Assembly (NCBI RefSeq): GCF_010993745.1
Contig: NZ_WOTN01000002.1
Location: forward strand, 1,054,001 to 1,118,000
Reading direction: 5' to 3'
From: Fodinicola acaciae
GTDB lineage: Bacteria; Actinomycetota; Actinomycetes; Mycobacteriales; HKI-0501
DNA length: 64,000 bases
Shown piece after piece: positions 1 to 64,000 of this stretch. The notes below the pieces were generated by a model, which searched no databases, was not told the origin of the DNA, and was given only the letters and a program-made list of their open reading frames with translations. A program made the translations under genes and the position numbers. How positions within the stretch are numbered: the first letter of the stretch is position 1; each line of letters starts with the position of its first letter.

Positions 1-1
1 T

Positions 2-1687
2 ATTCATGGAGACTTCGTCAACTCAGGTCAGCGTTTCTTCCCTGAACCTGTTGGTCACGCAACCCATTTCGGAGTGCACATATATGGCGCTTCGAAAGAT
101 GTCGGGTTTGACCATCTTTCTTGGTTGGTCTCTGCAGATGCACTGCGATTCTCTGGAAGTCATGATGGCTCAGGCGAGGTGCCGGGCGTTCGATATAGAA
201 ATGCAGAGTTTGATGAACGACCGCATCGGACCAGAGTCATCAGGGTTGACGATCGAGTGCTCGGCGTTTGGCAACGGCTATTGGGTGAGAGTGATCAACC
301 TGTCACGCAAGCTCGCCTTCTATTTCCCGTGAGCACGGCTGAAGCCTCTGCAATCGCGGCACTGGCTGACTATCCTTTGCGTCTAGCAAACCATGAGATG
401 CAGATCTCTGCTGGTTATCATGAAAGTGGTTCAAAACGAGTCAATATTATTGACTATAATCGCCGCGACGAATTGACGGGCCGCGAATATCAGCCGAACC
501 ATTGGAAAGACGTGATACTTAAAGGTCCACAGCTAAGCGTTGCTACCCCAGTCTTTAAGCGCCATGATGCCAACAGCAACGATACTTATGGCGCTGACTT
601 AGTCAGTCTGTCGGTGAATTTTGTGCCAGACACTGCGTACGTCCGAGTGGCGAGCGAGACCCGTTCATATTTGGCGGCGCAGGATCGGTGGATAAATTTC
701 AAGATTCTCAATCAGCTACGAGTCGACTCTAATGTGGTGGCACGAGCTCGCTCCACCATTGCCGAAGTCGAGCAGATTCCCGAAGAAGATGTCGCCCCGG
801 AGAAGGTGGACGAGGCCCTGGTCTTACGCTCGCGTAGACGGTACACGACATTTACACGCCTTGCGTGGCGTAGGATGATCTCGCCGAACAGTGAGCGGGC
901 TCTGTATGCGGCACTTTTTCCTCCCGGGCCTGCACATATCCACGCAATCCATAGTATGGCCATGCCTGACAACCTGCAGACAGCTATTGTGGCAGGATTC
1001 TGGGCGTCGTTACCTCTCGACTATTTCCTCCGGACGACTGGACGTGGCGATCTCCAGGTTAGCGGGGCCAAGGCGATGCCTGCCCCGGGCCTAGTAGATC
1101 ATCCTCTGGCATCCAGTCTGCTCATTCGCACACTACGTCTGAACTGCCTAACGCAAGCCTACTCTAAGTTGTGGGCCGAATTGTACGACCCGGGGTGGTT
1201 GAGATTAGAGGGATGGGTATGCGATTGGCCTGGGCTCGGCGCACTTCAGGATGTAGCCGCGGAGTGGCAGCCTGAAACACCGCTGCGGTCTGAGCGTGCA
1301 AGACGGTCGGCGCTCGTAGAGATTGATGCATTGGTGGCCGTATGGGTTGGTATGAGTGCTGACGCCCTCATCGCGGCGTACCGTGGCCGGTTTCCGGTGC
1401 TACAGAAGTACGAGGCAGCGACCTGGTTCGACGCTGATGGTTGGAAGATTGCGAGCTACGCACGGACATTCGGTCAACGCCAAACAAAGGCAAGTTGGGT
1501 TCAGTTCGAGGCCTATCGCGAGGATCCGGAGAATGTTCCACCGCCAGATGGATACACCGCGCCGTTCTATAAGGCGGATCGGGAGAAGGAGATGCGGGAG
1601 GCGCACGCTGTTTTTAAGGCTCGGTTGGATGCGGCGGTAGAGCGTGGCGAGTGGGATCCGGTCAAGCAGGAGGTGTCGAACGCATGA
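2..1687 (+). CDS. C-terminal part of a large DNA methyltransferase-like protein (Eco57I/PglX type), 5' end outside window
   Basis: The reading frame is open from base 2, so about 561 residues of a longer protein are seen. The visible part resembles the non-catalytic C-terminal (target-recognition) half of Eco57I/PglX-like adenine methyltransferases: a run AALFPPGPAHIHAIHSMAM, then AGFWASLPLDYFLR, and a long helical tail rich in charged residues. The methyltransferase motifs (FxGxG, NPPY) would lie upstream and cannot be checked here. Its TGA overlaps the ATG of the giant helicase that follows (ATGA), which implies translational coupling and a shared task: host DNA marking beside a DNA-translocating defence helicase. 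The first ~1.6 kb is less GC-rich than the downstream genes, suggesting transfer. An alternative is a type IIG-like specificity protein without its own catalytic activity. Confidence 0.6.
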   Translation: MHGDFVNSGQRFFPEPVGHATHFGVHIYGASKDVGFDHLSWLVSADALRFSGSHDGSGEVPGVRYRNAEFDERPHRTRVIRVDDRVLGVWQRLLGESDQPVTQARLLFPVSTAEASAIAALADYPLRLANHEMQISAGYHESGSKRVNIIDYNRRDELTGREYQPNHWKDVILKGPQLSVATPVFKRHDANSNDTYGADLVSLSVNFVPDTAYVRVASETRSYLAAQDRWINFKILNQLRVDSNVVARARSTIAEVEQIPEEDVAPEKVDEALVLRSRRRYTTFTRLAWRRMISPNSERALYAALFPPGPAHIHAIHSMAMPDNLQTAIVAGFWASLPLDYFLRTTGRGDLQVSGAKAMPAPGLVDHPLASSLLIRTLRLNCLTQAYSKLWAELYDPGWLRLEGWVCDWPGLGALQDVAAEWQPETPLRSERARRSALVEIDALVAVWVGMSADALIAAYRGRFPVLQKYEAATWFDADGWKIASYARTFGQRQTKASWVQFEAYREDPENVPPPDGYTAPFYKADREKEMREAHAVFKARLDAAVERGEWDPVKQEVSNA

Positions 1688-4600
1688 GGCCGACGCTGGA
1701 AGCGCAGGGACTCAAGGAAAGCCTCCTGCAATACCTGTCAACCACGTACGCACTGACCGACGAAGGCGCGCGCGAGTCGCTACACCGGTTCCTGGGGGAC
1801 GAGACCGCTGGCATGTTTCGCGGTCCCTTCCTCCGTATCCGCGCGCCGTTTGTTACCGCCGACGCCAGCTGGCGTGACAGCCTGGACTGGCGGCCAGACA
1901 ACTGGACCCCGTACGCGCACCAAGCCGCCGCCTTTGCCCGCCTGACTTCGGCACACGACCACACTCCACAACCGACACTCGTCACCACCGGTACGGGATC
2001 AGGGAAGACGGAGGCGTTTCTATATCCGGTCCTTGACCACTGCATACGTGAAAAGGCGGCCGGCCGGGACGGAATCAAGGCGGTCATCCTCTATCCCATG
2101 AACGCTCTGGCCGCTGACCAGGCACAGCGTCTCAACGATCTACTCGTCGAGCACCAGGAGTTAGCCCGACTCCGCAGCGGTCTCTACATCGGCGAAAAGG
2201 CAGCGACGACGTACGAGAAGGTTTACACAAATCGCTCGGACATGTGGCTGTCGCCGCCAGATATCCTGCTCACTAACTACAAGATGCTCGACATGCTGCT
2301 TCAGCGCTCATACGACGCTCCATTATGGACCGACGCTGATCTGCGCTATGTCGTTGTCGACGAGTTCCATACATACGACGGTGCGCAAGGTACCGATGTG
2401 GCAATGCTGCTTCGACGGCTGGCGGCCGCGGTCGGAGCATCCGAGCCCGGTCGGCCACTCGGCCGAATCTGTCCGGTGGCGACGTCCGCAACACTGGCCT
2501 CCGGTAGGAGTCAGGATGATCAGACCAATCTCCTCGAAGTCGCGACCCAGATTTTCGGCACCGAGTTCACCGCTGACGCCGTCATCGGGGAAGACCGGCA
2601 ATCTGTCGAGGAGTTTATCCCAACCGAAGGGTTCGACCCACTTCTTCCAATGCCGTTGCCCGAACAATTAGCTGCGCTGCCCGATCCATCGAAGAACCCA
2701 GATGCAGCCGCCGATCTCGTCGAAGCGGTTACAGGCGAACGTGGCTTGGACCCGTTCGAGCTTGGCAAGAAACTGAAGAAGCACGTTCTTACCTCCGCCG
2801 TCCTGCATTCCCTCACAGATGGAGTGCGGACTAACGCGGAGATATTGAATAGAATGTGGCGCGCCAACGCGCAGTCGTGGGTGCAGACGATCACTCGCCA
2901 GCCTGACGTGGCGGCCACAGCTTTGGCTCGCTTCGTGGCATTACTTTCAATAGCTCGCGATCCCGCCTCCAAAGCGGAACATCCGCGACCATTCGTTCAC
3001 GTTGAGGTCCATCAATGGGCGCGGTCGGTGTCTCGACTGGTACGTGGGGTTCAACCCTGGCCCGAAGCCGAGTTCCGATGGGACTCGCCGGGAGCTACCG
3101 ATCTGCAGAGCTCGATCCACGCCCGTACGACCCCGGTCACCGTGGCGACCTCCGGCCAACCAGCAAACCTGTTCCTCCCGGCGATCTACTGCCGGGAGTG
3201 CGGCCGCTCCGGTTGGGCAGTGTTCTCTCCGGAGAGCGACGATCAGGAAGTCGAGTTCGACACGCACAAGACTCGGCTGGCGTCGACTGGTCGTGACAAG
3301 GTCCGGGTACGGAACTTGATCGCGGCAACCAACCACGAGGCGCGTGAGGTCTTCACAACGGCGCCAGTCACCGGACGAAGCGATACCGGCGCACTTGGGC
3401 AAGGCGCCGGCGGTGCACTGATGGTGCTGGATGGTCTACGCCACAGGCTGCGGCCACCTGATCCGGGCAATGACTACAGCCCGCAAGGCGAGCCGCGGCT
3501 AGCTGCCCGAGACTCAACGTTCGTTCTGGTCAACCTCGGCCCGACAGCGAATACGGCAGCGTCGCAGGACTGGTGCCCTGCATGCGGTGAACACAATGCG
3601 ATCCGCTATCTCGGCACCGGCGCCGCGGCGCTCGCCGCGGCTTGTGTTACTCAGCTCTTTACGGGCGGCGAGCTCGACCCTGAGCTGGGCGAGGAAAAGA
3701 CGCTGATGTTCAACGACTCCGTGCAAGACGCCGCCCACCGGGCGGGGTTCGTCGCAAGCCGCTCATACACCTTCTCCCTCCGCGCGCTCTTCAAGAAACA
3801 CCTCTTCGAGGAAGATCAGACCCCACTCAATGACCTAATTGCCGATGTTGTTGCGGCAACAACAGACCCTCAAACGTTACGTGCCGTCGTGCCGACTGAT
3901 CTTCACGACCTCAGAGGTGTCAGCAAGCTGCTTTCCGGACAGGGTGGTGGCCGCAACCTGCCCACCTGGCGGCTCGTCGGTGAACGGCTCGCTTTCGAAG
4001 CCCTGATGGAGTTCGGCTTTCGATCGCGCAATGGCCGCACGCTCGAGTTGACGCGTACCGCGGCCGCGCACGTACGTATCCCCGACGCCGAGCTTGCGAT
4101 CGAGCTTGTTAAAGCCACACACCTAGAACCGACAAAGGCCGACGTGCCGCTGATCATGCAGGACGACGCTCGGTACCTAGCGTTTCTCCGCGTATTCCTG
4201 GAGCGGCTGCGGACGCGCGGTGCGGTCAAGCATCAGTGGCTAGCGAACTACCTACGCGAAGCTGGTACCAGTCGATACCACATCTGGGGCGGCAGGCCCG
4301 AGGGCATGCGGGCCTTTCCTCGGGGGATCGCCGCTCCTATTTTCCTCATCAATCAGCCCAAGGCGGGAAGCGAGTTCGATTTTGCGACTGGGAGGCTCTC
4401 TTGGTACGAGCGCTGGACCCAACGCTGCCTGGAACTGCCGCGCGAGATGGTTCCTGACTTCTGGAACCGCCTGCTCCCGCAGCTCGCTACCGCGGGGGTG
4501 CTGTCGGTTGCCACACCCAATGACAGCTCGGTTCGGATCTACGGCCTACAGCCTGGCAACATCGGCATTCAGCTGTTGACGGATGACGCGGTAAACGTCG

Positions 4601-7600
4601 CGTTCGTACGTTGCCCGGTCTGTTTTTGGGAACAGACGGTGCACCCAACGCTGCTCGACCAGTGGCATGGCCAGCCTTGCCCCTCATACCGGTGTCGTGC
4701 TGGCCGGCTGATCGCCGGCGACCGGCCTGAAGAGCTAGGAGTCCACCACCGGGACCGAGACTACCGCAACGACTACTACCGGCACCTTTACCGGAAAGCC
4801 GGCACGTATCAAGTCATCACCGCCGAGCACACCGGCATGCTCAGCCGTGCGGAGCGGGAACGCGTGGAGGCGGCCTTCAGACACGGCACCGGATTCAGGG
4901 ATCCTAATGTGTTGTCCTGTACGCCGACCCTCGAAATGGGTATCGACATCGGCGATCTGTCTGCCGTGGTACTGGCCGCGCTGCCACGGCGGCCGGCAAA
5001 TTACGCACAACAGGTCGGACGGGCCGGTCGTCGTACCGGCAACGCCTTCTTGCTAACGATTCCCGACCGCCGGCGCCGAGACCTGTACTTCCTTGAGCAA
5101 CCTCAAGAGATGATTGCGGGACAAATCATTCCTCCTGGCTGCTATCTGTCTGCGATCGAGATCCTTCGCCGTCAGTATCTTGCACACCTGCTGGACCTGG
5201 CCGCTCGTGGACGGCTCATACGCGGCGACGGCATTCCGTTGCGCGCCCTTCCCTCGCACGCACCCGCGCTTTTCGGTCCGTCTGGGTATCTGAGGGACCT
5301 CGTCGAGCTGGCCGTTGCCCAAGGAGATAGGCTCGTCGAAGATTTCCTCGGGCTCTTCCCTACTGGAGTGACCGATGAAGCTAAGGCGGACCTACACGCA
5401 TTTGCCACCCGAGGGCTTCGCGGCAAGGTAGAGGAAGCTGAACGTGCATGGCGCGACGCAGAAGAGGTCCTGCGCACCAGGCTGAAGTTGATCGACGAGG
5501 CGCACGATGAGCTCCACGACTCAGATCCAGAGCAACTTCAGCAAAAGAAAGAACTAGATGGCGAGCGCCGAGCAGTCAGCAAGAAACTTACGGGATTAGG
5601 ATTGACACTTGCCCAGAACGCGATGTGCGATTTAGGACTGCTGCCAAACTATGCGTTGATCGATGCCGTAACGACCTTGAATGCGACACTCTACTGGCCG
5701 GAGGTCAACGAGCGAACTGGAAAGAATTGGTACACCTCCGCGCTCCGCTCATACAGCCGACCGCAACGCTTTGCGTTGTCCGAACTCGCGCCTGGCAATA
5801 CGTTCTACGTGAACGGCTACAAGCATGAGATAGGCGGTTTGGAGATCGGTACGGCTGCTCGTCCGCAATGGCGGAACTGGAGGTTCTGCCAGGACTGCGG
5901 CTACGTCCGAACGGAAAATGCAGTCGACGACCGATCACCATGCCCACGCTGCAACAGCACTCGAATCGCCGATGACGGTTCGTGCCTGCACAAGGTTGTC
6001 GAACCCTCGATTGTTACCTCACGCGACAAGCGCGAGGACGCTCGGATCGGAGACGACCGGGACGACCGAGATCAACGGCTGTTCAGCGTCATCGATGCGG
6101 TCGACATTCCGCTAGAGGCGATCGACCCGGGTACGTCCTGGCGACACGCAACCCAAACATTCGGCGTTGACTATTGCCGTACCACTGTCATTCGACGGGT
6201 GAACGTGGGCGAGGCTCGATTCGACCGGCAGGTAGAAGACGATCTCGCCGGCCAGTCCGTTCGGTTGAGCCCGTTCTATGTCTGCACCGGTTGCGGCGCA
6301 GCGACGGCGGACGGAAGGCCGGTCTTTGACCACCATCCGGACGCACTGAACTCCTCAGCAGCCAGGAATCCGCAGCTCAAACATCATCTGCCTTGGTGCA
6401 GGTTGCGACGAGGAAAGAGCCCAGAGAGTGTTCCTCAGGAACCGGTCCTGCTCGCTCACGAACTGCGTACGGAGGCCCTACGGATCCTGTTGCCGGCCGT
6501 TACCGTTCTGGTAGAAGAGAAGGTCCACTCGTTCCGCGCCGCTCTGCGACTTGGCGTTGACAAGCATTTTGGTGGTGACCCACAGCATCTCGACACCACG
6601 CTAGCCTCCATGCCGGACGCGGCCAGCGGTGAACGGCGCTATTTCCTCGTCCTCTACGACCGTCTTCCCGGCGGCACCGGCTATCTGCACCGGCTGACCG
6701 GAGCGGACGCGATGAAGGCGACGCTGTTAGAGGCGCGTCGGGTCCTCCTGAATTGCCCCTGTCAAGACGAAGGGCGCCGCGCCTGCCATCGCTGTTTGCA
6801 CCGCTACACCGACGAGCGCTACCAAGACATTGTCTCGCGTCGTGAGGCTCTGGAGATCCTGAACGACCTGCTGGGACCCATCGACGAGCGCGGCAATGTG
6901 CTGGACGACACCTGGGTGACTGACAAGGTTCCCACCACCGACCTGATCGGATTGGACGGCCAGGTCGAGTCGGACCTCGAAGCACGCTTCCTTGCGGCTC
7001 TGCGGCAATGGGTCACGACTGACGGCACCGCTGCGCTGGACGAGGATGGCAGAGCCAGCGGCTACCTGCGGTTCGCCGACTCTGCCGGCATCGTGAGCTG
7101 GAGGTTAACCGCACAACGGAGCCACGGGTACACGCGCACTGACTTCACCTTCGAGCGTACCGACGGCCCAAGGCAGACGGTAACCGTATACGTGGATGGC
7201 TACAATTTCCACGCAACCGGCGAGCGGAACCGAGTCGCAACCGATGGCAATAAGCGCAATCAGCTTCGTGCTGACGGAGGAATAATCTTCCAGGTGACCT
7301 GGACGGACCTTGACCTTTTCGAGAATCGGAAGACTGACGCTGAACCGGTCTGGCCGCCGTACCGGGGCAACGCCCAGAACCAGGCCAAAGACGTGTACGA
7401 ACAGCTCGGCGGACGGCGGGCAGACCTGGCCGATGCTGTGTTCGTCAACCCGATCGAAACGCTCTTGGCGTACTTGCGCCAACCCGATGGCGCGATCTGG
7501 GCGCGAGGAGCGAAGGCGCTCGTTTCTGGCTTGATGACATCTGCGTCTCCGATTGCACAAGGTGTGAACCGCACTGGCGCGCGTCAGGCGCTACAGGCCG

Positions 7601-8418
7601 AACTCGCCTCCAATAGAGGCAATTCCCCGGCGAAAGCGCTTGAAGCGAGCAACGGTCCTGTTCATATCATGCGTAGCACTGACCTTCACGGCCTGTCACT
7701 CGTGTTCACTCTCGACTCGGCAAATGGTACGTCCGCTGCTGACGTGCGTTGGAGCGCCATCGCCATTCTTGATGACACAGCTGACGCAATGGATGCCGAC
7801 GACTATCGGCTGCGTTGGCGTTCCTGGCTCTACTGGTCGAACCTGCTGCAGTTCCTCGGCTATGCCGGAGGTGACGGGATCCAGCTGGCCACAAGCAGTG
7901 CCGCCGGCTATCCGGTCGAAGTCCTTGCCGTATGCGGTGGCGTCGGCGAGCTCGGATCCTTTGTCGACAAGGTTAAGCCGCGAAGTCCGGCTGGGCCGGC
8001 GGGTGGGTCGAAGCGCCGACTATCGGAGGTCGCGAGTATTTCGGCCAGCGCCGAGCCCGTGTTGCGTAGCCTCGTTCGGGACTCCCGTTGGGACAAGGAA
8101 ATCTTGCCCATCCTTGAAGTGGATGAGCCCGACTCTGAGCTCACTGAGCTCGCGAGGGAACTCGCCGCGCAGGGCAAGCAGGCACCGGTCTTCGGCTACG
8201 AGCTCGGCGAACGAGGCTGGCAGGTGGACTTTGGTTGGGAAGTCTTGAAAGTCGCTGTGGTTCCGAAGGTTCACGAGAGTCCGGACGAAGAAGCGCGCAA
8301 GCGCGACGAAGCGTACGAAGAAGCAGGGTGGACGGTCCGAACAGCCGCCGACTGGCTGGACGACTTCGACATGCTTCTCCAGCTGCTTCCCGACGCGGAA
8401 GGGACTGTATCCCCATGA
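1684..8418 (+). CDS. Giant DEAD/DEAH-type helicase with DUF1998 (DruE/DISARM-like defence helicase), 2244 aa
   Basis: The ATG at 1684 is chosen because it overlaps the stop of the upstream gene (ATGA). Superfamily 2 motifs are clear: Walker A TTGTGSGKTEAF near residue 100, Walker B VVVDEFHTYDG near 223 (DEFH in place of DEAH), motif III SATLA near 267, and motif VI QQVGRAGRR near 1110. The roughly 840-residue gap between motifs III and VI carries putative zinc ribbons (CRECGRSG, CPACGEH, CPVCFWEQ). Another ribbon, CQDCGYVRT...CPRC, follows at about 1400, and the DUF1998-type cysteine cluster CPCQDEGRRACHRCLHRY lies near 1690. Helicase plus DUF1998 in one very long chain is the layout of DruE; DISARM splits it into DrmA and DrmB. 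The last ~400 residues are unrecognised. The likely role is DNA translocation or unwinding during anti-phage defence. Confidence 0.8.
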   Translation: MRPTLEAQGLKESLLQYLSTTYALTDEGARESLHRFLGDETAGMFRGPFLRIRAPFVTADASWRDSLDWRPDNWTPYAHQAAAFARLTSAHDHTPQPTLVTTGTGSGKTEAFLYPVLDHCIREKAAGRDGIKAVILYPMNALAADQAQRLNDLLVEHQELARLRSGLYIGEKAATTYEKVYTNRSDMWLSPPDILLTNYKMLDMLLQRSYDAPLWTDADLRYVVVDEFHTYDGAQGTDVAMLLRRLAAAVGASEPGRPLGRICPVATSATLASGRSQDDQTNLLEVATQIFGTEFTADAVIGEDRQSVEEFIPTEGFDPLLPMPLPEQLAALPDPSKNPDAAADLVEAVTGERGLDPFELGKKLKKHVLTSAVLHSLTDGVRTNAEILNRMWRANAQSWVQTITRQPDVAATALARFVALLSIARDPASKAEHPRPFVHVEVHQWARSVSRLVRGVQPWPEAEFRWDSPGATDLQSSIHARTTPVTVATSGQPANLFLPAIYCRECGRSGWAVFSPESDDQEVEFDTHKTRLASTGRDKVRVRNLIAATNHEAREVFTTAPVTGRSDTGALGQGAGGALMVLDGLRHRLRPPDPGNDYSPQGEPRLAARDSTFVLVNLGPTANTAASQDWCPACGEHNAIRYLGTGAAALAAACVTQLFTGGELDPELGEEKTLMFNDSVQDAAHRAGFVASRSYTFSLRALFKKHLFEEDQTPLNDLIADVVAATTDPQTLRAVVPTDLHDLRGVSKLLSGQGGGRNLPTWRLVGERLAFEALMEFGFRSRNGRTLELTRTAAAHVRIPDAELAIELVKATHLEPTKADVPLIMQDDARYLAFLRVFLERLRTRGAVKHQWLANYLREAGTSRYHIWGGRPEGMRAFPRGIAAPIFLINQPKAGSEFDFATGRLSWYERWTQRCLELPREMVPDFWNRLLPQLATAGVLSVATPNDSSVRIYGLQPGNIGIQLLTDDAVNVAFVRCPVCFWEQTVHPTLLDQWHGQPCPSYRCRAGRLIAGDRPEELGVHHRDRDYRNDYYRHLYRKAGTYQVITAEHTGMLSRAERERVEAAFRHGTGFRDPNVLSCTPTLEMGIDIGDLSAVVLAALPRRPANYAQQVGRAGRRTGNAFLLTIPDRRRRDLYFLEQPQEMIAGQIIPPGCYLSAIEILRRQYLAHLLDLAARGRLIRGDGIPLRALPSHAPALFGPSGYLRDLVELAVAQGDRLVEDFLGLFPTGVTDEAKADLHAFATRGLRGKVEEAERAWRDAEEVLRTRLKLIDEAHDELHDSDPEQLQQKKELDGERRAVSKKLTGLGLTLAQNAMCDLGLLPNYALIDAVTTLNATLYWPEVNERTGKNWYTSALRSYSRPQRFALSELAPGNTFYVNGYKHEIGGLEIGTAARPQWRNWRFCQDCGYVRTENAVDDRSPCPRCNSTRIADDGSCLHKVVEPSIVTSRDKREDARIGDDRDDRDQRLFSVIDAVDIPLEAIDPGTSWRHATQTFGVDYCRTTVIRRVNVGEARFDRQVEDDLAGQSVRLSPFYVCTGCGAATADGRPVFDHHPDALNSSAARNPQLKHHLPWCRLRRGKSPESVPQEPVLLAHELRTEALRILLPAVTVLVEEKVHSFRAALRLGVDKHFGGDPQHLDTTLASMPDAASGERRYFLVLYDRLPGGTGYLHRLTGADAMKATLLEARRVLLNCPCQDEGRRACHRCLHRYTDERYQDIVSRREALEILNDLLGPIDERGNVLDDTWVTDKVPTTDLIGLDGQVESDLEARFLAALRQWVTTDGTAALDEDGRASGYLRFADSAGIVSWRLTAQRSHGYTRTDFTFERTDGPRQTVTVYVDGYNFHATGERNRVATDGNKRNQLRADGGIIFQVTWTDLDLFENRKTDAEPVWPPYRGNAQNQAKDVYEQLGGRRADLADAVFVNPIETLLAYLRQPDGAIWARGAKALVSGLMTSASPIAQGVNRTGARQALQAELASNRGNSPAKALEASNGPVHIMRSTDLHGLSLVFTLDSANGTSAADVRWSAIAILDDTADAMDADDYRLRWRSWLYWSNLLQFLGYAGGDGIQLATSSAAGYPVEVLAVCGGVGELGSFVDKVKPRSPAGPAGGSKRRLSEVASISASAEPVLRSLVRDSRWDKEILPILEVDEPDSELTELARELAAQGKQAPVFGYELGERGWQVDFGWEVLKVAVVPKVHESPDEEARKRDEAYEEAGWTVRTAADWLDDFDMLLQLLPDAEGTVSP

Positions 8419-10703
8419 CAGCTCGCCTCAGTCTCTACCAGAAAGCCGAGCAGGAGCTATACAAGCTCGACCGCACCGTGAAGGCCAAGTTCTACGACTT
8501 CTGTCACCTCTTTCGCGATAATCCTGACCATCCCGGCCTTGATCTCAAGCCACTCAAAGGCGACAAGCGAGTCTTCAGGGCCAAGGTCGACCAGTCCTAC
8601 CGTGCCCTGCTCGCTAAGACCGGCATCGATGCGGACGGCCAGGAAAGCTGGCTCGTCATCGCCGTACGTCACCGCAGACACGTCTATGAGGAGCTGTCGG
8701 TCGCCATCAACCGGATCACCGGGGAGATCGAGTTCGTGGACCTGGCGGTAGTCGGGGGCAGTATTCTGCAGCGTGCCGGCATCACGCTCACGCCGACCGA
8801 GCCTGAGGGCGAGGTTCACACTGAGTCCGTGCCGTCACTGCAGGTATCGACCAAATCCGTCCCGCTCCTGGCTGATGTCACGGCAGCGGATCTACGTGCT
8901 CTCGGTGTCAACGACCAGCTCATTGATCTTGCGTTGACGGTTACCGATAGCGATGAGCTCTATCAGCTGGTTGATGGTGCGCCATTGCTTTCCAAAGATG
9001 TACTCATCGGGCTCGGCGCGGGCATGAGCATTGCGGAGGTACGAAAAGAAATCACCGCTCCGGTCGAGATCGAGTTCGACAAGGACGACACCGAGAATCT
9101 GGCTGCAGCGCTCTCGAGGACCACCGTTACCACCGTGGACAAGGACATAAAGTCCGTCCTCGAAGAGGGAGACTTCCGTGCATGGAAAGTCTTTCTTCAT
9201 CCGACCCAAGCTAAACTCATCAGTCGTAACTACAACGGTCCAGCCCGCGTGTCCGGCGGTCCAGGCACCGGCAAGACGATTGTGGCCTTGCATCGCGTAA
9301 AGCATCTCGCAGAACAGTTGCCACCCGGTCCCGGTATGCCGATTCTGCTGACGACCTTCACCAAAAACCTCACGACAGACCTGCGTGCTCGCCTAGCATC
9401 TCTACTCGAGCCAGACCTGTTAGCTCGCGTAGAGATCACGCACATCGACCAGCTCGCTGCGCGCGTACTCAGCGAAAACGCCACCGGCAGCAGCAGGCAG
9501 CGTATTTACGACACTGTCGCGCTCGACCACCTGCGTAATCTGCTCGCAGAAACCGGGCCCTCCCGGTGGTCACCCACCTTCCTTCTTGAAGAATGGGACC
9601 AGGTCATCCTTGGGCAGTCCTTAAGCAACCGTCGGGGCTACTTCGAGGCCCGGCGCGCCGGCCGTGGACGTTCACTTACCCGTCCTGAACGGCACCAGAT
9701 CTGGACATTGCTGGAACAGTTCACCGCACGTCTGGAGAAGGACGGTCTTGAAACCTGGGGTCAAGCTGCCGAGCGCGCCGCCCGGTTGGAAATGGAACGG
9801 GCAAGAAAGATTGAGGAACGACGGACGCATTCGGCGGCGGGTGACAGGCGAAGCGTTGACGACGACAGTTCCAGTGTCCAGTATGCCGACTACCGATACC
9901 GGCACGTTGTTGTAGATGAGGCGCAAGACCTGCGCGCCGCGCACTGGAAGATGCTGCGGGCAATGGTTCCGCAAACCTCGAGTGATCTGTTCATAGCCGG
10001 CGACACGCATCAACGTATCTACGATCACCAAGTCACCCTAAGTACGGTCGGGATTAGTATCCGCGGCCGATCGTCACGGCTGACTCTTAGCTATCGCACG
10101 ACCCGGGAGATCCTTGCCCGTGTCGTAGGTATCGTTGCTCCCGAGCAAATATCGTACGATAATCTCGACGACGGAACGGACACCCTTGACGGTTACCGCT
10201 CCGTTCTTCATGGCTCCGCCCCTGAATTCGTTGGCTTCGACTCGCTGGACGATGAGCTTGCTGAGCTGGCCGGCGCTCTGCGGCGTTGGCGTGAGGAGAT
10301 CTCCAACGCAAGCGATGGCACCCGGCTGGATCCTCGCGGCACGATGGCCGTTTGTGTGCCGGACCGGGATACAGCCGCGAAGGTCGTACATTACCTTTCC
10401 GCGAAGGCCGGTATCACTTGCGCCGAGCTTACGAAAGACGGCCCTAAAGGCGATGGTGAGGTTCATGTCGGGACCATGCACCGGTTCAAGGGCCTGGAGT
10501 ACCAAAAACTTGCCATCGTCGCTGCGAGGGATGGCCTCATCCCTCGCGCCGGGCTCATTGAGTCCTACCGGAAGGAGGATCCTCAACGTTACGCCCGCGA
10601 GGAGCGTAAGGCCCGCTCCCTGCTGTTCGTCGCGGCCACCCGCGCTCGTGACACTCTTCGTATCAGCTGGCATGGTAAACCCAGCCCGTACCTACCGGTG
10701 TGA
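8415..10703 (+). CDS. RelE/ParE-like toxin-fold domain fused to UvrD/Rep-type SF1 helicase, 762 aa
   Basis: The start is the ATG at 8415, overlapping the previous stop (ATGA). Residues about 1-85 look like a RelE/ParE fold: YQKAEQELYKLD, then LKPLKGDKRVFRAKVDQSYRALL and a strand ending WLVIAVRHRRHVYEEL. A helical linker of ~180 residues follows. The rest is an SF1A helicase: Walker A GGPGTGKTIVALHR near 280, VVVDEAQDLRAAHWK near 500, AGDTHQRIYDH, LTLSYRTTREIL, GTMHRFKGLEYQ near 690 and LLFVAATRARDTL near 733. The helicase core looks catalytically intact. The toxin-like domain could bind RNA or ribosomes, or be only a structural sensor; its catalytic residues cannot be judged. Overlap with the giant helicase implies one operon and one defence system. 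Confidence 0.85.
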   Translation: MTARLSLYQKAEQELYKLDRTVKAKFYDFCHLFRDNPDHPGLDLKPLKGDKRVFRAKVDQSYRALLAKTGIDADGQESWLVIAVRHRRHVYEELSVAINRITGEIEFVDLAVVGGSILQRAGITLTPTEPEGEVHTESVPSLQVSTKSVPLLADVTAADLRALGVNDQLIDLALTVTDSDELYQLVDGAPLLSKDVLIGLGAGMSIAEVRKEITAPVEIEFDKDDTENLAAALSRTTVTTVDKDIKSVLEEGDFRAWKVFLHPTQAKLISRNYNGPARVSGGPGTGKTIVALHRVKHLAEQLPPGPGMPILLTTFTKNLTTDLRARLASLLEPDLLARVEITHIDQLAARVLSENATGSSRQRIYDTVALDHLRNLLAETGPSRWSPTFLLEEWDQVILGQSLSNRRGYFEARRAGRGRSLTRPERHQIWTLLEQFTARLEKDGLETWGQAAERAARLEMERARKIEERRTHSAAGDRRSVDDDSSSVQYADYRYRHVVVDEAQDLRAAHWKMLRAMVPQTSSDLFIAGDTHQRIYDHQVTLSTVGISIRGRSSRLTLSYRTTREILARVVGIVAPEQISYDNLDDGTDTLDGYRSVLHGSAPEFVGFDSLDDELAELAGALRRWREEISNASDGTRLDPRGTMAVCVPDRDTAAKVVHYLSAKAGITCAELTKDGPKGDGEVHVGTMHRFKGLEYQKLAIVAARDGLIPRAGLIESYRKEDPQRYAREERKARSLLFVAATRARDTLRISWHGKPSPYLPV

Positions 10704-10817
10704 TCCGCAAAGAGGCACCAAGACCTACACGCACGCCCGAACGGACCATTTCGCTAGATGGCGGTCCCAGGCAAGATGATCGGAATGACGAACGCTGGGG
10801 AGAAAGCGCAAGTGGCC

Positions 10818-12089
10818 ATGAACGAGACAGGGCGAGGGCTGTTTGATGGTTACGAGGCGTATCAGACACCCACGGACGCCGATTTCCGGAAGGTTTTGAT
10901 CAACGGGATCGTCGTCGTCGACACAAATGTTCTCCTAAATCTATATCGCTATAACCTGCAGGCGCGCGACGACTACCTGGCCGTTCTCATGAAACTGAAG
11001 CCGAATCTCTGGATCCCGGCCCAGGTTGTTCAGGAGTTCTGGAAGAACCGCGAGGCCATACTCATGGATCCGCGTAAGACCAGCGAAACCGTCCGGCTGC
11101 TCGGCGAGCAGCGAGGCAAAGCACTGGTCCAAATCAGGCAATGGGCCAAATTGGTATCCCTTTCACGTGCCGGACTTGCCGACCTGACGCGCGTTCTCGA
11201 TGACGCGTTCGAGGCTGTCACGGCTAGCGTAGAAGAGCACGAAAAGAACGAGTTCGAAGTATTCGTCAAAGACACAAACCAGGACACGATACTCGCTCGG
11301 CTAGCGCGGATCCTGCACCATCAGGTCGGTCCGGAGTTCGACGAGGACGAACTGGCGAGGCTGACAATGGAAGGCACTCGACGCATCGAGGCGGAGATTC
11401 CACCTGGATTCGCTGACGTCCGGAAGAAGGGGGTCGACGGCGCTCTTGGTGATTTCTTCGTGTGGGAACAGATCCTTCGGCAGGCAGAGAGCCGGCGACT
11501 GGATATACTTTTTGTGACGGCGGACAGTAAGCCCGACTGGTGGCGGACCTCGCGCGGGGAGCTTCGCGGACCACGTCGCGAACTCGTCCGAGAGCTTCGT
11601 GACCGAGCAGGCACCATGCTGTACATGCTGACACCGGACCGGCTGCTCGAGCATGCGAAGGCGGCGCTCAAAGTCGCCGTAAGCGATGAGTCGGCGGCGT
11701 TCGTAGCTCAAGTAGGAGACTCCCTAGCTGCACAAGATGACCTGTCGGCAGGTGGCTGGGATGAATCTGGAATGGCAACGTTGTTAGGGCGGCTAGCCAC
11801 GGAGGCGCCAGTTCAGAGACTAGCCGTTACGCATGCTGCGCGGCATAGCGGATTCGTCAGCCGCGATGCTGTATACGCGCTTGGGAACTATGACCCAACT
11901 CGCAAGCTGGTGGGTTTCACCAGACCTGTCAAACGCATTGCTCAGGAACTCCGCGACCACGGCGCGGTTGCGGAAGAAGCGATCGAAGTATTCGAGACCA
12001 CCTACGATGGTGCTGACCAGTACGGATGGGCGACCGGCTTCTCAGTGCCCAAGACACTGATCCCGCTCATCCTCAGCCAGGAAGGATGA
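10818..12089 (+). CDS. PIN-like domain protein (PIN_8 type), probable RNase/DNase effector, 423 aa
   Basis: The N-terminus carries a PIN-type first strand, IVVVDTNVLLNLYRY, whose Asp (residue 35 from this start) is the first expected metal ligand. Further acidic positions follow in GALGDFFVWEQIL and LDILFVTADSKPDWW, as in PIN_8 proteins. The middle ~150 residues are helical and charged; the last ~100 residues (RLAVTHAARHSGFVSRDAVYAL) look like a separate small domain. The start is uncertain: in-frame ATGs also exist at 10758 and 10788, none with a strong ribosome site; 10818 was chosen because the family usually begins with a GLFDGY-like segment shortly before the PIN strand. It lies 114 bp after the RelE-UvrD gene on the same strand and may be its nuclease partner. 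Confidence 0.75.
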   Translation: MNETGRGLFDGYEAYQTPTDADFRKVLINGIVVVDTNVLLNLYRYNLQARDDYLAVLMKLKPNLWIPAQVVQEFWKNREAILMDPRKTSETVRLLGEQRGKALVQIRQWAKLVSLSRAGLADLTRVLDDAFEAVTASVEEHEKNEFEVFVKDTNQDTILARLARILHHQVGPEFDEDELARLTMEGTRRIEAEIPPGFADVRKKGVDGALGDFFVWEQILRQAESRRLDILFVTADSKPDWWRTSRGELRGPRRELVRELRDRAGTMLYMLTPDRLLEHAKAALKVAVSDESAAFVAQVGDSLAAQDDLSAGGWDESGMATLLGRLATEAPVQRLAVTHAARHSGFVSRDAVYALGNYDPTRKLVGFTRPVKRIAQELRDHGAVAEEAIEVFETTYDGADQYGWATGFSVPKTLIPLILSQEG

Positions 12090-12479
12090 CTCGTCGAGCG
12101 GCGCTGGGACTTGGGTATAGGGAGCGTCGGGTCGTCGCCACATCGCAGGGAACAGTCGCATCGGTGGTGCGTACAGATGTAAGCACTCCTTGAGAACCTG
12201 CTCAGCGATACTTAGCGCGCTCGAGGATATTGTATACTCTTTTCCGCTGGCAAAGAGCCATGTCGAGGCGTCATCCGCGGTTGTGGCACCGGTGCTCCAG
12301 CGGAACTGAATCTGCTGCCACGGAATGCTGCGGTAGTTCTCACCGTCGTGGGTCCTCACATCAGCGACTGAGATTGGCTGTGTCGCTCGGGGGCGACGAG
12401 TTTTCGCACCTTCGGGATCAAGCCAGGTTGCGCGCCGACGATCGGCGTACGGGGCGGCAATGTAGCCGTTCGGCAGCAT
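12042..12479 (-). CDS. Small hypothetical protein, convergent with the PIN gene
   Basis: I do not recognise a family. The frame encodes about 145 residues starting MLPNGYIAAPYADRRRATW, with an AAAGG sequence about 10 bases upstream, and ending in an acidic tail. Composition and codon use look more like a real protein than antisense noise: mixed hydrophobic and polar residues, several Trp and Tyr. The 3' end overlaps the end of the PIN gene by 48 bp on the opposite strand. It is the only sizeable candidate gene between 12.09 and 12.67 kb. It could be a remnant of a longer gene, because the frame stays open upstream of the proposed start. Confidence 0.4.
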   Translation of the reverse strand: MLPNGYIAAPYADRRRATWLDPEGAKTRRPRATQPISVADVRTHDGENYRSIPWQQIQFRWSTGATTADDASTWLFASGKEYTISSSALSIAEQVLKECLHLYAPPMRLFPAMWRRPDAPYTQVPAPLDESSFLAEDERDQCLGH

Positions 12480-12673
12480 TCCGAGTAGGACCTTTTGAAC
12501 TCCGTTGGTTGGTTGTAGGTTGGCATTATGGCAATTGCTGCCGTCACCATGGCGGCGGGCTGATGGGTCGCGCGGGTCGCGCGGGTGGCCTGCCGCTGAT
12601 AAGCTGCTAGGTTTGCCCGAGGCAGGCATCCACGGTGCGGTGGGGGTGCTCGTCAGACACGGGGAGATGGATG

Positions 12674-13735
12674 ATGGCCTATTTTCTCGGCGCTGCATTC
12701 GTTGTCGCAGCTGACGTTGCGATTGACGGCGTGATGCACATGCGTTCGGTTGCCAGGCAGAATCGCGCGATCGCGCTCTGGAATTCGCCGCTGAGCCGGC
12801 TCGGCCGCTGTGGCATCTACAGTCTCAGGGCGACGACAGCAGTCGAGGAGGCCTTGACGGAGATATACGAGATCGAGCCGTACGGCTGGACGTACACCAA
12901 CGGGCTCTACTTCGCCGGAAGCCGCGTTCCTGAGCGAATCGTGGTGTTCGCCTCGGCGGCGGTGGCGGTCATCGATGTCATCTTGTATGAGGACTACGCC
13001 TTTGCGGTGCGATACGTGGATGAGGCGGCTCTGGAGCTCACGGACCGCCTGTGTCTTCCTCGGATTCCCGTTTTTGGCTTCGTCTGTCGCGCGGGCCTCG
13101 ATGAGGAGCCGCGTTATCTCCCTGCGGCCTCGGGGCGCCCGGTGGGGGTGACTGGCCGGCCGTGGCTTCCAGGCCTCCTGCGGGCTCGTCTTGGGGACAG
13201 CGATGAGGGCTCGTGCCTTCCTGATCACTTCGAGCCTGCCTTTCAAGCCGCCTCATGGGCGTATGAGCAGCAGTCCAATCTTTTTTGGGACATGTTGCGT
13301 GAGTTTCCACATTGGTGGACGATCATGAATCTTCGCCTCGACGATGAGCAAGATGAGACCGTGGATCTCGTCTGCGCTGGCCCTAACGCGGTCTTCGCGA
13401 TAGACGTGTCCAACGTGGATCCTGACGGTAGCGTTAAGCGGATCTCACGACACATTCATCGGCTCCGCGCCTATTTGCCCTGGGCAAATTTGGTTCCAGT
13501 CATCATCACTGACTCGGTGCGGCGAATGGAGTTTGGCCCGCACGTCGATACTGCCGGCAACAAGATCGCCTGGATTAACCCGGACTGCTTCACCGAGTTC
13601 GCCCGGAAGGTTCGGCTCCGCGGGCTGAGTGCAGCCGAGATCGCGTTTCTCAACGCACCTGCTCCAGGGTGGAGGCGGACGGTCGGCTTCGGTCCCGATG
13701 GGCCTGAGGTGAGCTGGGGCTGGACCGACGAATGA
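12674..13735 (+). CDS. NERD-like (restriction-endonuclease-fold) hypothetical protein, 353 aa
   Basis: A GGGGAG ribosome site at 12661 sits just upstream of two adjacent ATGs (12671, 12674); the second gives better spacing. The N-terminus (MAYFLGAAFVVAADVAIDG) is hydrophobic. Around residues 195-290 the order of elements recalls a NERD domain: FWDMLREFPHWWTIMNLRLDD, then TVDLVCAGPNAVFAIDVSN and a helix plus VPVIITDS. In active NERD nucleases the second strand ends ExK or similar; here it reads DVS, so catalysis may be lost. This is fold-level inference only. The gene precedes the pseudokinase-helicase operon by 116 bp on the same strand, so it may belong to it or be an independent defence gene. 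Confidence 0.65.
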   Translation: MAYFLGAAFVVAADVAIDGVMHMRSVARQNRAIALWNSPLSRLGRCGIYSLRATTAVEEALTEIYEIEPYGWTYTNGLYFAGSRVPERIVVFASAAVAVIDVILYEDYAFAVRYVDEAALELTDRLCLPRIPVFGFVCRAGLDEEPRYLPAASGRPVGVTGRPWLPGLLRARLGDSDEGSCLPDHFEPAFQAASWAYEQQSNLFWDMLREFPHWWTIMNLRLDDEQDETVDLVCAGPNAVFAIDVSNVDPDGSVKRISRHIHRLRAYLPWANLVPVIITDSVRRMEFGPHVDTAGNKIAWINPDCFTEFARKVRLRGLSAAEIAFLNAPAPGWRRTVGFGPDGPEVSWGWTDE

Positions 13736-13851
13736 ACGATCCCGCAAGGCGTGCCGCGCAAGTGGGCGACAAGGATTGACGATTTGTATCCGTCATTGCG
13801 ATCGGGCCGCTATTCTGCCCTGTTCGGTCAACCCGATCTCTTAGGTGAGTC

Positions 13852-15273
13852 ATGAATGAAGAGTTGTCAGCACTGGTGGACGCCTCGCCGAACTTTCGTT
13901 TCATCGCTGAGCCGGAGCTGCTGTTAGCGGGCGACGCCGCGCTCGCTGAGCGATACGTGGACTCCGATCCGGACGGTGCCATGTTCAAGGCCCGCCACTT
14001 CGGCGAGACGCTTGCGAAGATTCTCGTCCGGCAAGCGGCGATCCAATATCCGGAAAAGGCTAACCAGTTCGGTCGAGTCGCCGCGCTGGTCAACGAAGGA
14101 GTGATCCCGGGGCGCCTTCGGCCGGTCTTCGACACCCTTCGTAGCGAGGGAAACGAAGCCGTTCACGGTTTCTCCGGCGACAGGCAGAAGGCAAGGACGT
14201 TGGTGAAGGCGTGTCATCGGCTCGCTGTGTGGTGGTACGAGAGACAAAGCGGCAAGCCGCATCACCACCCGTTTCAGCCTCCGCAGGCAGAAGAGAGCAC
14301 GTCGCTGCGGGACCTGTTTGAAAAAGTGGAAGAGCAACTCCAATCGCTGCAGACTGTGTTCGACGGCGCCGTTGGTCGGCCCGAGCCGAGGATCGTCATC
14401 AAGACGGCTCAACCGGATGCGCACGACTGGCGCGGCGGCTCGACTGTCGTCTGTGGACAGCGGTCGTACCTTGTCCACCACCCGGTACAGACGATGGAAG
14501 CCGATGACCGGTCCTGGAAGCTGATGCAAGCACGCGCTCACAGCCTCGATTCCCACGCTAACCAGGTTTGGTTGCGCGGTCTGCTCATCGCATCAGGCAG
14601 CCGAGGACAGGTGGCCGAGATGGTCGACGGGCTGGCTGCACAAGCCTCATATTTGACCGATGCACGCCACCGAAATCGTTCGGCGGCAGGTTCTTCGCTG
14701 CACAAGGACGGCGATCTGCACGTTCTGGTGACCGCACTGCCGACGGGGTCGAGCTGGACCGAGGTGTTTGGGCCTGGAGACTGCCCGCTCGACCCGCTCG
14801 TACTCCCGCGGGTGCTGGAGGTCCTCGTCGCGGTGGCGGAGGTGCTTGCCAACCTGCACCGCGCTGGCCAAGGGCATCGTGCCTTGGACGGCGAGTCGAT
14901 CCTGGTATCCAAGACTGGGAGTAAGGGTGCGTTGCGTGACCTCGGCCTGGCGTGGTGGCCGCGGCTGACTCACGAGGGCCGGCCGTATCAGGCTCCCGAG
15001 CAGCAGGCGATTGCTCGTGGGCTGCCCGGACCAGCAACGGACGTGTTTCAACTCGCGACGCTGCTTCAGCATGCGTGCGCGGGGTATCGGCCCACTGCGG
15101 GCATGACGATCGCGCTCAAGGCGTTCATCTCAAATTTCCCGGAGCGGCTCGACGAGCTGCTGGGACGGGCTCTTGATCCGAATCCGTCGAACCGCCCGGA
15201 CATCGCCACTTTTGCTGCGGAACTGAGGCTTGGAAAACAGCACCTTGTCACGGAGGCAAACGCATGGCCGTAG
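13852..15273 (+). CDS. DUF4145-like domain fused to a pseudokinase, 473 aa
   Basis: The ATG at 13852 follows AGGTGAG at proper spacing. Residues 1-135 resemble DUF4145, a helical module found in restriction subunits: FRFIAEPELLLAGDAALAER, ARHFGETLAKIL and LRSEGNEAVHGF. A coiled segment near 155-175 links to a protein-kinase-like C-terminal half. The catalytic loop near 342 reads HRALDGESIL where active kinases have HRDLKPEN: the catalytic Asp is Ala and the metal-binding Asn is Ser. The DFG position reads DLG (RDLGLAWW, near 364), and YQAPEQQ (near 381) is a canonical activation-segment end. It is therefore a probable pseudokinase acting as scaffold or sensor. Its stop overlaps the helicase start by 10 bases, so the two are translationally coupled. 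Confidence 0.75.
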   Translation: MNEELSALVDASPNFRFIAEPELLLAGDAALAERYVDSDPDGAMFKARHFGETLAKILVRQAAIQYPEKANQFGRVAALVNEGVIPGRLRPVFDTLRSEGNEAVHGFSGDRQKARTLVKACHRLAVWWYERQSGKPHHHPFQPPQAEESTSLRDLFEKVEEQLQSLQTVFDGAVGRPEPRIVIKTAQPDAHDWRGGSTVVCGQRSYLVHHPVQTMEADDRSWKLMQARAHSLDSHANQVWLRGLLIASGSRGQVAEMVDGLAAQASYLTDARHRNRSAAGSSLHKDGDLHVLVTALPTGSSWTEVFGPGDCPLDPLVLPRVLEVLVAVAEVLANLHRAGQGHRALDGESILVSKTGSKGALRDLGLAWWPRLTHEGRPYQAPEQQAIARGLPGPATDVFQLATLLQHACAGYRPTAGMTIALKAFISNFPERLDELLGRALDPNPSNRPDIATFAAELRLGKQHLVTEANAWP

Positions 15274-18251
15274 GGGAGGTCGCGGTCGGCGGCCCGATCA
15301 CGCTCATCTACTCGAACAGATTCCTGACGGACATAGACAACCGGGTCACGCCGTTCGTCCAGGAGATCAGCCAGCTGGCCGGGATGGGGCAGCTGCCGAT
15401 CACCTTGGAGGTGATGGATCGTGATCCTGGCTGGCGTATGGCCGTCTATTCCAGCCGATACGTGGCATGGTTGTATCCGACCAAAGGCGGCGATGTCTAC
15501 AATCTTGGCCACGCCGCGCGGCGGCAGTTCCGGGACGAGGACCGTCTGGTCAAGGGCGCCCTGCTGTTGCGTTGTCCGTACCAGCTTCGGTTGTTCCCTA
15601 ACCTACCCAGCTTCAACCAAGCAGTGCGAGCGGGGCATACGCCGCGCACGTCGTCCCATGCGGACCTGCTTTGGCGGGCGTGGCATGGCCTTCCGGCCAT
15701 GGACGGCAAGCGCGCGCGACCGCCGTCGTTGCTAACACCTCATACCGACTATCTGGATCTGCTGGATACGGTGGTCGAGGCGAGCCGCCAGATCGAGACT
15801 GACCGGCAGACGTCCATGCCACCGCAGCATTATGTCGCTCGCGAGGCCGCCAAGGAGAAGCGCTATTCGGCACGCGGTGTCTACCGTTTCCGCCTGGCTG
15901 GGCGCGGGGAGCTGACCGCGAACACGATGGTCTGCCTTGGGGAGTACGCCGAAGCGCGGGGCAGGGTGATCCGCGCCGATGGCAACACCGCGACTGTCCG
16001 GTTCGAGCCCGGCACAGATTACGACCGTATCCCGGCTCAGGGAACGCTGAAGATTCTTCTGAGCGACCGGGTCTTTCGTGCGCAAAAGGACGCGATCGCG
16101 GTGCTGCGCAACGGGCAGTCGAGCAACCCGAGACTGCTGGACAACCTGGTCTCGACTACCTTCCTGCCGTACCAGCCCACAGCGTCCGGCACGCCGAAGC
16201 CGTCCCTCGACCTCGATCCCGACCAGCTGGAGGCATTCCGGCGCGCGCTCACGGTGCCGGATGTGCTGTGCGTTCTTGGTCCACCCGGCGCGGGCAAGAC
16301 CACCACCATCGTCGAGGTGGTGCAGGCCAGTGTGGCCCTTGGTCGCCGAGTCCTGATCACGTCGCATACCCACCGCGCGGTGGACAACGTGCTGGAAAAC
16401 CTGCCCTCGGACGTCAACGCGGTCCGGATCGGCAACGAGGACAACATGAGCAGCCGGGTGAAGGCGATGTCCGCGGAGAGCCGGGTCGAGGAGGTACGCG
16501 CTGGAATCGTTGCTGGCTCAGGCCTTTTCGACACGCTCCAGGAGGTGGCGCGGCAACGACCGTTGCTGGATAGGTATCTCAGCCATCTCTCATCGAATCT
16601 CGACGCGGTGGAGGCGGCGCAGCGCGAGCTGGTCGGCATCACGCCGCCCCTTGCCGAGGCGGTCAGGCGGGCCAGCGCCTCGATCCAGCCGCAGCTTCGC
16701 CGGGCCGAGGTGATGCTGGCGCGGCAGCAGTCTGTAGTCGTCAAACAGGACTCCGTTGCGGCGCGCCGCCGCCAACGGCTCAGTGCCGCGGAGTCAAGAG
16801 CCGCCTCGGGCTCCGCGACTGCTTTTGTCCACCGCTGGGTCGCCGGCTGGCAACGCGGTCGGCTCGCCCGGTTGGGGCAATTGTTACCGACTGCGCGTAC
16901 GGCGCTGGAAGCGGCTGAGTCTGCCGCTGCATCCCTGCGGGACCAGGCCGAGGCGATGGCGGCGCACGATCCGAGGGTCGTCGAGCTGATCGCGCGGCGC
17001 GACACCGCCAAGCGCAAGCTGGAGGGCGGATGGCCGGATATGGAGCGGATCGGTGCGCTGATCGAGCAGATGCTGCGGCCGGCGATCTCGATCGCGCCGC
17101 CGCTACGGCACGAAGTGGTGGACTGGGCCGAGTTTCACCGCCGATGCGTTGCGGGGCTTGGGCTCCTGGAGAACCGGCGTGCACTGCTCGCCGAATGGCG
17201 GGAACGGATCAGCGACTTGAGTGCGGGGCTCGAGCGCGAGATCGCCCGCTATTCCGATGTCGTCGGTGCCACCTGCGTTGGCACGGATACTTCGGCGCTG
17301 ATTTCGGGCCTTGAGTTCGATCTTGCGATCGTCGACGAGGCCGGGCAAATCTCCACTCCGAATCTTCTGATACCCCTCGTACGCTCCGAACGCGCGATGC
17401 TGGTCGGCGATCACAAGCAGTTGCCGCCATTCCTGGACGAGGAAGTCAGGAAGTGGGCCGATAGTCTGATCGGGCAGCAGACCTCGCTGACCGCGCAGGG
17501 TGTCGCCGATGTGAGTGCGCTGCTGGCCAAGAGTGGCTTCGAGTTGCTGTTCCCGCGGGCTCCACGGTCGAACGCGGTGTGGCTGAAGACTCAGCGGCGG
17601 ATGCCCGAGCAGATAGCGAAGTTTGTTTCTGACACGTTCTACTCTGGACAACTGCGTACCGCGCATCGCGGTGTCGCGCCGAATTCCTTCTTCCTATCTC
17701 CGTTCGCAATGGTGGACACCTCTGACCGGCCGACCGGCGAACGCAAGGAAACCGCTATGCGTCAACTAAAAGGTGCACAGCGGCACGGCTACCGCAACGA
17801 CCTCGAGGCCGCGATCATCGTCAGCCTGCTGCAAGCCCTCGCCGGGCAGTATCGCGACTGGGCGGTCATCGTGCCGTTCAACGCACAGAAAGAGCTGCTG
17901 ATCGAGCGCCTCTCGGCCGCGAGGAGCACCTCAACGCAGGTCGCTGACCATGTTGGGAGCGTAGATTCGTTCCAGGGAGGGGAACGGGATCTCATCATCT
18001 TCGGGTTCACCCGCAGCAATCCGAACGGCGATATCGGATTCCTCAAGGAGTTGCGGCGGTTCAATGTCGCTATTACCCGCGCAAAGCAGCAGTTGGTACT
18101 CGTCGGCGACCTCATGACCTTGTGCAACGCGAAGAATCGAGATTTCCAGGACACCATGGTTGCCATGACCGAGCACCTTCGACGGGTTGGTCACCTGCGC
18201 CGGTCGGGGGACGTGATGGCGGCGCTTTCGACCGAGAGCCGGCGTGCGTGA
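15264..18251 (+). CDS. UPF1/DNA2-like superfamily 1 helicase with long N-terminal domain and coiled-coil insertion, 995 aa
   Basis: The ATG at 15264 overlaps the upstream stop by 10 bases. Residues 1-320 form an unrecognised domain with beta-rich stretches. Helicase motifs: Walker A GPPGAGKTTTIVEVVQ near 339, Walker B IVDEAGQISTPNL near 690, GDHKQLPPF near 715, QRRMPEQIAKFVSDTF near 778, SVDSFQGGERDLIIF near 900 and RRFNVAITRAKQQLVLVGD near 932. All key residues are present, including Q of DEAGQ and the FQG...GER and TRAKQ motifs. Between residues ~420 and 660 lies an Ala/Arg/Glu-rich stretch, probably coiled coil, in place of the usual 1B insertion. Such helicases act 5'-3' on DNA or RNA. 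It is the motor of the candidate pseudokinase-helicase system. Confidence 0.9.
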   Translation: MAVGEVAVGGPITLIYSNRFLTDIDNRVTPFVQEISQLAGMGQLPITLEVMDRDPGWRMAVYSSRYVAWLYPTKGGDVYNLGHAARRQFRDEDRLVKGALLLRCPYQLRLFPNLPSFNQAVRAGHTPRTSSHADLLWRAWHGLPAMDGKRARPPSLLTPHTDYLDLLDTVVEASRQIETDRQTSMPPQHYVAREAAKEKRYSARGVYRFRLAGRGELTANTMVCLGEYAEARGRVIRADGNTATVRFEPGTDYDRIPAQGTLKILLSDRVFRAQKDAIAVLRNGQSSNPRLLDNLVSTTFLPYQPTASGTPKPSLDLDPDQLEAFRRALTVPDVLCVLGPPGAGKTTTIVEVVQASVALGRRVLITSHTHRAVDNVLENLPSDVNAVRIGNEDNMSSRVKAMSAESRVEEVRAGIVAGSGLFDTLQEVARQRPLLDRYLSHLSSNLDAVEAAQRELVGITPPLAEAVRRASASIQPQLRRAEVMLARQQSVVVKQDSVAARRRQRLSAAESRAASGSATAFVHRWVAGWQRGRLARLGQLLPTARTALEAAESAAASLRDQAEAMAAHDPRVVELIARRDTAKRKLEGGWPDMERIGALIEQMLRPAISIAPPLRHEVVDWAEFHRRCVAGLGLLENRRALLAEWRERISDLSAGLEREIARYSDVVGATCVGTDTSALISGLEFDLAIVDEAGQISTPNLLIPLVRSERAMLVGDHKQLPPFLDEEVRKWADSLIGQQTSLTAQGVADVSALLAKSGFELLFPRAPRSNAVWLKTQRRMPEQIAKFVSDTFYSGQLRTAHRGVAPNSFFLSPFAMVDTSDRPTGERKETAMRQLKGAQRHGYRNDLEAAIIVSLLQALAGQYRDWAVIVPFNAQKELLIERLSAARSTSTQVADHVGSVDSFQGGERDLIIFGFTRSNPNGDIGFLKELRRFNVAITRAKQQLVLVGDLMTLCNAKNRDFQDTMVAMTEHLRRVGHLRRSGDVMAALSTESRRA

Positions 18252-19414
18252 TGAGGCGAATCATCTATCCGGCCACTCGAGCCGTGGAGAGTGTGAAGGC
18301 ACTCCCGGGCATTACGCCCATCAGGATGTTCCCGGTGCTGTGGCCGCTGTGGCAGGTCGATACCAGCGCTGAGATCTATGACCGGCAGGAATTCGAGATA
18401 GTCGACCACTTCGTGGTCCGCGCCATCGAAGAGGCGCAGATCCGCGAGAGCGGCGAACTCGCCCGTTTCCTCAACGTGCCCGCAGGCCTGATTGACCGGT
18501 GCCTGGCCTTCCTCAGCCTGATTGGCCATGTCACTACGTACGGAAAATTGCTCCAGCTGACTGAGCTCGGTCAGCGGTCGGCTCAGGATGGTGTGCGGTA
18601 CGTGGCCTCCAAGAGCAGGCAGACCATTCTGATCGAGCGCCAGTCGGGGTCGCCGCTGCCGCGCGAGTATTACGATGCCAACGTCCCGGTGCTCGACACA
18701 CCAGAGATTGAGGAGGGGCAACTAGCTGACCGTACCCGCTTTCTGCGAGTCTTCACCACCGCCCCGTATCGGCCTGAAGTGCTGCGGTGGCTGGAAAGCA
18801 ACCCGGAACGGGTCAAGTACAACCTGCCCAGTCAGCTGCGCAACCTGACCGATGAGGGGCACCGCGAGGCTTTCCTGCCCAGCTACCTGATTGAGACGGC
18901 CGATCACAGGATTCTGGCCTTCACCAACGCTTCCGAGCAGCGTGACGAGTTCTTGGAGCGGCTCTGCACTCGTACGTCAATCGAAAATCTTATCGAGGCC
19001 AGGGGAGTCAGCCGCCCAGAGCAGATCTGGCGCAAGTGGTTGGCGCAGTCGAAAACCTTCGGCAAGGGTCGGCTTCAAGAGTCCGCAGGGGGCTGGCGGG
19101 TGGTCCTTGACGCCGACGCCTTCGGTGATTCGCCGAAGCTTCCGTTCCGTCGCCTGGGGTCGTACCAGTTCTACGACAACCACTTCATTCAGGTGTGGTG
19201 CGCCGATACGGCCGTGCGCCGGCGCGCGCTGATGGAGCGCTCGCTGGGCATCGCCACTCTTCCGGAGGTCACGACCGAACGGGATCTCCAGAAGAGGATC
19301 CGGCAGCTGGCGGGCAGTCTTCGGGTTGCCGAGTTCGCCGTCGCCGACCTGCGCGCGCACGCCGCGAGCACCGGCGACCAGGACCGGCTTCATCGGCTAG
19401 AAAACCTCACGTAG
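18251..19414 (+). CDS. Unrecognised protein of the pseudokinase-helicase operon, possible winged-helix, 387 aa
   Basis: The start is the ATG whose first base is the last base of the helicase stop (TGATG), giving MRRIIYPATRAVESVKALPG. A longer in-frame start at 18122 lies inside the helicase gene and is less likely. Residues ~35-105 look like a winged-helix module: FEIVDHFVVRAIEEAQIRES, RFLNVPAGLIDRCLAFLSLI, then a TELGQ turn. The middle contains basic and aromatic stretches (RYVASKSRQTILIER); the C-terminal ~60 residues are predicted helical or coiled. No catalytic motif stands out. Its tight coupling to the helicase suggests a subunit for substrate recognition. The gene faces the Wadjet operon tail-to-tail across 233 bp. 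Confidence 0.7.
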   Translation: MRRIIYPATRAVESVKALPGITPIRMFPVLWPLWQVDTSAEIYDRQEFEIVDHFVVRAIEEAQIRESGELARFLNVPAGLIDRCLAFLSLIGHVTTYGKLLQLTELGQRSAQDGVRYVASKSRQTILIERQSGSPLPREYYDANVPVLDTPEIEEGQLADRTRFLRVFTTAPYRPEVLRWLESNPERVKYNLPSQLRNLTDEGHREAFLPSYLIETADHRILAFTNASEQRDEFLERLCTRTSIENLIEARGVSRPEQIWRKWLAQSKTFGKGRLQESAGGWRVVLDADAFGDSPKLPFRRLGSYQFYDNHFIQVWCADTAVRRRALMERSLGIATLPEVTTERDLQKRIRQLAGSLRVAEFAVADLRAHAASTGDQDRLHRLENLT

Positions 19415-19626
19415 AGGCGGTGACTTACGCTCTCATTGGCGAACGCCGGCAGTCCTCAGCAATTGATGTGTTACCCGTAGCGAAATCGTGATGTCGATAA
19501 GGCCCGATAACGCGATCCGCGTGAGCCTCCGAATTGGGTAGGGCCGCGAATGTATCGGTCGAGTCGGTCGACATGCTGGCCGATGGATACCTGCTCGACG
19601 GCGTCTGAGTGATGCGGCTGTCGATC

Positions 19627-19648
19627 GTGCCGGTGCCGGTGCCGGTGC
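19627..19648. repeat. Short tandem repeat GTGCCG x3.7 at the 3' edge of jetD
   Basis: Three full GTGCCG units and a partial fourth abut the jetD stop in the 233-bp convergent gap between the helicase operon and Wadjet. I see no clear terminator or gene in this gap. Confidence 0.7.
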
Positions 19649-20838
19649 TAGCGGCTACCGCTCAACGCGGCCAAGAGAGTCTCTTGGACGTATGTCCACG
19701 GTATTCGTTCCTGTTCCAGTCGCAGCGGGTTGCCGTCGTTCCTGAGCGCGGCGAGCGTTTCGCGCTCTGGGTTGGTGAGCGTGCGGTCGGGTGGGTCGAC
19801 GCGACCGGTGGGGTCGTTGACGGCGAGGCTGATGTACTTATCGAGCGTGTTGGAGTCCATCATGATGGAGGTGATGTCGAGAATGCGGGTTCGTGCCCGG
19901 GATAGCAGGGTGAATCCGGCGCGGTCGAGGTCACCCCAGTACCAGGTCTGTGCTGCGGATACCCACGGGATGGCGGAAAGCGCGCCGAGGTAGTTGCCGA
20001 GGGAATGTATGACGATCAGGCCGGGTAGATCGGCGATCGGTAGTGCTGATTCTTTGTTCTCGACGATGAGTACCTGGTGAGGACGCAGCGGGAGGTTGGC
20101 GATCTCTTCCAGCGGTGCGTTGAGGTGGCGAATGCCGGCGAGTCGGTGCTGGTCGCATGGATCGGTGAGGATGACGTTGATGGTAATTGGCAGCGGTCGT
20201 AGGCCGAGCAGATCAAGGTCGCGGTCTGTTAGCTCAACGTGTCCGATCGCCGTTTCTGGCGGTGCGCTCTGATCGCTGCTGATGCGCAGGAGGGCATGGA
20301 CGAGTCCGCGGTGACGCGCGAGCCACTTGGTGTGCATGCCGACGACGGGAACCTGGCGGATGGTCAGTTCTGACCGCGGGTTTTCGTTGAACCATCGGAT
20401 GACGCGCAGGAGCAGCGCGAAGTCGTCGTCGCTGAGGTTGGTGATGGCCTGGAGATGCGGCTTGAACTGTTCGCGCGGACCACCAAGGTCGACCAGCCGC
20501 GGATAGCGACGTGTCGCCGTGTGCCAATGCGCTTGGGTCTCAGGATCGACGGCTGCCAAGGCGTTGGCGTCGGGCAGGTCGAGGTGGGTGTAGATCTGCT
20601 GTGGTCCGATCACTGTCCGGCGAGTCGCGGTGCGTAGGCGGATCGTCGGATGGGTTTCCACCCAGGAGCGCCACGTTCGCAACCATGCTGCGACCGTCGT
20701 TGCGTCACGCGCGATTGTCTGAGCATTCGGAGGTGCGAGCGGGAAGGAGAGGCCGTCGGGAGGCGATGTGAGCCAGTCGCGCCAGGAATATTCATAGCGC
20801 GTTCGGATCTGGCCCAGAATCTCGTCCGGGGTACGCAT
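19648..20838 (-). CDS. jetD: Wadjet protein JetD (DUF3322/DUF2220), Toprim-type DNA nuclease, 396 aa
   Basis: JetD is the nuclease of the Wadjet plasmid-restriction complex; it cuts circular DNA that the SMC-like JetABC motor has extruded. The N-terminal ~190 residues match the DUF3322 region (WLRTWRSWVETHP, YPRLVDLGG, VPVVGMHTKWLARHRGLV). The C-terminal half is the Toprim-like DUF2220 part, with the catalytic Glu in VENKES (E260) and the DLD pair in YWGDLDRAGF (D303, D305), so the active site looks intact. The ATG overlaps the jetC stop by one base, and the gene is the last of the jetABCD operon. The length fits the family. Confidence 0.95.
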   Translation of the reverse strand: MRTPDEILGQIRTRYEYSWRDWLTSPPDGLSFPLAPPNAQTIARDATTVAAWLRTWRSWVETHPTIRLRTATRRTVIGPQQIYTHLDLPDANALAAVDPETQAHWHTATRRYPRLVDLGGPREQFKPHLQAITNLSDDDFALLLRVIRWFNENPRSELTIRQVPVVGMHTKWLARHRGLVHALLRISSDQSAPPETAIGHVELTDRDLDLLGLRPLPITINVILTDPCDQHRLAGIRHLNAPLEEIANLPLRPHQVLIVENKESALPIADLPGLIVIHSLGNYLGALSAIPWVSAAQTWYWGDLDRAGFTLLSRARTRILDITSIMMDSNTLDKYISLAVNDPTGRVDPPDRTLTNPERETLAALRNDGNPLRLEQERIPWTYVQETLLAALSGSR

Positions 20839-23800
20839 CAGGACGCTCTCTCGTCATCGAGTTGGAGCGCTTCTTCGATGGTCATCGGAAATATTCGCAC
20901 GCTGTCACGGTCGTCCGGGTCGGAGTTGATGTACGCGACGGTCTCAACGTAGTCCTCGAACGCGGTTGCCTTTTCGCGCGGCGCGGCGACGATGAGCTGG
21001 AATCCGAGAGCGCGAAGTGCGGCCAGGGATCGTCCGGTGTAGTCGCTGTCGGCTTTGACGAAACCCTCGTCGAGGAGGATGGACGCGTAGGTGGGTGGGC
21101 CGTCATCGCCTTCGCCGAGCCGGTAGCGCAGCGCAGCGCCGAGGATGAACGCGATCAGCTCTTGGCCTTCTCCGCCGCTCATCCCCGAGACGCCTTCGTG
21201 AATGAGCTCCGTTCCGTCAGTCTTTGTCTCGATGGCTCGGAATTCCACCTGCTCGCGGGCGTCGAACACGCGTCGTCGCCAGGCTTCACCAGTGCGGGAG
21301 AGGTCATCCAGACGCTCGAGGCTGCGGTGGAGGCGGACAAACGACTTCTCGATCTGTTCGGCATCGCGTGCGGGGTCCTGCGCGACGGTATTGCTGGTGT
21401 AGCGGCTGATGATATCTCGAAAATCCTTGTGGTCTGAATTGGGCCGGTCGGAGGAGTCGATGGCCAACGTCGAGCCTTCCCGGAAAGAGACTCCTTTCAG
21501 GACCGTGTTGATCGGTTTCAGGCCATGTCGGATCTGGCGTCCGTCCTCCTCGATCTGGACCAGGACAGCGTTCAGCTGGCGGTTCATATCCTGGTCAACT
21601 TTCTGCAGCCATTTTTGTTTGGCGCGAGGCAGATCGTCGTCAAGGAGCTGCTGATGGATCGCCAGCAACGCGGGCAGGCTATCGATCGTTCCATCGATCT
21701 CGCGTTCGGTGCGATCGTCGATGTTCCGGTAAGCCTGAATCGTAGCGAGCACGGATTGCTCGTGTGCTTCGCGGTCCTTTCGGTGTTGCTCTATTTGACC
21801 ACCGAGATCAACTTCGGCGCCGCGTCGGCTGGCGTTGACGGCTGTGTGGTCGGGGCTGGTGGGTACCTTGAAGGGCAGGCTTGCGAGGGCTCCGCGTTCG
21901 TCGTCATCAAGCGGCGGCTGGCTGTCGACCAGCGTGGTCGCGGTGTCCTGGATCTCGATGAGGCGCTCCCACAGTCGGTCGAGGTCTTTTTGCCGTTCTT
22001 CAAGGCTTGCGGCAGCCGCGCTCGTCTTGCCGGCGTTGGTACGTGCCTGTTCCAACTGCTCTCGCAGTTGGCGTGCCTGCGGCGTGTCGGCACGGGCCAG
22101 CTCTTCCTCTAGCTCATGCACTCGTTCTTCGAGCGGTGTCGTATCGATGCTTGACCACGTTATTTCCTCGCCCAGATTCGTGAGACGTTTGATGCGGTCG
22201 CGGCATACGTCGCGTGCGTCGGTCGCCGCCTCAGCCTTGGACTCGAGCGAGGGCCGTTCGCGCATGAGGGAGGCGATCTGGTCGGCCAGTTCGGCGCGCA
22301 GTTGTTGGTTGTCCCAGCCGATCCACTTGTAGGGGCTCCTACGGTCGTTCTTGATGAACCTGCCGCGGGCGCCGGTGCGCATGCCGGCGCGTGTGACTGC
22401 TCCGATGGTCGCAGCGGGTCGGTGGGACTGCAGCTCGGAGTCGCGCTCTACGCACCAGTATGAGAAGTGCTCGATGAGCTCCTTGCTGAGCCAGTCGGCG
22501 TAGGGCGACTCGGCGATATCGAGAAGAGCGGGGATCGTGTTGTCGATAGGCCGGGCGCCTCTTCGGGTGTCCGGTACGCCGACCAGGGTGATTCTCTCGC
22601 CCATGTCGTGGTCGTTGACATAGCGACGTACGGCGGGCAGGTCCCGTTCGGCGACCAGGAGGTCGCTGGCGAGTCCGCCCAGGACGCTGAGCACCGCGGG
22701 CTCCCAACGCCGATGCTCGGGTTTGACCTGAATGAGCTCGCCGGCGTAAGAGAGGCGGTCGGTGGGAACGCCGGTGTCGCGGGCGATGCGGGTGCGGACG
22801 GCGTCGGCGGACGGCGGTATGTTGCTCCGGCGCTGCTTGAGCTGTTCGATCTCACCAGCAAGAGTCTGGATGCGGCGCTTCAGATTGACAAACTCCGCCT
22901 GCTTGTCGTACGCAGACTGATCAAGGTCATGCTTTTCGTTTTCGAGACCGTTGCGGACATGCTTCATGCTCTCGTGTAACAGGGTCAGATCCCCTTGAGA
23001 GGTGGGAAGGCGCATCTCGAACTCTTCTAATCGGCGCGCCAAAGCCTCGCGGTGCTTCTCAAGTGCGTCGAGGTCCTTTTTCTCCCTCTCCAGCTGAACG
23101 GTCAGCGTTTGGGTCGGATCGCCACCGGCGGCGGTCAACCTGTTCAGGATGTCGTCAAATCTGTTCTGAGCCGTATTGTCGTCCCGCTTTGCTTCCTGCA
23201 GCTGTTCGTCCAACTCGGCGCGGTCGAGCCTGTTGGTGTCGATCTCGTGGTCTGCCCACTCGTAGAGCTTTTCGGCATGCCAGATCGCCAACCGCGACGG
23301 CTGATCGGTAGCGGGAAGGTCAAGTAGATGTTGCTTGGCGACATAGTCATTCCCTGCCGTCCTGTATTTCTCGGCGAGGTCGGGCAGGCGGGTGAGCGTG
23401 CTCAACCGCTGCCGGGCGTACTCGAACTCGTGGTAGAGCCTGGAGGCCTCTCGGTAGGCGTCCAGTGCTGTGTCCCATCGGGTCAGCGCAAGCGGCTCGG
23501 TGAGGACGAACTCCTTGAATAGGGTGTTGATGTTGAAGATGCCTTTCGATGCATGGGCGCGGCGCAGCAGATCCATCGCCAGCTGCTGGGACTCGTCGGT
23601 GTGTCCCATGTGCATGACGGTGCGCATCTTGGCGTGGATCCGGCTCTGCGACGGGTCGATAATGTCACCGCGCGCAGCGTCGATCAGCCCGCCGAGGGTT
23701 GCCTTCGATATTGGCGGGGCTCCAGCTCGTACGCTGGACAGTCCGTTTAGTCGCGTCAGGTCGAAAAAGCCGTGTACGAATCCGTACACGGTGCTTGCCG

Positions 23801-24236
23801 CGATCGCGTCGGCACCGATCGTGTCCGGGCCAACCCAGGCGAGGCGAAGAGCGGTTACTCGGCGGCCAGCCTCATCGGCCCATGTGATCGCGGCGCCGCT
23901 GGCGAATCCTCGCCCACCAGGTGGCCGTTTGTAGCTTGCCGTGCCGGAACGTTTGTTCTCGTCTCGCCGTTGGTCGGTCTTCCCACGCGCATAGCTGTAA
24001 ACCGTGCGCTCTCGCTTCTTCCCCTTGTCATCCCGGGCCGCCTGATTGAACTCCTGCGGATTGGGCATGATCACCGACGCCATCGCGTCAAGCAGCTGCG
24101 ACTTCCCGCGACCTGACGGACCCAGGATCGCGGTACCGGCGCGGCCCACATGCATCACCTGAAGACCGGCGTACCCGCCCCAGTTCAGGATCTGGACCGT
24201 ATCGATGCGGAACTGCCCGCGAGCGTCGCCTACCAT
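20838..24236 (-). CDS. jetC: Wadjet protein JetC, SMC/MukB-like ATPase, 1132 aa
   Basis: JetC is the MukB-like motor of Wadjet. The head is split as in SMC proteins: Walker A GPSGRGKSQLLDAMASV at residues 39-55; the ABC signature SGGEGQELIAFILGAALR from 1020; Walker B with catalytic Glu in ILLDEGF at about 1053-1059. Between them runs a long coiled coil (roughly 270-470 and 650-1000) interrupted near 480-620 by a globular hinge-like region with LIQVKPEHRRWEPAVLSVL. All ATPase motifs are intact. The gap to jetB is 2 bp and the jetD ATG overlaps its stop, so expression is coupled. It assembles with JetA and JetB on DNA in the cytoplasm. Confidence 0.96.
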   Translation of the reverse strand: MVGDARGQFRIDTVQILNWGGYAGLQVMHVGRAGTAILGPSGRGKSQLLDAMASVIMPNPQEFNQAARDDKGKKRERTVYSYARGKTDQRRDENKRSGTASYKRPPGGRGFASGAAITWADEAGRRVTALRLAWVGPDTIGADAIAASTVYGFVHGFFDLTRLNGLSSVRAGAPPISKATLGGLIDAARGDIIDPSQSRIHAKMRTVMHMGHTDESQQLAMDLLRRAHASKGIFNINTLFKEFVLTEPLALTRWDTALDAYREASRLYHEFEYARQRLSTLTRLPDLAEKYRTAGNDYVAKQHLLDLPATDQPSRLAIWHAEKLYEWADHEIDTNRLDRAELDEQLQEAKRDDNTAQNRFDDILNRLTAAGGDPTQTLTVQLEREKKDLDALEKHREALARRLEEFEMRLPTSQGDLTLLHESMKHVRNGLENEKHDLDQSAYDKQAEFVNLKRRIQTLAGEIEQLKQRRSNIPPSADAVRTRIARDTGVPTDRLSYAGELIQVKPEHRRWEPAVLSVLGGLASDLLVAERDLPAVRRYVNDHDMGERITLVGVPDTRRGARPIDNTIPALLDIAESPYADWLSKELIEHFSYWCVERDSELQSHRPAATIGAVTRAGMRTGARGRFIKNDRRSPYKWIGWDNQQLRAELADQIASLMRERPSLESKAEAATDARDVCRDRIKRLTNLGEEITWSSIDTTPLEERVHELEEELARADTPQARQLREQLEQARTNAGKTSAAAASLEERQKDLDRLWERLIEIQDTATTLVDSQPPLDDDERGALASLPFKVPTSPDHTAVNASRRGAEVDLGGQIEQHRKDREAHEQSVLATIQAYRNIDDRTEREIDGTIDSLPALLAIHQQLLDDDLPRAKQKWLQKVDQDMNRQLNAVLVQIEEDGRQIRHGLKPINTVLKGVSFREGSTLAIDSSDRPNSDHKDFRDIISRYTSNTVAQDPARDAEQIEKSFVRLHRSLERLDDLSRTGEAWRRRVFDAREQVEFRAIETKTDGTELIHEGVSGMSGGEGQELIAFILGAALRYRLGEGDDGPPTYASILLDEGFVKADSDYTGRSLAALRALGFQLIVAAPREKATAFEDYVETVAYINSDPDDRDSVRIFPMTIEEALQLDDERAS

Positions 24237-24238
24237 GC

Positions 24239-24913
24239 CTACGCCTCCCTCTCCACCCTGTCGTTCTCAAGATCCGGCGGCGCTGAGCCGACCATGTCCA
24301 GCTCGCGGCGGTACGCGGCCTCGAGACGAAGGACCTCGTCGACACCGATCAGCGGAACGACCACGGGCGAGACCGTGAACAGATAGTCGGCGTCCGGGTC
24401 GACGGTAAGCAGTTGCAGATCTGCGAGAGCGCGGATCGCCGCGTTCACGCGGCTCTGAAAACGTGCCCCGTCGCCATCACCCTCCTCCCGGTAGGCGCGC
24501 AGAAATTCGTCGACCTGCGATCGGTTAACCACCACCGGCCCGTCAGCGGCGTCGGTGTAGGCATATTCTTGACGCAGGAACAGCAACACAAAGGACGCGT
24601 CGCGAGACAGCGGCTTCTCACGTCGCAACAGCCGCGGGACGTCCTCCTCAACCTCCTGCCGCTTGAACGCGACCTCCAGGTCCCTATCGATGACGAGCCG
24701 TAGGAACAGGTCCGCGAGCCGTTCACGGATCTCCTCCTCATACGCGAGGAGCGCATCCCATACCTGCCTCTGCCGGGCCCGCGAGACGAACCGGGACCTG
24801 AGCAGCGACACCAAAGCCCGCCTGGCGTCCTCCGGCAGCCCCGGCTGGTCAGCGTCGGCTCCATCCAGCCCATCGACATCTGAGGACTCCTCGTTGTCCC
24901 ATTCCGCGTTCAC
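24239..24913 (-). CDS. jetB: Wadjet protein JetB (DUF4194, MukE-like), 224 aa
   Basis: This is the small winged-helix subunit that bridges JetA and the JetC heads, comparable to MukE. The sequence has an acidic N-terminus (NAEWDNEESSDVDGLDGADAD), then a conserved helical core, LLRSRFVSRARQRQVWDALL, and the segment LLFLRQEYAYTDAADGPVVV typical of DUF4194. The start is the ATG overlapping the jetA stop (ATGA, 4 bases). Length and operon position are as expected for a type I Wadjet locus. Confidence 0.93.
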   Translation of the reverse strand: MNAEWDNEESSDVDGLDGADADQPGLPEDARRALVSLLRSRFVSRARQRQVWDALLAYEEEIRERLADLFLRLVIDRDLEVAFKRQEVEEDVPRLLRREKPLSRDASFVLLFLRQEYAYTDAADGPVVVNRSQVDEFLRAYREEGDGDGARFQSRVNAAIRALADLQLLTVDPDADYLFTVSPVVVPLIGVDEVLRLEAAYRRELDMVGSAPPDLENDRVEREA

Positions 24914-26376
24914 GATGCCTCACCACCCTCGATCGGACGGTCGAAGATCAAATGCGGGAGCACGACCCGCAAAGCCTGCTCACGGTCACCAGCGAGCGCG
25001 ACGTACTCGCGGACATCAAGCCGTACGTGCCCGTGGTCGATCGCCAGGTCGAGCAGGGACACCACGGCGCCGAGTCGTTGGAACTCGGTCGGGGTCGCCG
25101 CGAACACCTCCGCCGCGGTGACGATATGCCGTCCTCTCAGCAGTGTATTGACCGTCCGCGCCATCACCCGCCGGCTCGTACCCGCTGCCAGGCGCAACGC
25201 AGCCCGATCCGTCTCCGGAAGGACCGTCGCCTGCGGGACCGCCTCAACGATCACTCGCTGTGGCCCCAGGTCCCGCCACAATTGAGTCTGCGAGATGTCC
25301 GCGACCGCGATCCGGCCGATTCCCAGCACGTCATCGTCGATGCTGCGCGCACCGGGGGAACGTTCAACCCACTCCGCGCCGGCATGCAATGCCCGCTCCG
25401 CCAATGTCACCAGACGACGGTGTCGAGCGTGCGCGGACCGGGTGAGGAATCTGCGCAACGACGCAGTCCAACGCAAGTACACCTGCTCGACCGCAAGCTC
25501 AGCCCTCATCAACGTCGAGAGCATCGTCTCCAACTGCTCACGTTGCGCCACCGTCATATGATCGCCGGCGAAGTCTTGGGCGAGGATCTGCTCGATATCC
25601 TCGCTGATAGAGCGTGCCTGCTGCGAAGAGGCCAGCATGCGCGAAAACCCCTGATAAGCAATCCCTTCAGGCGTACGTGCGAGCAGATCATTCTCCTGCA
25701 AGTACTCCTCGACCAAGTCGGCTTTGCTCGGACCGTCCGCCATCGCACGCCGCGCCACTTTCTGGTGCCGGTCTTCCACTAAGGTGCGCAACTGCCGGAA
25801 GTCTGCCGGCAACGAACGCGTCATCGCCAGAATTTCGCGTAACTGCTGCCGCATCTCCTCCACGGTCGCCAAACGCGCCCGCCCGGTAGCGATTTCCTTT
25901 CTGCGGTTGCGCAGCTCCGCTATCTGCGCGTCGATCCGACGCACTTGTATCTCGCGATCCGGGTTCGTCATGTCAGCCAAGAGGCGGACGGCATGGGCAA
26001 TGCTCCCCAGCCTCGCACCGGAAACGCTACTCTCTCCCTCAACGATCTCCCGCACGATTCGCAATGCGCGCAATGAGTACGGCGACAACCGATAACGCAG
26101 CCTTCCGGCCTCGATCTCCGTCTCCAGCCAACGCGCCTCGACCCACCTGCGGCAATGCTCCGCAGGAGAACGGTCACCGTGCCAGTCTGGATTATTCTCA
26201 AGAGCCTCAGCGATGCGCTCGTGGAACCATTCCGCAGACACCGACTCGTCGACCGCCTCCAAATGCTCGGCGAACAACGGAAGAACCCAGTCACGGCTAC
26301 GGGCGCTCAGCAACCGTAGCGTCGCGTTGCCGAACAGGGCACTCTTGATCTCGCTCGGGGTCACTCCTGCGGCCAT
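24910..26376 (-). CDS. jetA: Wadjet protein JetA (DUF3375, MukF-like kleisin), 488 aa
   Basis: JetA is the kleisin that closes the JetC ring. The start at 26376 (MAAGVTPSEIKSALF) is chosen because the best ribosome site of the region, GGGGAGGTGAGG, lies just upstream; the frame remains open further upstream but without family-like sequence. The N-terminal half shows the DUF3375 pattern: LRLLSARSRDWVLPLFAEHL, RRWVEARWLETEIEAGRLRY and LSPYSLRALRIVREI. A coiled stretch (~residues 140-240) and a C-terminal winged-helix-like part follow. It is first in the jetABCD operon, so its promoter should lie in the AT-moderate stretch upstream of 26376. Confidence 0.93.
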   Translation of the reverse strand: MAAGVTPSEIKSALFGNATLRLLSARSRDWVLPLFAEHLEAVDESVSAEWFHERIAEALENNPDWHGDRSPAEHCRRWVEARWLETEIEAGRLRYRLSPYSLRALRIVREIVEGESSVSGARLGSIAHAVRLLADMTNPDREIQVRRIDAQIAELRNRRKEIATGRARLATVEEMRQQLREILAMTRSLPADFRQLRTLVEDRHQKVARRAMADGPSKADLVEEYLQENDLLARTPEGIAYQGFSRMLASSQQARSISEDIEQILAQDFAGDHMTVAQREQLETMLSTLMRAELAVEQVYLRWTASLRRFLTRSAHARHRRLVTLAERALHAGAEWVERSPGARSIDDDVLGIGRIAVADISQTQLWRDLGPQRVIVEAVPQATVLPETDRAALRLAAGTSRRVMARTVNTLLRGRHIVTAAEVFAATPTEFQRLGAVVSLLDLAIDHGHVRLDVREYVALAGDREQALRVVLPHLIFDRPIEGGEAS

Positions 26377-27074
26377 GGACCTCACCTCCCCGCTCAACGC
26401 GGCGAGCCAACGACGCTCTGGATGTCCTCGATCGCCTACGATCGAAAGAATCCTTCGCGACGCGATCGGCTCGCGTGAATATTCCAGTCGACAAAGCCTC
26501 CTGCGCTCACCGATACGGTACGGCGAAGGTGCGCCAAAACCGTGCCTGTCGGACCCGCATCGGCTGAACAGCCCGGCTAGCATCACCGACTGGCCATCGT
26601 CGCTCACCTGGACAGATCCTGGACAGATCAGATACATCGACCAAGACATCGCATCTGTAGGTCGGGCTGGTCGACCGTTATTGGCGATGAGTTTCACGAC
26701 GAGATCACCAGCAATCCAAGGGCGTTGACCACGATGCGCCCTTGAGCCCGGCGTCGGCGTCCTGGTGACCAAGGAGGCTCGGATGTACGACTGCGGCGCT
26801 GACGGCCCGCAGGGGTGAAACCTCATACGCCACGTAGCAGCCAAGGCCGTACCAGATCTCGCCCCTAGCATGCCGGCGCGCCTGATCGCAGGCGTTTGAG
26901 GGTCCTGTCTGCCCTAATCGTGCCGTCAGTTGTCCGCTTCGCATGGGAGTATTGGTGGGAGCAACTGGGAGCAGAACTGTGTCGAACCGGTCTTAACCGC
27001 CTTGAATGGCTCCCACGTGACCTGTGGAAACGGTGTTTGTGCTGGTCAAGGCCGATACATCGACTGGACTGGCA
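26377..27074. other. Gene-poor stretch between jetA and the ssrA fragment
   Basis: About 700 bp with no convincing gene on either strand. It must contain the jetA promoter (minus strand) and the inner edge of the island. A short direct repeat (TGGGAGCAACTGGGAGCAGAA) lies near 26956. I found no integrase or excisionase here; if the island once had an integrase at this end it is gone, or it sits at the other end outside the window. Confidence 0.6.
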
Positions 27075-27110
27075 GTGTGGGGGTCAGGGGTTCGAGTCCC
27101 CTCAGCTCCA
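27075..27110 (+). ncRNA. ssrA: 3' fragment of a tmRNA (ssrA) gene, likely attachment-site remnant
   Basis: A T-arm, AGGGGTTCGAGTCCCCT, is followed by the acceptor strand CAGCTCC and discriminator A at 27110. The complement of that acceptor is GGGGCUG with a G3-U70 wobble, the alanine identity element and the usual 5' end of tmRNA. No tRNA D-arm or anticodon arm, tmRNA 5' end or tag-peptide reading frame is found upstream in the ~400 bp where they should be. It is therefore a fragment, not a gene. A 3' fragment followed by the terminator is what remains on the distal side when an element integrates into ssrA and rebuilds the gene at its other end. An alanine tRNA 3' end is the less likely alternative. 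Confidence 0.8.
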
Positions 27111-27117
27111 CAGAGAT

Positions 27118-27166
27118 AGGACCTTTGACAAGCGGCATTCCCGCAGGTCAGAGGTCCTTTTCTGTT
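27118..27166 (+). terminator. Strong intrinsic terminator (original ssrA terminator)
   Basis: An 11-bp stem (GGACCTTTGAC pairing with GTCAGAGGTCC, one G-U pair) encloses a loop that can form a second GCGG/CCGC stem. It is followed by TTTTCTGTTTC. It begins 8 bases after the tmRNA discriminator base, as expected for the native ssrA terminator. Confidence 0.9.
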
Positions 27167-27236
27167 TCTAAATGATCTTGCTAACTGTCCACAGTAGACA
27201 CTTAGCAATGCTTTATTCATATTTTTGGGAGGATTC

Positions 27237-27329
27237 ATGGGAGCGAAAGGTGTGGGGGTCACCCTCTCGCGCAGTGATCTACATCACGCCGCGTCGCTGA
27301 TCTCTCGCAACCTCCGTCAACTGCTCTGA
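27237..27329 (+). CDS. Possible 30-aa leader or small protein
   Basis: An ATG is preceded by an excellent ribosome site (GGGAGG, 4 bases upstream) within an AT-rich stretch, encoding a 30-residue peptide that begins MGAKGVGVTLSRSDLHHA and ends in a basic amphipathic helix. No family is recognised. It may equally be the start of a gene destroyed by the IS1380 insertion and decay that follow. Only the ribosome site supports it. Confidence 0.25.
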   Translation: MGAKGVGVTLSRSDLHHAASLISRNLRQLL

Positions 27330-27441
27330 ACGGCACCCAACGCCTTCAGGTTTTTCCTCGCGAGCAGCGCCCAGTCGGAGTTCGTGGCACCAGATCTCCT
27401 TGAGTCGATGACGCCGGGTCTGGGGGTCACGACGACCGCGC

Positions 27442-27777
27442 TCGGCACTGGCCGAGCAGGCTGGGCTGTCGGATTTGACCCAGCGGAACGTCAAAATCAC
27501 TGATGCGCCGATCGCCTCGACGGGAGCGAACCCGGCAGGGAAGATTCCCGCGATTGTGGCGGGAATGGTCACCGGCGCTGATTGCATCGATGACTTGGAC
27601 GTGATCCGCCACGGCGGCATGAAACACCTGTTCTCGGACGTGTACGCACCTTCCACGTTGGGATCGTTTCTGCGCGCGTTCAGCTATGGACACGCGCTGC
27701 AGCTGATCACGGTGTTGACCGGGATGTTGGTCACATATCGCGGATCTATTCGCGATCGCGCACGTGCCGCTTCCTGA
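27442..27777 (+). pseudogene. IS1380-family transposase, N-terminal fragment
   Basis: The translated run ALAEQAGLSDLTQRNVKI, then GANPAGKIPAIVAGMVTGAD, CIDDLDVIRHGGMKHLF and APSTLGSFLRAFSYGHALQL is the typical N-terminal region of actinobacterial IS1380 transposases. The extreme N-terminus is missing or out of frame, and the sequence stops after ~110 residues, before the DDE catalytic domain. It is a dead remnant and differs clearly from the intact IS1380 transposase at 57.4-58.8 kb, so it derives from another element. Confidence 0.8.
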
Positions 27778-28141
27778 TGGACTCGGTCCAGTGGACCCGA
27801 AAGCTGGGTGGATCGTCCCCAGGATCGTCCGGATTGCCATGCGACTCCCGCGAGAGCGAATCATTCAGTTACGCCATGATGTTCAGTCAATGCCTCGCCT
27901 TGCCGGCCCGCCATCAACGATCAAGCTGCCAAGCCGAGAGTACCCACCCGGTAGCGGCGCCGTATTGTTGGCAATGCTCGGGAACCGAAACCTAGACCGG
28001 TCGGACTCAGCAAAAGTACTCTCTCGAATGGGTGGTATTCATCTCGCAGCCTCAACGATCGGAATGATCGGCGACGGGCGCAAAGATCTGACCAGTGACT
28101 TGCTTGCGGCCTTCGGGACAGTCTTCAACATCTATAGGTAG
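27764..28141 (+). CDS. Hypothetical protein, probable C-terminal remnant with helix-turn-helix-like end, 125 aa
   Basis: GTG start at 27764. Only the second half looks conserved in style: VLLAMLGNRNLDRSDSAKVL, then LAASTIGMIGDGRKDLTSDL and LLAAFGTVFNIYR, which resembles the end of an Xre-like helix-turn-helix repeat in actinobacterial hypothetical proteins. Those usually continue past this point, so the gene may be truncated at both ends. It overlaps the tail of the IS1380 fragment by 14 bp and precedes the CRISPR remnant. Function unknown. Confidence 0.45.
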   Translation: MPLPDGLGPVDPKAGWIVPRIVRIAMRLPRERIIQLRHDVQSMPRLAGPPSTIKLPSREYPPGSGAVLLAMLGNRNLDRSDSAKVLSRMGGIHLAASTIGMIGDGRKDLTSDLLAAFGTVFNIYR

Positions 28142-28213
28142 TTTCGTCGCTACACGGATAACGTTTCTCCGTAAGCGTTTGCCCAGCCGGCGCGCGCACA
28201 GGCGCCCCGGCGA

Positions 28214-28403
28214 CGGACCACCCCTACGGGCGTGAGGACGACACCCCCCGGGACTGGCCCAGCGCCCCTGATCGGACCACCCCCACGGTCGTGGGGACGC
28301 CCGACGCACTCGGCCTGTCCGTTGCTACGTGAGCGGACCCACCCCCACGGGCGTGGGGACGACGGGTGTCCCCGGTCCAGTCGCCAACCTTGAGAAGGAC
28401 CAC
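28214..28403 (-). CRISPR. Decayed type I-E CRISPR remnant (3 repeats plus a partial fourth)
   Basis: Repeats lie at 28214-28242 (29 bp), 28273-28301 (29 bp) and 28334-28363 (30 bp, one inserted C), with an 8-bp stub at 28396-28403. Spacers are 30, 32 and 32 bp. On the minus strand the repeat reads GTCGTCCCCACGC..., with the inner palindrome and closing GGTGGTCCG of actinobacterial type I-E repeats. Repeats 1 and 2 carry substitutions (CCCCTACGG; GGTCGTGGGGACGCC), so the array is degenerating. No cas gene is present in the window, so it is an orphan, probably inactive. Confidence 0.85.
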
Positions 28404-28674
28404 CTGGTATTTCGGCTGGATCGCCGGCGTCGCCGCGGTCATCGCCACCGTGCTGCCGCTGACGCTGGACGTACCGTTCGCCAGCAGGATCGCCACGGCG
28501 ATGATCAACCTCTCGGTGGCACTCGCGATCGGCATACTCACCAGCAGCGGCGCGCGAGCGGCCCGGCGCGATCGCGAGCCGTGGCCACCGACGTTCGAAG
28601 ATCAGGACCTGGAGGAGAAAGCGCCGGACGTGCCTCCCATCCGCGACCAACGGCACGCCGGCGGCAGTCGCTGA
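28366..28674 (+). CDS. Small predicted membrane protein, probably N-terminally truncated, 102 aa
   Basis: The frame starts inside the last CRISPR spacer, which argues that the original N-terminus is lost. It encodes two likely membrane helices (WIAGVAAVIATVLPLTLDV and IATAMINLSVALAIGILTS) and a basic then acidic cytoplasmic tail. Codon third positions are GC-rich as in real genes here. I recognise no family. It is followed by the sigma-factor fragment in a different frame. Confidence 0.4.
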   Translation: MSPVQSPTLRRTTWYFGWIAGVAAVIATVLPLTLDVPFASRIATAMINLSVALAIGILTSSGARAARRDREPWPPTFEDQDLEEKAPDVPPIRDQRHAGGSR

Positions 28675-28734
28675 TCCCCACCGGTCGTCGCGTCGGAATC
28701 TTCACGGTACGGGTCCAACCCGAACGCGGAAACG

Positions 28735-29118
28735 GCGTGGTTAGGCGAGCAACGCCGGATCACCGAGCAGTTCATCGCCGCTTGCGCCGGCGGCGACCTG
28801 GAAACTTTGGTACGGCTGCTGGATCCTCAGGTGGTCGGCGACGCGGACGGCGGCCCCTCGGTGCCGGCGGCCCGCATCAGGGTCAGCGGCCGGGACCGGA
28901 TCGCGAGGGTGGGTCTCGGTTACTGCCGCCGAGCCGGCACGACGGTGACCGGCGCGACCATCAACGGCGAGCTCGGTGTGGTGATCAGCCAGCGCGGCAC
29001 GACCCTGGCCGTCCTGTCACTGACCACCCGAGATGGCGTGGTGCAACGGATCCGCGCCATCGTCAACCCGGACAAGCTCCGGCATTTTTCAGGCACTGCC
29101 TTCGGCGAGCTTTCCTAG
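28735..29118 (+). pseudogene. ECF41-type (SigJ-like) sigma factor, C-terminal SnoaL-like fragment
   Basis: The frame reads EQRRITEQFIAACAGGDLET and LVRLLDPQVVGDADGG, then DRIARVGLGYCRRAG and GVVQRIRAIVNPDKLRHF. This is the SnoaL-like C-terminal extension that ECF41 sigma factors use to control their own activity. The sigma-2 and sigma-4 domains that bind DNA and RNA polymerase are absent; upstream sequence in this frame is unrelated. It is a 5'-truncated gene. Its last 30 bp overlap the end of the convergent padR gene. Confidence 0.8.
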
Positions 29119-29418
29119 TACACCGATTTTTCGTTGCAGCGCCTGGAGTTCGCTGCGCGCGGAGGTCGCGCCGTTCGGGGTGAGCCGGTAGTAGCGGCGC
29201 GCCGGCCGGCCGGCGGCGGCCGGATCGACGTCCTCCCAGTGCGCCTCGACCCAACCGGCGTCCTGCAGGCGTACCAGGATCGGATAGAGCGTGCCGCTCG
29301 GCAACCCGGTCGCTCGCATCAGCTCAAGACCGTAGTGACCTTCCTCGGGATCGGCCAGAAAGGCCGCGAGGACCGATGCGACCGACGTGGTGATCCGCAT
29401 GGGTTTCCTCTCGTTCAT
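29089..29418 (-). CDS. PadR-family transcriptional regulator, 109 aa
   Basis: A winged-helix PadR repressor: ITTSVASVLAAFLADPEEGHY, GLELMRATGLPSGTLYPILV, RLQDAGWVEAHWE, then the wing RPARRYYRLTPNG. Two starts are possible: ATG 29418 overlaps the stop of the upstream membrane-protein gene (ATGA), while ATG 29400 has a good ribosome site (GAGAGGAAACCC). Either way it is co-transcribed behind the membrane protein and probably autoregulates that pair, as is common for PadR/membrane-protein couples. Confidence 0.93.
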   Translation of the reverse strand: MNERKPMRITTSVASVLAAFLADPEEGHYGLELMRATGLPSGTLYPILVRLQDAGWVEAHWEDVDPAAAGRPARRYYRLTPNGATSARSELQALQRKIGVLGKLAEGSA

Positions 29419-31493
29419 GCCGGCTCGGTCCCCGCGATCGAAACGGTCCGCGGCACCCGCAAACGTCGTGCCAGGCCGCGAAAGGTGACGGTGAAAAGGA
29501 ATGCTACGCCGGCGCTGACGATCACCGAGCCGGTCGCCAGGGGTACGCCGTCGGCACCGTACGCATATCCGGCGATCCGCATCAAAGCGGGGCTCACCAG
29601 GGTCGAAACTCCGAAGACGATCATGAGCGCCGGCGTCGAGCCGACCACGACCGCCGCCACCAGACCGATACGCGCGAGGACGACCCGTACGCCTCTCCAC
29701 GACGACCACCGCGCCAGCGCGAAGAAGTACGTGGCAATCACCAGTCCGCCGTAGAAGATGAACACCAGCCACCAGGCTCCGCTCGAAAGCTTCGCGGTCA
29801 CCGCCGAGCAGCCGTACAAAATCACCGGAAGTACCGCGAGGAGCGTCGGTTTCCATGTCATGGCAACGGGTCTGGCCAGCAGCGCGCAACAGGAGGCGAG
29901 GACGAACAGAGCCGCGCCGACGACGTACGTGCCGGCCAGCAGGTCCACTGGAATCGCCGATACCGGGGCACTGCTGACATTGAACAATGTGATCGGCGCG
30001 CAAAACCCGGCGACCATGGCGACCCTGGTGAATCGCGCCGCGCCGTTCGCCTGCTCGGCGCTGCCGAATCCGGCCCGCCGGCACAGCTGGACCGCGGCGA
30101 GCACGAGCGCGGTGGCGAGTGCCGCGGCGAAGACCAACGCCGGCCAACCCTCCATGTTCACCCGGTCAATCAATAAATCGGCCACGAAAATCGCCGCGGC
30201 GACCAGTGCAGCCGCCGGAGCGGCGCCTCGATAACGCCGCAATGCCAACGAAAGACCGAGACCGACGAGCAGGATCGCGAGCTGCCGGATTTCCTGGATC
30301 CACAGGTGTACGGTGTCCGGCGCGTCACCGGCGGCCGCCTCCACCCTTTCCATGAACCTGATCGGCATCGTGAGCACGTCGGCCCACGCCAGCCCGCCAA
30401 CGGCCACCAAACCGTAGGCAATGCGGGAAAACACCGGCAGCCGCAACTCACCGGGCTCGGGCCGCTCTCGCGTCGCTTCGACCGGCGGCGCGTACGCCTG
30501 CATCTGCCTGAGCACGTACGCGACGGCGAAAACCGTACACACCACCAGCACCGGAAGGTTGTTGCCTGCATTGAACATGAAATTGATGGCGCCAGCGGAC
30601 CCGACCGGCAAATTCGCCTGGTACAAGTGGAAAAGTTGTTGGCTCCAGAGCGGCACCAACGTGGCAGGGGTCCACAGCGGCGCGGTGGCCAGCGGCGCGC
30701 CGAGCGTGATCGCCGCGTTGGCCGTTATCACGGCGCCGGCGATCCACACCAGGAGTCCGCCGCCTCCGGCCGCGACCAGCACCGCACGCCAGCGGCGTCC
30801 GGCCAACATTTTGCTTCTGGCCCACCAGAAAACCGCGACCAGTCCGAGCGACCACGCCACCAGGCCGCCGGCTGTTCCCGGAACCGACCAGTCGATGGAC
30901 CCGGATTCCTGGTTGAGCCGAATGCCGGCCAACACCGGAAACGTACCGAGCAGGGCCGTCAACGGTACGGCGAAGACGGCCGCACCGCTGCGCAACCGGC
31001 GGTCGCCGGTGCGTACGACCGGCAGCGCTCTTCCGAGCCACCAACCCAAAAAACCCATCCCGGTGACCGCCACCAGCAATGCCAGCACGGTGGCCACCGA
31101 CTGTGCGAACAGACCCAGTGAGCCCACCGGGTCGACGGCGACCCCCACGAAGATGTTGTAGAGCCCGGTCATCGCGCTGGCGACGCGCCACGCGACGAAA
31201 CACAGGAACGGCAACGCGAACAACAGAAGGAAAGGTCGTGACGCGCGGCCAGTAGCGGCGACCCGGTCCGGCCACGTCTCGCCTTCCGCGTTGACTCGCG
31301 AACGAGCCAGGCTGGCCGCGAAACGCACCGCACGGATGCTGCGTACGACCGGATTCACACCGGGCTCGGACCGGATTTCCGCGATCTCCGCGCGCCATTC
31401 CCGCTCGTAGTGGTCGCGTAACGGCTCCGGCCACCTGTGCAGTGCGATCCGGAGCAACGCGTCGAGCACTCTCGTCAGCCATTGACGACCCAT
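29415..31493 (-). CDS. Large multi-pass membrane protein in operon with PadR, 692 aa
   Basis: The start MGRQWLTRVLDALLRIALHRW is taken at 31493. The preceding in-frame codons belong to a frameshifted sigma factor rather than to this protein. Residues ~15-50 (HRWPEPLRDHYEREWRAEIAEI) form a cytoplasmic prefix like those in front of some actinobacterial permeases. About fourteen hydrophobic segments follow, for example FLLLFALPFLCFVAWRVASA and LVAWSLGLVAVFWWA. No ATPase or transporter signature is visible, so function is unknown. The ATGA overlap with padR indicates co-regulation. Confidence 0.75.
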   Translation of the reverse strand: MGRQWLTRVLDALLRIALHRWPEPLRDHYEREWRAEIAEIRSEPGVNPVVRSIRAVRFAASLARSRVNAEGETWPDRVAATGRASRPFLLLFALPFLCFVAWRVASAMTGLYNIFVGVAVDPVGSLGLFAQSVATVLALLVAVTGMGFLGWWLGRALPVVRTGDRRLRSGAAVFAVPLTALLGTFPVLAGIRLNQESGSIDWSVPGTAGGLVAWSLGLVAVFWWARSKMLAGRRWRAVLVAAGGGGLLVWIAGAVITANAAITLGAPLATAPLWTPATLVPLWSQQLFHLYQANLPVGSAGAINFMFNAGNNLPVLVVCTVFAVAYVLRQMQAYAPPVEATRERPEPGELRLPVFSRIAYGLVAVGGLAWADVLTMPIRFMERVEAAAGDAPDTVHLWIQEIRQLAILLVGLGLSLALRRYRGAAPAAALVAAAIFVADLLIDRVNMEGWPALVFAAALATALVLAAVQLCRRAGFGSAEQANGAARFTRVAMVAGFCAPITLFNVSSAPVSAIPVDLLAGTYVVGAALFVLASCCALLARPVAMTWKPTLLAVLPVILYGCSAVTAKLSSGAWWLVFIFYGGLVIATYFFALARWSSWRGVRVVLARIGLVAAVVVGSTPALMIVFGVSTLVSPALMRIAGYAYGADGVPLATGSVIVSAGVAFLFTVTFRGLARRLRVPRTVSIAGTEPA

Positions 31494-31503
31494 GCTCGGA
31501 ACT

Positions 31504-32169
31504 CTACATAGGATCGCCGATTTCCGCCAGGGTTTTCGCAAATGAGCCTTTTCCGGCTCGCTGCCGGCCAGCTCCAGCGCCTCCCGGTACGCAGTAGCGG
31601 CCTCGACGTCCCGGCCGAGGCGTTGCAGCAGGTCAGCGCGGGCCATGGCGTACGGGTGGTAGGTCCTCAGCCGCGGCTCGCCGGCCAGCTCGTCGAGCAG
31701 CGCCAGCCGGACGGCCGGCCCGTCCCGCATCGCCACCGCCGCCGCGCGGTACAGCCGGATGACCGGCGACGGAGCGATCGCGAGCAGCACGTCGTACAGC
31801 GCCACGATCTGCGGCCAGTCGGTCGTCGCGACATCGGCGGCCTCGTCGTGCAGCGCCGCGATCGCCGCCTGTACGCCGTAAATACCGGCGGGCCGACCAG
31901 CGCGACCGGCACAGCGGGAGCCCCTCCTCGAGCAGCGTACGGTCCCAAAGACCCCGATCCTGGCCCTCGATCAGGACGATCTCGCCATCCCGCGTACGCG
32001 CATCCCGCCGCGCGTGGACCAGCAGCATCAGCGCGAGCAGACCGGTCATCTCGCGCTCGGCCGGCAGCAACCGGTGCAGGATGCCACGAGGCATGGCGCG
32101 TCGCCGTCCGCCGTGAAGACGAATGTACGACGAATGAGGCGGCGGACGCCGTGTCAATCGCGCAGGCAT
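31504..32169 (-). pseudogene. ECF sigma factor (DUF6596 type), N-truncated and frameshifted twice
   Basis: Three segments in different frames align end-to-end with the C-terminal half of DUF6596 sigma factors. First comes LLPAEREMTGLLALMLLVHA through GLWDRTLLEEGLPL; then, after a frameshift near 31900, AGIYGVQAAIAALHDEA and DWPQIVALYDVLLAIAPSPV through GRDVEAATAYREAL. After a second shift near 31535 it ends KTLAEIGDPM-stop at 31504. The promoter-binding sigma-2/4 domains are missing. Because of the second shift the frame now runs through into the membrane-protein gene, which creates a misleading 796-codon fused frame. Confidence 0.8.
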
Positions 32170-32922
32170 CAGGTGGCACGAGTGCGGACAGAATTGTACT
32201 CATCGAAGTAGCCTCCTTGGGTGATGTGACGTTTCGGGCAGTTGCGTGGCAGGCGTGGCCCGGGTGACAACGAGAAAGGCTTGCTCGGGTCGCGATTTCT
32301 GCCTGCAGCAGCTGCCGGTGAGCGAAGAATCATCGACTGCCTCGCCGCGCGGCTCAGTCTCGGACGAGGTTGTGGGGTGAGCTGGTCTTCAGGCGTGGAC
32401 GAAAATGGATTTCCTCGCCTGGCCGGCTGCCTGGGGATTGCGACCGTTGACGCGACTACCGCGCGGAACTCGCCGGGCGAGGCGGATAGACCGCCGAGAA
32501 TGGCAGTTGACGAACGGCTAACAGCGCGACGGCTCGCCTGCAGCCCGCCCCGCTGACGCTCTGAGCTGGCGGCAGCGGGCCGGGTTTCAGGCATGAATAG
32601 GTCTGCCTGAGCGCGTCGATCCGGCGTCGCTCGGGCCGTACGAACGGCTACCGGTAAAGGTGAGTGATGAGGCTGCGATCTCTGGACGGGTCGAGGTCGT
32701 CGACGACCGCGTGGATACTGTCACATGCGTTGCGCAAGTCATCGAGTGATGTGCGCCGACAGATAATCTGTTGGATCGGATATATGGCCGATCACGGAAC
32801 AGATACTGGCGTCCGATCACGTCGGCTACGGTTCGGTTCGCTGGTCGGTAAGCATGAGGCGTAGCACCTGTAGGTCATTTTCTCGGTGGCGGAGCAGCCG
32901 GCCTCGGCGGTCGGCCGCCAAA
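32170..32922. other. Stretch without a supported gene
   Basis: About 750 bp between two minus-strand features. Open frames here (for example 32242-32556) are Arg/Gly-rich, lack ribosome sites and look like chance frames in GC-rich DNA. Given the decayed genes on its left it is probably more degenerated sequence. Confidence 0.5.
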
Positions 32923-33264
32923 TCAGCCGGTTTTTACGATGACCAACCGCAGGCCATGCGCCGGAATCTGTTCATCGCGGCGGTTGTCGTAGCGCTTGCG
33001 CTGCAGTCCTCGGTGTACTCCGCTCACGGTCAGCCGGTCGGGTTTGTCGAAGTGTCGGATCGGCTGGTCATGCTGAATCTCCCGGTATTCGACTACCACG
33101 CTATGACCAGGCCAGAAGGCGTCAACTGGCAGGCTGCGGCTACGGCCATCGCGGCCGGGGTCACCCCGCAGCCAGTCGAATCGGACCTGCCGCAGCCCGG
33201 GTTCGTTCAAGATCTCGTCGCACAAGGCAAGTACGTAGGCTTCATCGCTCGTCTCGCGGCTCAT
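32923..33264 (-). CDS. Small hypothetical protein with possible Vsr/DUF559-like nuclease fold, 113 aa
   Basis: The frame reads DEAYVLALCDEILNEPGLRQ, RFDWLRGDPG, LPVDAFWPGHSVVVEYREIQ and H, then FDKPDRLTVSGVHRGLQRK, RYDNRRDEQIPAHGLRLV. The order (basic helix, Asp, beta strand with VEYRE, His, then helix and strand) recalls very short PD-(D/E)xK enzymes such as DUF559/Vsr. I have not matched it to a named family. The antisense frame 32854-33318 is also open, but its composition is less convincing. The C-terminus (LVIVKTG) may be cut short. Confidence 0.6.
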   Translation of the reverse strand: MSRETSDEAYVLALCDEILNEPGLRQVRFDWLRGDPGRDGRSRSLPVDAFWPGHSVVVEYREIQHDQPIRHFDKPDRLTVSGVHRGLQRKRYDNRRDEQIPAHGLRLVIVKTG

Positions 33265-33383
33265 CCCAACATCGTCCCGCCTACCATGGTGAATCGCGGA
33301 TTTGGCACAAGACCATGACCGTCTCGGGGCAGAGTCGGCGACGATTTCCCGGCCCCACAGCCTCGCTGGGCTAGGCTCGGACT

Positions 33384-34001
33384 GTGGCTTTGCGACCGGA
33401 AGACTTCTATCACCACGCGTTTGCCGCGGCTGATGACGCGGGCAGGCTGCCGCTGGCTCGGATGACTGGATGGGAGATCTCTCCGTTCGAACCGGAGGGA
33501 CTGCGAGTGGCGCCGCTGCGTCGACCGGTGCTTCCCGAACCAGCTCGAAACGGTGAGGATCCGGCCGACTGCCGGGCCTGTTCCGCGCAGAATGAGGGAA
33601 TCTGGTTCGACGATCGGTGGCGGCTCAGCCGGATCGAGCGGGTCGGCGTACCGCTGGTGTTGATGTTGCATCCGCGTGATCATCACGACCTGCCGGATCT
33701 GCCCGACGACCTGGCCGCCGAACTGGGCGTGCTGACAACCCATATCGCCCGGCACATCGAGGCGCTACCGCACATCGCTCGCTCGCATGTCTATCGCATC
33801 GGTGACGGCGGTGCGCACCTGCACGTGTGGTTTTTCGCGCGGCCGGAAGGACAGGCCCAGCTCTACGGGTCCTGGCTGGTCGTATGGGACGACCTGCTAC
33901 CGGAGTATCCAGCTGCCGAAGCCGACCAGGACGCGGCGACAGTGGTCGACTCCCTGCTGTCCTCGTACGGCGGCCGGCGTACGCCCGCAGCGGACTCCTA
34001 G
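33384..34001 (+). CDS. HIT-like nucleotide-binding domain protein, 205 aa
   Basis: GTG start (VALRPEDFYHHAF). A Cys pair in DPADCRACSAQNEG may bind zinc. The central part follows the HIT/GalT pattern: GVPLVLMLHPRDHHDLPDLP, DDLAAELGVLTTHIARHIEAL, then SHVYRIGDGGAHLHVWFFARP, where HLHVW aligns with the HxHxx histidine triad, one His being replaced by Trp. It may therefore bind nucleotides without classical HIT hydrolysis. It stands alone; the MarR module begins 305 bp downstream. Confidence 0.8.
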   Translation: MALRPEDFYHHAFAAADDAGRLPLARMTGWEISPFEPEGLRVAPLRRPVLPEPARNGEDPADCRACSAQNEGIWFDDRWRLSRIERVGVPLVLMLHPRDHHDLPDLPDDLAAELGVLTTHIARHIEALPHIARSHVYRIGDGGAHLHVWFFARPEGQAQLYGSWLVVWDDLLPEYPAAEADQDAATVVDSLLSSYGGRRTPAADS

Positions 34002-34238
34002 AAAGTCAGATACCGACAAACCCACGGTTGCGACCAGATTCAGCAGCAGCGACTCACCCACTCCGGGGGCCGCTGGAGGGCCTGAGGTCATGGTGTCGAC
34101 GTCGAGGTCGTACGTTCGGTGGTCCCGGCTCCGGTCGGCGGCCACCTCGGAGCGGTCGTGTCCGAAGCCATGGCGGAGTGGAGTTTCGGCGTGGCCGTAC
34201 GGTCGCGCGACCAGATCAGGGGAGTCTCTGGCGTTTTC

Positions 34239-34286
34239 TTCAGTACTGAAGTACCGTCGTTCGTCGCAGCTAGTTCAGTACTGAAC
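34239..34286. promoter_or_regulatory. Two copies of palindromic operator TTCAGTACTGAA upstream of marR
   Basis: The perfect palindrome TTCAGTACTGAA occurs at 34239-34250, and the extended GTTCAGTACTGAAC at 34273-34286, 35 bp centre to centre. The second lies 20 bp before the MarR start. Such a pair is typical of a self-regulated MarR operon. The rest of the 34002-34306 gap holds no gene I can support. Confidence 0.85.
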
Positions 34287-34306
34287 AATCTACGAATGAG
34301 GCCCCG

Positions 34307-34786
34307 TTGATCGAGATTCCCTGGCTCACGCCTGCCGAGCAGCGCACCTATCGGGTCTTTTCCCGGATGACCCGCGACCTGTTCAACCATTTCGACTGCG
34401 ACCTCAAGCGCGACGTCGGCATCCCCCGCAGCTACTACGAGTTGTTGTTCGTCCTCGGCGAGGCCCACCCGGCCCCCATGCGGATGACCGATCTGGCGAC
34501 CGGTACGCGGTCCAACCCCAGCCGCATCACGTACGCCGTGACCCGGCTCGAACAGGACGGGCTGCTACGCAGGGAAGCCAACCCCGCCGATGCACGTGGA
34601 TGGACCGTTCGACTGACCGATGAAGGTGCCGACATGCTCCGGCGCGCGGCGGAGCGGCACGCGCAGAGCATCCGGACCTATCTCTTCGACGCTCTCACCG
34701 AACGCCAGCTCGATGACCTACGGCGTATCAGCGAGAAAACCATCGCACGCATTGAAGAGACTACGACGGCCGCAGCGTCATCCTGA
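34307..34786 (+). CDS. MarR-family transcriptional regulator, 159 aa
   Basis: TTG start at 34307, chosen because GAGG lies 5 bases upstream and the protein begins with the family-typical IPWLTPAEQRTYRVFSRMTR. A winged helix follows: GIPRSYYELLFVLGEAHPAP, MRMTDLATGTRSNPSRITYA, then VTRLEQDGLLRRE and DARGWTVRLTDEGADM. The C-terminal helix is a dimerisation arm. The gene is 13 bp upstream of an MFS efflux pump and carries two palindromic operators in its leader, so it most likely represses itself and the pump until a ligand binds. Confidence 0.95.
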   Translation: MIEIPWLTPAEQRTYRVFSRMTRDLFNHFDCDLKRDVGIPRSYYELLFVLGEAHPAPMRMTDLATGTRSNPSRITYAVTRLEQDGLLRREANPADARGWTVRLTDEGADMLRRAAERHAQSIRTYLFDALTERQLDDLRRISEKTIARIEETTTAAASS

Positions 34787-34799
34787 GAGCAGGAGCGCG

Positions 34800-36200
34800 A
34801 TGACACGGAAAAACAGCAATCCCACAATCGCGTACGCCGGCGTGCTGCTTGGTGTCTTCATCATTGTTCTGGACACCACGATCGTCAATGTGGCGGCACC
34901 ACGCATCCAGGAGGGCCTGCACAGTACGATCACCGAAGTCCAATGGGTGGTGAACGGGTACAACCTGATGTTCGCCGCCCTGCTGTTGTCCGCCGGTGCG
35001 GCCGCGGATCGGTTCGGCGGGCGACGGGTGTTCACCGTCGGCCTGGCGGTGTTCGGAATCGCGTCGCTCGCCTGCGGTTTTGCTCCGTCAGCGGCGATCC
35101 TGATCAGCTCCCGCGCGTTGCAGGGTGCGGGTGCGGCGCTGATGCTCCCGACAGCGCTCGCGCTGGCCGGCCACCTTTACTCGGAACAGACCGCGCGGGC
35201 GCGCGCGTTCGGTCGGTGGGCGGCGGTCGCCGGTGCGGCCACGGTCCTTGGTCCGCTGGCTGGTGGTTTGCTGGTCGACAGCCTCGGTTGGCGCGCGATC
35301 TTTTTCGTCAATGTCCCCATCGCCGTGCTGTCCTGGCTGCTGCTCACCCTGAATGCTCCAGAAACGGCGCTGCACAGCCACAGCTTCGACCTGAGCGGTC
35401 AACTCCTTGGGATGGTGACGCTGGCTTCCGCCGCCATCGCGCTCACGGAAGCCGGCAGTCAAGGCTGGAACAGCCCTGTCGTACTTGCCACCCTGGTTGT
35501 CACGGTCGTCGCCGCCGCCGCGATGGTCGCAGTCGAGCGTCGGGCGGCCGAGCCGATGGTGCCGCCCGGCCTGGTCACCAACCGCCAGTTCTCGGCCGCG
35601 TCGCTGGTCGGGCTCATCCTCAGCGTCGGAATTTACGGACAGCTGTTCGTCCTGTCCCTGTATTTTCAGGAAGCCAGGCACTTCACGGCCTCGGGCACCG
35701 GACTGGCTCTGCTCCCGTTCGCGGCGGTGACCACCGTCGGACCGCTGTTCGCCGGCAGGCTGATCGGGCGCGGCTGGGTGACCGGCACCCTGCTTTTCGG
35801 GCAGGTCGCCGGCGCCGCGGCCAGCCTGCTGCTGGCCTTTGCCGACACGGGGACTCCGTACTGGACGGTGGCGATCGGTCTGGCGCTGCTCGGGCTCTGT
35901 CAGTCAGCATGCCAGCCGGCGGTCGCCTCGGCGGCGCTCATCGACGCGCCACGGCAATACGCGGGCGTCGCGTCGGGAGTGCTGACCGCCACCCGTCAGG
36001 TCGGTTCGGTCCTTGGCGTCGCACTGCTCGGTGGTCTGGTCAGCGAACAACGGAGTCTCCTGCCCGGAATGCACGCCGCACTGCTCATCGTAACGACGCT
36101 TTTCGTTGCCGGCAGTCTGCTGACAGCGCTGTTCATCCGTGCACACCAGAAGCCCACCGACCAAGCCAGCAGGCACAAAACCGCCACAACCTCCACATAG
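34800..36200 (+). CDS. MFS drug/proton antiporter, DHA2 (EmrB/QacA) family, 466 aa
   Basis: ATG at 34800 with AGGAG 5 bases upstream. The first helix carries the DHA2 motif GVFIIVLDTTIVNVAAPRIQ; motif A reads GAAADRFGGRRVF; motif C-like sequence RWAAVAGAATVLGPLAGGLL follows. About fourteen membrane segments fit the 14-TM subfamily. It is co-transcribed with the upstream MarR regulator and probably exports a toxic organic compound or the MarR ligand. The substrate cannot be read from the sequence. Confidence 0.95.
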   Translation: MTRKNSNPTIAYAGVLLGVFIIVLDTTIVNVAAPRIQEGLHSTITEVQWVVNGYNLMFAALLLSAGAAADRFGGRRVFTVGLAVFGIASLACGFAPSAAILISSRALQGAGAALMLPTALALAGHLYSEQTARARAFGRWAAVAGAATVLGPLAGGLLVDSLGWRAIFFVNVPIAVLSWLLLTLNAPETALHSHSFDLSGQLLGMVTLASAAIALTEAGSQGWNSPVVLATLVVTVVAAAAMVAVERRAAEPMVPPGLVTNRQFSAASLVGLILSVGIYGQLFVLSLYFQEARHFTASGTGLALLPFAAVTTVGPLFAGRLIGRGWVTGTLLFGQVAGAAASLLLAFADTGTPYWTVAIGLALLGLCQSACQPAVASAALIDAPRQYAGVASGVLTATRQVGSVLGVALLGGLVSEQRSLLPGMHAALLIVTTLFVAGSLLTALFIRAHQKPTDQASRHKTATTST

Positions 36201-36365
36201 GAAAGCCATCGGTGGAGCCGCGGGCGAGCGCTCGGCGATCACCGCGCCGTACGGCACAGCCGAAACGCCAGCTGTTTTCGGGCTGAACCGAAAGGTGTGG
36301 ACGACGCTGTCCGGCCGCCAGGAGACTTCACGGGTCAGCCGGTGGGGACCGGAATGGGAGTAGCC

Positions 36366-36749
36366 ATGCGGGAAACGTCAGCCCGTCTGCTCATCGCCGG
36401 CATCGGCTGCGCGGCCGCGGTCGGTACGGCCATGTGTCTGCCGCAGCCAGCCGCCGCGACCGTGGTGACGACCTGTGAGCGTACGGTTTGCCTGGATATC
36501 GACGTGAACATCAGCGGCCCGCTCAACAATTGGACGGCCACCGCGTACACGCAACGAACCGCGCCACCGTACGTCGGACACTTCGACATGGAACTGCACA
36601 CCGCCAGTGGCGCGGTCTCGATCGTGCACGGCAAGGAAGGGGCAGGTCCGCCTCTGCTGAGCGTGAGCGGCACCGGCCAGGAAACGGTCTGCGCCATCGG
36701 CTACCGCGCGGACGGCACGCTGGTCGGACGGACCTGCCAGCAGACCTGA
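36366..36749 (+). CDS. Small secreted protein of unknown function, 127 aa
   Basis: ATG at 36366 with GGGAG 5 bases upstream. A signal peptide is evident: MRETSARLLIAGIGCAAAVG, then cleavage after QPAAA. The mature ~95 residues contain four Cys (TTCERTVCLD, ETVCAIG, GRTCQQ), suggesting two disulfides, in a beta-rich sequence (NNWTATAYTQRTAPPYVGHF). No family recognised. No operon partner. Confidence 0.75.
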   Translation: MRETSARLLIAGIGCAAAVGTAMCLPQPAAATVVTTCERTVCLDIDVNISGPLNNWTATAYTQRTAPPYVGHFDMELHTASGAVSIVHGKEGAGPPLLSVSGTGQETVCAIGYRADGTLVGRTCQQT

Positions 36750-36869
36750 CCGCGCCTTCACATCCCGAGATGCCTGACGCCCCTGGCCGATGCGCAGAAC
36801 GCGCGTGAGGTGCGCCAATTGGCCGGGAATGGCTTGGAGAATTCGCTCCTTGTCTCACCAATTTGCGCG

Positions 36870-38279
36870 TCAGCGGGTCTGGTTTCCGGTGAGGCCGCCG
36901 GCCGTGAGACCGGCCAGTGAGGTGCCGGCGGCGAGCATGGTGAAGACGATGGTGTAGCCGGCTGGTGTCGGTTGTCCCTGGGCGCCGGCGGTCGCGGTGA
37001 GCACGGTGGCCGACACGGCGGTGCCGAAGGCTCCGCCGACGGCTCGGACGATCTGGTTGATCCCGGTGGCCACGCCGAGATCCGCCGGCGGCACGGATTC
37101 GGCGATGACGTTGGGAAGTACGGCGTATGCGGCGCCGACGCCCAGGCCCAGCAGGACGCTCGCGCCGGCCAGGTCGAGGGGTGAGTGCCGCCAGGCGGCC
37201 AGCCAGCAGAAGGCGACGAGCATGATGGCGATCGAGGCGATCAGCAGGCTACGGGGACCGCTGCGTCGAGCGAGCCGGGTGGCCAGTTGTACGCCCAGCG
37301 GCATCAGCACCATTGCCGGAAGCAGGACCAGGCCGCCCGCGGTCACCGACCACCCAAAACCACTTCCGGCGTGCACCGGGTTGACCACCAGTTGGGGAAT
37401 GAGAACGTATCCGGCGTACATGCCAAACCCGATGAAAAACGCGCTCAGGTTGCTCATCAGGACCGGGCGAGTCAGGAAAACGCGCATGTTCACCAGCGGA
37501 CTGGGCACGTTGTGCTGCAGTCGCACCCATGCGCTCATCGCCACGGTTCCGGCCACCAGGAAGGACAGGACCGGGATGGATCCCCAACCCCATTCCGGTC
37601 CACGGTCAATTCCGATCAGCATCAACACGAGAGCGACCGCGAGCAGCGCCGCGCCCGCCCAGTCCATCCTCACCGGCGCCGACGACGGCGGCTCGGCCGG
37701 GACAGCGGCGAGTACGCCAAGCACGGTCAGCGTCGCCAACACCAGCGCGGGAAGGAAAAGCGCTGTCAAGCCGCCGAGCCCGACCAGGACACCGGCCAAC
37801 GGGAGGCCGACGCCACCGAGTCCGGTCATCGCGCTGAGCAGGCCGATGCCCAGTCTGACCCGGCCCGGCGGTTGGGTGGCGCTGATGATCCCGAATCCGA
37901 TCGGGAAAACGGCCGCCCCCGCGCTCTGCAGGCAACGGCCGGCCAGGAGTGCGGCAAAGGACGGCGCGGCAACGCAGATCGCACTGCCGATCGCGAGTGC
38001 TCCCATGACGACCAGCAGCATGCTGCGGCGCCCGTAGCGGTCCGCAAGCCGCGCGAAGATGGGCGTGATCACGGTGCCGCCGAGCAGATTGATCGTCAAT
38101 GCCCACGACGAGGTGCCGGTGGACACGCCGAACCGCTGACCGATCTCGCCCAGTGCCGGGATCACCATGACCGAAGAAAGTCCGTAGGTGAATCCGGCGA
38201 CCAGCAACACCGCCAGCGTCATTCCGGATTTGGCTGTTGGGCCTGCGATCGCGTGCTCACCAGTCGTCCTTGTCGCCAT
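36870..38279 (-). CDS. MFS transporter, divergent from MerR regulator, 469 aa
   Basis: The start at 38279 (MATRTTGEHAIAGPTAKSGM) has GGAG 8 bases upstream. A 12- to 14-helix major facilitator: GFTYGLSSVMVIPALGEIGQ in TM1, motif A ARLADRYGRRSML, and GLGGVGLPLAGVLVG in TM5. It resembles proton-driven drug exporters. The merR gene is transcribed divergently, and a near-perfect palindrome lies 50 bp upstream of this start, so MerR probably controls the pump in response to an organic ligand. Confidence 0.92.
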   Translation of the reverse strand: MATRTTGEHAIAGPTAKSGMTLAVLLVAGFTYGLSSVMVIPALGEIGQRFGVSTGTSSWALTINLLGGTVITPIFARLADRYGRRSMLLVVMGALAIGSAICVAAPSFAALLAGRCLQSAGAAVFPIGFGIISATQPPGRVRLGIGLLSAMTGLGGVGLPLAGVLVGLGGLTALFLPALVLATLTVLGVLAAVPAEPPSSAPVRMDWAGAALLAVALVLMLIGIDRGPEWGWGSIPVLSFLVAGTVAMSAWVRLQHNVPSPLVNMRVFLTRPVLMSNLSAFFIGFGMYAGYVLIPQLVVNPVHAGSGFGWSVTAGGLVLLPAMVLMPLGVQLATRLARRSGPRSLLIASIAIMLVAFCWLAAWRHSPLDLAGASVLLGLGVGAAYAVLPNVIAESVPPADLGVATGINQIVRAVGGAFGTAVSATVLTATAGAQGQPTPAGYTIVFTMLAAGTSLAGLTAGGLTGNQTR

Positions 38280-38328
38280 TTTCCACACTCCGTCCAGGCA
38301 AGACCGTCGACGTTTGCCAGAGTGCGCG

Positions 38329-38344
38329 TTGAAGCGCACTTCAA
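38329..38344. promoter_or_regulatory. Candidate MerR operator between the divergent MFS and merR genes
   Basis: TTGAAGCGCACTTCAA is a 14/16 palindrome, with outer TTGAAG/CTTCAA arms like those that MerR-family activators bind in overlong promoter spacers. It lies 50 bp upstream of the MFS start and about 100 bp upstream of merR. Confidence 0.6.
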
Positions 38345-38447
38345 TGCAAGTGCGGGCGTCTGTTATCTCGGATACATCCCGTCCGTACGTCCGCCGGTCT
38401 GCATGCGTCGGCTTGACAGCCCGACGCGTTGATCCTTGACTCGGCAC

Positions 38448-38867
38448 GTGAACGAGACGGAGCTCGTGTCGATCGGCGAGGTGGCCCGAAAGTTCGGCGT
38501 ACCGACATCGACCTTGCGATACTACGAAAAGCTGGGATTGTTGGCGCCCGCCGCGCGCCGCGGCCGGGTTCGCTGGTACGGCCCCGCGCAGTTGCGGCGG
38601 CTGATGCTTGTCAAGCTCTACACCGATACCGGCCTGTTGAGCCTACGTGCGGTGTCGCGGATCATCGCCGCCGGACCACGCGGTCGCGCCTCGCAGGAGG
38701 TGATAGAACAACACGTCGAGATCCTGGACCAGCGGATGGAGAAGATCCGCCAGGCCCAGGAATATCTGCGACACCACCAGGACTGCCATTATCCGAATCC
38801 GAGCCAATGTCCAGCATTGCGGGACGATCTGCAGCAGCGCGTCGACTCCCTGATGGATGGCCGTTGA
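38448..38867 (+). CDS. MerR-family transcriptional regulator, 139 aa
   Basis: The N-terminal HTH is canonical: LVSIGEVARKFGVPTSTLRY, YEKLGLLAPAARRGRVRWYG, LRRLMLVKLYTDTGLLSLRAV. A dimerisation helix follows (EVIEQHVEILDQRMEKIRQA). The C-terminus has only two Cys (DCHYPNPSQCPAL), spaced as in some metal sensors, but ligand type cannot be decided. The start may be GTG 38448 or TTG 38436; neither has a ribosome site, so the mRNA may be leaderless. Divergent from an MFS pump. Confidence 0.93.
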   Translation: MNETELVSIGEVARKFGVPTSTLRYYEKLGLLAPAARRGRVRWYGPAQLRRLMLVKLYTDTGLLSLRAVSRIIAAGPRGRASQEVIEQHVEILDQRMEKIRQAQEYLRHHQDCHYPNPSQCPALRDDLQQRVDSLMDGR

Positions 38868-38884
38868 ACGCCGGAAAATGGGGT

Positions 38885-39001
38885 TCAGGTGCGTGCGGAG
38901 ACTGGAGACAGGTAGGTGACGCGAATGATTCCGGAGATGGGTTCGCGGTCGACGAGGACGTCGATTCCATAAACCGCGTTGATCAGCTCGGCGGTGAGTA
39001 C
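38885..39001 (-). pseudogene. C-terminal remnant of a siderophore-type (FecE-like) ABC ATPase
   Basis: The last ~38 codons read VLTAELINAVYGIDVLVDRE, then PISGIIRVTYLSP, matching the typical end of iron-siderophore ABC transporter ATP-binding subunits (VLT.EL...V.G.D......P.SG.P...). Nothing of the Walker A/B core precedes it: at about 39000 the sequence switches to a remnant on the other strand. Confidence 0.6.
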
Positions 39002-39403
39002 GGTACGGCCCTTCACTGGCTGCCCAGCGGCCGGCTCGTCGTCCTGTACGAGGCCCTTGCCGGCCTCATCAGCCGCGGCGGGGCGTTCTTCAACGCCGAC
39101 CACCTGTCATCGGGCGCTCCCGGCTCTTTCTTCCACACGGCCAGCGCCGCCGATGACAGCGGTCAGCAGGAAGCCGCGTTCTCGGGTGGCGCGGCCGACT
39201 GGGAAGGCTGGTGGGGACGGTTCCGCGCCGTCGACGGCTTCGCCGAGCTCATCGCCGAACGCGACCGCCGCTTCCGGGTCATTTCCGGAAGCCTGGGTGT
39301 CACGCCCACCCTGCACACCGAAGCTCTCCGTGTCGCCGGGTTCACCGAAACCGGCACCCTTTGGCAGCATTTCAACGACTACGTCGTCTACGGCATCCGA
39401 TAG
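39002..39403 (+). pseudogene. C-terminal remnant of a class I SAM-dependent methyltransferase
   Basis: From TALHWLPSGRLVVLYEALAG through SRGGAFFNADHLSSG to ALRVAGFTETGTLWQHFNDY this is the usual C-terminal half of a methyltransferase (post-motif II region with the LRPGG-like loop and final strands). The SAM-binding GxGxG half is missing. The frame stays open upstream, but that sequence is antisense to the ABC ATPase remnant and unrelated. Confidence 0.75.
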
Positions 39404-39516
39404 CCGGCCGGACCGCCCGCGCTTCGCTGGTTTTCGGTTGCCGGGTGAGGTTTTATCGCTACACTACCCCGACCGTCACCATCGGTGCCGTGAGTAGTCG
39501 GGAAGGAACAGTGACA

Positions 39517-40104
39517 ATGGGACTGTTTGCGAAAAAAGAGGAAACGACCGGCGACGTGCCGCTGGAGACGTACAAGGTCGTCTACAAAGGTGGCTTGGCC
39601 TCGCTGCCGAAGGCGAAGGCTGGCGAGATCAAGTTTCACCTGATGAGCGATGAATTCCGGCTGGAACCGACCGTCGGCAGCAGGTCGTACTGGAATCTGC
39701 TGCGGATCCCATATCAGGCGGTCAACGACCTGCGGTTTGTGGTGCGTCAGGTCAGCACGGTCGAATCGCTCATGAGTGGCGTGGCCGGACAGCCCGACTC
39801 CGATCTGGCGCAGGCCAACAACATTCACCTCGACTACGTCGACGACGCCGGCGTCCAGGTGCTGCTGAGACTGGAGATGCTCACCGGTTTGACGGTGATG
39901 GGTCAGGCGAAGAAATGCCGGGAGCTCGATGACCGGCTGCGCGTACACGGGATCCGGTCGAAGTTCCGCGTTCAGCCGGCGCCGGCCGGTGGTGGCGGCG
40001 ACATCGCCGGCCAGATCGCACAACTCGCCGCGCTGCGCGACCAGGGAGTGCTGACCCCGCAGGAGTTCGACACCAAGAAGGCAGAGCTGCTCAGGCGACT
40101 TTGA
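39517..40104 (+). CDS. SHOCT-domain protein, 195 aa
   Basis: ATG at 39517 with GGAAGGA upstream. The N-terminal ~130 residues form a PH-like or bacterial tubby-like beta domain: LETYKVVYKGGLASLPKAKA, GEIKFHLMSDEFRLEPTVGS and YWNLLRIPYQAVNDLRFVVR. A Gly/Pro linker leads to a C-terminal SHOCT module, QIAQLAALRDQGVLTPQEFD, then TKKAELLRRL, a short oligomerisation segment. The role is unknown; such proteins are cytoplasmic or membrane-associated. The gene is followed by a hairpin at 40158. Confidence 0.88.
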   Translation: MGLFAKKEETTGDVPLETYKVVYKGGLASLPKAKAGEIKFHLMSDEFRLEPTVGSRSYWNLLRIPYQAVNDLRFVVRQVSTVESLMSGVAGQPDSDLAQANNIHLDYVDDAGVQVLLRLEMLTGLTVMGQAKKCRELDDRLRVHGIRSKFRVQPAPAGGGGDIAGQIAQLAALRDQGVLTPQEFDTKKAELLRRL

Positions 40105-40157
40105 TCACGTCACGACAGGTCGGCCCGCGCCAGTCAGACCGATGCGGGGCGGGCTAG

Positions 40158-40194
40158 CCCGGGTGTGTCACGCACCCCGCATGAAACACCCGGG
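40158..40194. repeat. Hairpin repeat, copy 1 (9-bp stem, 30 bp shared with 58888-58917)
   Basis: CCCGGGTGT pairs with ACACCCGGG around a 19-base loop. Bases 40165-40194 are identical to 58888-58917. Position between two genes suggests a terminator, but there is no T-run, and the conserved loop argues for a repeated palindromic element. Confidence 0.75.
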
Positions 40195-40225
40195 ACACTG
40201 GACCAGCTGACCTATTCTCGTCGGC

Positions 40226-40972
40226 GTGGCTGAGAGTTCATTGAATGAGACGGCACGATCGGGATACGGGCGGCAGAGCGGCGCGTACGTGCGTGGCCGG
40301 CCACAGTATCCGGCGCCGGCGGTCGAGTGGGTGGTGGCGCATCTGCCGGGCGACGGTGAGTCGGTGGCCGATATCGGTGCCGGCACCGGAGCGCTGACAA
40401 TGCCGCTGGCCGAGCGAAAGATTCCGGTGATCGCGGTGGAGCCGGTGAAGGCGATGATCGAGCGCTGTCCTGCCGGGCCGCACAGGTTGCGCGCGGCGGC
40501 GGGACGGCTGCCATTCCGGAATGGCGCGCTGTCGGGGATTGTCGCGGCCACCGCTTTCCACTGGTTCGCCGCGACCGACGTTCTCCGGGAATTTCACCGC
40601 TGTCTGGTTGACGACGCGCCGATGATCCTGCTGTGGAATGAGCGTGACCTCCGGGTGCCGTGGGTTGCCGAGCATAATGCGCTCGTCGAGCCGTACGCGG
40701 GGGACACGCCGCGGTTTGCGACGATGCGGTGGAAGGCTGTCGTCGACGCGTTCCCGGGTTTCGCGGAAAAAGCGTACGCGGAGTTTCCCAATCCGAGCCC
40801 GACAAACCGGCAGGGCCTGGTCGACCGCATTCTCTCCACCTCGTTCATCGCCGCACTGTCGCCCGCCGAACGCGAACAGGTGCGGCAGCGGGCCGCGGCG
40901 CTGGCGGGCGCCCTGCCGCAATCTTTTGACTACCCTTATCTGACGCGGATTTGGTGCTATCGGCGAAGGTGA
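40226..40972 (+). CDS. Class I SAM-dependent methyltransferase, 248 aa
   Basis: GTG start. The N-terminus is of the UbiE/Methyltransf_11 type: RSGYGRQSGAYVRGRPQYPA, motif I VADIGAGTGALTMPLAE, acidic post-I end VIAVEPVKAMIERC, AAGRLPFRNGALSGIVAATA and FHWFAATDVLREF. The C-terminal half forms a lid with PSPTNRQGLVDRILSTSFIA. It methylates a small molecule; the substrate is unknown. The alpha/beta hydrolase starts 25 bp downstream on the same strand, so the two may be co-transcribed. Confidence 0.92.
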   Translation: MAESSLNETARSGYGRQSGAYVRGRPQYPAPAVEWVVAHLPGDGESVADIGAGTGALTMPLAERKIPVIAVEPVKAMIERCPAGPHRLRAAAGRLPFRNGALSGIVAATAFHWFAATDVLREFHRCLVDDAPMILLWNERDLRVPWVAEHNALVEPYAGDTPRFATMRWKAVVDAFPGFAEKAYAEFPNPSPTNRQGLVDRILSTSFIAALSPAEREQVRQRAAALAGALPQSFDYPYLTRIWCYRRR

Positions 40973-40996
40973 GCACCATGTCGTAGGCTGTGGAAT

Positions 40997-41791
40997 ATGA
41001 CCGAATCTACGCCTACTCTGGACGGATTTCGCGCCGGTTATGTCGAGGTCGCCGGCCGGCGGACCTGGCACGAGGTGGCCGGCACCGGCCCGGCGCTGGT
41101 GTTGTTGCACGGCGGTTTTACCGGCGCGGTGAGCTGGGCCGCGCAAGCAAAACCGCTCGTCGACTCGAGTTTCACCGTACGCGTGCCGGAACGCCGCGGA
41201 CATGCTCACACGCCGGACGTGCCGGGACCGCTGAGCTATCAGCTGATGGCCGAAGACACCGTGGCATACCTGGATTCCGTCGTCGGCCAGCCGGCGCATC
41301 TGGTCGGTTGGAGCGACGGCGCGGTGGTGGCGCTGCTGGTCGCACTGAGCCGGCCCGACCTTGTCGACCGGCTGGTGCTGATCGGCCAGTTCTACAATTC
41401 CACGGGCCGGATCGCGGACACCGACATCGATCGCTTCATGCACAGCGAGACCGGCAAACAGGCTCTGCGGCAGGGATACGCCGCGACGTCCCCGGATGGT
41501 CCGGAGCATTTCGACGTCGTGTATGAGAAAACGCTGCGGATGATCGACTCCGAACCGGAGATCGACCTGGCCCAACTTGCCGCCGTCACCGCACCGACAC
41601 TGGTGATGCAGGGCGACCGTGACATTGCGACGGTGCAACACGCGGTCGACGTCGCCACCGCCATCCCGAACGCGCGGCTCGCCGTACTGCCGGGCACCCA
41701 CCTGCTGCCGCTGGAGTCGTCCGAGCTCGTCAACGCATTGCTCGTATCGTTCCTGCGCGACGCCGTCCCGGGGGGAATGACGGGACACTAA
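40997..41791 (+). CDS. Alpha/beta-hydrolase, 264 aa
   Basis: A canonical alpha/beta-hydrolase. The oxyanion-hole segment LVLLHGGFTGAVSW comes first, then the nucleophile elbow GWSDGA (Ser106, with Asp next to it), the acid MQGDRDIATV (Asp207) and the base PGTHLLPLE (His235). The lid region 135-195 is helical. It is probably an esterase or small-molecule hydrolase. It sits 25 bp after the methyltransferase. The stop codon is at the very edge of the MITE that begins at 41791, so the insertion left the gene intact or supplied its end. Confidence 0.93.
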   Translation: MTESTPTLDGFRAGYVEVAGRRTWHEVAGTGPALVLLHGGFTGAVSWAAQAKPLVDSSFTVRVPERRGHAHTPDVPGPLSYQLMAEDTVAYLDSVVGQPAHLVGWSDGAVVALLVALSRPDLVDRLVLIGQFYNSTGRIADTDIDRFMHSETGKQALRQGYAATSPDGPEHFDVVYEKTLRMIDSEPEIDLAQLAAVTAPTLVMQGDRDIATVQHAVDVATAIPNARLAVLPGTHLLPLESSELVNALLVSFLRDAVPGGMTGH

Positions 41792-41968
41792 GGGTCTGTT
41801 TCGAAGTCCGACGCGGCGATAGCCGAGCCGCTGTCACAGCTTTCTCGGGCCGCCTGCCGGCACCGGCCGAAAACCCACCATAGCGCTGCTGTTTGGGCTT
41901 CCGTCCGGCACCGGCAGGCGACGTTTGGATCTCGACTCTCATCCACGTGGGACTTCGAAACAGACCCT
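41791..41968. mobile_element. 178-bp MITE-like element with 19-bp terminal inverted repeats
   Basis: The left end AGGGTCTGTTTCGAAGTCC (41791-41809) is exactly inverted at 41950-41968. The interior holds a long imperfect hairpin built on GCCTGCCGG/CCGGCAGGC. It encodes no transposase. The right 121 bp recur almost identically at 57076-57197. A target duplication cannot be assigned with certainty. It must have been moved in trans by an unseen transposase. Confidence 0.85.
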
Positions 41969-42224
41969 AGCTACGGTGTCCTGGCCAGGTGCACGTAGAG
42001 CGCCGATGAGCGCCGGTCCAACTCGGGCCTCGGTGTCCTTTGTGGACAGTCCGGCGCCGAGCCGCGGTGAACGGCCGTAGGACTCCATCATGTCGAGAAA
42101 TTCCTCCGTCCACAGGCATGCCGGTCTCCTTTCCTGGTGACGGTAACCGCGTCTTGCGCATTTGCGCAATGCATGTGCATGATGCGTACGCCTGAAACGA
42201 TTGCCTGAGCCGCGGAGGGCGTAC
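41969..42224. other. Intergenic stretch with a possible minus-strand gene remnant
   Basis: On the minus strand a frame beginning MMESYGRSPRLGAGLSTKDT (ATG near 42092, GGAGG 11 bases upstream) runs into the MITE and ends inside it. It could be a gene whose 3' end was replaced by the MITE, but it is too short to classify. The promoter of the MFS gene at 42225 must also lie here. Confidence 0.3.
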
Positions 42225-43409
42225 GTGCGGACCCGATGGACCGCCGTCCTGGTGCTTGTCGGGGCCGGTGTGGTGGCCGCGCTGCAGATCGGCAAGGCGG
42301 TGGGCGCGTTGCCGGCGATACGCGCGGACACCGGCGTTTCGCTGGCGGTTGGCGGCTGGGTGATCTCCGCGGTGAACCTCGCCGGTGGCATCTTCGGGCT
42401 GCTGATCGGGGCTGGTGCGGATCGGATCGGACATCGCCGCTCGGCTCTGGCCGGTCTGGCCACGGTGGCCGCCGGCAGCCTGCTCGGCGCCGCCGCTCCG
42501 GGTGCGATGGTGCTGCTGACGACGCGGTTCGTTGAGGGTGTGGGATTGGCTCTCACCGTGCTGTCCGTGCCGCCGCTGCTGCGTCAGCTCAGCGCGGAGC
42601 GTGACCGCGGCCTGGTGATGGGGATCTGGGGTGCGTTCATGCCGGCCGGGACGACGCTGGGCATCCTGGCCGCGCCGGTCGCCGCGGGCCTGGGTGGCTG
42701 GCGGCTGATGTGGGCGGCCACTGCGGCCCTCGCGGCCGGGTGGCTGCTGTTGGTCGCGCTCGCGACCCGCGACATCGCCGGCACCCGGCACGCCTCCGGC
42801 CGGCTGCTGCCCACGCTCAGGGCCGTACTGGCCAGCCGTGGTCCGTTGCGGCTCACCGCGACGTTCGCGGCGTACTCGCTGCAATACCTGTCGGTGGTCG
42901 CGTTTCTCCCGACACTGCTGCTCACCGAATACCGCCTGTCGCCGGCGTGGGCGGCCGCGCTGAGCTCCGCGGTCACCGTCGCCAACGTGCCGGGCAACAT
43001 CCTGGGTGGGTGGTTGCGCGGGCGCGGCGTGCCGCGGTGGTCGGTGATCTGCGCGGCCAGCGTGCTGATGGGGCTCAGTGGCATCGCCGTGTACGCCGGC
43101 GGGCTTGGCCTGGGGTGGCGGCTGGCGGCGGCCGCGCTGTTGTCGCTGGCCGGCGGCATGATCCCGGCGACCGCGCTGGCCGCCGCGCTGGACGTGGCGC
43201 CCTCGCCGGCGGCGGCCGCGACCACGGTCGGGGTCGTGATGCAGGGCGGGATTCTCGGCCAGTTCGCCGGCCCGCCCCTGGTGGCCGCCGTGGCCGACGC
43301 CGCCGGCGGCTGGGGCGCCACGCCGCTCGTCCTCTGCATCGCGGCCGCCGCGGCGACGATGCTCGCGCTCACCCTGCGCCGGCTGGAGCGATCGCTGGCC
43401 GCTCGGTGA
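42225..43409 (+). CDS. MFS transporter (CynX/NimT-like, 12 TM), 394 aa
   Basis: GTG at 42225 is preferred because GGAGGG lies 5 bases upstream; the open frame begins slightly earlier. TM1 contains GVVAALQIGKAVGALPAIRA, and motif A reads GAGADRIGHRRSALAG. TM5 has AFMPAGTTLGILAAPVAAGL. Twelve hydrophobic segments fit the smaller MFS families of anion or drug transporters. The neighbouring tetR gene is convergent (stop-to-stop 4 bp), so co-regulation is not implied. Substrate unknown. Confidence 0.9.
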   Translation: MRTRWTAVLVLVGAGVVAALQIGKAVGALPAIRADTGVSLAVGGWVISAVNLAGGIFGLLIGAGADRIGHRRSALAGLATVAAGSLLGAAAPGAMVLLTTRFVEGVGLALTVLSVPPLLRQLSAERDRGLVMGIWGAFMPAGTTLGILAAPVAAGLGGWRLMWAATAALAAGWLLLVALATRDIAGTRHASGRLLPTLRAVLASRGPLRLTATFAAYSLQYLSVVAFLPTLLLTEYRLSPAWAAALSSAVTVANVPGNILGGWLRGRGVPRWSVICAASVLMGLSGIAVYAGGLGLGWRLAAAALLSLAGGMIPATALAAALDVAPSPAAAATTVGVVMQGGILGQFAGPPLVAAVADAAGGWGATPLVLCIAAAAATMLALTLRRLERSLAAR

Positions 43410-43413
43410 GCAG

Positions 43414-44031
43414 TTATGCCTTGTTTTTCCGGCGCTTCTTGGCGGCGGGCTGGTTGCCGAGCAGGTCGGCGATGGCGCGGATCCCGGCCACCAGATCGGC
43501 GCTGGAAGGCGCCTCGTCCGGGTCGTTGAGCAGTTGCAGCATCGTCCCGGTGAGCAACGCAAGCTGCACCGAGCCGACTGTACGAACGACGTCGTCCGGC
43601 ACCGTCCCGTCGGGCCTGGCCGCGACCGCGGCGGCCATGCCGCGCCGGCCGGCGCGTTGGCCGGCCACCAGATGCTCACGCAACTCGGGCATGTGCTCGG
43701 CCTGCAGCACCGCCTCCAGGTTGGCCAACCACAGCGTACGGTCTTCGCGGATCGCCGCGATCAGCCGTGACCAGCGCGCTTCGTACCGCTCGGCCGCGGA
43801 GGCATTCTCGCTGTCGTCCTCGACCAACGCCGCGGCGATCCGGTCTCCCCACTCGTCCATCGCCTCGACCAGCGCGGCGGTGAGCAGCACTTCCCTGGAG
43901 CCGTAGTGATAGCCGATCGCGGCCATGCTCACCCCGGCCGCCGCCGCGATGTCGCGTACGGTGGTGCGGGCCCAGCCCCGTTCCTCCAGGCACTTACGGG
44001 CGCCGGCCAGCAGGTCCTCACGATTGCCCAT
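43414..44031 (-). CDS. TetR-family transcriptional regulator, 205 aa
   Basis: The N-terminal HTH is typical: REDLLAGARKCLEERGWART, TVRDIAAAAGVSMAAIGYHY, GSREVLLTAALVEAM. A long ligand-binding helical domain follows and ends in a Lys/Arg tail (AAKKRRKNKA). It lies 21 bp behind the frameshifted quinone oxidoreductase gene and is on the same strand, so the pair was an operon. Its likely targets are that enzyme and perhaps the MFS further upstream. Confidence 0.93.
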   Translation of the reverse strand: MGNREDLLAGARKCLEERGWARTTVRDIAAAAGVSMAAIGYHYGSREVLLTAALVEAMDEWGDRIAAALVEDDSENASAAERYEARWSRLIAAIREDRTLWLANLEAVLQAEHMPELREHLVAGQRAGRRGMAAAVAARPDGTVPDDVVRTVGSVQLALLTGTMLQLLNDPDEAPSSADLVAGIRAIADLLGNQPAAKKRRKNKA

Positions 44032-44052
44032 CTCTCGCCAATCTCTCTGCCG

Positions 44053-44987
44053 CTACGGCCGTAGCAGGACTTTTCCGCGGCTTTGCCGCGATTCGACGAT
44101 GCGGTGCGCCTCCGCGGCGCTGGCCAACGGCAGCTCGGCATGCACGCGCGCGCACACGCTGCCTTCGGCGGCCATGCGCCACAGCTGCTCGCCATGCTCG
44201 GCGTACGCGCGCGGTGAGTGGCGCATGAGGTTGGCCACGGCGAAGCCGACGATGCTGCGCGACTGCCCGCGAAGGTCGTTGACCTCGACCGAGCCGCCGG
44301 CCGCGCTGTAGCTGACCAACCGGCCGAACGGCGCGAGCGCGGCGATGCCACGCGAGAGTGCCGGACCGCCGGCGCCGTCCAGCACCAGATCGACCGGCTC
44401 GTCCCAGGGTGGCGCCGGCTCGCCGTATCCGACCGCGGCGTCCGCCCCGAGCTCCCGCAGGAACGCGTCTTTCCCGGCGATCCGACCGCGGCCACCACCC
44501 GCCGCGCACCCAGTGCCTTGGCGAGTTGCAGGGCGAGGTGGCCGACGCCGCCGGCCGCGGAGGTGACCAGGACGCGGTCGCCGGTCGTCATCCGGCCGGC
44601 GTAGAGCGCGCCGATGGCGACGTGTCCGTTGTGCAGCAACGAAACCGCCGGCGCGTCGGCGACCCCGTCCGGGATAGCCGATGTCACCGTCGCGGGCACG
44701 ACCGCGTATTCGGCGTACGCGCCGCTGAACGCCACCGAGACCACTCGCTGGCCGATCCGCCAGCGGTCCACCTCGGGGCCGACGGCCACGATCGTTCCGG
44801 CGACCTCACCGCCCGGTGCGACTGGCCATGGCCCGGTCGCGACCCGCGTTCCGCGTGCCGACGGCAACGAGACACCGGCGGCCGAGACCTTCACCAGGAT
44901 CTCGCCCGGCCCCGGCCGCGGCCGCGGCACCTCGTCCAACTGCAGCACCTCGGGGCCGCCGCCGCGGTGATAGCGGACGATCCGCAC
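44053..44987 (-). pseudogene. Quinone oxidoreductase / zinc-independent MDR-family dehydrogenase, one frameshift
   Basis: GTG at 44987 has AAGGAAAAGG just upstream. Frame 1 gives IVRYHRGGGPEVLQLDEVPR, GGEVAGTIVAVGPEVDRW and the NADPH-binding VTSAAGGVGHLALQLAKALG, up to AAVGSPGK. The rest of the protein continues in another frame from DAFLRELGADAAVGY through VDLVLDGAGGPALSRGIAAL to ESRQSRGKVLLRP. One G is missing in a GGAAAG-ACGCG context near 44476. All other parts are intact, so this is either a recent inactivation or a sequencing error. Working enzymes reduce quinones with NADPH. Confidence 0.85.
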
Positions 44988-45096
44988 TACCTTTTCCTTC
45001 CATCGCGGGCAACGCCGCGGCGAGCGTACTCGACGGTCAGGCATACGCGCCAGGCAAGCGCCTTAAGCGTGCGCGCAAGGCGAGGTGTGGATGCCG

Positions 45097-46527
45097 CTAT
45101 GGCCTGTCGTCGGGCAGAAAACGCGCGAGTACGGCGTTGACCGCCACCGCGATCGTGATGACGACGACCGCGGCGAACAGCGCGGCGCGGTAATGGGCCG
45201 ACTCGGTGCCGGCCGACAGCGGCTGGGTGAAGGCCATGCCGACCAGCGCGATGCCCAGGACGCCGCCGATCTGCTGGCCGGTGCTGAGGATGCCGGACGC
45301 CGCGCCGGCGTGCGCCGGTGGCACGCCGCCGAGGATGACGCCGAGCAGCGGCGCGAGCATGCATCCCAGGCCGAGACCGCTGACGACCAGCGCGGACAGC
45401 AGCACCGGACCGGTCAGCGACTGCTGGCCGACCGCGAGGAGAAGACCGGCCGAGCCGACCAGCCAGGCAGCGGTGCCGGCGGACACGCAGCCGCGGCCGC
45501 CAAGTGCGCGACGCAGCCGGACCGACAGCTGGTAACCGGCCATCGCGCCCAGCGCGTACGGTGTGGCGATCAGCGCGCTGCCAAGTGCGCTCTGACCGAA
45601 GCCGTCTTGCAACGTGACCGACAGATAAAGGAAAAACGCCGGAACGCAGACGTACGACAGCACGAACACCAGCAGCCCGACCACAAACGTACGGTCGCGC
45701 CACAGCGGCGGCGGGACCAACGCGGTGCCGCCGCGGCGATGTACGGCCCGGCAGCGCAAATGGAACAGGACGAACAGCGGTGCCGCGCTGGCCAGCAGGC
45801 CGATCGACCACCATGGCCAGCCGGCCTCGTTGCCTTCCACCAGCCCGACGATCGTCGCGGTCAGCGCGGACGCGACCAGCACGGCCGCCGGGATGTCGAT
45901 CGTGCGAGTGTCCTCCGAACGCGACTCCGGCAGAAATCCCAGGGCCATCAGCAGTCCCAGCGCACAGACCGGCAGGTTGACCAGAAACGCCGGCCGCCAG
46001 GTCAGGCCGAACAGGTCGGCACGCAACAGGACACCGCAGATCAGCGGGCCGGCGATGGTGGCCAGGCTGCTGGTGATGCCGAAAACCGCGAGCGCCAGCG
46101 GTCGTCGTGCGGCGGGTACGACGACCTGGATCACCGACAGGGTTTGCGGGAACATCAACGCCGCCGCCACGCCTTGCCCGGCGCGCAGAGCGATCAGTGT
46201 CTGTGCGGTCGGTGCCAGGCCGCAGCCGAGCGAGGCCACCGCGAAGCCCGCCAGTCCGATCAGGAACAACCGGCGGCGGCCGAACCGGTCACCCAGCCGG
46301 CCGCCGACGACCAGCAGCGCCGCGTACGCGATCTGGTAACTCGCGGCGACCAGCTGGGCCTGGCCGAACGTGGCGTGCAGGTCCGAGCGCAGCACCGGCA
46401 CGGCAACGTTCACGATCGACGAGTCGGCCCACACCAGGAACGCCGCCGCGAGCACAATCGCCACCGACAGGGTCGGGCGGCCGGCGGTTTTCGCCGTGAC
46501 AGCGGGCATTTGCTGAATCCGAGCCAT
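45097..46527 (-). CDS. MFS transporter, DHA2 family (14 TM), 476 aa
   Basis: ATG at 46527 with GAAGGA upstream. TM1 AAAFLVWADSSIVNVAVPVL carries the DHA2 D-x-x-I-V-N-V-A signature; motif A is GGRLGDRFGRRRLFLIG; the motif C region is FGITSSLATIAGPLICGVLL. About fourteen membrane helices. It lies 22 bp behind an FAD-dependent monooxygenase on the same strand, the classic pairing of a detoxifying oxygenase with an efflux pump, or the tailoring-plus-export end of a small pathway. Confidence 0.94.
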   Translation of the reverse strand: MARIQQMPAVTAKTAGRPTLSVAIVLAAAFLVWADSSIVNVAVPVLRSDLHATFGQAQLVAASYQIAYAALLVVGGRLGDRFGRRRLFLIGLAGFAVASLGCGLAPTAQTLIALRAGQGVAAALMFPQTLSVIQVVVPAARRPLALAVFGITSSLATIAGPLICGVLLRADLFGLTWRPAFLVNLPVCALGLLMALGFLPESRSEDTRTIDIPAAVLVASALTATIVGLVEGNEAGWPWWSIGLLASAAPLFVLFHLRCRAVHRRGGTALVPPPLWRDRTFVVGLLVFVLSYVCVPAFFLYLSVTLQDGFGQSALGSALIATPYALGAMAGYQLSVRLRRALGGRGCVSAGTAAWLVGSAGLLLAVGQQSLTGPVLLSALVVSGLGLGCMLAPLLGVILGGVPPAHAGAASGILSTGQQIGGVLGIALVGMAFTQPLSAGTESAHYRAALFAAVVVITIAVAVNAVLARFLPDDRP

Positions 46528-46549
46528 GAGTCCTTCTTCTTCGCCGCGC

Positions 46550-47668
46550 TCAGCGGACCGGATATTCGGCCAGTCGCAATGGATAGTCGGCTGGGGTGGC
46601 CAGGTTGGCGACCGTCTCCTGCGACGGTGGCTGGAAATACCATTTCGCGCCGTCGCGGCCGAGTTGCTGGTTGTGCGCGACGTAGCCGCGGAGTTTTTCC
46701 TCGTACGCCGCGAAAGCCGTGGAGTGGTCGGTTGCGGTGGCCAGCTCGCCGGCGAGGACGTACGCGCCGATGAGGGCCTGGGAGGTGCCGCGTCCGGAGG
46801 TCGGCGCCGCGCAATACGCGGCGTCGCCGACCAGCACCACGCGGCCGGTCGACCACGACGTCATCCGCACTTGGCTGGAGGAGTCGAAAAAGAAGTCGTC
46901 GGCGGTGTCCATCGAGGTCAGCAGTCGCTGGACCTGCCAGCCGTCGCCGGCGAACCGGCGCCGGATGATCCCGCGCTGCTCGGCCGTGTCGTGCCGGTCG
47001 TACGGCAGTTCCGTGGCGGTGAAGGACAGGCCGACGCGCAGCTCGCTGTTGTCGCGCGCGGCGAAGGCGAGCACGTTCTTGCCCGGCGAGTTGTAGAGCA
47101 CGCCGGAGCGGTCCAGACCGAGGAAGTTGTCGCTGGTGAACAACGCGCCGTAGATGCCCAGGTGGTGGACGTAAGCCGACTCCGGGCCGAAGGCGAGGCG
47201 GCGTACGTTGGAGTGCAGCCCGTCCGCGCCGACGACCAGGTCGAACGTCTGCTCGCCGGCGTTGCGGAAGCCGACCCGTACGCCGTCGTCGTGCTGGTCC
47301 AGCGTGGTGATCGAGTCGTCGAACAGATAGTGGACCCGCGGCGCGCCGATCTCGTACAGGATCCGGGTGAGGTCGGACTTGAGGATCTCCACCTCGCCGG
47401 CGGTCGCCTGCGGCGGCAGTGTCGCCACCACCACGCCGTCGGCGTCCAGCGCCGCCACCTCACCCATGTGGGTCTGGTGCTCGGTGACGGCGGTGAGCAG
47501 GCCCATTCGGTCCAACACGCCCAGCGCCGCCCCGCGGAAGTCGACCGCGGCGCCACCAGGCCGGATGCCCGGCGCGCGCTCCACGACCGTCACGTCGTGC
47601 CCGTACCGGTGCAACCAGTGCGCCACACCCAGACCGGCCACGCTCGCACCCGAAACGCAGATCCGCAT
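46550..47668 (-). CDS. FAD-dependent monooxygenase (PHBH/TetX-like), 372 aa
   Basis: The start MRICVSGASVAGLGVAHWL (47668) is preferred to the upstream ATG because the FAD-binding strand should begin near the N-terminus and GGTGGGG lies just upstream. Motifs: GASVAGLGVAHWLHRYGHDV (GxGxxG-like, first Gly of the second pair kept), then VVGADGLHSNVRRL (DG motif) and VVLVGDAAYCAAPTSGRGTS (GD motif). It hydroxylates an aromatic or polyketide-like compound using NAD(P)H and O2. It is co-transcribed with the MFS pump 22 bp downstream. A promoter and perfect palindrome lie upstream. Confidence 0.93.
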   Translation of the reverse strand: MRICVSGASVAGLGVAHWLHRYGHDVTVVERAPGIRPGGAAVDFRGAALGVLDRMGLLTAVTEHQTHMGEVAALDADGVVVATLPPQATAGEVEILKSDLTRILYEIGAPRVHYLFDDSITTLDQHDDGVRVGFRNAGEQTFDLVVGADGLHSNVRRLAFGPESAYVHHLGIYGALFTSDNFLGLDRSGVLYNSPGKNVLAFAARDNSELRVGLSFTATELPYDRHDTAEQRGIIRRRFAGDGWQVQRLLTSMDTADDFFFDSSSQVRMTSWSTGRVVLVGDAAYCAAPTSGRGTSQALIGAYVLAGELATATDHSTAFAAYEEKLRGYVAHNQQLGRDGAKWYFQPPSQETVANLATPADYPLRLAEYPVR

Positions 47669-47721
47669 GTCAGCCCCACCTTCTCTCGTCATCGCGCCGG
47701 CTTACCGCGGCGCGCGACCGG

Positions 47722-47762
47722 AGCATACGCAGGGCTTGCGCGGATGCACAATCCAATTGGAT
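47722..47762 (-). promoter_or_regulatory. Promoter and palindromic operator ahead of the monooxygenase-MFS operon
   Basis: On the minus strand TTGTGC (47751-47746) and TATGCT (47727-47722) form -35/-10 boxes with an 18-bp spacer. ATCCAATTGGAT, a perfect 12-bp palindrome at 47751-47762, touches the -35 box, so a repressor would block polymerase. The regulator is not evident; the LysR gene upstream is one candidate, but the site lacks the LysR T-N11-A form. Confidence 0.6.
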
Positions 47763-47821
47763 AAGGCGATCGCGCGGAAGTGATGGAGAGCACGTGGCGG
47801 GTCGTTCGGACCGCTGTGCGG

Positions 47822-48730
47822 CTACGTGGGGTCCAGTGCTGTGGCGGTCGGCCGGGGAGGTCCAGTGGGCGCCAGGCCAAGCAGGGTGGCCAGTTCGCCG
47901 GTCACCGCCGCCAGGGCGGGCGGTGACGGGCGTCGGGTGACGAGGAACAGCGTGAAGCGAGCCTGCACCGGTGCCTGCGTGAGCTTGTCGTCTGGGGCGG
48001 CGTAGGCGACGGCGAGACCGCGGGGCAGGATGGCGGGGCAGCCGAGCAGCCGGCTCATCCGTACGGCGGTTTCCCCGGTGGTTGCCGGCCGTGGGCGGGC
48101 ACCGAGTTCGGACAGCCGCCGGTGCATCGCCTCGCTGGACGGGTGGTAGCTGTGGGTCACGACATCCAGTCCCAGGAACGGTCGGCGGCCGGCACCGACG
48201 CGTACGCCCGGCGGGGTGAACAGGGCCAGCCGATCGCTCGCGAAGGGCACTGCGGTCGCGGCGGCGGGCAGCCGCAGTTGGTCGGCGATGGTGACGACAG
48301 CCGCGTCCAGGGAGCCTTCGCCCACCCACTCGACCAAACGGTCGCCGTGATCGGTGACCTGGTGCAGGGTGGTGGAGCTGAGGAGTTGGCTCAGCGCGGG
48401 AAAAAGCCACGCCGCGAGGCTGGGGAAGGTGCCCACGCTCAACACCTCACCGCGGGCCGCCGCACGGGTCCGGTCAAAGATGCCTTCAAGATGACCGAGG
48501 ACGTGGGCCGCCTCCGCGGCCAGAGCCCGTCCTGACGGGGTGGGGCGCGCGCCGGTGGTGTCCCGATCGAAAAGTCGCTCGCCGATGCGCCGTTCCAAGG
48601 CGGCCAGCCGGTTGCTCGCGGACGGCTGGCTGATCCGCAGTTCCCGGCCGGCCGCGCCCAGCGATCCGTGCCGCAGCAGCGCCTCGACAAGTCGTAGGTC
48701 CTCTACTGTGGGCAGGGAGCTCATAGGCAC
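47822..48730 (-). CDS. LysR-family transcriptional regulator, 302 aa
   Basis: The N-terminal HTH is canonical: VEDLRLVEALLRHGSLGAAG, RELRISQPSASNRLAALERR, IGERLFDRDTTGARPTPSGR. A substrate-binding domain of ~200 residues follows (VLSVGTFPSLAAWLFPALSQ). ATG at 48730 or 48724. It is divergent from an MFS gene across 67 bp, the standard arrangement in which LysR controls its neighbour. It also lies 153 bp upstream of the monooxygenase operon on the same strand. Confidence 0.94.
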   Translation of the reverse strand: MPMSSLPTVEDLRLVEALLRHGSLGAAGRELRISQPSASNRLAALERRIGERLFDRDTTGARPTPSGRALAAEAAHVLGHLEGIFDRTRAAARGEVLSVGTFPSLAAWLFPALSQLLSSTTLHQVTDHGDRLVEWVGEGSLDAAVVTIADQLRLPAAATAVPFASDRLALFTPPGVRVGAGRRPFLGLDVVTHSYHPSSEAMHRRLSELGARPRPATTGETAVRMSRLLGCPAILPRGLAVAYAAPDDKLTQAPVQARFTLFLVTRRPSPPALAAVTGELATLLGLAPTGPPRPTATALDPT

Positions 48731-48797
48731 AGCGTATGAGCCGCTGCACCGATCCGCTCACTACCAGGCGATCCGGCCACAGCCCAGGATCAACGCC

Positions 48798-50030
48798 GTG
48801 GGTATTCGCCGAGATGTCACCATCATGCTGACCACCACCTTTGTCACCTGGATGGGCCAGCGCGCCACCGCGGTCGCGCTGCCGCTCGTCGCCCTCGCGG
48901 AGACTGGCTCGGCCTGGACCACCGGGTTGGTCGGCGGCGCGATCGGGGTTCCCCTGCTCACCTCGGCCTGGTGGGCGCGGGGCCTGCGTCAACGGTTGAC
49001 GACCGGGCCCGCTCTGGCCGGCGTCCTCGCGGTGGGAGTGCTCGGTCTCCTGGTGATCCCGGTCGCCGCGGCGACCGGCACCGTCGGCCCGCTCCACCTG
49101 GTCGCCGCCGGGCTGATCACCGGCAGCGCCAACGCGCTCAGCGGCCCCGCACAACGCGCCCTGCTCTCGGACATCTGCGACCCACTGGGATCCGGAGCAG
49201 CCGCCCGGATGCTGGCCTGGCAGGACCTGGCACACCGCAGCAGCATGATCATCGCGCCGCCGCTGGCCGGCTGGGCGATCACCGCCAGCGGACCGTTCCC
49301 GCTGCTGTGGGCGGAGGCGGCCGCCGGAGCCGTGGGCGCGCTCATGCTGCTGACCGTGCGCGCCACCGGCACAGCCGCCGCCTCCGGTGAGCCCGCGGCC
49401 CAGGCGCCGGCGCTGCGGCACGTGTTGACTGAGCACCCAGACATACGCCGCGTCGTGATCATGGGCGGCGTCGGCGGCCTGGCATGGTTTGCCTTCACCC
49501 TCGGACTGGCCATCCTCGGCGCCGAAACCACCCGCCCCGGCCTGCTCATCTCGGCCGGCATGACCGGCTACGGTGCCGGCTCCCTGGCCGGCGCACTTCT
49601 TGCGCCGGTGCTCGCTCGTCGGTTGCCGCCGCTGGCAACCGCCGCCACCGGCTGGATCGTGCTCGGCGCCACCTTCGTCATGTTGCCCACCGCCACATCG
49701 TCTCTGCCGACAATTGGCGTCGTAGCTGCTCTGGGCGGGTTCTCCATGCCGCTGGGCATCGCTGCCGTCAACCGTCTGATCACCACCCGCACGCACGGCG
49801 CCCATCGACGCGCCGCTTTTGCCGTTGAGGCGCTCGTACACGACGGCGCCGTCTCGGTCGGCCTGCTCGTCGGCGGCTCGATCATCGGCGCCGTCGGTGC
49901 CGGCCCCACCTTGCTCGTCGCCGGCGCCGGACAAATCGCCGCCGGACTTCTGGCCGGGCCGTGGCTACGGGCGGCGCTCAGGGATGGACGGTGTGGCCGT
50001 GCGAGCGAAGGGCCTCGGTTGCGGTCGTGA
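48798..50030 (+). CDS. MFS transporter, divergent from LysR, 410 aa
   Basis: GTG at 48798 begins VGIRRDVTIMLTTTFVTWMG; an ATG at 48825 is possible. The sequence has 10-12 hydrophobic segments, for example TTFVTWMGQRATAVALPLVA and MTGYGAGSLAGALLAPVLAR, with the short RGLRQRL loop where motif A usually stands, so motif A is degenerate. It resembles macrolide-type MFS exporters. Probably controlled by the divergent LysR protein. Its last 53 bp overlap the end of a convergent ACT-domain gene remnant. Confidence 0.88.
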   Translation: MGIRRDVTIMLTTTFVTWMGQRATAVALPLVALAETGSAWTTGLVGGAIGVPLLTSAWWARGLRQRLTTGPALAGVLAVGVLGLLVIPVAAATGTVGPLHLVAAGLITGSANALSGPAQRALLSDICDPLGSGAAARMLAWQDLAHRSSMIIAPPLAGWAITASGPFPLLWAEAAAGAVGALMLLTVRATGTAAASGEPAAQAPALRHVLTEHPDIRRVVIMGGVGGLAWFAFTLGLAILGAETTRPGLLISAGMTGYGAGSLAGALLAPVLARRLPPLATAATGWIVLGATFVMLPTATSSLPTIGVVAALGGFSMPLGIAAVNRLITTRTHGAHRRAAFAVEALVHDGAVSVGLLVGGSIIGAVGAGPTLLVAGAGQIAAGLLAGPWLRAALRDGRCGRASEGPRLRS

Positions 50031-50280
50031 GGTCGGGGGCGCGGACGAGGACGTAGTCGGTGTCGTACGTCGAGATCGCGAAGATGGAGACTCCGGCGTC
50101 GGCCAGCGGGGTGGCGATGGCGGCGAGGACGCCGGTGAGGGCGAAGTCCATCGGTCCGTCGACCACGAGTGCTGACCACCCGTCCTGGTGTTTCTGTGCG
50201 CCAGCGGGAATGTCTTGTGCCGCGCAGACCAACGACACTTCGTCAGCCGTATGGGTGAGCGCGTACAGCGGACCGGCACA
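49978..50280 (-). pseudogene. ACT-domain protein, N-terminally truncated
   Basis: The frame reads GPLYALTHTADEVSLVCAAQ, DIPAGAQKHQDGWSALVVDG, PMDFALTGVLAAIATPLADA, GVSIFAISTYDTDYVLVRAP. This is a well-conserved actinobacterial ACT-domain family (small-molecule binding). Full members have ~25 additional N-terminal residues before this; here no start codon or ribosome site stands before GPLYAL, and upstream codons do not fit. The gene seems to have lost its 5' end next to the beta-helix gene, or it uses an unconventional start. Confidence 0.7.
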
Positions 50281-50317
50281 CCGTACATTCTGACGTAGCC
50301 GTCGGCGTGCCGGGCCG

Positions 50318-51592
50318 TCAGCGTTCGTACGCGCCGATGTCGAAGCCGGCGCCCGCCGGTCGCGGGTGGTTGTCCAGGTCGAAGGCCGGTGCGCCGGTCG
50401 CCGAGCCGCTGTCCACCGCCGCCGAGCCGGCGCCGACGTGGAAGTCGCCGTTGCCCGGATCCACGAACCCGGGGTTACCGGAAATGTTGTGGTCGCTGGT
50501 GAAATGGCCGTCAAAGACGTCGCCCTCGCCGTAAATGTTGTTGCGCAGCACGTTCTGTCCGGAAAAGCTGTCGGTGAGAAAGGTGATTGCCTCGTTGCCG
50601 TTGCCGTAGAACGTGTTGTTGATGACCTGAATGTTGGAGAGTGTGCCGGTGTCCTCGATCCAGAAGGTCAGCCCGGACGACGCGTTGCCATCCGAGACGT
50701 TGTTGAAGAGGCGTACGTTGTCCAACCTCTTCGAGGAAGAGTAGTTCTCGACCGCCAGCATGATGCCGGCCTTCGTGTTGTTTCTCGTGCCGCTGGTGAC
50801 GTTGTTGTAGATATCGACGTTGGACGATCCGTCGACGTAGATGTTCGGGCCGCGGTTTCCCGACACGACGTTGTCATGGACTTTGGCCTGAGCGTCGTCG
50901 TCGTACTTGATGTCGATGCCCTCTTCGCCGTTGTCATGCACGTGGCAGCCGCGGATTTCCACGTTGGTCGAGCCGGAACCGACCGACAGCGCCTCGTGGT
51001 CGGCGGAGGTGCCGCGTCCGTTCGTGCCGCGGATCTCGCAGCCGTCCACCAGCACGTTCGCGGTGTTGAGGATGACCAGCCCGCCGTCCGAGGAGCCGTC
51101 GACGCCGAAGTCCTGGAACACCAGGTCGTGCGCCCCGTTGGCCATCGCGCCGAAGCCGCTTGAGCCTTTGGAGGTCACGCCGATGAACCGCACCCAGGAA
51201 TTGCCGCCGATGGCGATGAGTCCTTTGCTCCCGCCGCTTCCGGTGATGACCGCGGTCCCGCCGTCGCCGTAGAACGTGATGTATTTACCCGACGAACCGC
51301 TGCGCCGCAGGGTGAGCCCACCGCTGTACGTGCCGGGCGCGATCTGCACGTTGTCGCCGGCCTGAGCCACGTCCGCCGCCGCCTGGACCGTCGCGTACTG
51401 ACCACCAGGACCAACGGTCAGCGTCTTTCCCGAGGCCGGCGGCGGCACGTCGGCGGCTGCCGCCGGAAGCGCCACGAAGGCCGCCGCGGTAAACAAAATG
51501 CTGGCCGCCGTCGATGCCTTTCCCAACCAATACGTTGCGGTTCTCTCCCGGAGCAACGACCACCAGCCGGTCCAACGAGCCGTACGGTGCAC
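50318..51592 (-). CDS. Secreted right-handed parallel beta-helix protein, 424 aa
   Basis: GTG at 51592 is chosen because GGAGG lies 5 bases upstream; the frame is open further upstream. An N-terminal basic region and hydrophobic stretch STAASILFTAAAFVALPAAA form a long signal peptide. The mature protein starts with a pectate-lyase-like pattern TLTVGPGGQYATVQAAADVA, QAGDNVQIAPGTYSGGLTL. About ten short beta-helix turns follow (NVEIRGCHVHDNGEEGIDIK, NVDIYNNVTSGTRNNTKAGI). The end DLDNHPRPAGAGFDIGAYER is typical. It probably binds or cleaves polysaccharide outside the cell; no catalytic residues can be named. Confidence 0.9.
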   Translation of the reverse strand: MHRTARWTGWWSLLRERTATYWLGKASTAASILFTAAAFVALPAAAADVPPPASGKTLTVGPGGQYATVQAAADVAQAGDNVQIAPGTYSGGLTLRRSGSSGKYITFYGDGGTAVITGSGGSKGLIAIGGNSWVRFIGVTSKGSSGFGAMANGAHDLVFQDFGVDGSSDGGLVILNTANVLVDGCEIRGTNGRGTSADHEALSVGSGSTNVEIRGCHVHDNGEEGIDIKYDDDAQAKVHDNVVSGNRGPNIYVDGSSNVDIYNNVTSGTRNNTKAGIMLAVENYSSSKRLDNVRLFNNVSDGNASSGLTFWIEDTGTLSNIQVINNTFYGNGNEAITFLTDSFSGQNVLRNNIYGEGDVFDGHFTSDHNISGNPGFVDPGNGDFHVGAGSAAVDSGSATGAPAFDLDNHPRPAGAGFDIGAYER

Positions 51593-51772
51593 GATGACCT
51601 CCGCTTGTTCGGCGAGCCCGACAAGACCATCATCCGGATGCCCGTCAGGACCGGTCCTGGACCGTGTCTCGCCCATGTGACCGGGGTGTGGGAGCCGACG
51701 CCGATCTCGTGGTTGGCGCACGATTCTCACGCCTCGGCGGTGCCCTGGGTCGGGCTGAAATGCATGGGGACG

Positions 51773-51821
51773 CGCTCGTTCCTCGTCTCAGGTTTCTTGT
51801 GGCTGAGTCGAGGAACGAGCG
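51773..51821. terminator. Long hairpin (19-base arms) between the HNH gene and the beta-helix gene
   Basis: CGCTCGTTCCTCGTCTCAG at 51773-51791 pairs with 51803-51821 across an 11-base loop, with a single T-T mismatch. It lies 34 bp beyond the stop of the minus-strand HNH gene. There is no T-run, so it is a hairpin-type terminator of the GC-rich kind or another structured element. Confidence 0.65.
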
Positions 51822-51854
51822 GGTGTGTTGTTGGTTGGTGATCCACCTGTTCGG

Positions 51855-53102
51855 TCAGCCGTACAGGTGGTAGGTATTTCGCAGCGGCTTCTGCTCGACA
51901 TCCACAGCAATTGGCGGGATGAACTCGGGGTGGCCGTTGTTCATCCGTACGGTCCAGTTGGTGTGGTGAATCTCGCGATGATGTTTGGGACACAGCAACA
52001 CGCAATTTTCCAGGCATGTCGTGCCGCCGTCCACCCAAGACACAATGTGGTGCGCTCTCGTATGCCGGACCGGCCGGGTACATCCGGGCCGGGTGCAGCC
52101 TTTATCGCGCGCGATCAACGCCTTCCGCAACTCTGGACCGGCGAGGCGCTCCTTGCGGCCGACATCCAGCGGTACGCCTTCGGAGCTGAGGATGACCGGA
52201 ATAATGTCCGCATCGCAGGCCAGTCGCCGCGCGGTTTCCGGGCTGATAGTGAGGCCTTCGTACGCGCGCGCCACACCGAGGCAGTCGCGCAGCATTTCCC
52301 ACGAGATCGTCACGGTCAGATGCGGCCGCTCCGCGCCCTGAATCGGCAACTTCCCCGCATCAGCCACCAAGTCCAGAATTTCCGCTAGCGCGTCACCGTT
52401 GCGCTCGGCCGCCGACCGGGGATCAGGCTTGCCGTCCTCGCTCTCGGGTTTGGCCAATGGCGAGAGCACTTCCTGCAACAGGAAACCGGTTTCCGCGTCC
52501 AGGATGCCGCGCAACGCTACGCGGCCGTCGCGACCCGTGTGCAGGTGCAGCTCTCGGCGCGGCTTCGCGTCTTCTTTTTCCGACGGCGCCGCACCATCCG
52601 GGTCCAGATATGCATGCAACCGGGTGCCGAGCCGGTAGAGACGGCCGGAGTCCATGTGTTTGGCGCCCTCGACCATCGCGGCCTCGGCCTCACGGCGCTG
52701 CTGGAAATCCACGTGCGCCGGCAACCTCGTGATCACCGTACGAATCGCATCCAACTGCGAATCAGCCAGATCGCCGCGGCGCATCGCCTCGGCGGCGATG
52801 TCCAGCTTCGGCGCCAACATCTCACCGGTCAACGTCATACCCGGACAGAACGCGCGAGCGCGCTGCACCCGACGACGAGCCTCAGCCTGCGACAACAACA
52901 ACTGGTCTTCCAGCACCTGCTGCGTCGATTTGGCCTGAAGGTAGGCCTCTTTATGGTCGATCGCCTTCACGATATTCAACACACGCGCCGCGGCCTTGCG
53001 GTATTCACGCTCGGCGTCGCGCAACATCCCAACGAGCACATTCGCGTCTTCTTCCGGCCACGGGTCACCTACCGGTGCGGTGGTGGCGGAAGGGGCGCTC
53101 AT
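51855..53102 (-). CDS. HNH endonuclease with DUF222 domain, 415 aa
   Basis: The start is ATG 53102 (MSAPSATTAPVGDPWPEEDA), with GGAGG immediately upstream. Residues ~20-300 form the helical DUF222 domain (LQAKSTQQVLEDQLLLSQAE, ARRRVQRARAFCPGMTLTGE). The C-terminal HNH domain is complete: GCTRPGCTRPVRHTRAHHIV, SWVDGGTTCLENCVLLCPKH and HREIHH, with HH, N and H in place and two Cys pairs for zinc. These proteins occur in many copies in actinomycetes and often carry or resemble mobile elements. The true role is unsettled. Confidence 0.93.
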   Translation of the reverse strand: MSAPSATTAPVGDPWPEEDANVLVGMLRDAEREYRKAAARVLNIVKAIDHKEAYLQAKSTQQVLEDQLLLSQAEARRRVQRARAFCPGMTLTGEMLAPKLDIAAEAMRRGDLADSQLDAIRTVITRLPAHVDFQQRREAEAAMVEGAKHMDSGRLYRLGTRLHAYLDPDGAAPSEKEDAKPRRELHLHTGRDGRVALRGILDAETGFLLQEVLSPLAKPESEDGKPDPRSAAERNGDALAEILDLVADAGKLPIQGAERPHLTVTISWEMLRDCLGVARAYEGLTISPETARRLACDADIIPVILSSEGVPLDVGRKERLAGPELRKALIARDKGCTRPGCTRPVRHTRAHHIVSWVDGGTTCLENCVLLCPKHHREIHHTNWTVRMNNGHPEFIPPIAVDVEQKPLRNTYHLYG

Positions 53103-53477
53103 GCCTCCAATAATACCGGCCCCACCGACAAAAACACGCCACCACACACATCTGTGGACAAGTATTTTCGCCCAGGTGCGAGAAACCGGCGCCGAGCTGG
53201 GTGGTGATCGCCGATTCCGCAAAATTGTCCGGTGTACGTCCGGCAACTCCCGCACGCAACCCACCAATTTATGGCGTTGCTTTCGCGCGCGCTGGGTGGA
53301 TCGAGAGCAGGAAGTCGTGTCGGTTGTCGTCACCGTCCATCAAATCGGCATCCACGCGTCGCTGGCCAGACGCGCCGAAGGTGACTGTCCGGCCGCAGTG
53401 CCTACCAACAAGTTCGTACGCATCGGCGCCAGTTGCCGCTGCAGGTGTACTTGCCATGGCGATGAGCGAAGGCAGGG
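53103..53477. other. Intergenic stretch upstream of the HNH gene
   Basis: About 375 bp. It should contain the promoter of the HNH gene (minus strand). Small open frames on both strands lack ribosome sites and conserved sequence. The right end merges into the fasciclin remnant. Confidence 0.5.
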
Positions 53478-53609
53478 CTGATCGACACGCTCAACAGCCT
53501 GCTGGCGGCGCCGGTTTTCGCGCCATCCAATGACGCTTTCAAGAAGATCCCGGCTGACCAGCTCAACAAGGTGTTGGCGGACAAGGTCATCGTCGTGACT
53601 GTACGTCTT
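53478..53609 (+). pseudogene. Fasciclin (FAS1) domain fragment
   Basis: The frame reads LIDTLNSLLAAPVFAPSNDA, FKKIPADQLNKVLADKVIV. This is the FAS1 H1 motif region (TVFAPTNDAF.K.P) with a piece missing between LNS and VFAP. No start, signal peptide or the second FAS1 motif is present. The frame then runs into the molybdopterin enzyme gene. Fasciclin genes often neighbour such oxidoreductases in actinobacteria, so the remnant marks the ancestral layout. Confidence 0.75.
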
Positions 53610-53654
53610 TGCCGTACGCGCCATCCGAAGGGCAACCGGCAACGAACATCGGGT

Positions 53655-55313
53655 ATGACATCCACGACGTCGAGCACCTCGCAACGGTCGCCGAAACCGC
53701 AGGCCCGGCCGGCGGGTCTTCCTGTGGGCATTCTGCTGTCCGCGATGGTCGGGCTGGTGTCCGCGGCTGTCGCACTCGGAGTCGCCCAACTGGTCGCCGT
53801 CCTGACCGGTCCCACCTCCGCCCCGGTCAACGCCGTCGGCCAGGGTGTGATCCGGCTGACTCCCGAGTCCGTCAAAGAATTCGCGATCCGCGCTTTCGGT
53901 GAGAATGACAAGCTCGTACTGCTGCTCTCCACCTATGCCCTCGTCGCCGTTTTCGCCGCGATCGTGGGATTTGTCGCCGCTGTCAACCGCCGGCTCGGCG
54001 TCGTCGGCATCGCCGTGTTCGGAGCGATCGGCATCGTCGCCACCCAGACCTCACCCGATGCCTCGCCGCTTGCCGCCGCGCCGTCGATCGTTGGTACGGT
54101 CGCCGGCATCGCCGCCCTGATGCTGTTCACCCGGCACATTCACCGCCGACCCACCTCACCGAGCGACCCTGACGACGACACCAGCGAGGGCACTGCCGAT
54201 CGAGCCGGGTCGACGCGGGATCGCAAGCGACTCGCGGTCAACCGCCGGGGTTTGCTGACGACCGGCGGCGCGGCGGCCGCGGTGGCGCTGCTCGGCGGTG
54301 GCGCCGGCACGTATCTGCTCGGCAAACGCTTCGACGTCACCGCGGCGCGGCGCCGCATCGTGCTGCCCAAGCCGAGCAGCCAAGCGCCGCCGTTGCCGGC
54401 CAGTGTCGACCTCAAGGTGCCGGAGCTCACGTCCTTCACCACGCCGAACTCCACCTTTTATCGTGTCGACACCGCGTTGGTGTTGCCGCAGATCAATCCC
54501 GATCAGTGGCTGCTGCGGATCCATGGCATGGTCGACAGGGAGATCACGCTTGGCTACGCCGATCTGCTGCGCCGCCGACTCATCGAGCGTGACATCACCT
54601 TCACCTGTGTTTCCAACGAAATCGGCGGCCAGCTGGCTGGCCACGCGCGCTGGCTGGGTGTGCCCCTCATCGACATTCTTCGTGAGGCCGGCCCACACCC
54701 GGACGCGGACCAGATTTTTACCACGTCCCAGGATGGCTGGACGTGTGGCACACCAACCGACGCGGCGATGAGGGTCCCCAACGCGATGCTGGCGATCGGC
54801 ATGAACGGTGAGCCATTGCCGCTGGCGCACGGATTTCCGGTCCGGATGATCGTGCCTGGCCTGTACGGGTATGTGTCCGGAACGAAATGGATCACCGACC
54901 TGGAGCTCACCACCTTCGCCGCCGGCCCGAAACCGTACTGGGTGCGACGACACTGGGCCGCCACCGCGCCGATCAAGACAATGTCGCGGATCGACACACC
55001 TCGCGCGCTCAGCGAGCTTTCCCGTGGAAAGACGGTGAAGGTCGCCGGAATGGCATGGGCCCAGAACCGTGGAGTGTCCAAAGTGGAGGTGCGAGTCGGC
55101 GACGGCGACTGGCGACCGGCCAGGATGGCGGCCGCGGCCAACACGCAGACCTGGCGGCAGTGGGTCTGGGACTGGACGCCGGCCAGCACTGGGCTGCAGT
55201 CGCTGTCCGTACGCGCGACGGACGGCACCGGCGCCATCCAGACCAACCAGCGCGCCGACCCGTTCCCGAATGGGTCCAGCGGTTGGCACACCGTCTCCTT
55301 CAATGTCAGCTGA
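53655..55313 (+). CDS. Membrane-anchored molybdopterin-dependent oxidoreductase (sulfite-oxidase family), 552 aa
   Basis: ATG at 53655 (MTSTTSSTSQRSPKPQARPA); the frame upstream belongs to the fasciclin remnant. Three or four N-terminal helices (ILLSAMVGLVSAAVALGVAQ, LLLSTYALVAVFAAIVGFVA) anchor it. After a linker and an Arg-containing NRRGLLTTGGAAAAVALLGG segment (a Tat-like internal signal), the Mo-cofactor domain runs from STFYRVDTALVLPQINPDQW to WTCGTPTDAAM; Cys318 in ITFTCVSNEIGG is the expected Mo ligand. The C-terminal ~110 residues are the Ig-like dimerisation domain (GVSKVEVRVGDGDWRPARMA). It faces outside; substrate unknown. Confidence 0.93.
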   Translation: MTSTTSSTSQRSPKPQARPAGLPVGILLSAMVGLVSAAVALGVAQLVAVLTGPTSAPVNAVGQGVIRLTPESVKEFAIRAFGENDKLVLLLSTYALVAVFAAIVGFVAAVNRRLGVVGIAVFGAIGIVATQTSPDASPLAAAPSIVGTVAGIAALMLFTRHIHRRPTSPSDPDDDTSEGTADRAGSTRDRKRLAVNRRGLLTTGGAAAAVALLGGGAGTYLLGKRFDVTAARRRIVLPKPSSQAPPLPASVDLKVPELTSFTTPNSTFYRVDTALVLPQINPDQWLLRIHGMVDREITLGYADLLRRRLIERDITFTCVSNEIGGQLAGHARWLGVPLIDILREAGPHPDADQIFTTSQDGWTCGTPTDAAMRVPNAMLAIGMNGEPLPLAHGFPVRMIVPGLYGYVSGTKWITDLELTTFAAGPKPYWVRRHWAATAPIKTMSRIDTPRALSELSRGKTVKVAGMAWAQNRGVSKVEVRVGDGDWRPARMAAAANTQTWRQWVWDWTPASTGLQSLSVRATDGTGAIQTNQRADPFPNGSSGWHTVSFNVS

Positions 55314-55436
55314 GTCGATCCAAAACGACAAAGCAGCATCAGAAGCCCTGGTGCCGGCGCTGGCGCGGACGTCGCCCGTTCTACGCTCTAGAGGGCGCCG
55401 GCACAGGGCTGGCAAACAGGTGGCGAGAGGGCAAGG

Positions 55437-56426
55437 GTGACGGTCAGCACCGCTGAAATCGAGGAGGCGGCCGGTGTTCTCCGCGCGGGAGGCCTGGTGG
55501 CTTTCCCGACGGAGACGGTGTACGGGCTGGGCGCCAATGCCGAGGACGCGGCAGCCGTGGCGAGGGTGTTCGCCGCCAAAGGTCGGCCTGCGTCGCACCC
55601 GCTGATCGTCCACATCGGCGCCGCGGCGCAGTTGGCCGACTGGGTCGATGACGTGCCGGCTACGGCGCGGCTGCTGGCCGCACGCTTCTGGCCCGGGCCG
55701 CTCACGCTGGTGCTGCGGCGGGGCAGGCGCGTGTCGCTGGCCGCGACCGGTGGACTGGAGACGGTGGCCGTACGGGTGCCCGACCACCCGGTGGCGCTCG
55801 GCCTGCTCGCGGCGTTCGGCGGGGGTGTCGCCGCGCCGTCGGCCAACCGTTTCGGTTCGGTCAGCCCGACCATCGCCGATCACGTCCGCTCGGAGCTCGG
55901 CGACGCCGTCGACATGGTGCTGGACGGCGGTGCCTGTCAGGTCGGCGTCGAGTCCACGATCGTCGACGCCACCAGCGACAGCCCCAGCGTCCTGCGTCCG
56001 GGCGGGGTGACCCGCGAGGACATCGAAGCGCTGCTCGGCGGCACGGTGGCGGTGCCGGAGACGAGCCAGGTTCGCGTGCCCGGCCAGCACCCGTCGCATT
56101 ACGCGCCGCGCGCGCGGGTCGTTCTCGTTGATCCGCAGAAGGTCGTCGCCGAAGCCGAAGCCGCGCGGGAGCTGGGACACCGGGTCGGCGCGCTGCTCCC
56201 GTCGCGGCTGTCGCCGTCGGCGACTGGCGCTGTGGCAGGGCTCCACGCCGTTGTGGCGGTGCCCGACTCCATGGCGGCGTACGCACGTGGCCTGTATGGC
56301 TTCCTGCGCGAGTTCGACCGGCGCGGCTGCGACCTCGTCGTGGCGTCCCTGCCCGTCGAGACCGGACTCGGCCTGGCCGTGGCCAACCGGCTTCGGCGCG
56401 CCGCCGGACCCCGACCGGCCGCATAA
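55437..56426 (+). CDS. sua5: L-threonylcarbamoyladenylate synthase, Sua5 type, 329 aa
   Basis: It makes threonylcarbamoyl-AMP from Thr, bicarbonate and ATP, the first step of t6A37 in ANN-decoding tRNAs. GTG at 55437 follows GAGAGGGCAAG. The YrdC-like domain (1-200) contains GGLVAFPTETVYGLGANAED, AAKGRPASHPLIVHI, ARFWPGPLTLVLRRGRRVS and SANRFGSVSPT, with the ATP-binding K-R-S-like SxxN motif intact. A linker with QHPSHYAPRARVVLVD leads to the C-terminal Sua5 domain (~220-329), which short TsaC proteins lack. Single gene, essential in most bacteria. Confidence 0.95.
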   Translation: MTVSTAEIEEAAGVLRAGGLVAFPTETVYGLGANAEDAAAVARVFAAKGRPASHPLIVHIGAAAQLADWVDDVPATARLLAARFWPGPLTLVLRRGRRVSLAATGGLETVAVRVPDHPVALGLLAAFGGGVAAPSANRFGSVSPTIADHVRSELGDAVDMVLDGGACQVGVESTIVDATSDSPSVLRPGGVTREDIEALLGGTVAVPETSQVRVPGQHPSHYAPRARVVLVDPQKVVAEAEAARELGHRVGALLPSRLSPSATGAVAGLHAVVAVPDSMAAYARGLYGFLREFDRRGCDLVVASLPVETGLGLAVANRLRRAAGPRPAA

Positions 56427-56430
56427 CCAA

Positions 56431-56466
56431 CGGCGCGGCCGGGTCGTACGCGGCCGCACCGCGCCG
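56431..56466 (+). terminator. GC-rich hairpin after sua5
   Basis: CGGCGCGG (56431-56438) pairs with CCGCGCCG (56459-56466), with further pairing inside (GCCG/CGGC). It begins 4 bases after the sua5 stop. No T-run. Confidence 0.45.
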
Positions 56467-56564
56467 CGGGTGGCCGACGATCCGGCGGTTTGTGGCACGG
56501 CCTGACCAGCCTCTTGGCGGTGGAGGCGGTGACCGACCGAACCGTTGCCGCCGCTGCGTCGAAC

Positions 56565-57031
56565 TTATGGCAGACGACCCGCAGGGGCGCGGTCGATCGG
56601 CGGCAAGAACGAGAAGTCGCTGATCAGCTCGGCCTCGCCGCGACCGGCGAACCCGTCGATGAGCTCGTCGCAGATTTCCTGGATGCGCGGGCGAAGCGCG
56701 GCGATGCGGTGCGGCCGAACGCCGGCTGGACCGCCTTGCGCAGGCGGGTGTGCTCGGGTTGGTCGTGGTTGAGCATGTTGTCGGCGAAGGGATTGTTCAC
56801 CTCCGCGCCCGGATCCCGGGCCAGGTCGGCCGGGTCGATCTTGCTGATCCGCGGGTCGGCGAGCACCGCCCTGGCCTGGTCGTATCTGGTGACCACCCAG
56901 GTCCATTCGCCATACGGCGTGTGGCCGCGGACCGGCTCACCGAGCTGGCGCAGCTGGTCGTACGCGGCGTGCCGGGACACGGTCGAGCGTCCGTCCAGCA
57001 CCTGGGGGGCGAGGTCTTCGCCTTTTCTCAT
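56565..57031 (-). pseudogene. Cytochrome P450, N-terminal fragment with a frameshift
   Basis: From ATG 57031: YDQLRQLGEPVRGHTPYGEW, VVTRYDQARAVLADPRISKI, NMLNHDQPEHTRLRKAVQPA and FGR, the usual P450 helix B to C region with the HxxxR heme-propionate contact (HTRLR). After a one-base deletion near 56717 the next frame continues IAALRPRIQEICDELIDGFA through ELISDFSFLPPI. Then homology stops, before the I-helix and heme Cys loop. So about one third of a P450 remains, next to a MITE copy and an IS1380 element. Confidence 0.85.
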
Positions 57032-57075
57032 AAGCAAAATCGTGCCATTGGACAAACTTAGCCGAGCCCAAACGC

Positions 57076-57197
57076 CGCCTGCCGGCACCGGCCGAAAACC
57101 CACCATAGCGCTGCTATTTGGGCTTCCGTCCGGCACCGGCAGAGCGACGTTTGGATCTCGACTCTCATCCACGTGGTGCTTCGAAACAGACCCTAGC
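57076..57197. repeat. Partial second copy of the MITE (right part only)
   Basis: These 122 bp match 41851-41971 except for about five differences, including the internal hairpin and the right end CTTCGAAACAGACCCTAGC. The left half with the left inverted repeat is missing: at 57075 the match ends in sequence upstream of the P450 fragment. The right end abuts the region of the IS1380 transposase gene. Confidence 0.88.
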
Positions 57198-57353
57198 CTC
57201 GATCTTTCATGTCGGTGGTAGTTGATCTTCGCCGGGTGGCTCTGGTGGAGTTCGGTCGATGTTCTAGCTTTTGGGGATGGCGATGGCCCGGTTGTCGCGC
57301 CGGGTGGGCGGGTTCCTGGTCCTTTCGGGTCGAGTGGCTGGGTGGGGTTTGTG

Positions 57354-58799
57354 TTAGGTGTGGCCGAATGCGGCGCGTTGGCGGGTGAACGCGGTGGTCA
57401 GGGCGGGTGTCCATCGCCAGTCGCGGTCCAGGCGCAGATGGATGCGGCGGGCTTTGTTCACCAGTTGCCCGGCGACGTGCAGGACGCGGTAGCGGAACGT
57501 GTCGATTTCGCATGTCGCGAGGTCAGATTGGTCCGGGTTTGCGTTGAAGGCGAGGAGTTTGGTCCAGGTGATCAGGTCGATGGCGGTTAGCACGATCTGG
57601 AGCCAGGCGGCGTTGTGGTCGAAGGCATAGCAGGGCAGGTTGCGCAGTCCGGTGTCTTTGCCTTGCCGGATACGGTCTTCGACCCGGGCGTGCTGGCGGT
57701 GGCGCAAGTCCAGCGCTGGCACCCCACCGTCCAGGCGGTGCCGGCCGTGAGCGGGCGTGTCGGTGAGAAAGCAGGTGATCCGGTACCGGCCGCAGTTGGT
57801 GGTGTTGCACAGGGTGGTCTGCGCGCCGGGGTGCAGTGGTTCCAGCCGGGCGATCAACCGGGACCCGGTCGGCCACTGGTCCAGCTCGACCAGGTTGGTG
57901 ATGTCGGCGACCCAGGTATCGGACCGGGTCGAGCCATCGGTGTTGACCGCCGCTTTCCAGCGACGGCTTTTCCTTCTCCCACCCGCATCGGGTTCCAGGA
58001 GCGATTCCACGGCGGCGTTCACGCGTTCATCGACGGTGAACCCGAGCGAAAACCGAACACCTGCCTGGCGCAGCGCGGCAGCGAACTTCTTGCTCGCACC
58101 GGCCGAATCAGTACGCATCAACACCCGTGGCCCGTCGGGATCGCCGGGTCGGGGACGGGCCATGGCTGGCAACGCTTCCAGGGTCAACCGGAGCAGCTCG
58201 ATGTGGTCGGCGGCGGTGTTGGACCCGGCGTTACCCGGCCGCAGGAGCCCCGCCAACGCCTCCCCGCCAGCGACCTCGGGACGGTCCAGAAATGTCAACA
58301 ACGGGTGGAAACCCCAGGTGTGTTTCCAGGTGGCGGCGACGTTTTCCTTGTCCGAATGGGCCACCAGGATCGTGGCGTCCGCATCGATGATCAACTCGCT
58401 GGTCAGGTCCGGGCCGGCTCCAGCCGCCCACGCGGCCTCCCGCGCGATCCGGCGAGCCTCGGACACCAACCGCAGATGCCCCGGATCGATGCGTTCCAGC
58501 AGCCGCCACGCCGTCGGCATCGACGCCACCTGCCCGAACAACACCCGCCGATCACGCAGCACCTCGATCCCGGTCACCGTCTTCGCGCCATCGGCGACCG
58601 CCACCGCCAGATCGCCGAACACCTGCCCAGGAGCATGCAACCAGACACCCCGATACGTATCGGCCAGCGCCCTGGTCACCGCGCCCACCAGCCCCGTATC
58701 AGCGGCAAGCTCGGCCAGCAGCACCGCTCCCGCGTGCGACACCAGCCCCTTCCCCGACCCATCAACCTTGACCCGCCGACCACGCTTGCTACCCTTCAC
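57354..58799 (-). CDS. IS1380-family transposase, apparently intact, 481 aa
   Basis: DDE transposase of DDE_Tnp_1_4 type. Catalytic residues can be placed: Asp in LIIDADATI (139 or 141), Asp231 in LMRTDSAGASKKF, and Glu374 in ARVEDRIRQGKDTGLRNLP (the conserved IS1380 E-x-R-I-R-x-x-K-x-x-G motif). Length and both ends fit complete family members, and no frameshift is seen. I could not define terminal inverted repeats with confidence; the element should extend somewhat beyond the gene, within about 57.2-58.88 kb. It may have caused the loss of the P450 3' part nearby. Confidence 0.93.
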   Translation of the reverse strand: MKGSKRGRRVKVDGSGKGLVSHAGAVLLAELAADTGLVGAVTRALADTYRGVWLHAPGQVFGDLAVAVADGAKTVTGIEVLRDRRVLFGQVASMPTAWRLLERIDPGHLRLVSEARRIAREAAWAAGAGPDLTSELIIDADATILVAHSDKENVAATWKHTWGFHPLLTFLDRPEVAGGEALAGLLRPGNAGSNTAADHIELLRLTLEALPAMARPRPGDPDGPRVLMRTDSAGASKKFAAALRQAGVRFSLGFTVDERVNAAVESLLEPDAGGRRKSRRWKAAVNTDGSTRSDTWVADITNLVELDQWPTGSRLIARLEPLHPGAQTTLCNTTNCGRYRITCFLTDTPAHGRHRLDGGVPALDLRHRQHARVEDRIRQGKDTGLRNLPCYAFDHNAAWLQIVLTAIDLITWTKLLAFNANPDQSDLATCEIDTFRYRVLHVAGQLVNKARRIHLRLDRDWRWTPALTTAFTRQRAAFGHT

Positions 58800-58887
58800 C
58801 TACGGAGTGCCTTCCCGCGAGAGAACCTGGACCCTAGACAAGCCCAGCTTCCCTTACAGGACAGGCACTTCCGTGCATTTCAAGCCC

Positions 58888-58917
58888 GTGTCACGCACCC
58901 CGCATGAAACACCCGGG
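58888..58917. repeat. Hairpin repeat, copy 2 (30 bp identical to 40165-40194)
   Basis: The same 30 bp ending CACCCGGG sits directly after the stop of the DinB-family gene (minus strand). Together with flanking AGCCC/GGGCT it can fold into a hairpin with a small bulge, less perfect than copy 1. Confidence 0.75.
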
Positions 58918-59634
58918 CTAGTTCGCAGATTCGGCTATCAGGTCGAGGTCGCGGACGCAGAAGCGGTGGTGCTCGAAGGTCTCGTTGAGCACCGTGCGGA
59001 GGCACTGAAGCACCGAGCGGCCCCGGGCGTACGGCGGCCAGACATCGTCGTCGGGCACCGGCGCTGACGCGGCGAGCTGCGCATCGGTGACCTGGTCGAG
59101 CCACGCCTCGAGCTCGGCGGTCTGCGCGTCGCGTACGCTCACGATCTCGTCGAGGGCCGGGTCCAGCGAGAGGTCGAGTCCGTGTGCTCCGCGGTAGGGC
59201 TCGACGGTCGTCCCGATGCCCATCGGCGTGAACAGCTCCGTCGAGCCCAGGCAGCAGCGCCGAAACCACGAGTCGTGGACGAAGACCAGGTGGCGCATCG
59301 TCTGTGCCGCCGACCACTCGTCGTTCACGCTGCGGTGCTCGATGCCGGGCGTACGGCGGATTCGCTGGACCGTGGCGGCCCAGCCGGAATGGAGCTGACG
59401 CGCTGCCTCACGCAGATCGGCAGGGTCCTCGGACCGGATCAGCACCCGCACCGGATGCCGCCGGTCGAGTTCCGCCTCGACGTATCCGGTGACCTCGACA
59501 CCGTTCACCACGAGGTTGCTGACCAGCCCGTCGATCACCGCATCCTGCATGAGAACGCCGATCAGCCGCGCCCCGGTCAGGTCGCATTCGCGGAACTCGG
59601 CACCGTGCAGATCCTCGTCAACATATCGCGTCAT
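58918..59634 (-). CDS. DinB-family protein with N-terminal pentapeptide-like segment, 238 aa
   Basis: ATG 59634 (MTRYVDEDLHGAEFRECDLT); an in-frame ATG at 59643 is also possible. The first ~45 residues contain a short pentapeptide-type run (AEFRECDLTGARLIG). The remainder is a DinB four-helix bundle: LHSGWAATVQRIRRTPGIEH, NDEWSAAQTMRHLVFVHDSW and VLNETFEHHRFCVRDLDLIA. The metal-binding His residues typical of DinB (in MRHLVFVHD and EHHRF) are present. Such proteins act as metal-dependent thiol transferases or stress proteins. It stands alone; a repeated hairpin follows it. Confidence 0.9.
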   Translation of the reverse strand: MTRYVDEDLHGAEFRECDLTGARLIGVLMQDAVIDGLVSNLVVNGVEVTGYVEAELDRRHPVRVLIRSEDPADLREAARQLHSGWAATVQRIRRTPGIEHRSVNDEWSAAQTMRHLVFVHDSWFRRCCLGSTELFTPMGIGTTVEPYRGAHGLDLSLDPALDEIVSVRDAQTAELEAWLDQVTDAQLAASAPVPDDDVWPPYARGRSVLQCLRTVLNETFEHHRFCVRDLDLIAESAN

Positions 59635-59950
59635 GCTCCGCATACTAGGTCCGAGCACCGACAAGCCAGCTCCTGGCTTGAGGGCCGTCTGATTGTTGTG
59701 TTGGTTGGGTTGGGTGCCGCGGTGCGGTCTGTTTGTGGGGCGGTCCGCCGGAGACGCCGTAGCGTCCCGGGATGTGGCGAGAAGATCCATCATATGGGAT
59801 TCAGCTGCGCGTGTAGCGCTAAATGTCTGTCTTGCGAGATTTACGGGTAGCGTGAAAGTCGATTTACTGGCGCTAAATGCAAGAAACAAGGCTTCGCGCC
59901 CGCGCCGTCGCCAGCCGGTGTGACGGGTGTGACTGCTGAGGCTGGTAATG
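59635..59950. other. Upstream region of the DinB gene
   Basis: About 315 bp, partly AT-richer (59780-59890), with the decamer GCGCTAAATG repeated at 59816-59825 and 59870-59879, 54 bp apart, the second within the imperfect palindrome TTTACTGGCGCTAAA. These may be operator half-sites for the DinB gene or a leftover promoter. No gene seen. Confidence 0.45.
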
Positions 59951-60146
59951 CTAGTAGCCAGACAGCAGGCGCGCGCGTACGAAGTCCTCGTCGATGTCAA
60001 CGCCCAGCCCCGCGCCGGGTTGGCACCGCGACCGTCCCGTCCGGTCCAAGCGCCAACTGGCCGTGGCGGACGCCGTTGCTCAGCGTGCTTTTGGCGACGT
60101 CGAACTCCACCAAGGTGGCATTTTCCAAGGTGGCAAGGAAATGCAG
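59951..60146 (-). pseudogene. C-terminal remnant of an enolase-superfamily (mandelate racemase/MLE) protein
   Basis: The frame reads LHFLATLENATLVEFDVAKS, TLSNGVRHGQLALGPDGTVA and VPT; then, after a one-base shift, GAGLGVDIDEDFVRARLLSG. This is the usual C-terminal end of the family (barrel end with the ...FD..LR.....G.....DG...VP..PGLGV..DE... pattern). The catalytic barrel is absent: at 60146 the sequence changes to a plus-strand remnant. Confidence 0.75.
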
Positions 60147-60238
60147 TCGCCGCGCTCACCGTCCCCGCGGTCGCGTTGCCGGCCGGACTCGGTGCGATCA
60201 CCGTCGCCGCTCATCACATCCACCACGCCTACCGTTGA
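60140..60238 (+). pseudogene. C-terminal remnant of a small unidentified plus-strand protein
   Basis: A 32-residue tail, NAVAALTVPAVALPAGLGAI then TVAAHHIHHAYR-stop, has a hydrophobic segment followed by a His-rich end, like the last helix of a small membrane protein. It has no start. It abuts the enolase-superfamily remnant head to head. Identification is weak. Confidence 0.35.
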
Positions 60239-60374
60239 CACTCGGGTCGGTGCGATCGGGGGTTTGCGTTGCGTGCAGACCGGTCCTGAGCCTCACCAGA
60301 TCTGGTGACGACAGGCGTTCGGTCGTTACGCAACCCTGTGTACGCAACGGCAACGAAGGACACAGGGGTAGGAC

Positions 60375-61607
60375 ATGAAACGATATTTTTCGCGGTTGGC
60401 GACTGTTGGCGCGAGCCTGCTGGTCGCGGCGGCGCTGACCTCGGCGGCGCCGGCCCAGGCCATGTCCCCGTGGGTGGGGACCTGGTCGGCGAGCCCGCAG
60501 CAGGCCGCCGGCGGTCCGCCGGGCTATCCGGTGGCCGAGGCATTGGAAAACGTGACCGTACGGCTCGTCGTCCATCCGCACACCGGCGGGCCCGCCGCGC
60601 GGATCAAGCTGTCCAACGTCTTTGGCGATCGTCCGCTGGTGATCGGCAAGGCCACGATCGCGACCCGTTCGGCGGGTGCCTCGATCGAGGCGCGATCGGT
60701 ACGCGCGTTGACTTTCGGCGGACGCACCGGCGTAACGATCCCGACCGGTCGTGAGCTGGTGTCGGATCCGGCCGGTTTCGCTCTGCGGGCCGAGCAGGAT
60801 GTGGCGGTCGATCTCTACCTGCCACGGTCGACCGGCGCACCGACCTGGCACGCACAAGCCGAGCAGACGTCGTACGTTTCCACGGCCGGCAACCACGCCG
60901 GCGCCGCGACGCTGCCGGTCGGTAGTGCGGTGACCAGCTGGTATTTCCTCACCGGCCTCCAGGTCGTGAAGCCGCTGGTCGATGGCGTGGTGGCCTTCGG
61001 CGACTCGATCACCGATGGCTACGGGTCCACAGTGGACGCCAACCACCGCTGGTCGGACTATCTCGCCACGGCACTCGCGGCCAGGCACTCACGGCTGGCG
61101 GTGATCAACGAAGGCATCGGCGGCGGCCGCGTACTGCACGACATCATCGGCCCCAGCGCCATCTCCCGCTTCGACCGCGACGTACTGTCCCAACCGTCAG
61201 CGAAATACGTCGTCATGATGATGGGCGTCAACGACATCGGCCTGGCCGATTTCATCGGCAAGCCCGAGCAGAACGTATCGGCCCAGCAGGTCATTGGCGG
61301 CTATCGGCAGCTGATCGCCAGAGCGCATGCGCGCGGGCTGAAACTCTACGGCAGCACCATCACCCCGATCGGCGGCTCGTTCTACGACACAGCGCTCAAC
61401 GAACAGAAACGTGACGCCGTCAACGCGTGGATCCGCGCCACCGCCGGCAAACCCGGTGGCTTCGACAAGCTCGCCGACTTCGACGCGGCCATCCGCGACC
61501 CGGCCACACCCGACCGCGTGCTGCCGACGTATGTCAGCGACGACAAACTCCACCCCAACGACAACGGGTACGCCGCCATGGGCAAGGCCGCCGCCGCGCT
61601 CTTTTGA
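60375..61607 (+). CDS. Secreted SGNH/GDSL-family hydrolase, 410 aa
   Basis: ATG at 60375 with AGGGGTAGGAC upstream. Signal peptide MKRYFSRLATVGASLLVAAA, then LTSAAPAQA and the mature start MSPWVGTWSASP. The four SGNH blocks are complete: I VAFGDSITDGYG (Ser211), II NEGIGGGRV (Gly249), III GVNDIG (Asn286) and V DDKLHPND (Asp390, His393). The N-terminal ~190 residues form the beta-rich domain usual in this subfamily, with GTWSASPQ and ARIKLSNVFGDRPLVIG. It is an extracellular esterase or lipase-like enzyme, perhaps acting on acetylated polysaccharide. A hairpin terminator follows. Confidence 0.95.
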   Translation: MKRYFSRLATVGASLLVAAALTSAAPAQAMSPWVGTWSASPQQAAGGPPGYPVAEALENVTVRLVVHPHTGGPAARIKLSNVFGDRPLVIGKATIATRSAGASIEARSVRALTFGGRTGVTIPTGRELVSDPAGFALRAEQDVAVDLYLPRSTGAPTWHAQAEQTSYVSTAGNHAGAATLPVGSAVTSWYFLTGLQVVKPLVDGVVAFGDSITDGYGSTVDANHRWSDYLATALAARHSRLAVINEGIGGGRVLHDIIGPSAISRFDRDVLSQPSAKYVVMMMGVNDIGLADFIGKPEQNVSAQQVIGGYRQLIARAHARGLKLYGSTITPIGGSFYDTALNEQKRDAVNAWIRATAGKPGGFDKLADFDAAIRDPATPDRVLPTYVSDDKLHPNDNGYAAMGKAAAALF

Positions 61608-61636
61608 TGACAACCGAGCTGTCCGACTGCCGGGTG

Positions 61637-61668
61637 ACCTTCCGTACTGCTGCCGCGGTACGGAAGGT
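61637..61668. terminator. Perfect 11-bp hairpin after the SGNH hydrolase gene
   Basis: ACCTTCCGTAC (61637-61647) pairs perfectly with GTACGGAAGGT (61658-61668) around a 10-base loop. It lies between the hydrolase stop and the next start, 30 bp after the stop. No T-run. Confidence 0.7.
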
Positions 61669-61676
61669 GTCGCTCC

Positions 61677-62138
61677 GTGGAGGACGCCACAAGACCGCAT
61701 GACTGGCAGCTTGGGTGGATGGAGAAAACGGCACTGGCTCAGCTGCTTGTCCGGCGTTGCGGAGCTGTCTGCTACGCCTTGTGGGGAGTTCTGCACGTCT
61801 ACGTGGGAATCACGTTGCTGACGGCGTTGCTGCGTCACGGGACCGACCAGGGTCGCCAGGTCGCCTGGGGACAGATGTATTACTCGTTCGTCGTGGTATT
61901 CGGCGTGCTTGTCGCGGCCGTCGCTCTGCGGCTCAACTGGCGCGGCGACCTCGCCGGCTACTGGATCAACCTGGCGATTGTCGTCAGCACCGACAGTGTG
62001 TTCGCCGTCATCATGATGGCGCCTGGCTACATCACGTTCTCCCAAGGCATCTCCGGTCCGATCCTAGCCGCGCCGGCAGTCGTCCTCACCACGATCGCAC
62101 TCATTTGGTCACGCCGTAGGGCATTGCCGAGCCGATGA
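61677..62138 (+). CDS. Small membrane protein, four predicted helices, 153 aa
   Basis: GTG at 61677 (VEDATRPHDWQLGWMEKTAL) or ATG at 61719. Four hydrophobic segments: CGAVCYALWGVLHVYVGITL, YYSFVVVFGVLVAAVALRL, GYWINLAIVVSTDSVFAVIM and GPILAAPAVVLTTIALIWS, with the basic tail RRRALPSR inside. No family recognised. It follows the hydrolase hairpin directly, so it may have its own promoter or depend on read-through. Confidence 0.75.
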   Translation: MEDATRPHDWQLGWMEKTALAQLLVRRCGAVCYALWGVLHVYVGITLLTALLRHGTDQGRQVAWGQMYYSFVVVFGVLVAAVALRLNWRGDLAGYWINLAIVVSTDSVFAVIMMAPGYITFSQGISGPILAAPAVVLTTIALIWSRRRALPSR

Positions 62139-62225
62139 GGTCCCGTCACGACCGCAACTGGCCACCGCTGTCATTGTCTGGCGGCCGGCTCTCGACCATC
62201 ATTCTACTCGTGTAGAGGAGGTCTG

Positions 62226-63287
62226 ATGATCAGAAGGCTCGTTCGTGTCACCGGCCTGGTGCTGGCTCTGTTGCTGGTCCCGACCGCCGCCAATGCCAGC
62301 CTGGCCTGGGATCCCGGGTCGATCCGGCAGGTTTACCAGCCGACCGGCAACGGACCGCTGTTTTACGCGTACGCGCCGTCGGTGATCGAGACCGGCGACA
62401 GTTTGCGGTTCTGGACCTGCCACAACGCCGACTCCGGTGTCATCCGCGACCACGCTTTCTACACGCGGATCGATTCGGGCGCGATGGTGGCCGACCGATC
62501 CGTGCTCGCGGCCAGCGCCAGTGGCTGGGATTCCTTCCATGTCTGCGATCCGTCGGTGATCCGCGTCAACGCCGTCTACAACGGTGTCGCCTACCAGTAC
62601 GCGATGTTCTATCTCGGCAACGACGTGGACGCGAGCGAGCACAACCAGGTCGGCGTCGCGTACGCGACGTCGCTGGAAGGCCCGTGGGTCCGCTATCCGC
62701 GGCCAGTCATCAGTTTTACCGGCAGTGATCCGAAACAGTGGGGTGCCGGCCAGCCCAGTGCCACGACCATCGACCCGGCCGACGGCACCGCGCTGCTGTT
62801 TTGGACCGAAGGCTATGGATCCACCAAAACCTATCGAGCGAAGGTCGACCTCGACGGGCCGTCCGGGCCCGTCGTGGGGCCGCGACTGGAGCTGACGACG
62901 GACGGCCTGCGCGGCACCGACGGCAGCCAGGACTGGCTCAACAACGTCGATTTCGCGTACGACCCGACGCGTGACCGGTTCTACGCGGTGCGCGAGCAGC
63001 ATCCGTATCCGAGCGGAGATCCCAACTATATTGGCACAAACGTCGAGGTGGTCAGCATTTCCGGTGCCAGCGTGTGGAACGGCGGCGGCAGCTGGACCGC
63101 CGAGAACACCATCGGTCCGGCGCTGACCGGATTTGGCCGTAACCACAACGCCGGGCTGGTCCGCACCGAATACGGCACGCTGCCGGATCCCAGCCGCCTC
63201 GACGTCATGTTCACGACCGCCTGCGGCGACTGCGCGAATTCCCTCTGGCAATACAAACTGTCGCGGATTTCCGGCGCGCTGCGCTAA
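62226..63287 (+). CDS. Secreted beta-propeller (GH43/GH117-like) protein, 353 aa
   Basis: ATG at 62226 with GAGGAGG 4 bases upstream. Signal peptide MIRRLVRVTGLVLALLLVPT, AANA. The mature protein has repeated blades like five-bladed glycoside hydrolases: YAYAPSVIETGDSLRFWTCH, WDSFHVCDPSVIRVNAVYNG, YAMFYLGNDVDASEHNQVGV and AYATSLEGPWVRYP, then AGQPSATTIDPADGTALLFW. HVCDPSV and GQPSAT match the catalytic-blade positions of that fold, but which acids are catalytic is not certain. Two Cys pairs lie near the ends. It probably acts on plant or microbial polysaccharide. The divergent or convergent LacI regulator follows. Confidence 0.85.
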   Translation: MIRRLVRVTGLVLALLLVPTAANASLAWDPGSIRQVYQPTGNGPLFYAYAPSVIETGDSLRFWTCHNADSGVIRDHAFYTRIDSGAMVADRSVLAASASGWDSFHVCDPSVIRVNAVYNGVAYQYAMFYLGNDVDASEHNQVGVAYATSLEGPWVRYPRPVISFTGSDPKQWGAGQPSATTIDPADGTALLFWTEGYGSTKTYRAKVDLDGPSGPVVGPRLELTTDGLRGTDGSQDWLNNVDFAYDPTRDRFYAVREQHPYPSGDPNYIGTNVEVVSISGASVWNGGGSWTAENTIGPALTGFGRNHNAGLVRTEYGTLPDPSRLDVMFTTACGDCANSLWQYKLSRISGALR

Positions 63288-63293
63288 CACTCG

Positions 63294-64000
63294 TCACTGG
63301 CAGCCGCACGAGCCGCGTCGCACCAGCTCGTGCGGCACGACACGTTGCTTGGACTCCAGGTCCCCAGGTGGCGTCAGCAGCATGTCCAGTGCGGTGCCGG
63401 CGATCATCTCCACCGGCTGCCGGATCACCGTCAGCGGTGGCGCGGTGAACTCGGCGCCCTGGGTGCCGTCGAAGGAGATGAGCGCCAGGTCTTCCGGTAC
63501 GCGCAAGCCAAGTTGTGCGCATGCGCGCAGGACACCGATCGCCTGTACGTCGGAGCAGGCGAAAACCGCGGTCGGACGGTCCTTTGTGGACATCAGCTGC
63601 AGGGTTGCCTCCAGGCCGCCGAGCCGGCTGAACGGCGCCACCACCTGCAGCTGTTTTCGGTCTGCCGCACCGAGGTCGGTGAGCGCGTCGCGCCAGCCGG
63701 CCTGTCGCGCGTGTGAACCCGGCAGTTGCGGCGGACCGCCGATCAGCGCGACCCGGCGGTGGCCGTGCGAGCGCAGGTGGTCGACGGCGGCGCGTGCGCC
63801 GCGATAGTTGTCGATCACGACGGTCGCCACGTCGACGCCTTTTTCCGGCTGGTCGATCACCACCAGCGGGATCTTCGCCTCCCGCACGACCGAGAGCTCG
63901 GCGTATTTCCGTACGCTGATGACCAGCAGGCCATCGACCTGCCGGTCGATGAACGAGTCGAGCTGAGCCGCCTCGCGGTGTGGGTCGTTGCTGGAGTTTC
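63294..64000 (-). CDS. LacI-family transcriptional regulator, C-terminal part (5' end outside window)
   Basis: The frame is open to the window edge. It gives the periplasmic-binding-protein-like sensor domain: QLDSFIDRQVDGLLVISVRK, AKIPLVVIDQPEKGVDVATV, VIDNYRGARAAVDHLRSHGH, RRVALIGGPPQLPGSHARQA, TAVFACSDVQAIGVLRACAQ and VPEDLALISFDGTQGAEFTA. The end has ELVRRGSCGC. The N-terminal HTH lies outside. It is convergent with the beta-propeller gene (6 bp apart) and may respond to a sugar; its target operon is likely beyond the window. Confidence 0.94.
   Translation of the reverse strand, partial: NSSNDPHREAAQLDSFIDRQVDGLLVISVRKYAELSVVREAKIPLVVIDQPEKGVDVATVVIDNYRGARAAVDHLRSHGHRRVALIGGPPQLPGSHARQAGWRDALTDLGAADRKQLQVVAPFSRLGGLEATLQLMSTKDRPTAVFACSDVQAIGVLRACAQLGLRVPEDLALISFDGTQGAEFTAPPLTVIRQPVEMIAGTALDMLLTPPGDLESKQRVVPHELVRRGSCGCQ

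What the first reader, a model, noticed from the sequence alone, without database searches (positions are those of the whole stretch)
12674..19414. Candidate undescribed system: DUF4145-pseudokinase + UPF1-like helicase + coupled unknown protein
Three genes (13852-19414) overlap by 10 and 1 bases and sit between two recognisable defence loci. The first joins DUF4145 to a kinase fold whose HRD Asp is Ala and whose Asn is Ser; the second is a complete SF1 helicase with a long coiled-coil insertion and a 320-residue new N-terminal domain; the third has a winged-helix-like start and no known family. A NERD-like gene precedes them by 116 bp. I know of no named defence system with this composition; the set has a sensor/scaffold, a motor and possibly a nuclease-fold partner.
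Basis: partly seen in the sequence, partly recalled or inferred. Interest (0 to 1): 0.85.

Follow-up and report, generated by a model that had tools for sequence, protein, structure and literature searches.

The report
Split Mokosh-like system with swappable effector
Three overlapping bacterial genes form a rare, split relative of the Mokosh anti-phage system in which the kinase has lost its catalytic residues and carries an interchangeable front domain, which points to a dead-kinase hub that links a helicase motor to different weapons.

Summary
The trio is real: three overlapping genes, 13852-19414. It is related to a named system: the kinase-like half and helicase match MkoA, and the third protein's N-terminal part matches MkoB, of Mokosh type I. 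It fails that family's kinase and PLD features: the kinase is degenerate and in a separate gene, and the PLD motif is absent (0 of 26 third proteins, 8 of 10 MkoB). In 25 other loci analysed, the 24 that reach far enough upstream hold the same three genes in the same order. Of 25 kinase-like proteins, HRD Asp, beta-3 Lys and Asn each survive in 1, against 10 of 10 fused MkoA. In front of the pseudokinase sit different modules: Mrr-like nuclease 16, DUF4145/HEPN 2 (window included), SEFIR 2, TIR 1, PNP 1, hydrophobic 1, short leader 2. Nineteen of 20 split helicases form a clade apart from fused MkoA. Best reading: a helicase sensor and adaptor gate a pseudokinase that carries a swappable effector. 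The anatomy is well supported; mechanism and defence role are inferred. The NERD-like gene is not conserved with the trio.

The parts
13852..15273 (+). Gene 1 (PK), 473 aa: DUF4145 (HEPN superfamily) module at residues 32-120, then a pseudokinase at about 201-461 (beta-3 Lys to Arg, HRD to HRA, Asn to Ser, DFG Asp kept as DLG). Proposed effector or signal carrier.
15264..18251 (+). Gene 2 (HEL), 995 aa: UPF1/IGHMBP2-like SF1 helicase, the counterpart of MkoA's helicase part. Proposed nucleic-acid sensor and motor.
18251..19414 (+). Gene 3 (TRI), 387 aa: MkoB N-terminal domain (residues 9-136, winged helix 46-115) plus a C-terminal part without a PLD HxK motif. Proposed adaptor.
12674..13735 (+). 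NERD-like ORF 116 bp upstream, weak NERD match; a neighbour, not part of the conserved unit
1651..8418 (+). DruE-like DEAD helicase with MrfA Zn-binding (MZB) domain: flanking defence-type gene, not part of the unit
19648..26871 (-). Wadjet genes JetD, JetC, JetB and JetA (type I by model names): flanking defence system, not part of the unit

Best explanation
The three genes are one operon-borne defence system, a split sister group of Mokosh type I. The SF1 helicase (gene 2) most likely senses or processes foreign nucleic acid. Gene 3, which keeps the MkoB N-terminal winged-helix domain but has no PLD motif, most likely acts as adaptor. Gene 1 is a pseudokinase hub that carries the output module at its N terminus: in relatives an Mrr-like nuclease, TIR, SEFIR or nucleoside-phosphorylase domain; here a DUF4145/HEPN domain. 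When the helicase engages its target, the signal would pass through the pseudokinase as a conformational or assembly switch rather than phosphorylation, and switch on the N-terminal module. Shown: the gene set, its conservation, homology to MkoA and MkoB, degradation of the kinase motifs, absence of the PLD motif, exchange of N-terminal modules. Inferred: sensing, physical complex, signal path, killing or interference, and defence itself. Whether the window's own DUF4145 module is catalytic is doubtful.
For: PADLOC: PK to MkoA 125-279 (2.7e-10), HEL to MkoA 521-1099 (2.4e-108), TRI to MkoB 7-174 (1.7e-10). hhalign: PK and MkoA kinase P 98.8, HEL and MkoA P 100, TRI and MkoB P 97.2. MkoA carries kinase and helicase in one chain, which links PK and HEL. 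PK, HEL and TRI lie in that order in 14 of 14 loci and in 20 of 20 named loci that reach far enough (10 loci are in both sets). In 18 other loci measured, with the starts I chose, gaps run from -4 to +80 bases and 14 of 18 PK-HEL junctions overlap by 1 or 4 bases. Motif loss in 25 split against 10 fused proteins. PLD motif 0 of 26 against 8 of 10. Modules: TIR_2 6.5e-31 and PNP_UDP_1 5.3e-32; SEFIR 7.7e-7, and 7.7e-4 below its cut-off; Mrr_cat at E up to 1 in 5 of 10 scanned, best 6e-4, and the motif FExM-GDxGID-WQxK in 16 of 16 Mrr-like modules and 0 of the 9 others. Helicase clade of 19 rows, support 100/99. Defence genes beside several relatives.
Against: No experiment shows defence. The window's DUF4145 module has no RX4-6H motif that is shared with its closest relative L049, so its own output may be non-catalytic. 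One relative (L069, Glycomyces) keeps an intact HRD, and two loci (L065, L066) have only a short leader and no fused module. The Mrr assignment is weak by Pfam score (best 20.4 bits against 21). One of the 20 split helicases (Chloroflexi, L068) groups with Azospirillum L072, which has a kinase gene with intact motifs by eye, so the dead kinase need not hold outside Actinomycetota. The system is rare: own genome only among 61, and 15 of 394 in the class, own genome included and one a weak partial hit. No match in viral contigs, and none for gene 3 in plasmids.
Confidence: 0.6

Rival explanations
1. Same system, but the N-terminal module is a recognition or assembly domain rather than the weapon. 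In the window the DUF4145 domain would bind nucleic acid or a partner, as at the N terminus of type I restriction HsdR, and the output would be the helicase itself or an unlinked nuclease, such as the NERD-like neighbour.
For: The window's DUF4145 region matches the N terminus of HsdR (NCBIfam PRK11448 3.1e-26, below its whole-protein cut-off; PADLOC type I REase 8.8e-10). No RX4-6H motif shared with L049. PMC3710099 (passages) lists DUF4145 as fused to REase and helicase modules. Two relatives have no fused module. PMC10952713 (passage) lists NERD for Mokosh type I.
Against: The same slot holds TIR, PNP and Mrr-like domains in relatives, usual toxic effectors. No homolog of the NERD-like gene lies in the loci. 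PMC3710099's table gives the DUF4145 motif as mostly conserved (80%), so most family members are thought active.
Confidence: 0.22
2. A diverged but ordinary Mokosh type I system that still works by phosphorylation and RNA degradation, the kinase and PLD being present but unrecognised.
For: All three proteins match MkoA or MkoB models. The DFG Asp is kept in 24 of 25 and L069 keeps HRD. Two of 10 MkoB of fused systems also lack the simple HxK pattern.
Against: Beta-3 Lys 1 of 25, HRD Asp 1 of 25, Asn 1 of 25. No HxK motif in 26 of 26 third proteins. TRI aligns with MkoB only over about 130 N-terminal residues.
Confidence: 0.1
3. Not a defence system: a cellular RNA- or DNA-processing trio that happens to lie in a variable island.
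For: UPF1/IGHMBP2-like helicases also serve in RNA metabolism (relatives). No phage challenge has been done.
Against: Patchy distribution, exchange of TIR, SEFIR, PNP and Mrr modules, homology to a defence system, defence genes near several loci, and lower GC in the window's first 28 kb.
Confidence: 0.08

Closest known systems
Mokosh type I (MkoA + MkoB)
   Same: Kinase fold, then COG1112/UPF1-like SF1 helicase, then an MkoB-type gene with the same N-terminal domain
   Different: Kinase and helicase are separate genes; kinase catalytic residues lost; variable module in front of the kinase; no PLD motif in the third gene; separate helicase clade for 19 of 20 rows
Mokosh type II (MkoC)
   Same: COG1112-type helicase (PADLOC MkoC 1.2e-35)
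   Different: Type II is one gene with helicase and PLD (PMC11672841 and PMC10740426, passages); here three genes and no PLD motif
Azospirillum lipoferum plasmid locus L072 (unnamed intermediate)
   Same: Separate helicase followed by a third protein that aligns with TRI (hhalign P 96.8, E 2.2e-10) and lacks the PLD motif; helicase groups with the Chloroflexi one beside the split clade
   Different: Has a further kinase gene with intact motifs by eye, and a first gene with a weak SpoIIE/PP2C match plus a kinase-like part
Type I restriction HsdR N terminus / DUF4145 (HEPN superfamily)
   Same: N-terminal module of gene 1
   Different: No HsdR nuclease or SF2 helicase in the chain; here joined to a pseudokinase
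PADLOC candidate PDC-M16A
   Same: DUF4145 region, residues 13-166 (1.4e-19)
   Different: Only model positions 4-158 of 930 match

Membership tests
Mokosh type I | COG1112-type RNA helicase (definition from PMC11672841, passage) | tested here: met
   PADLOC MkoA 2.4e-108; hhalign P 100 over profile positions 132-974
Mokosh type I | Serine-threonine kinase domain with catalytic residues | tested here: not met
   Kinase fold present but Lys, HRD Asp and Asn replaced in the window; each kept in only 1 of 25 split proteins, 10 of 10 in fused MkoA
Mokosh type I | Kinase and helicase in one protein, MkoA (as in the 10 fused loci fetched here) | tested here: not met
   Separate ORFs in the window and in the 24 other loci with both genes
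Mokosh type I | MkoB N-terminal domain | tested here: met
   PADLOC MkoB 7-174, 1.7e-10; hhalign P 97.2
Mokosh type I | PLD nuclease in MkoB | tested here: not met
   HxK motif 0 of 26 third proteins, 8 of 10 MkoB; no Pfam match at E 1
Mokosh type I | Protection against phage | not testable with these tools
   needs an experiment
Mokosh type II | Helicase and PLD in one gene | tested here: not met
   Three genes, no PLD motif
HEPN superfamily (DUF4145) | DUF4145 domain above the gathering score | tested here: met
   24.7 bits against 23.1; DUF4145 placed in HEPN by PMC3710099 (passages). The closest relative L049 gave no Pfam hit at E 0.05 though its first 190 residues are identical to the window's at 83 of 188 aligned places
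HEPN superfamily (DUF4145) | RX4-6H catalytic motif | tested here: inconclusive
   Within residues 1-190 the window has R115-x6-H and R131-x5-H, L049 only R183-x6-H; none is shared, and the conserved GN(E/D)A(V/A)H has no Arg 5 to 7 before the His
Wadjet, Druantia | Core genes of these systems within the trio | tested here: not met
   No Jet or Dru model matches the trio proteins at E 0.1; these genes lie beside it

The most novel reading that the evidence does not exclude
A distinct defence type, sister to Mokosh, built on a pseudokinase as a signal hub: a helicase sensor and winged-helix adaptor act through a dead kinase whose N terminus accepts interchangeable killing modules (TIR, SEFIR, Mrr nuclease, nucleoside phosphorylase, HEPN), a modular receptor logic like that of STAND/NLR immune proteins but with a pseudokinase in the place of the NTPase switch.
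Probability: 0.45. Interest if true: 0.78.

Novelty: new variant of a known kind. Interest (0 to 1): 0.62.

Why it matters
In the passages I could read, Mokosh's mechanism is described from its domains. A natural variant in which the kinase has lost its catalytic residues, the PLD motif is gone and the front domain has been swapped several times suggests that the conserved core is helicase plus MkoB N-domain plus kinase fold, and that the kinase fold can work as a scaffold. It makes a clear test possible: exchange modules and see whether target range follows the helicase and outcome follows the module.

Tried and rejected
Undescribed system with no relatives: rejected, since PADLOC already matches each protein in part. 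NERD-like gene as fourth member of a conserved unit: rejected, no homolog by BLAST at E 1e-3 among ORFs of 80 aa or more in the 14 loci or the 21 (10 loci shared); none of three fused MkoA scanned shows NERD by Pfam at E 0.1 either, although PMC10952713 lists NERD for Mokosh type I (passage). Gene 3 as nuclease: no support; Foldseek and VIA-align found the winged helix, and the rest of the model was barely tested, so a known fold there is not excluded. Kinase and helicase as a recently broken MkoA: rejected, separate ORFs in 25 of 25 loci with both genes and a clade of their own for 19 of 20 helicases. Phage or plasmid carriage: the profile found nothing in viral contigs and gene 3 nothing in plasmids; the helicase matched 378 plasmid records, none over 80% of its length. 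The first genome-contig scan with one sequence found nothing; the profile scan found 21 loci. The phylum sample gave, besides the own genome, only four short partial matches, not followed. The MkoB family model matched 202 of 394 class genomes; many of the places listed there cover only its PLD part, so this count says little. The Mrr-like module and gene 3 found no convincing solved structure by sequence (two matches, best E 0.5, three matches, best E 0.08). The gene 1 model is good in the kinase half but poor in residues 1-100 (pLDDT 34-53 per ten residues), so the HEPN fold is not shown by structure. The L072 third protein was not found by BLAST and matches MkoB itself poorly (P 12.5), but matches the TRI profile. 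Literature: the listings (40 of 41 papers; titles and starts of abstracts) and the Mokosh passages of eight papers show no split or effector-swapped Mokosh. The original Mokosh paper is not held, and DefenseFinder's finer Mokosh type I subtypes, which I recall but saw in no call, could not be checked.

Rows dropped before counts: the weak G075 hit (77 aa) and the weak G335 hit; in the tree, 20 of 26 split loci were used (L025, L027, L028, L054, L061, L067 left out as near copies or frameshifted); L067 was left out (gene 3 broken) and L072 added, giving 26. L059 = L026 (gene 1), L067 = L033 (gene 3) and L027 and L054 (gene 2) look broken by frameshifts and were left as they are; L059's break lies before the DFG region and is its one missing DFG Asp. 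L102 (G835) was fetched, but its helicase runs off the contig, so it is in no count. The tree is rooted at its midpoint and several outgroup rows are long branches.
Full report
1. What is there. The window holds three overlapping genes on the + strand: gene 1 (PK) 13852-15273, gene 2 (HEL) 15264-18251, gene 3 (TRI) 18251-19414. PK has a DUF4145 domain (Pfam 2.5e-5) and a kinase-like half that Pfam does not report at E 1 but PADLOC (MkoA, 2.7e-10) and the structure model (best Foldseek match PknB, E 1e-9) show. HEL is an SF1 helicase closest by sequence in the PDB to SMUBP-2, DNA2 and UPF1, with the motifs GPPGAGKT, VDEAGQ, GDHKQLPP and DSFQGGE. TRI has no Pfam match at E 1; its model is confident (mean pLDDT 91.3) and starts with a winged helix.

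2. What it resembles. All three proteins map onto Mokosh type I. PADLOC places PK on the kinase part of MkoA, HEL on the helicase part and TRI on the first third of MkoB. Profile-profile comparison with five fused MkoA and five MkoB proteins agrees: PK residues 201-461 with MkoA 6-259 (P 98.8, E 7e-17), HEL profile positions 132-974 with MkoA positions 397-1147 (P 100, E 1e-74), TRI residues 9-136 with MkoB 12-142 (P 97.2, E 4e-11).

3. It recurs as a unit. A search with TRI found matches in 15 of 394 genomes of the class, own genome included and one of them a weak 77-residue hit. The 13 remaining genomes gave 14 loci, and all 14 carry PK, HEL and TRI in this order, three of them with one gene split or cut short (L026, L027, L033). 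A profile search of named genomes gave 21 loci, in Actinoplanes, Dactylosporangium, Micromonospora, Streptosporangium, Acrocarpospora, Frankia, Pseudofrankia, Parafrankia, Saccharopolyspora, Saccharothrix, Actinophytocola, Glycomyces and a Chloroflexi MAG. Twenty of 21 reach far enough upstream and all 20 show the three genes in order. In 18 other loci measured, with the starts I chose, gaps run from -4 to +80 bases. In the family of Frankia 13 of 35 genomes match, one by a short piece only; in the family of G235, 5 of 249, two of them over nearly the whole profile; in a phylum sample 5 of 396, own genome included and four of them short pieces. The system is rare and patchy.

4. The kinase is degenerate in nearly all. 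In 25 gene 1 proteins the beta-3 Lys is kept in 1, the HRD Asp in 1 and the catalytic Asn in 1, while the DFG Asp is kept in 24; in 10 fused MkoA proteins all four are kept in 10 of 10. L069 (Glycomyces) is the one with an intact HRD. The third gene has no PLD HxK motif: 0 of 26 (25 split loci and the Azospirillum relative L072) against 8 of 10 MkoB.

5. The front of the pseudokinase is exchanged. Of 25 gene 1 proteins, 16 begin with an Mrr-like module: Mrr_cat is hit at E up to 1 by 5 of 10 members scanned, best 6e-4, just under the curated score; Glu33, Asp61, Gln75 and Lys77 are invariant in 10 of 10 aligned; the motif FExM-GDxGID-WQxK is in 16 of 16 and in none of the other 9 (the pattern was drawn from the alignment). 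One begins with TIR (TIR_2 6.5e-31, L023 = L057), one with a nucleoside-phosphorylase domain (PNP_UDP_1 5.3e-32, L032), two with SEFIR (7.7e-7, L063; 7.7e-4, under its cut-off, L064), two with DUF4145 (the window, and Actinoplanes L049 by 48.7% identity over the full length, though L049 itself gives no Pfam hit), one with a hydrophobic, helical-looking stretch (L069) and two with only a short leader (L065, L066), these three by eye. On the helicase tree 19 of 20 split rows, all from Actinomycetota, form one clade (100/99) apart from the fused MkoA clade (10 rows, 100/99); the Chloroflexi row and Azospirillum lie together beside the split clade. The DUF4145 pair and the TIR row are nested among Mrr-bearing rows, and seven states need at least six changes on that tree (my count by eye). 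Exchange of TIR, SEFIR, PNP and Mrr domains in one slot is what effectors of defence systems do (established knowledge), and it is the main ground for calling the slot an effector slot.

6. Mechanism. Inferred: the helicase detects or unwinds foreign nucleic acid, TRI adapts, and the pseudokinase passes a conformational signal to the N-terminal module. In the window that module is DUF4145, a HEPN-superfamily domain according to PMC3710099 (passages). No RX4-6H motif is shared between the window and L049, so I leave open whether it cuts RNA or serves as a binding domain. PMC11672841 (passage) defines Mokosh type I by helicase, PLD nuclease and kinase, and PMC11291487 (passage) states that Mokosh degrades viral transcripts; with no PLD motif that route cannot be assumed here.

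7. Surroundings. Downstream lies a Wadjet set (JetD 1.4e-90, JetC 3e-212, JetB 5.8e-64, JetA 1.9e-143); upstream a DruE-like helicase (7.5e-94, in three stretches) and a protein that matches the C terminus of type IIG restriction enzymes (2.8e-56). GC is 0.57-0.65 in the first 28 kb against 0.635-0.723 further on. Relatives lie near DISARM genes (L061, and a DrmD-like helicase in L051), CRISPR I-E (L055), TerY (L050) and a type IIG enzyme (L069) (nine hand-picked neighbours scanned, one without a match, so this is no enrichment test).

8. Verdict. I found no description of it in the listings and passages I saw, but the founding Mokosh paper and DefenseFinder's models were not available.

Noticed in passing
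L072:2546-10998 (Azospirillum lipoferum 4B plasmid): A related locus: a first gene with a weak SpoIIE/PP2C match and a kinase-like part, a second kinase gene with intact motifs by eye, a separate helicase and a PLD-less TRI-like gene (hhalign P 96.8), then a further gene: a possible intermediate between fused Mokosh I and the split form.
   Followed up: partly
L073:4492-10185 and L103:4510-10155 (Agrobacterium and Aminobacter plasmids): Fused MkoA and an MkoB without the simple HxK pattern are followed by an annotated PP2C phosphatase gene, which suggests reversible phosphorylation in these two Mokosh I loci.
   Followed up: no
   Followed up: no
L063:4912-5577, L064:4912-5514 and L066:12111-12635: Separate SEFIR/TIR-domain genes on the opposite strand next to the trio; L066's own gene 1 lacks a fused module (Pfam hits for L063 and L066; L064 by eye).
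   Followed up: partly
L056:12699-16052 (Frankia sp. R82): A TIR and TPR protein with a weak NTPase match (TIR_2 1.4e-19, 1117 aa) lies 1.5 kb downstream of the trio; no PADLOC match at 1e-10.
   Followed up: no
window 10758-12089: A 443-aa ORF between the UvrD-like helicase and the NERD-like gene has no PADLOC match at 1e-3; its start looks PIN-like by eye.
   Followed up: no
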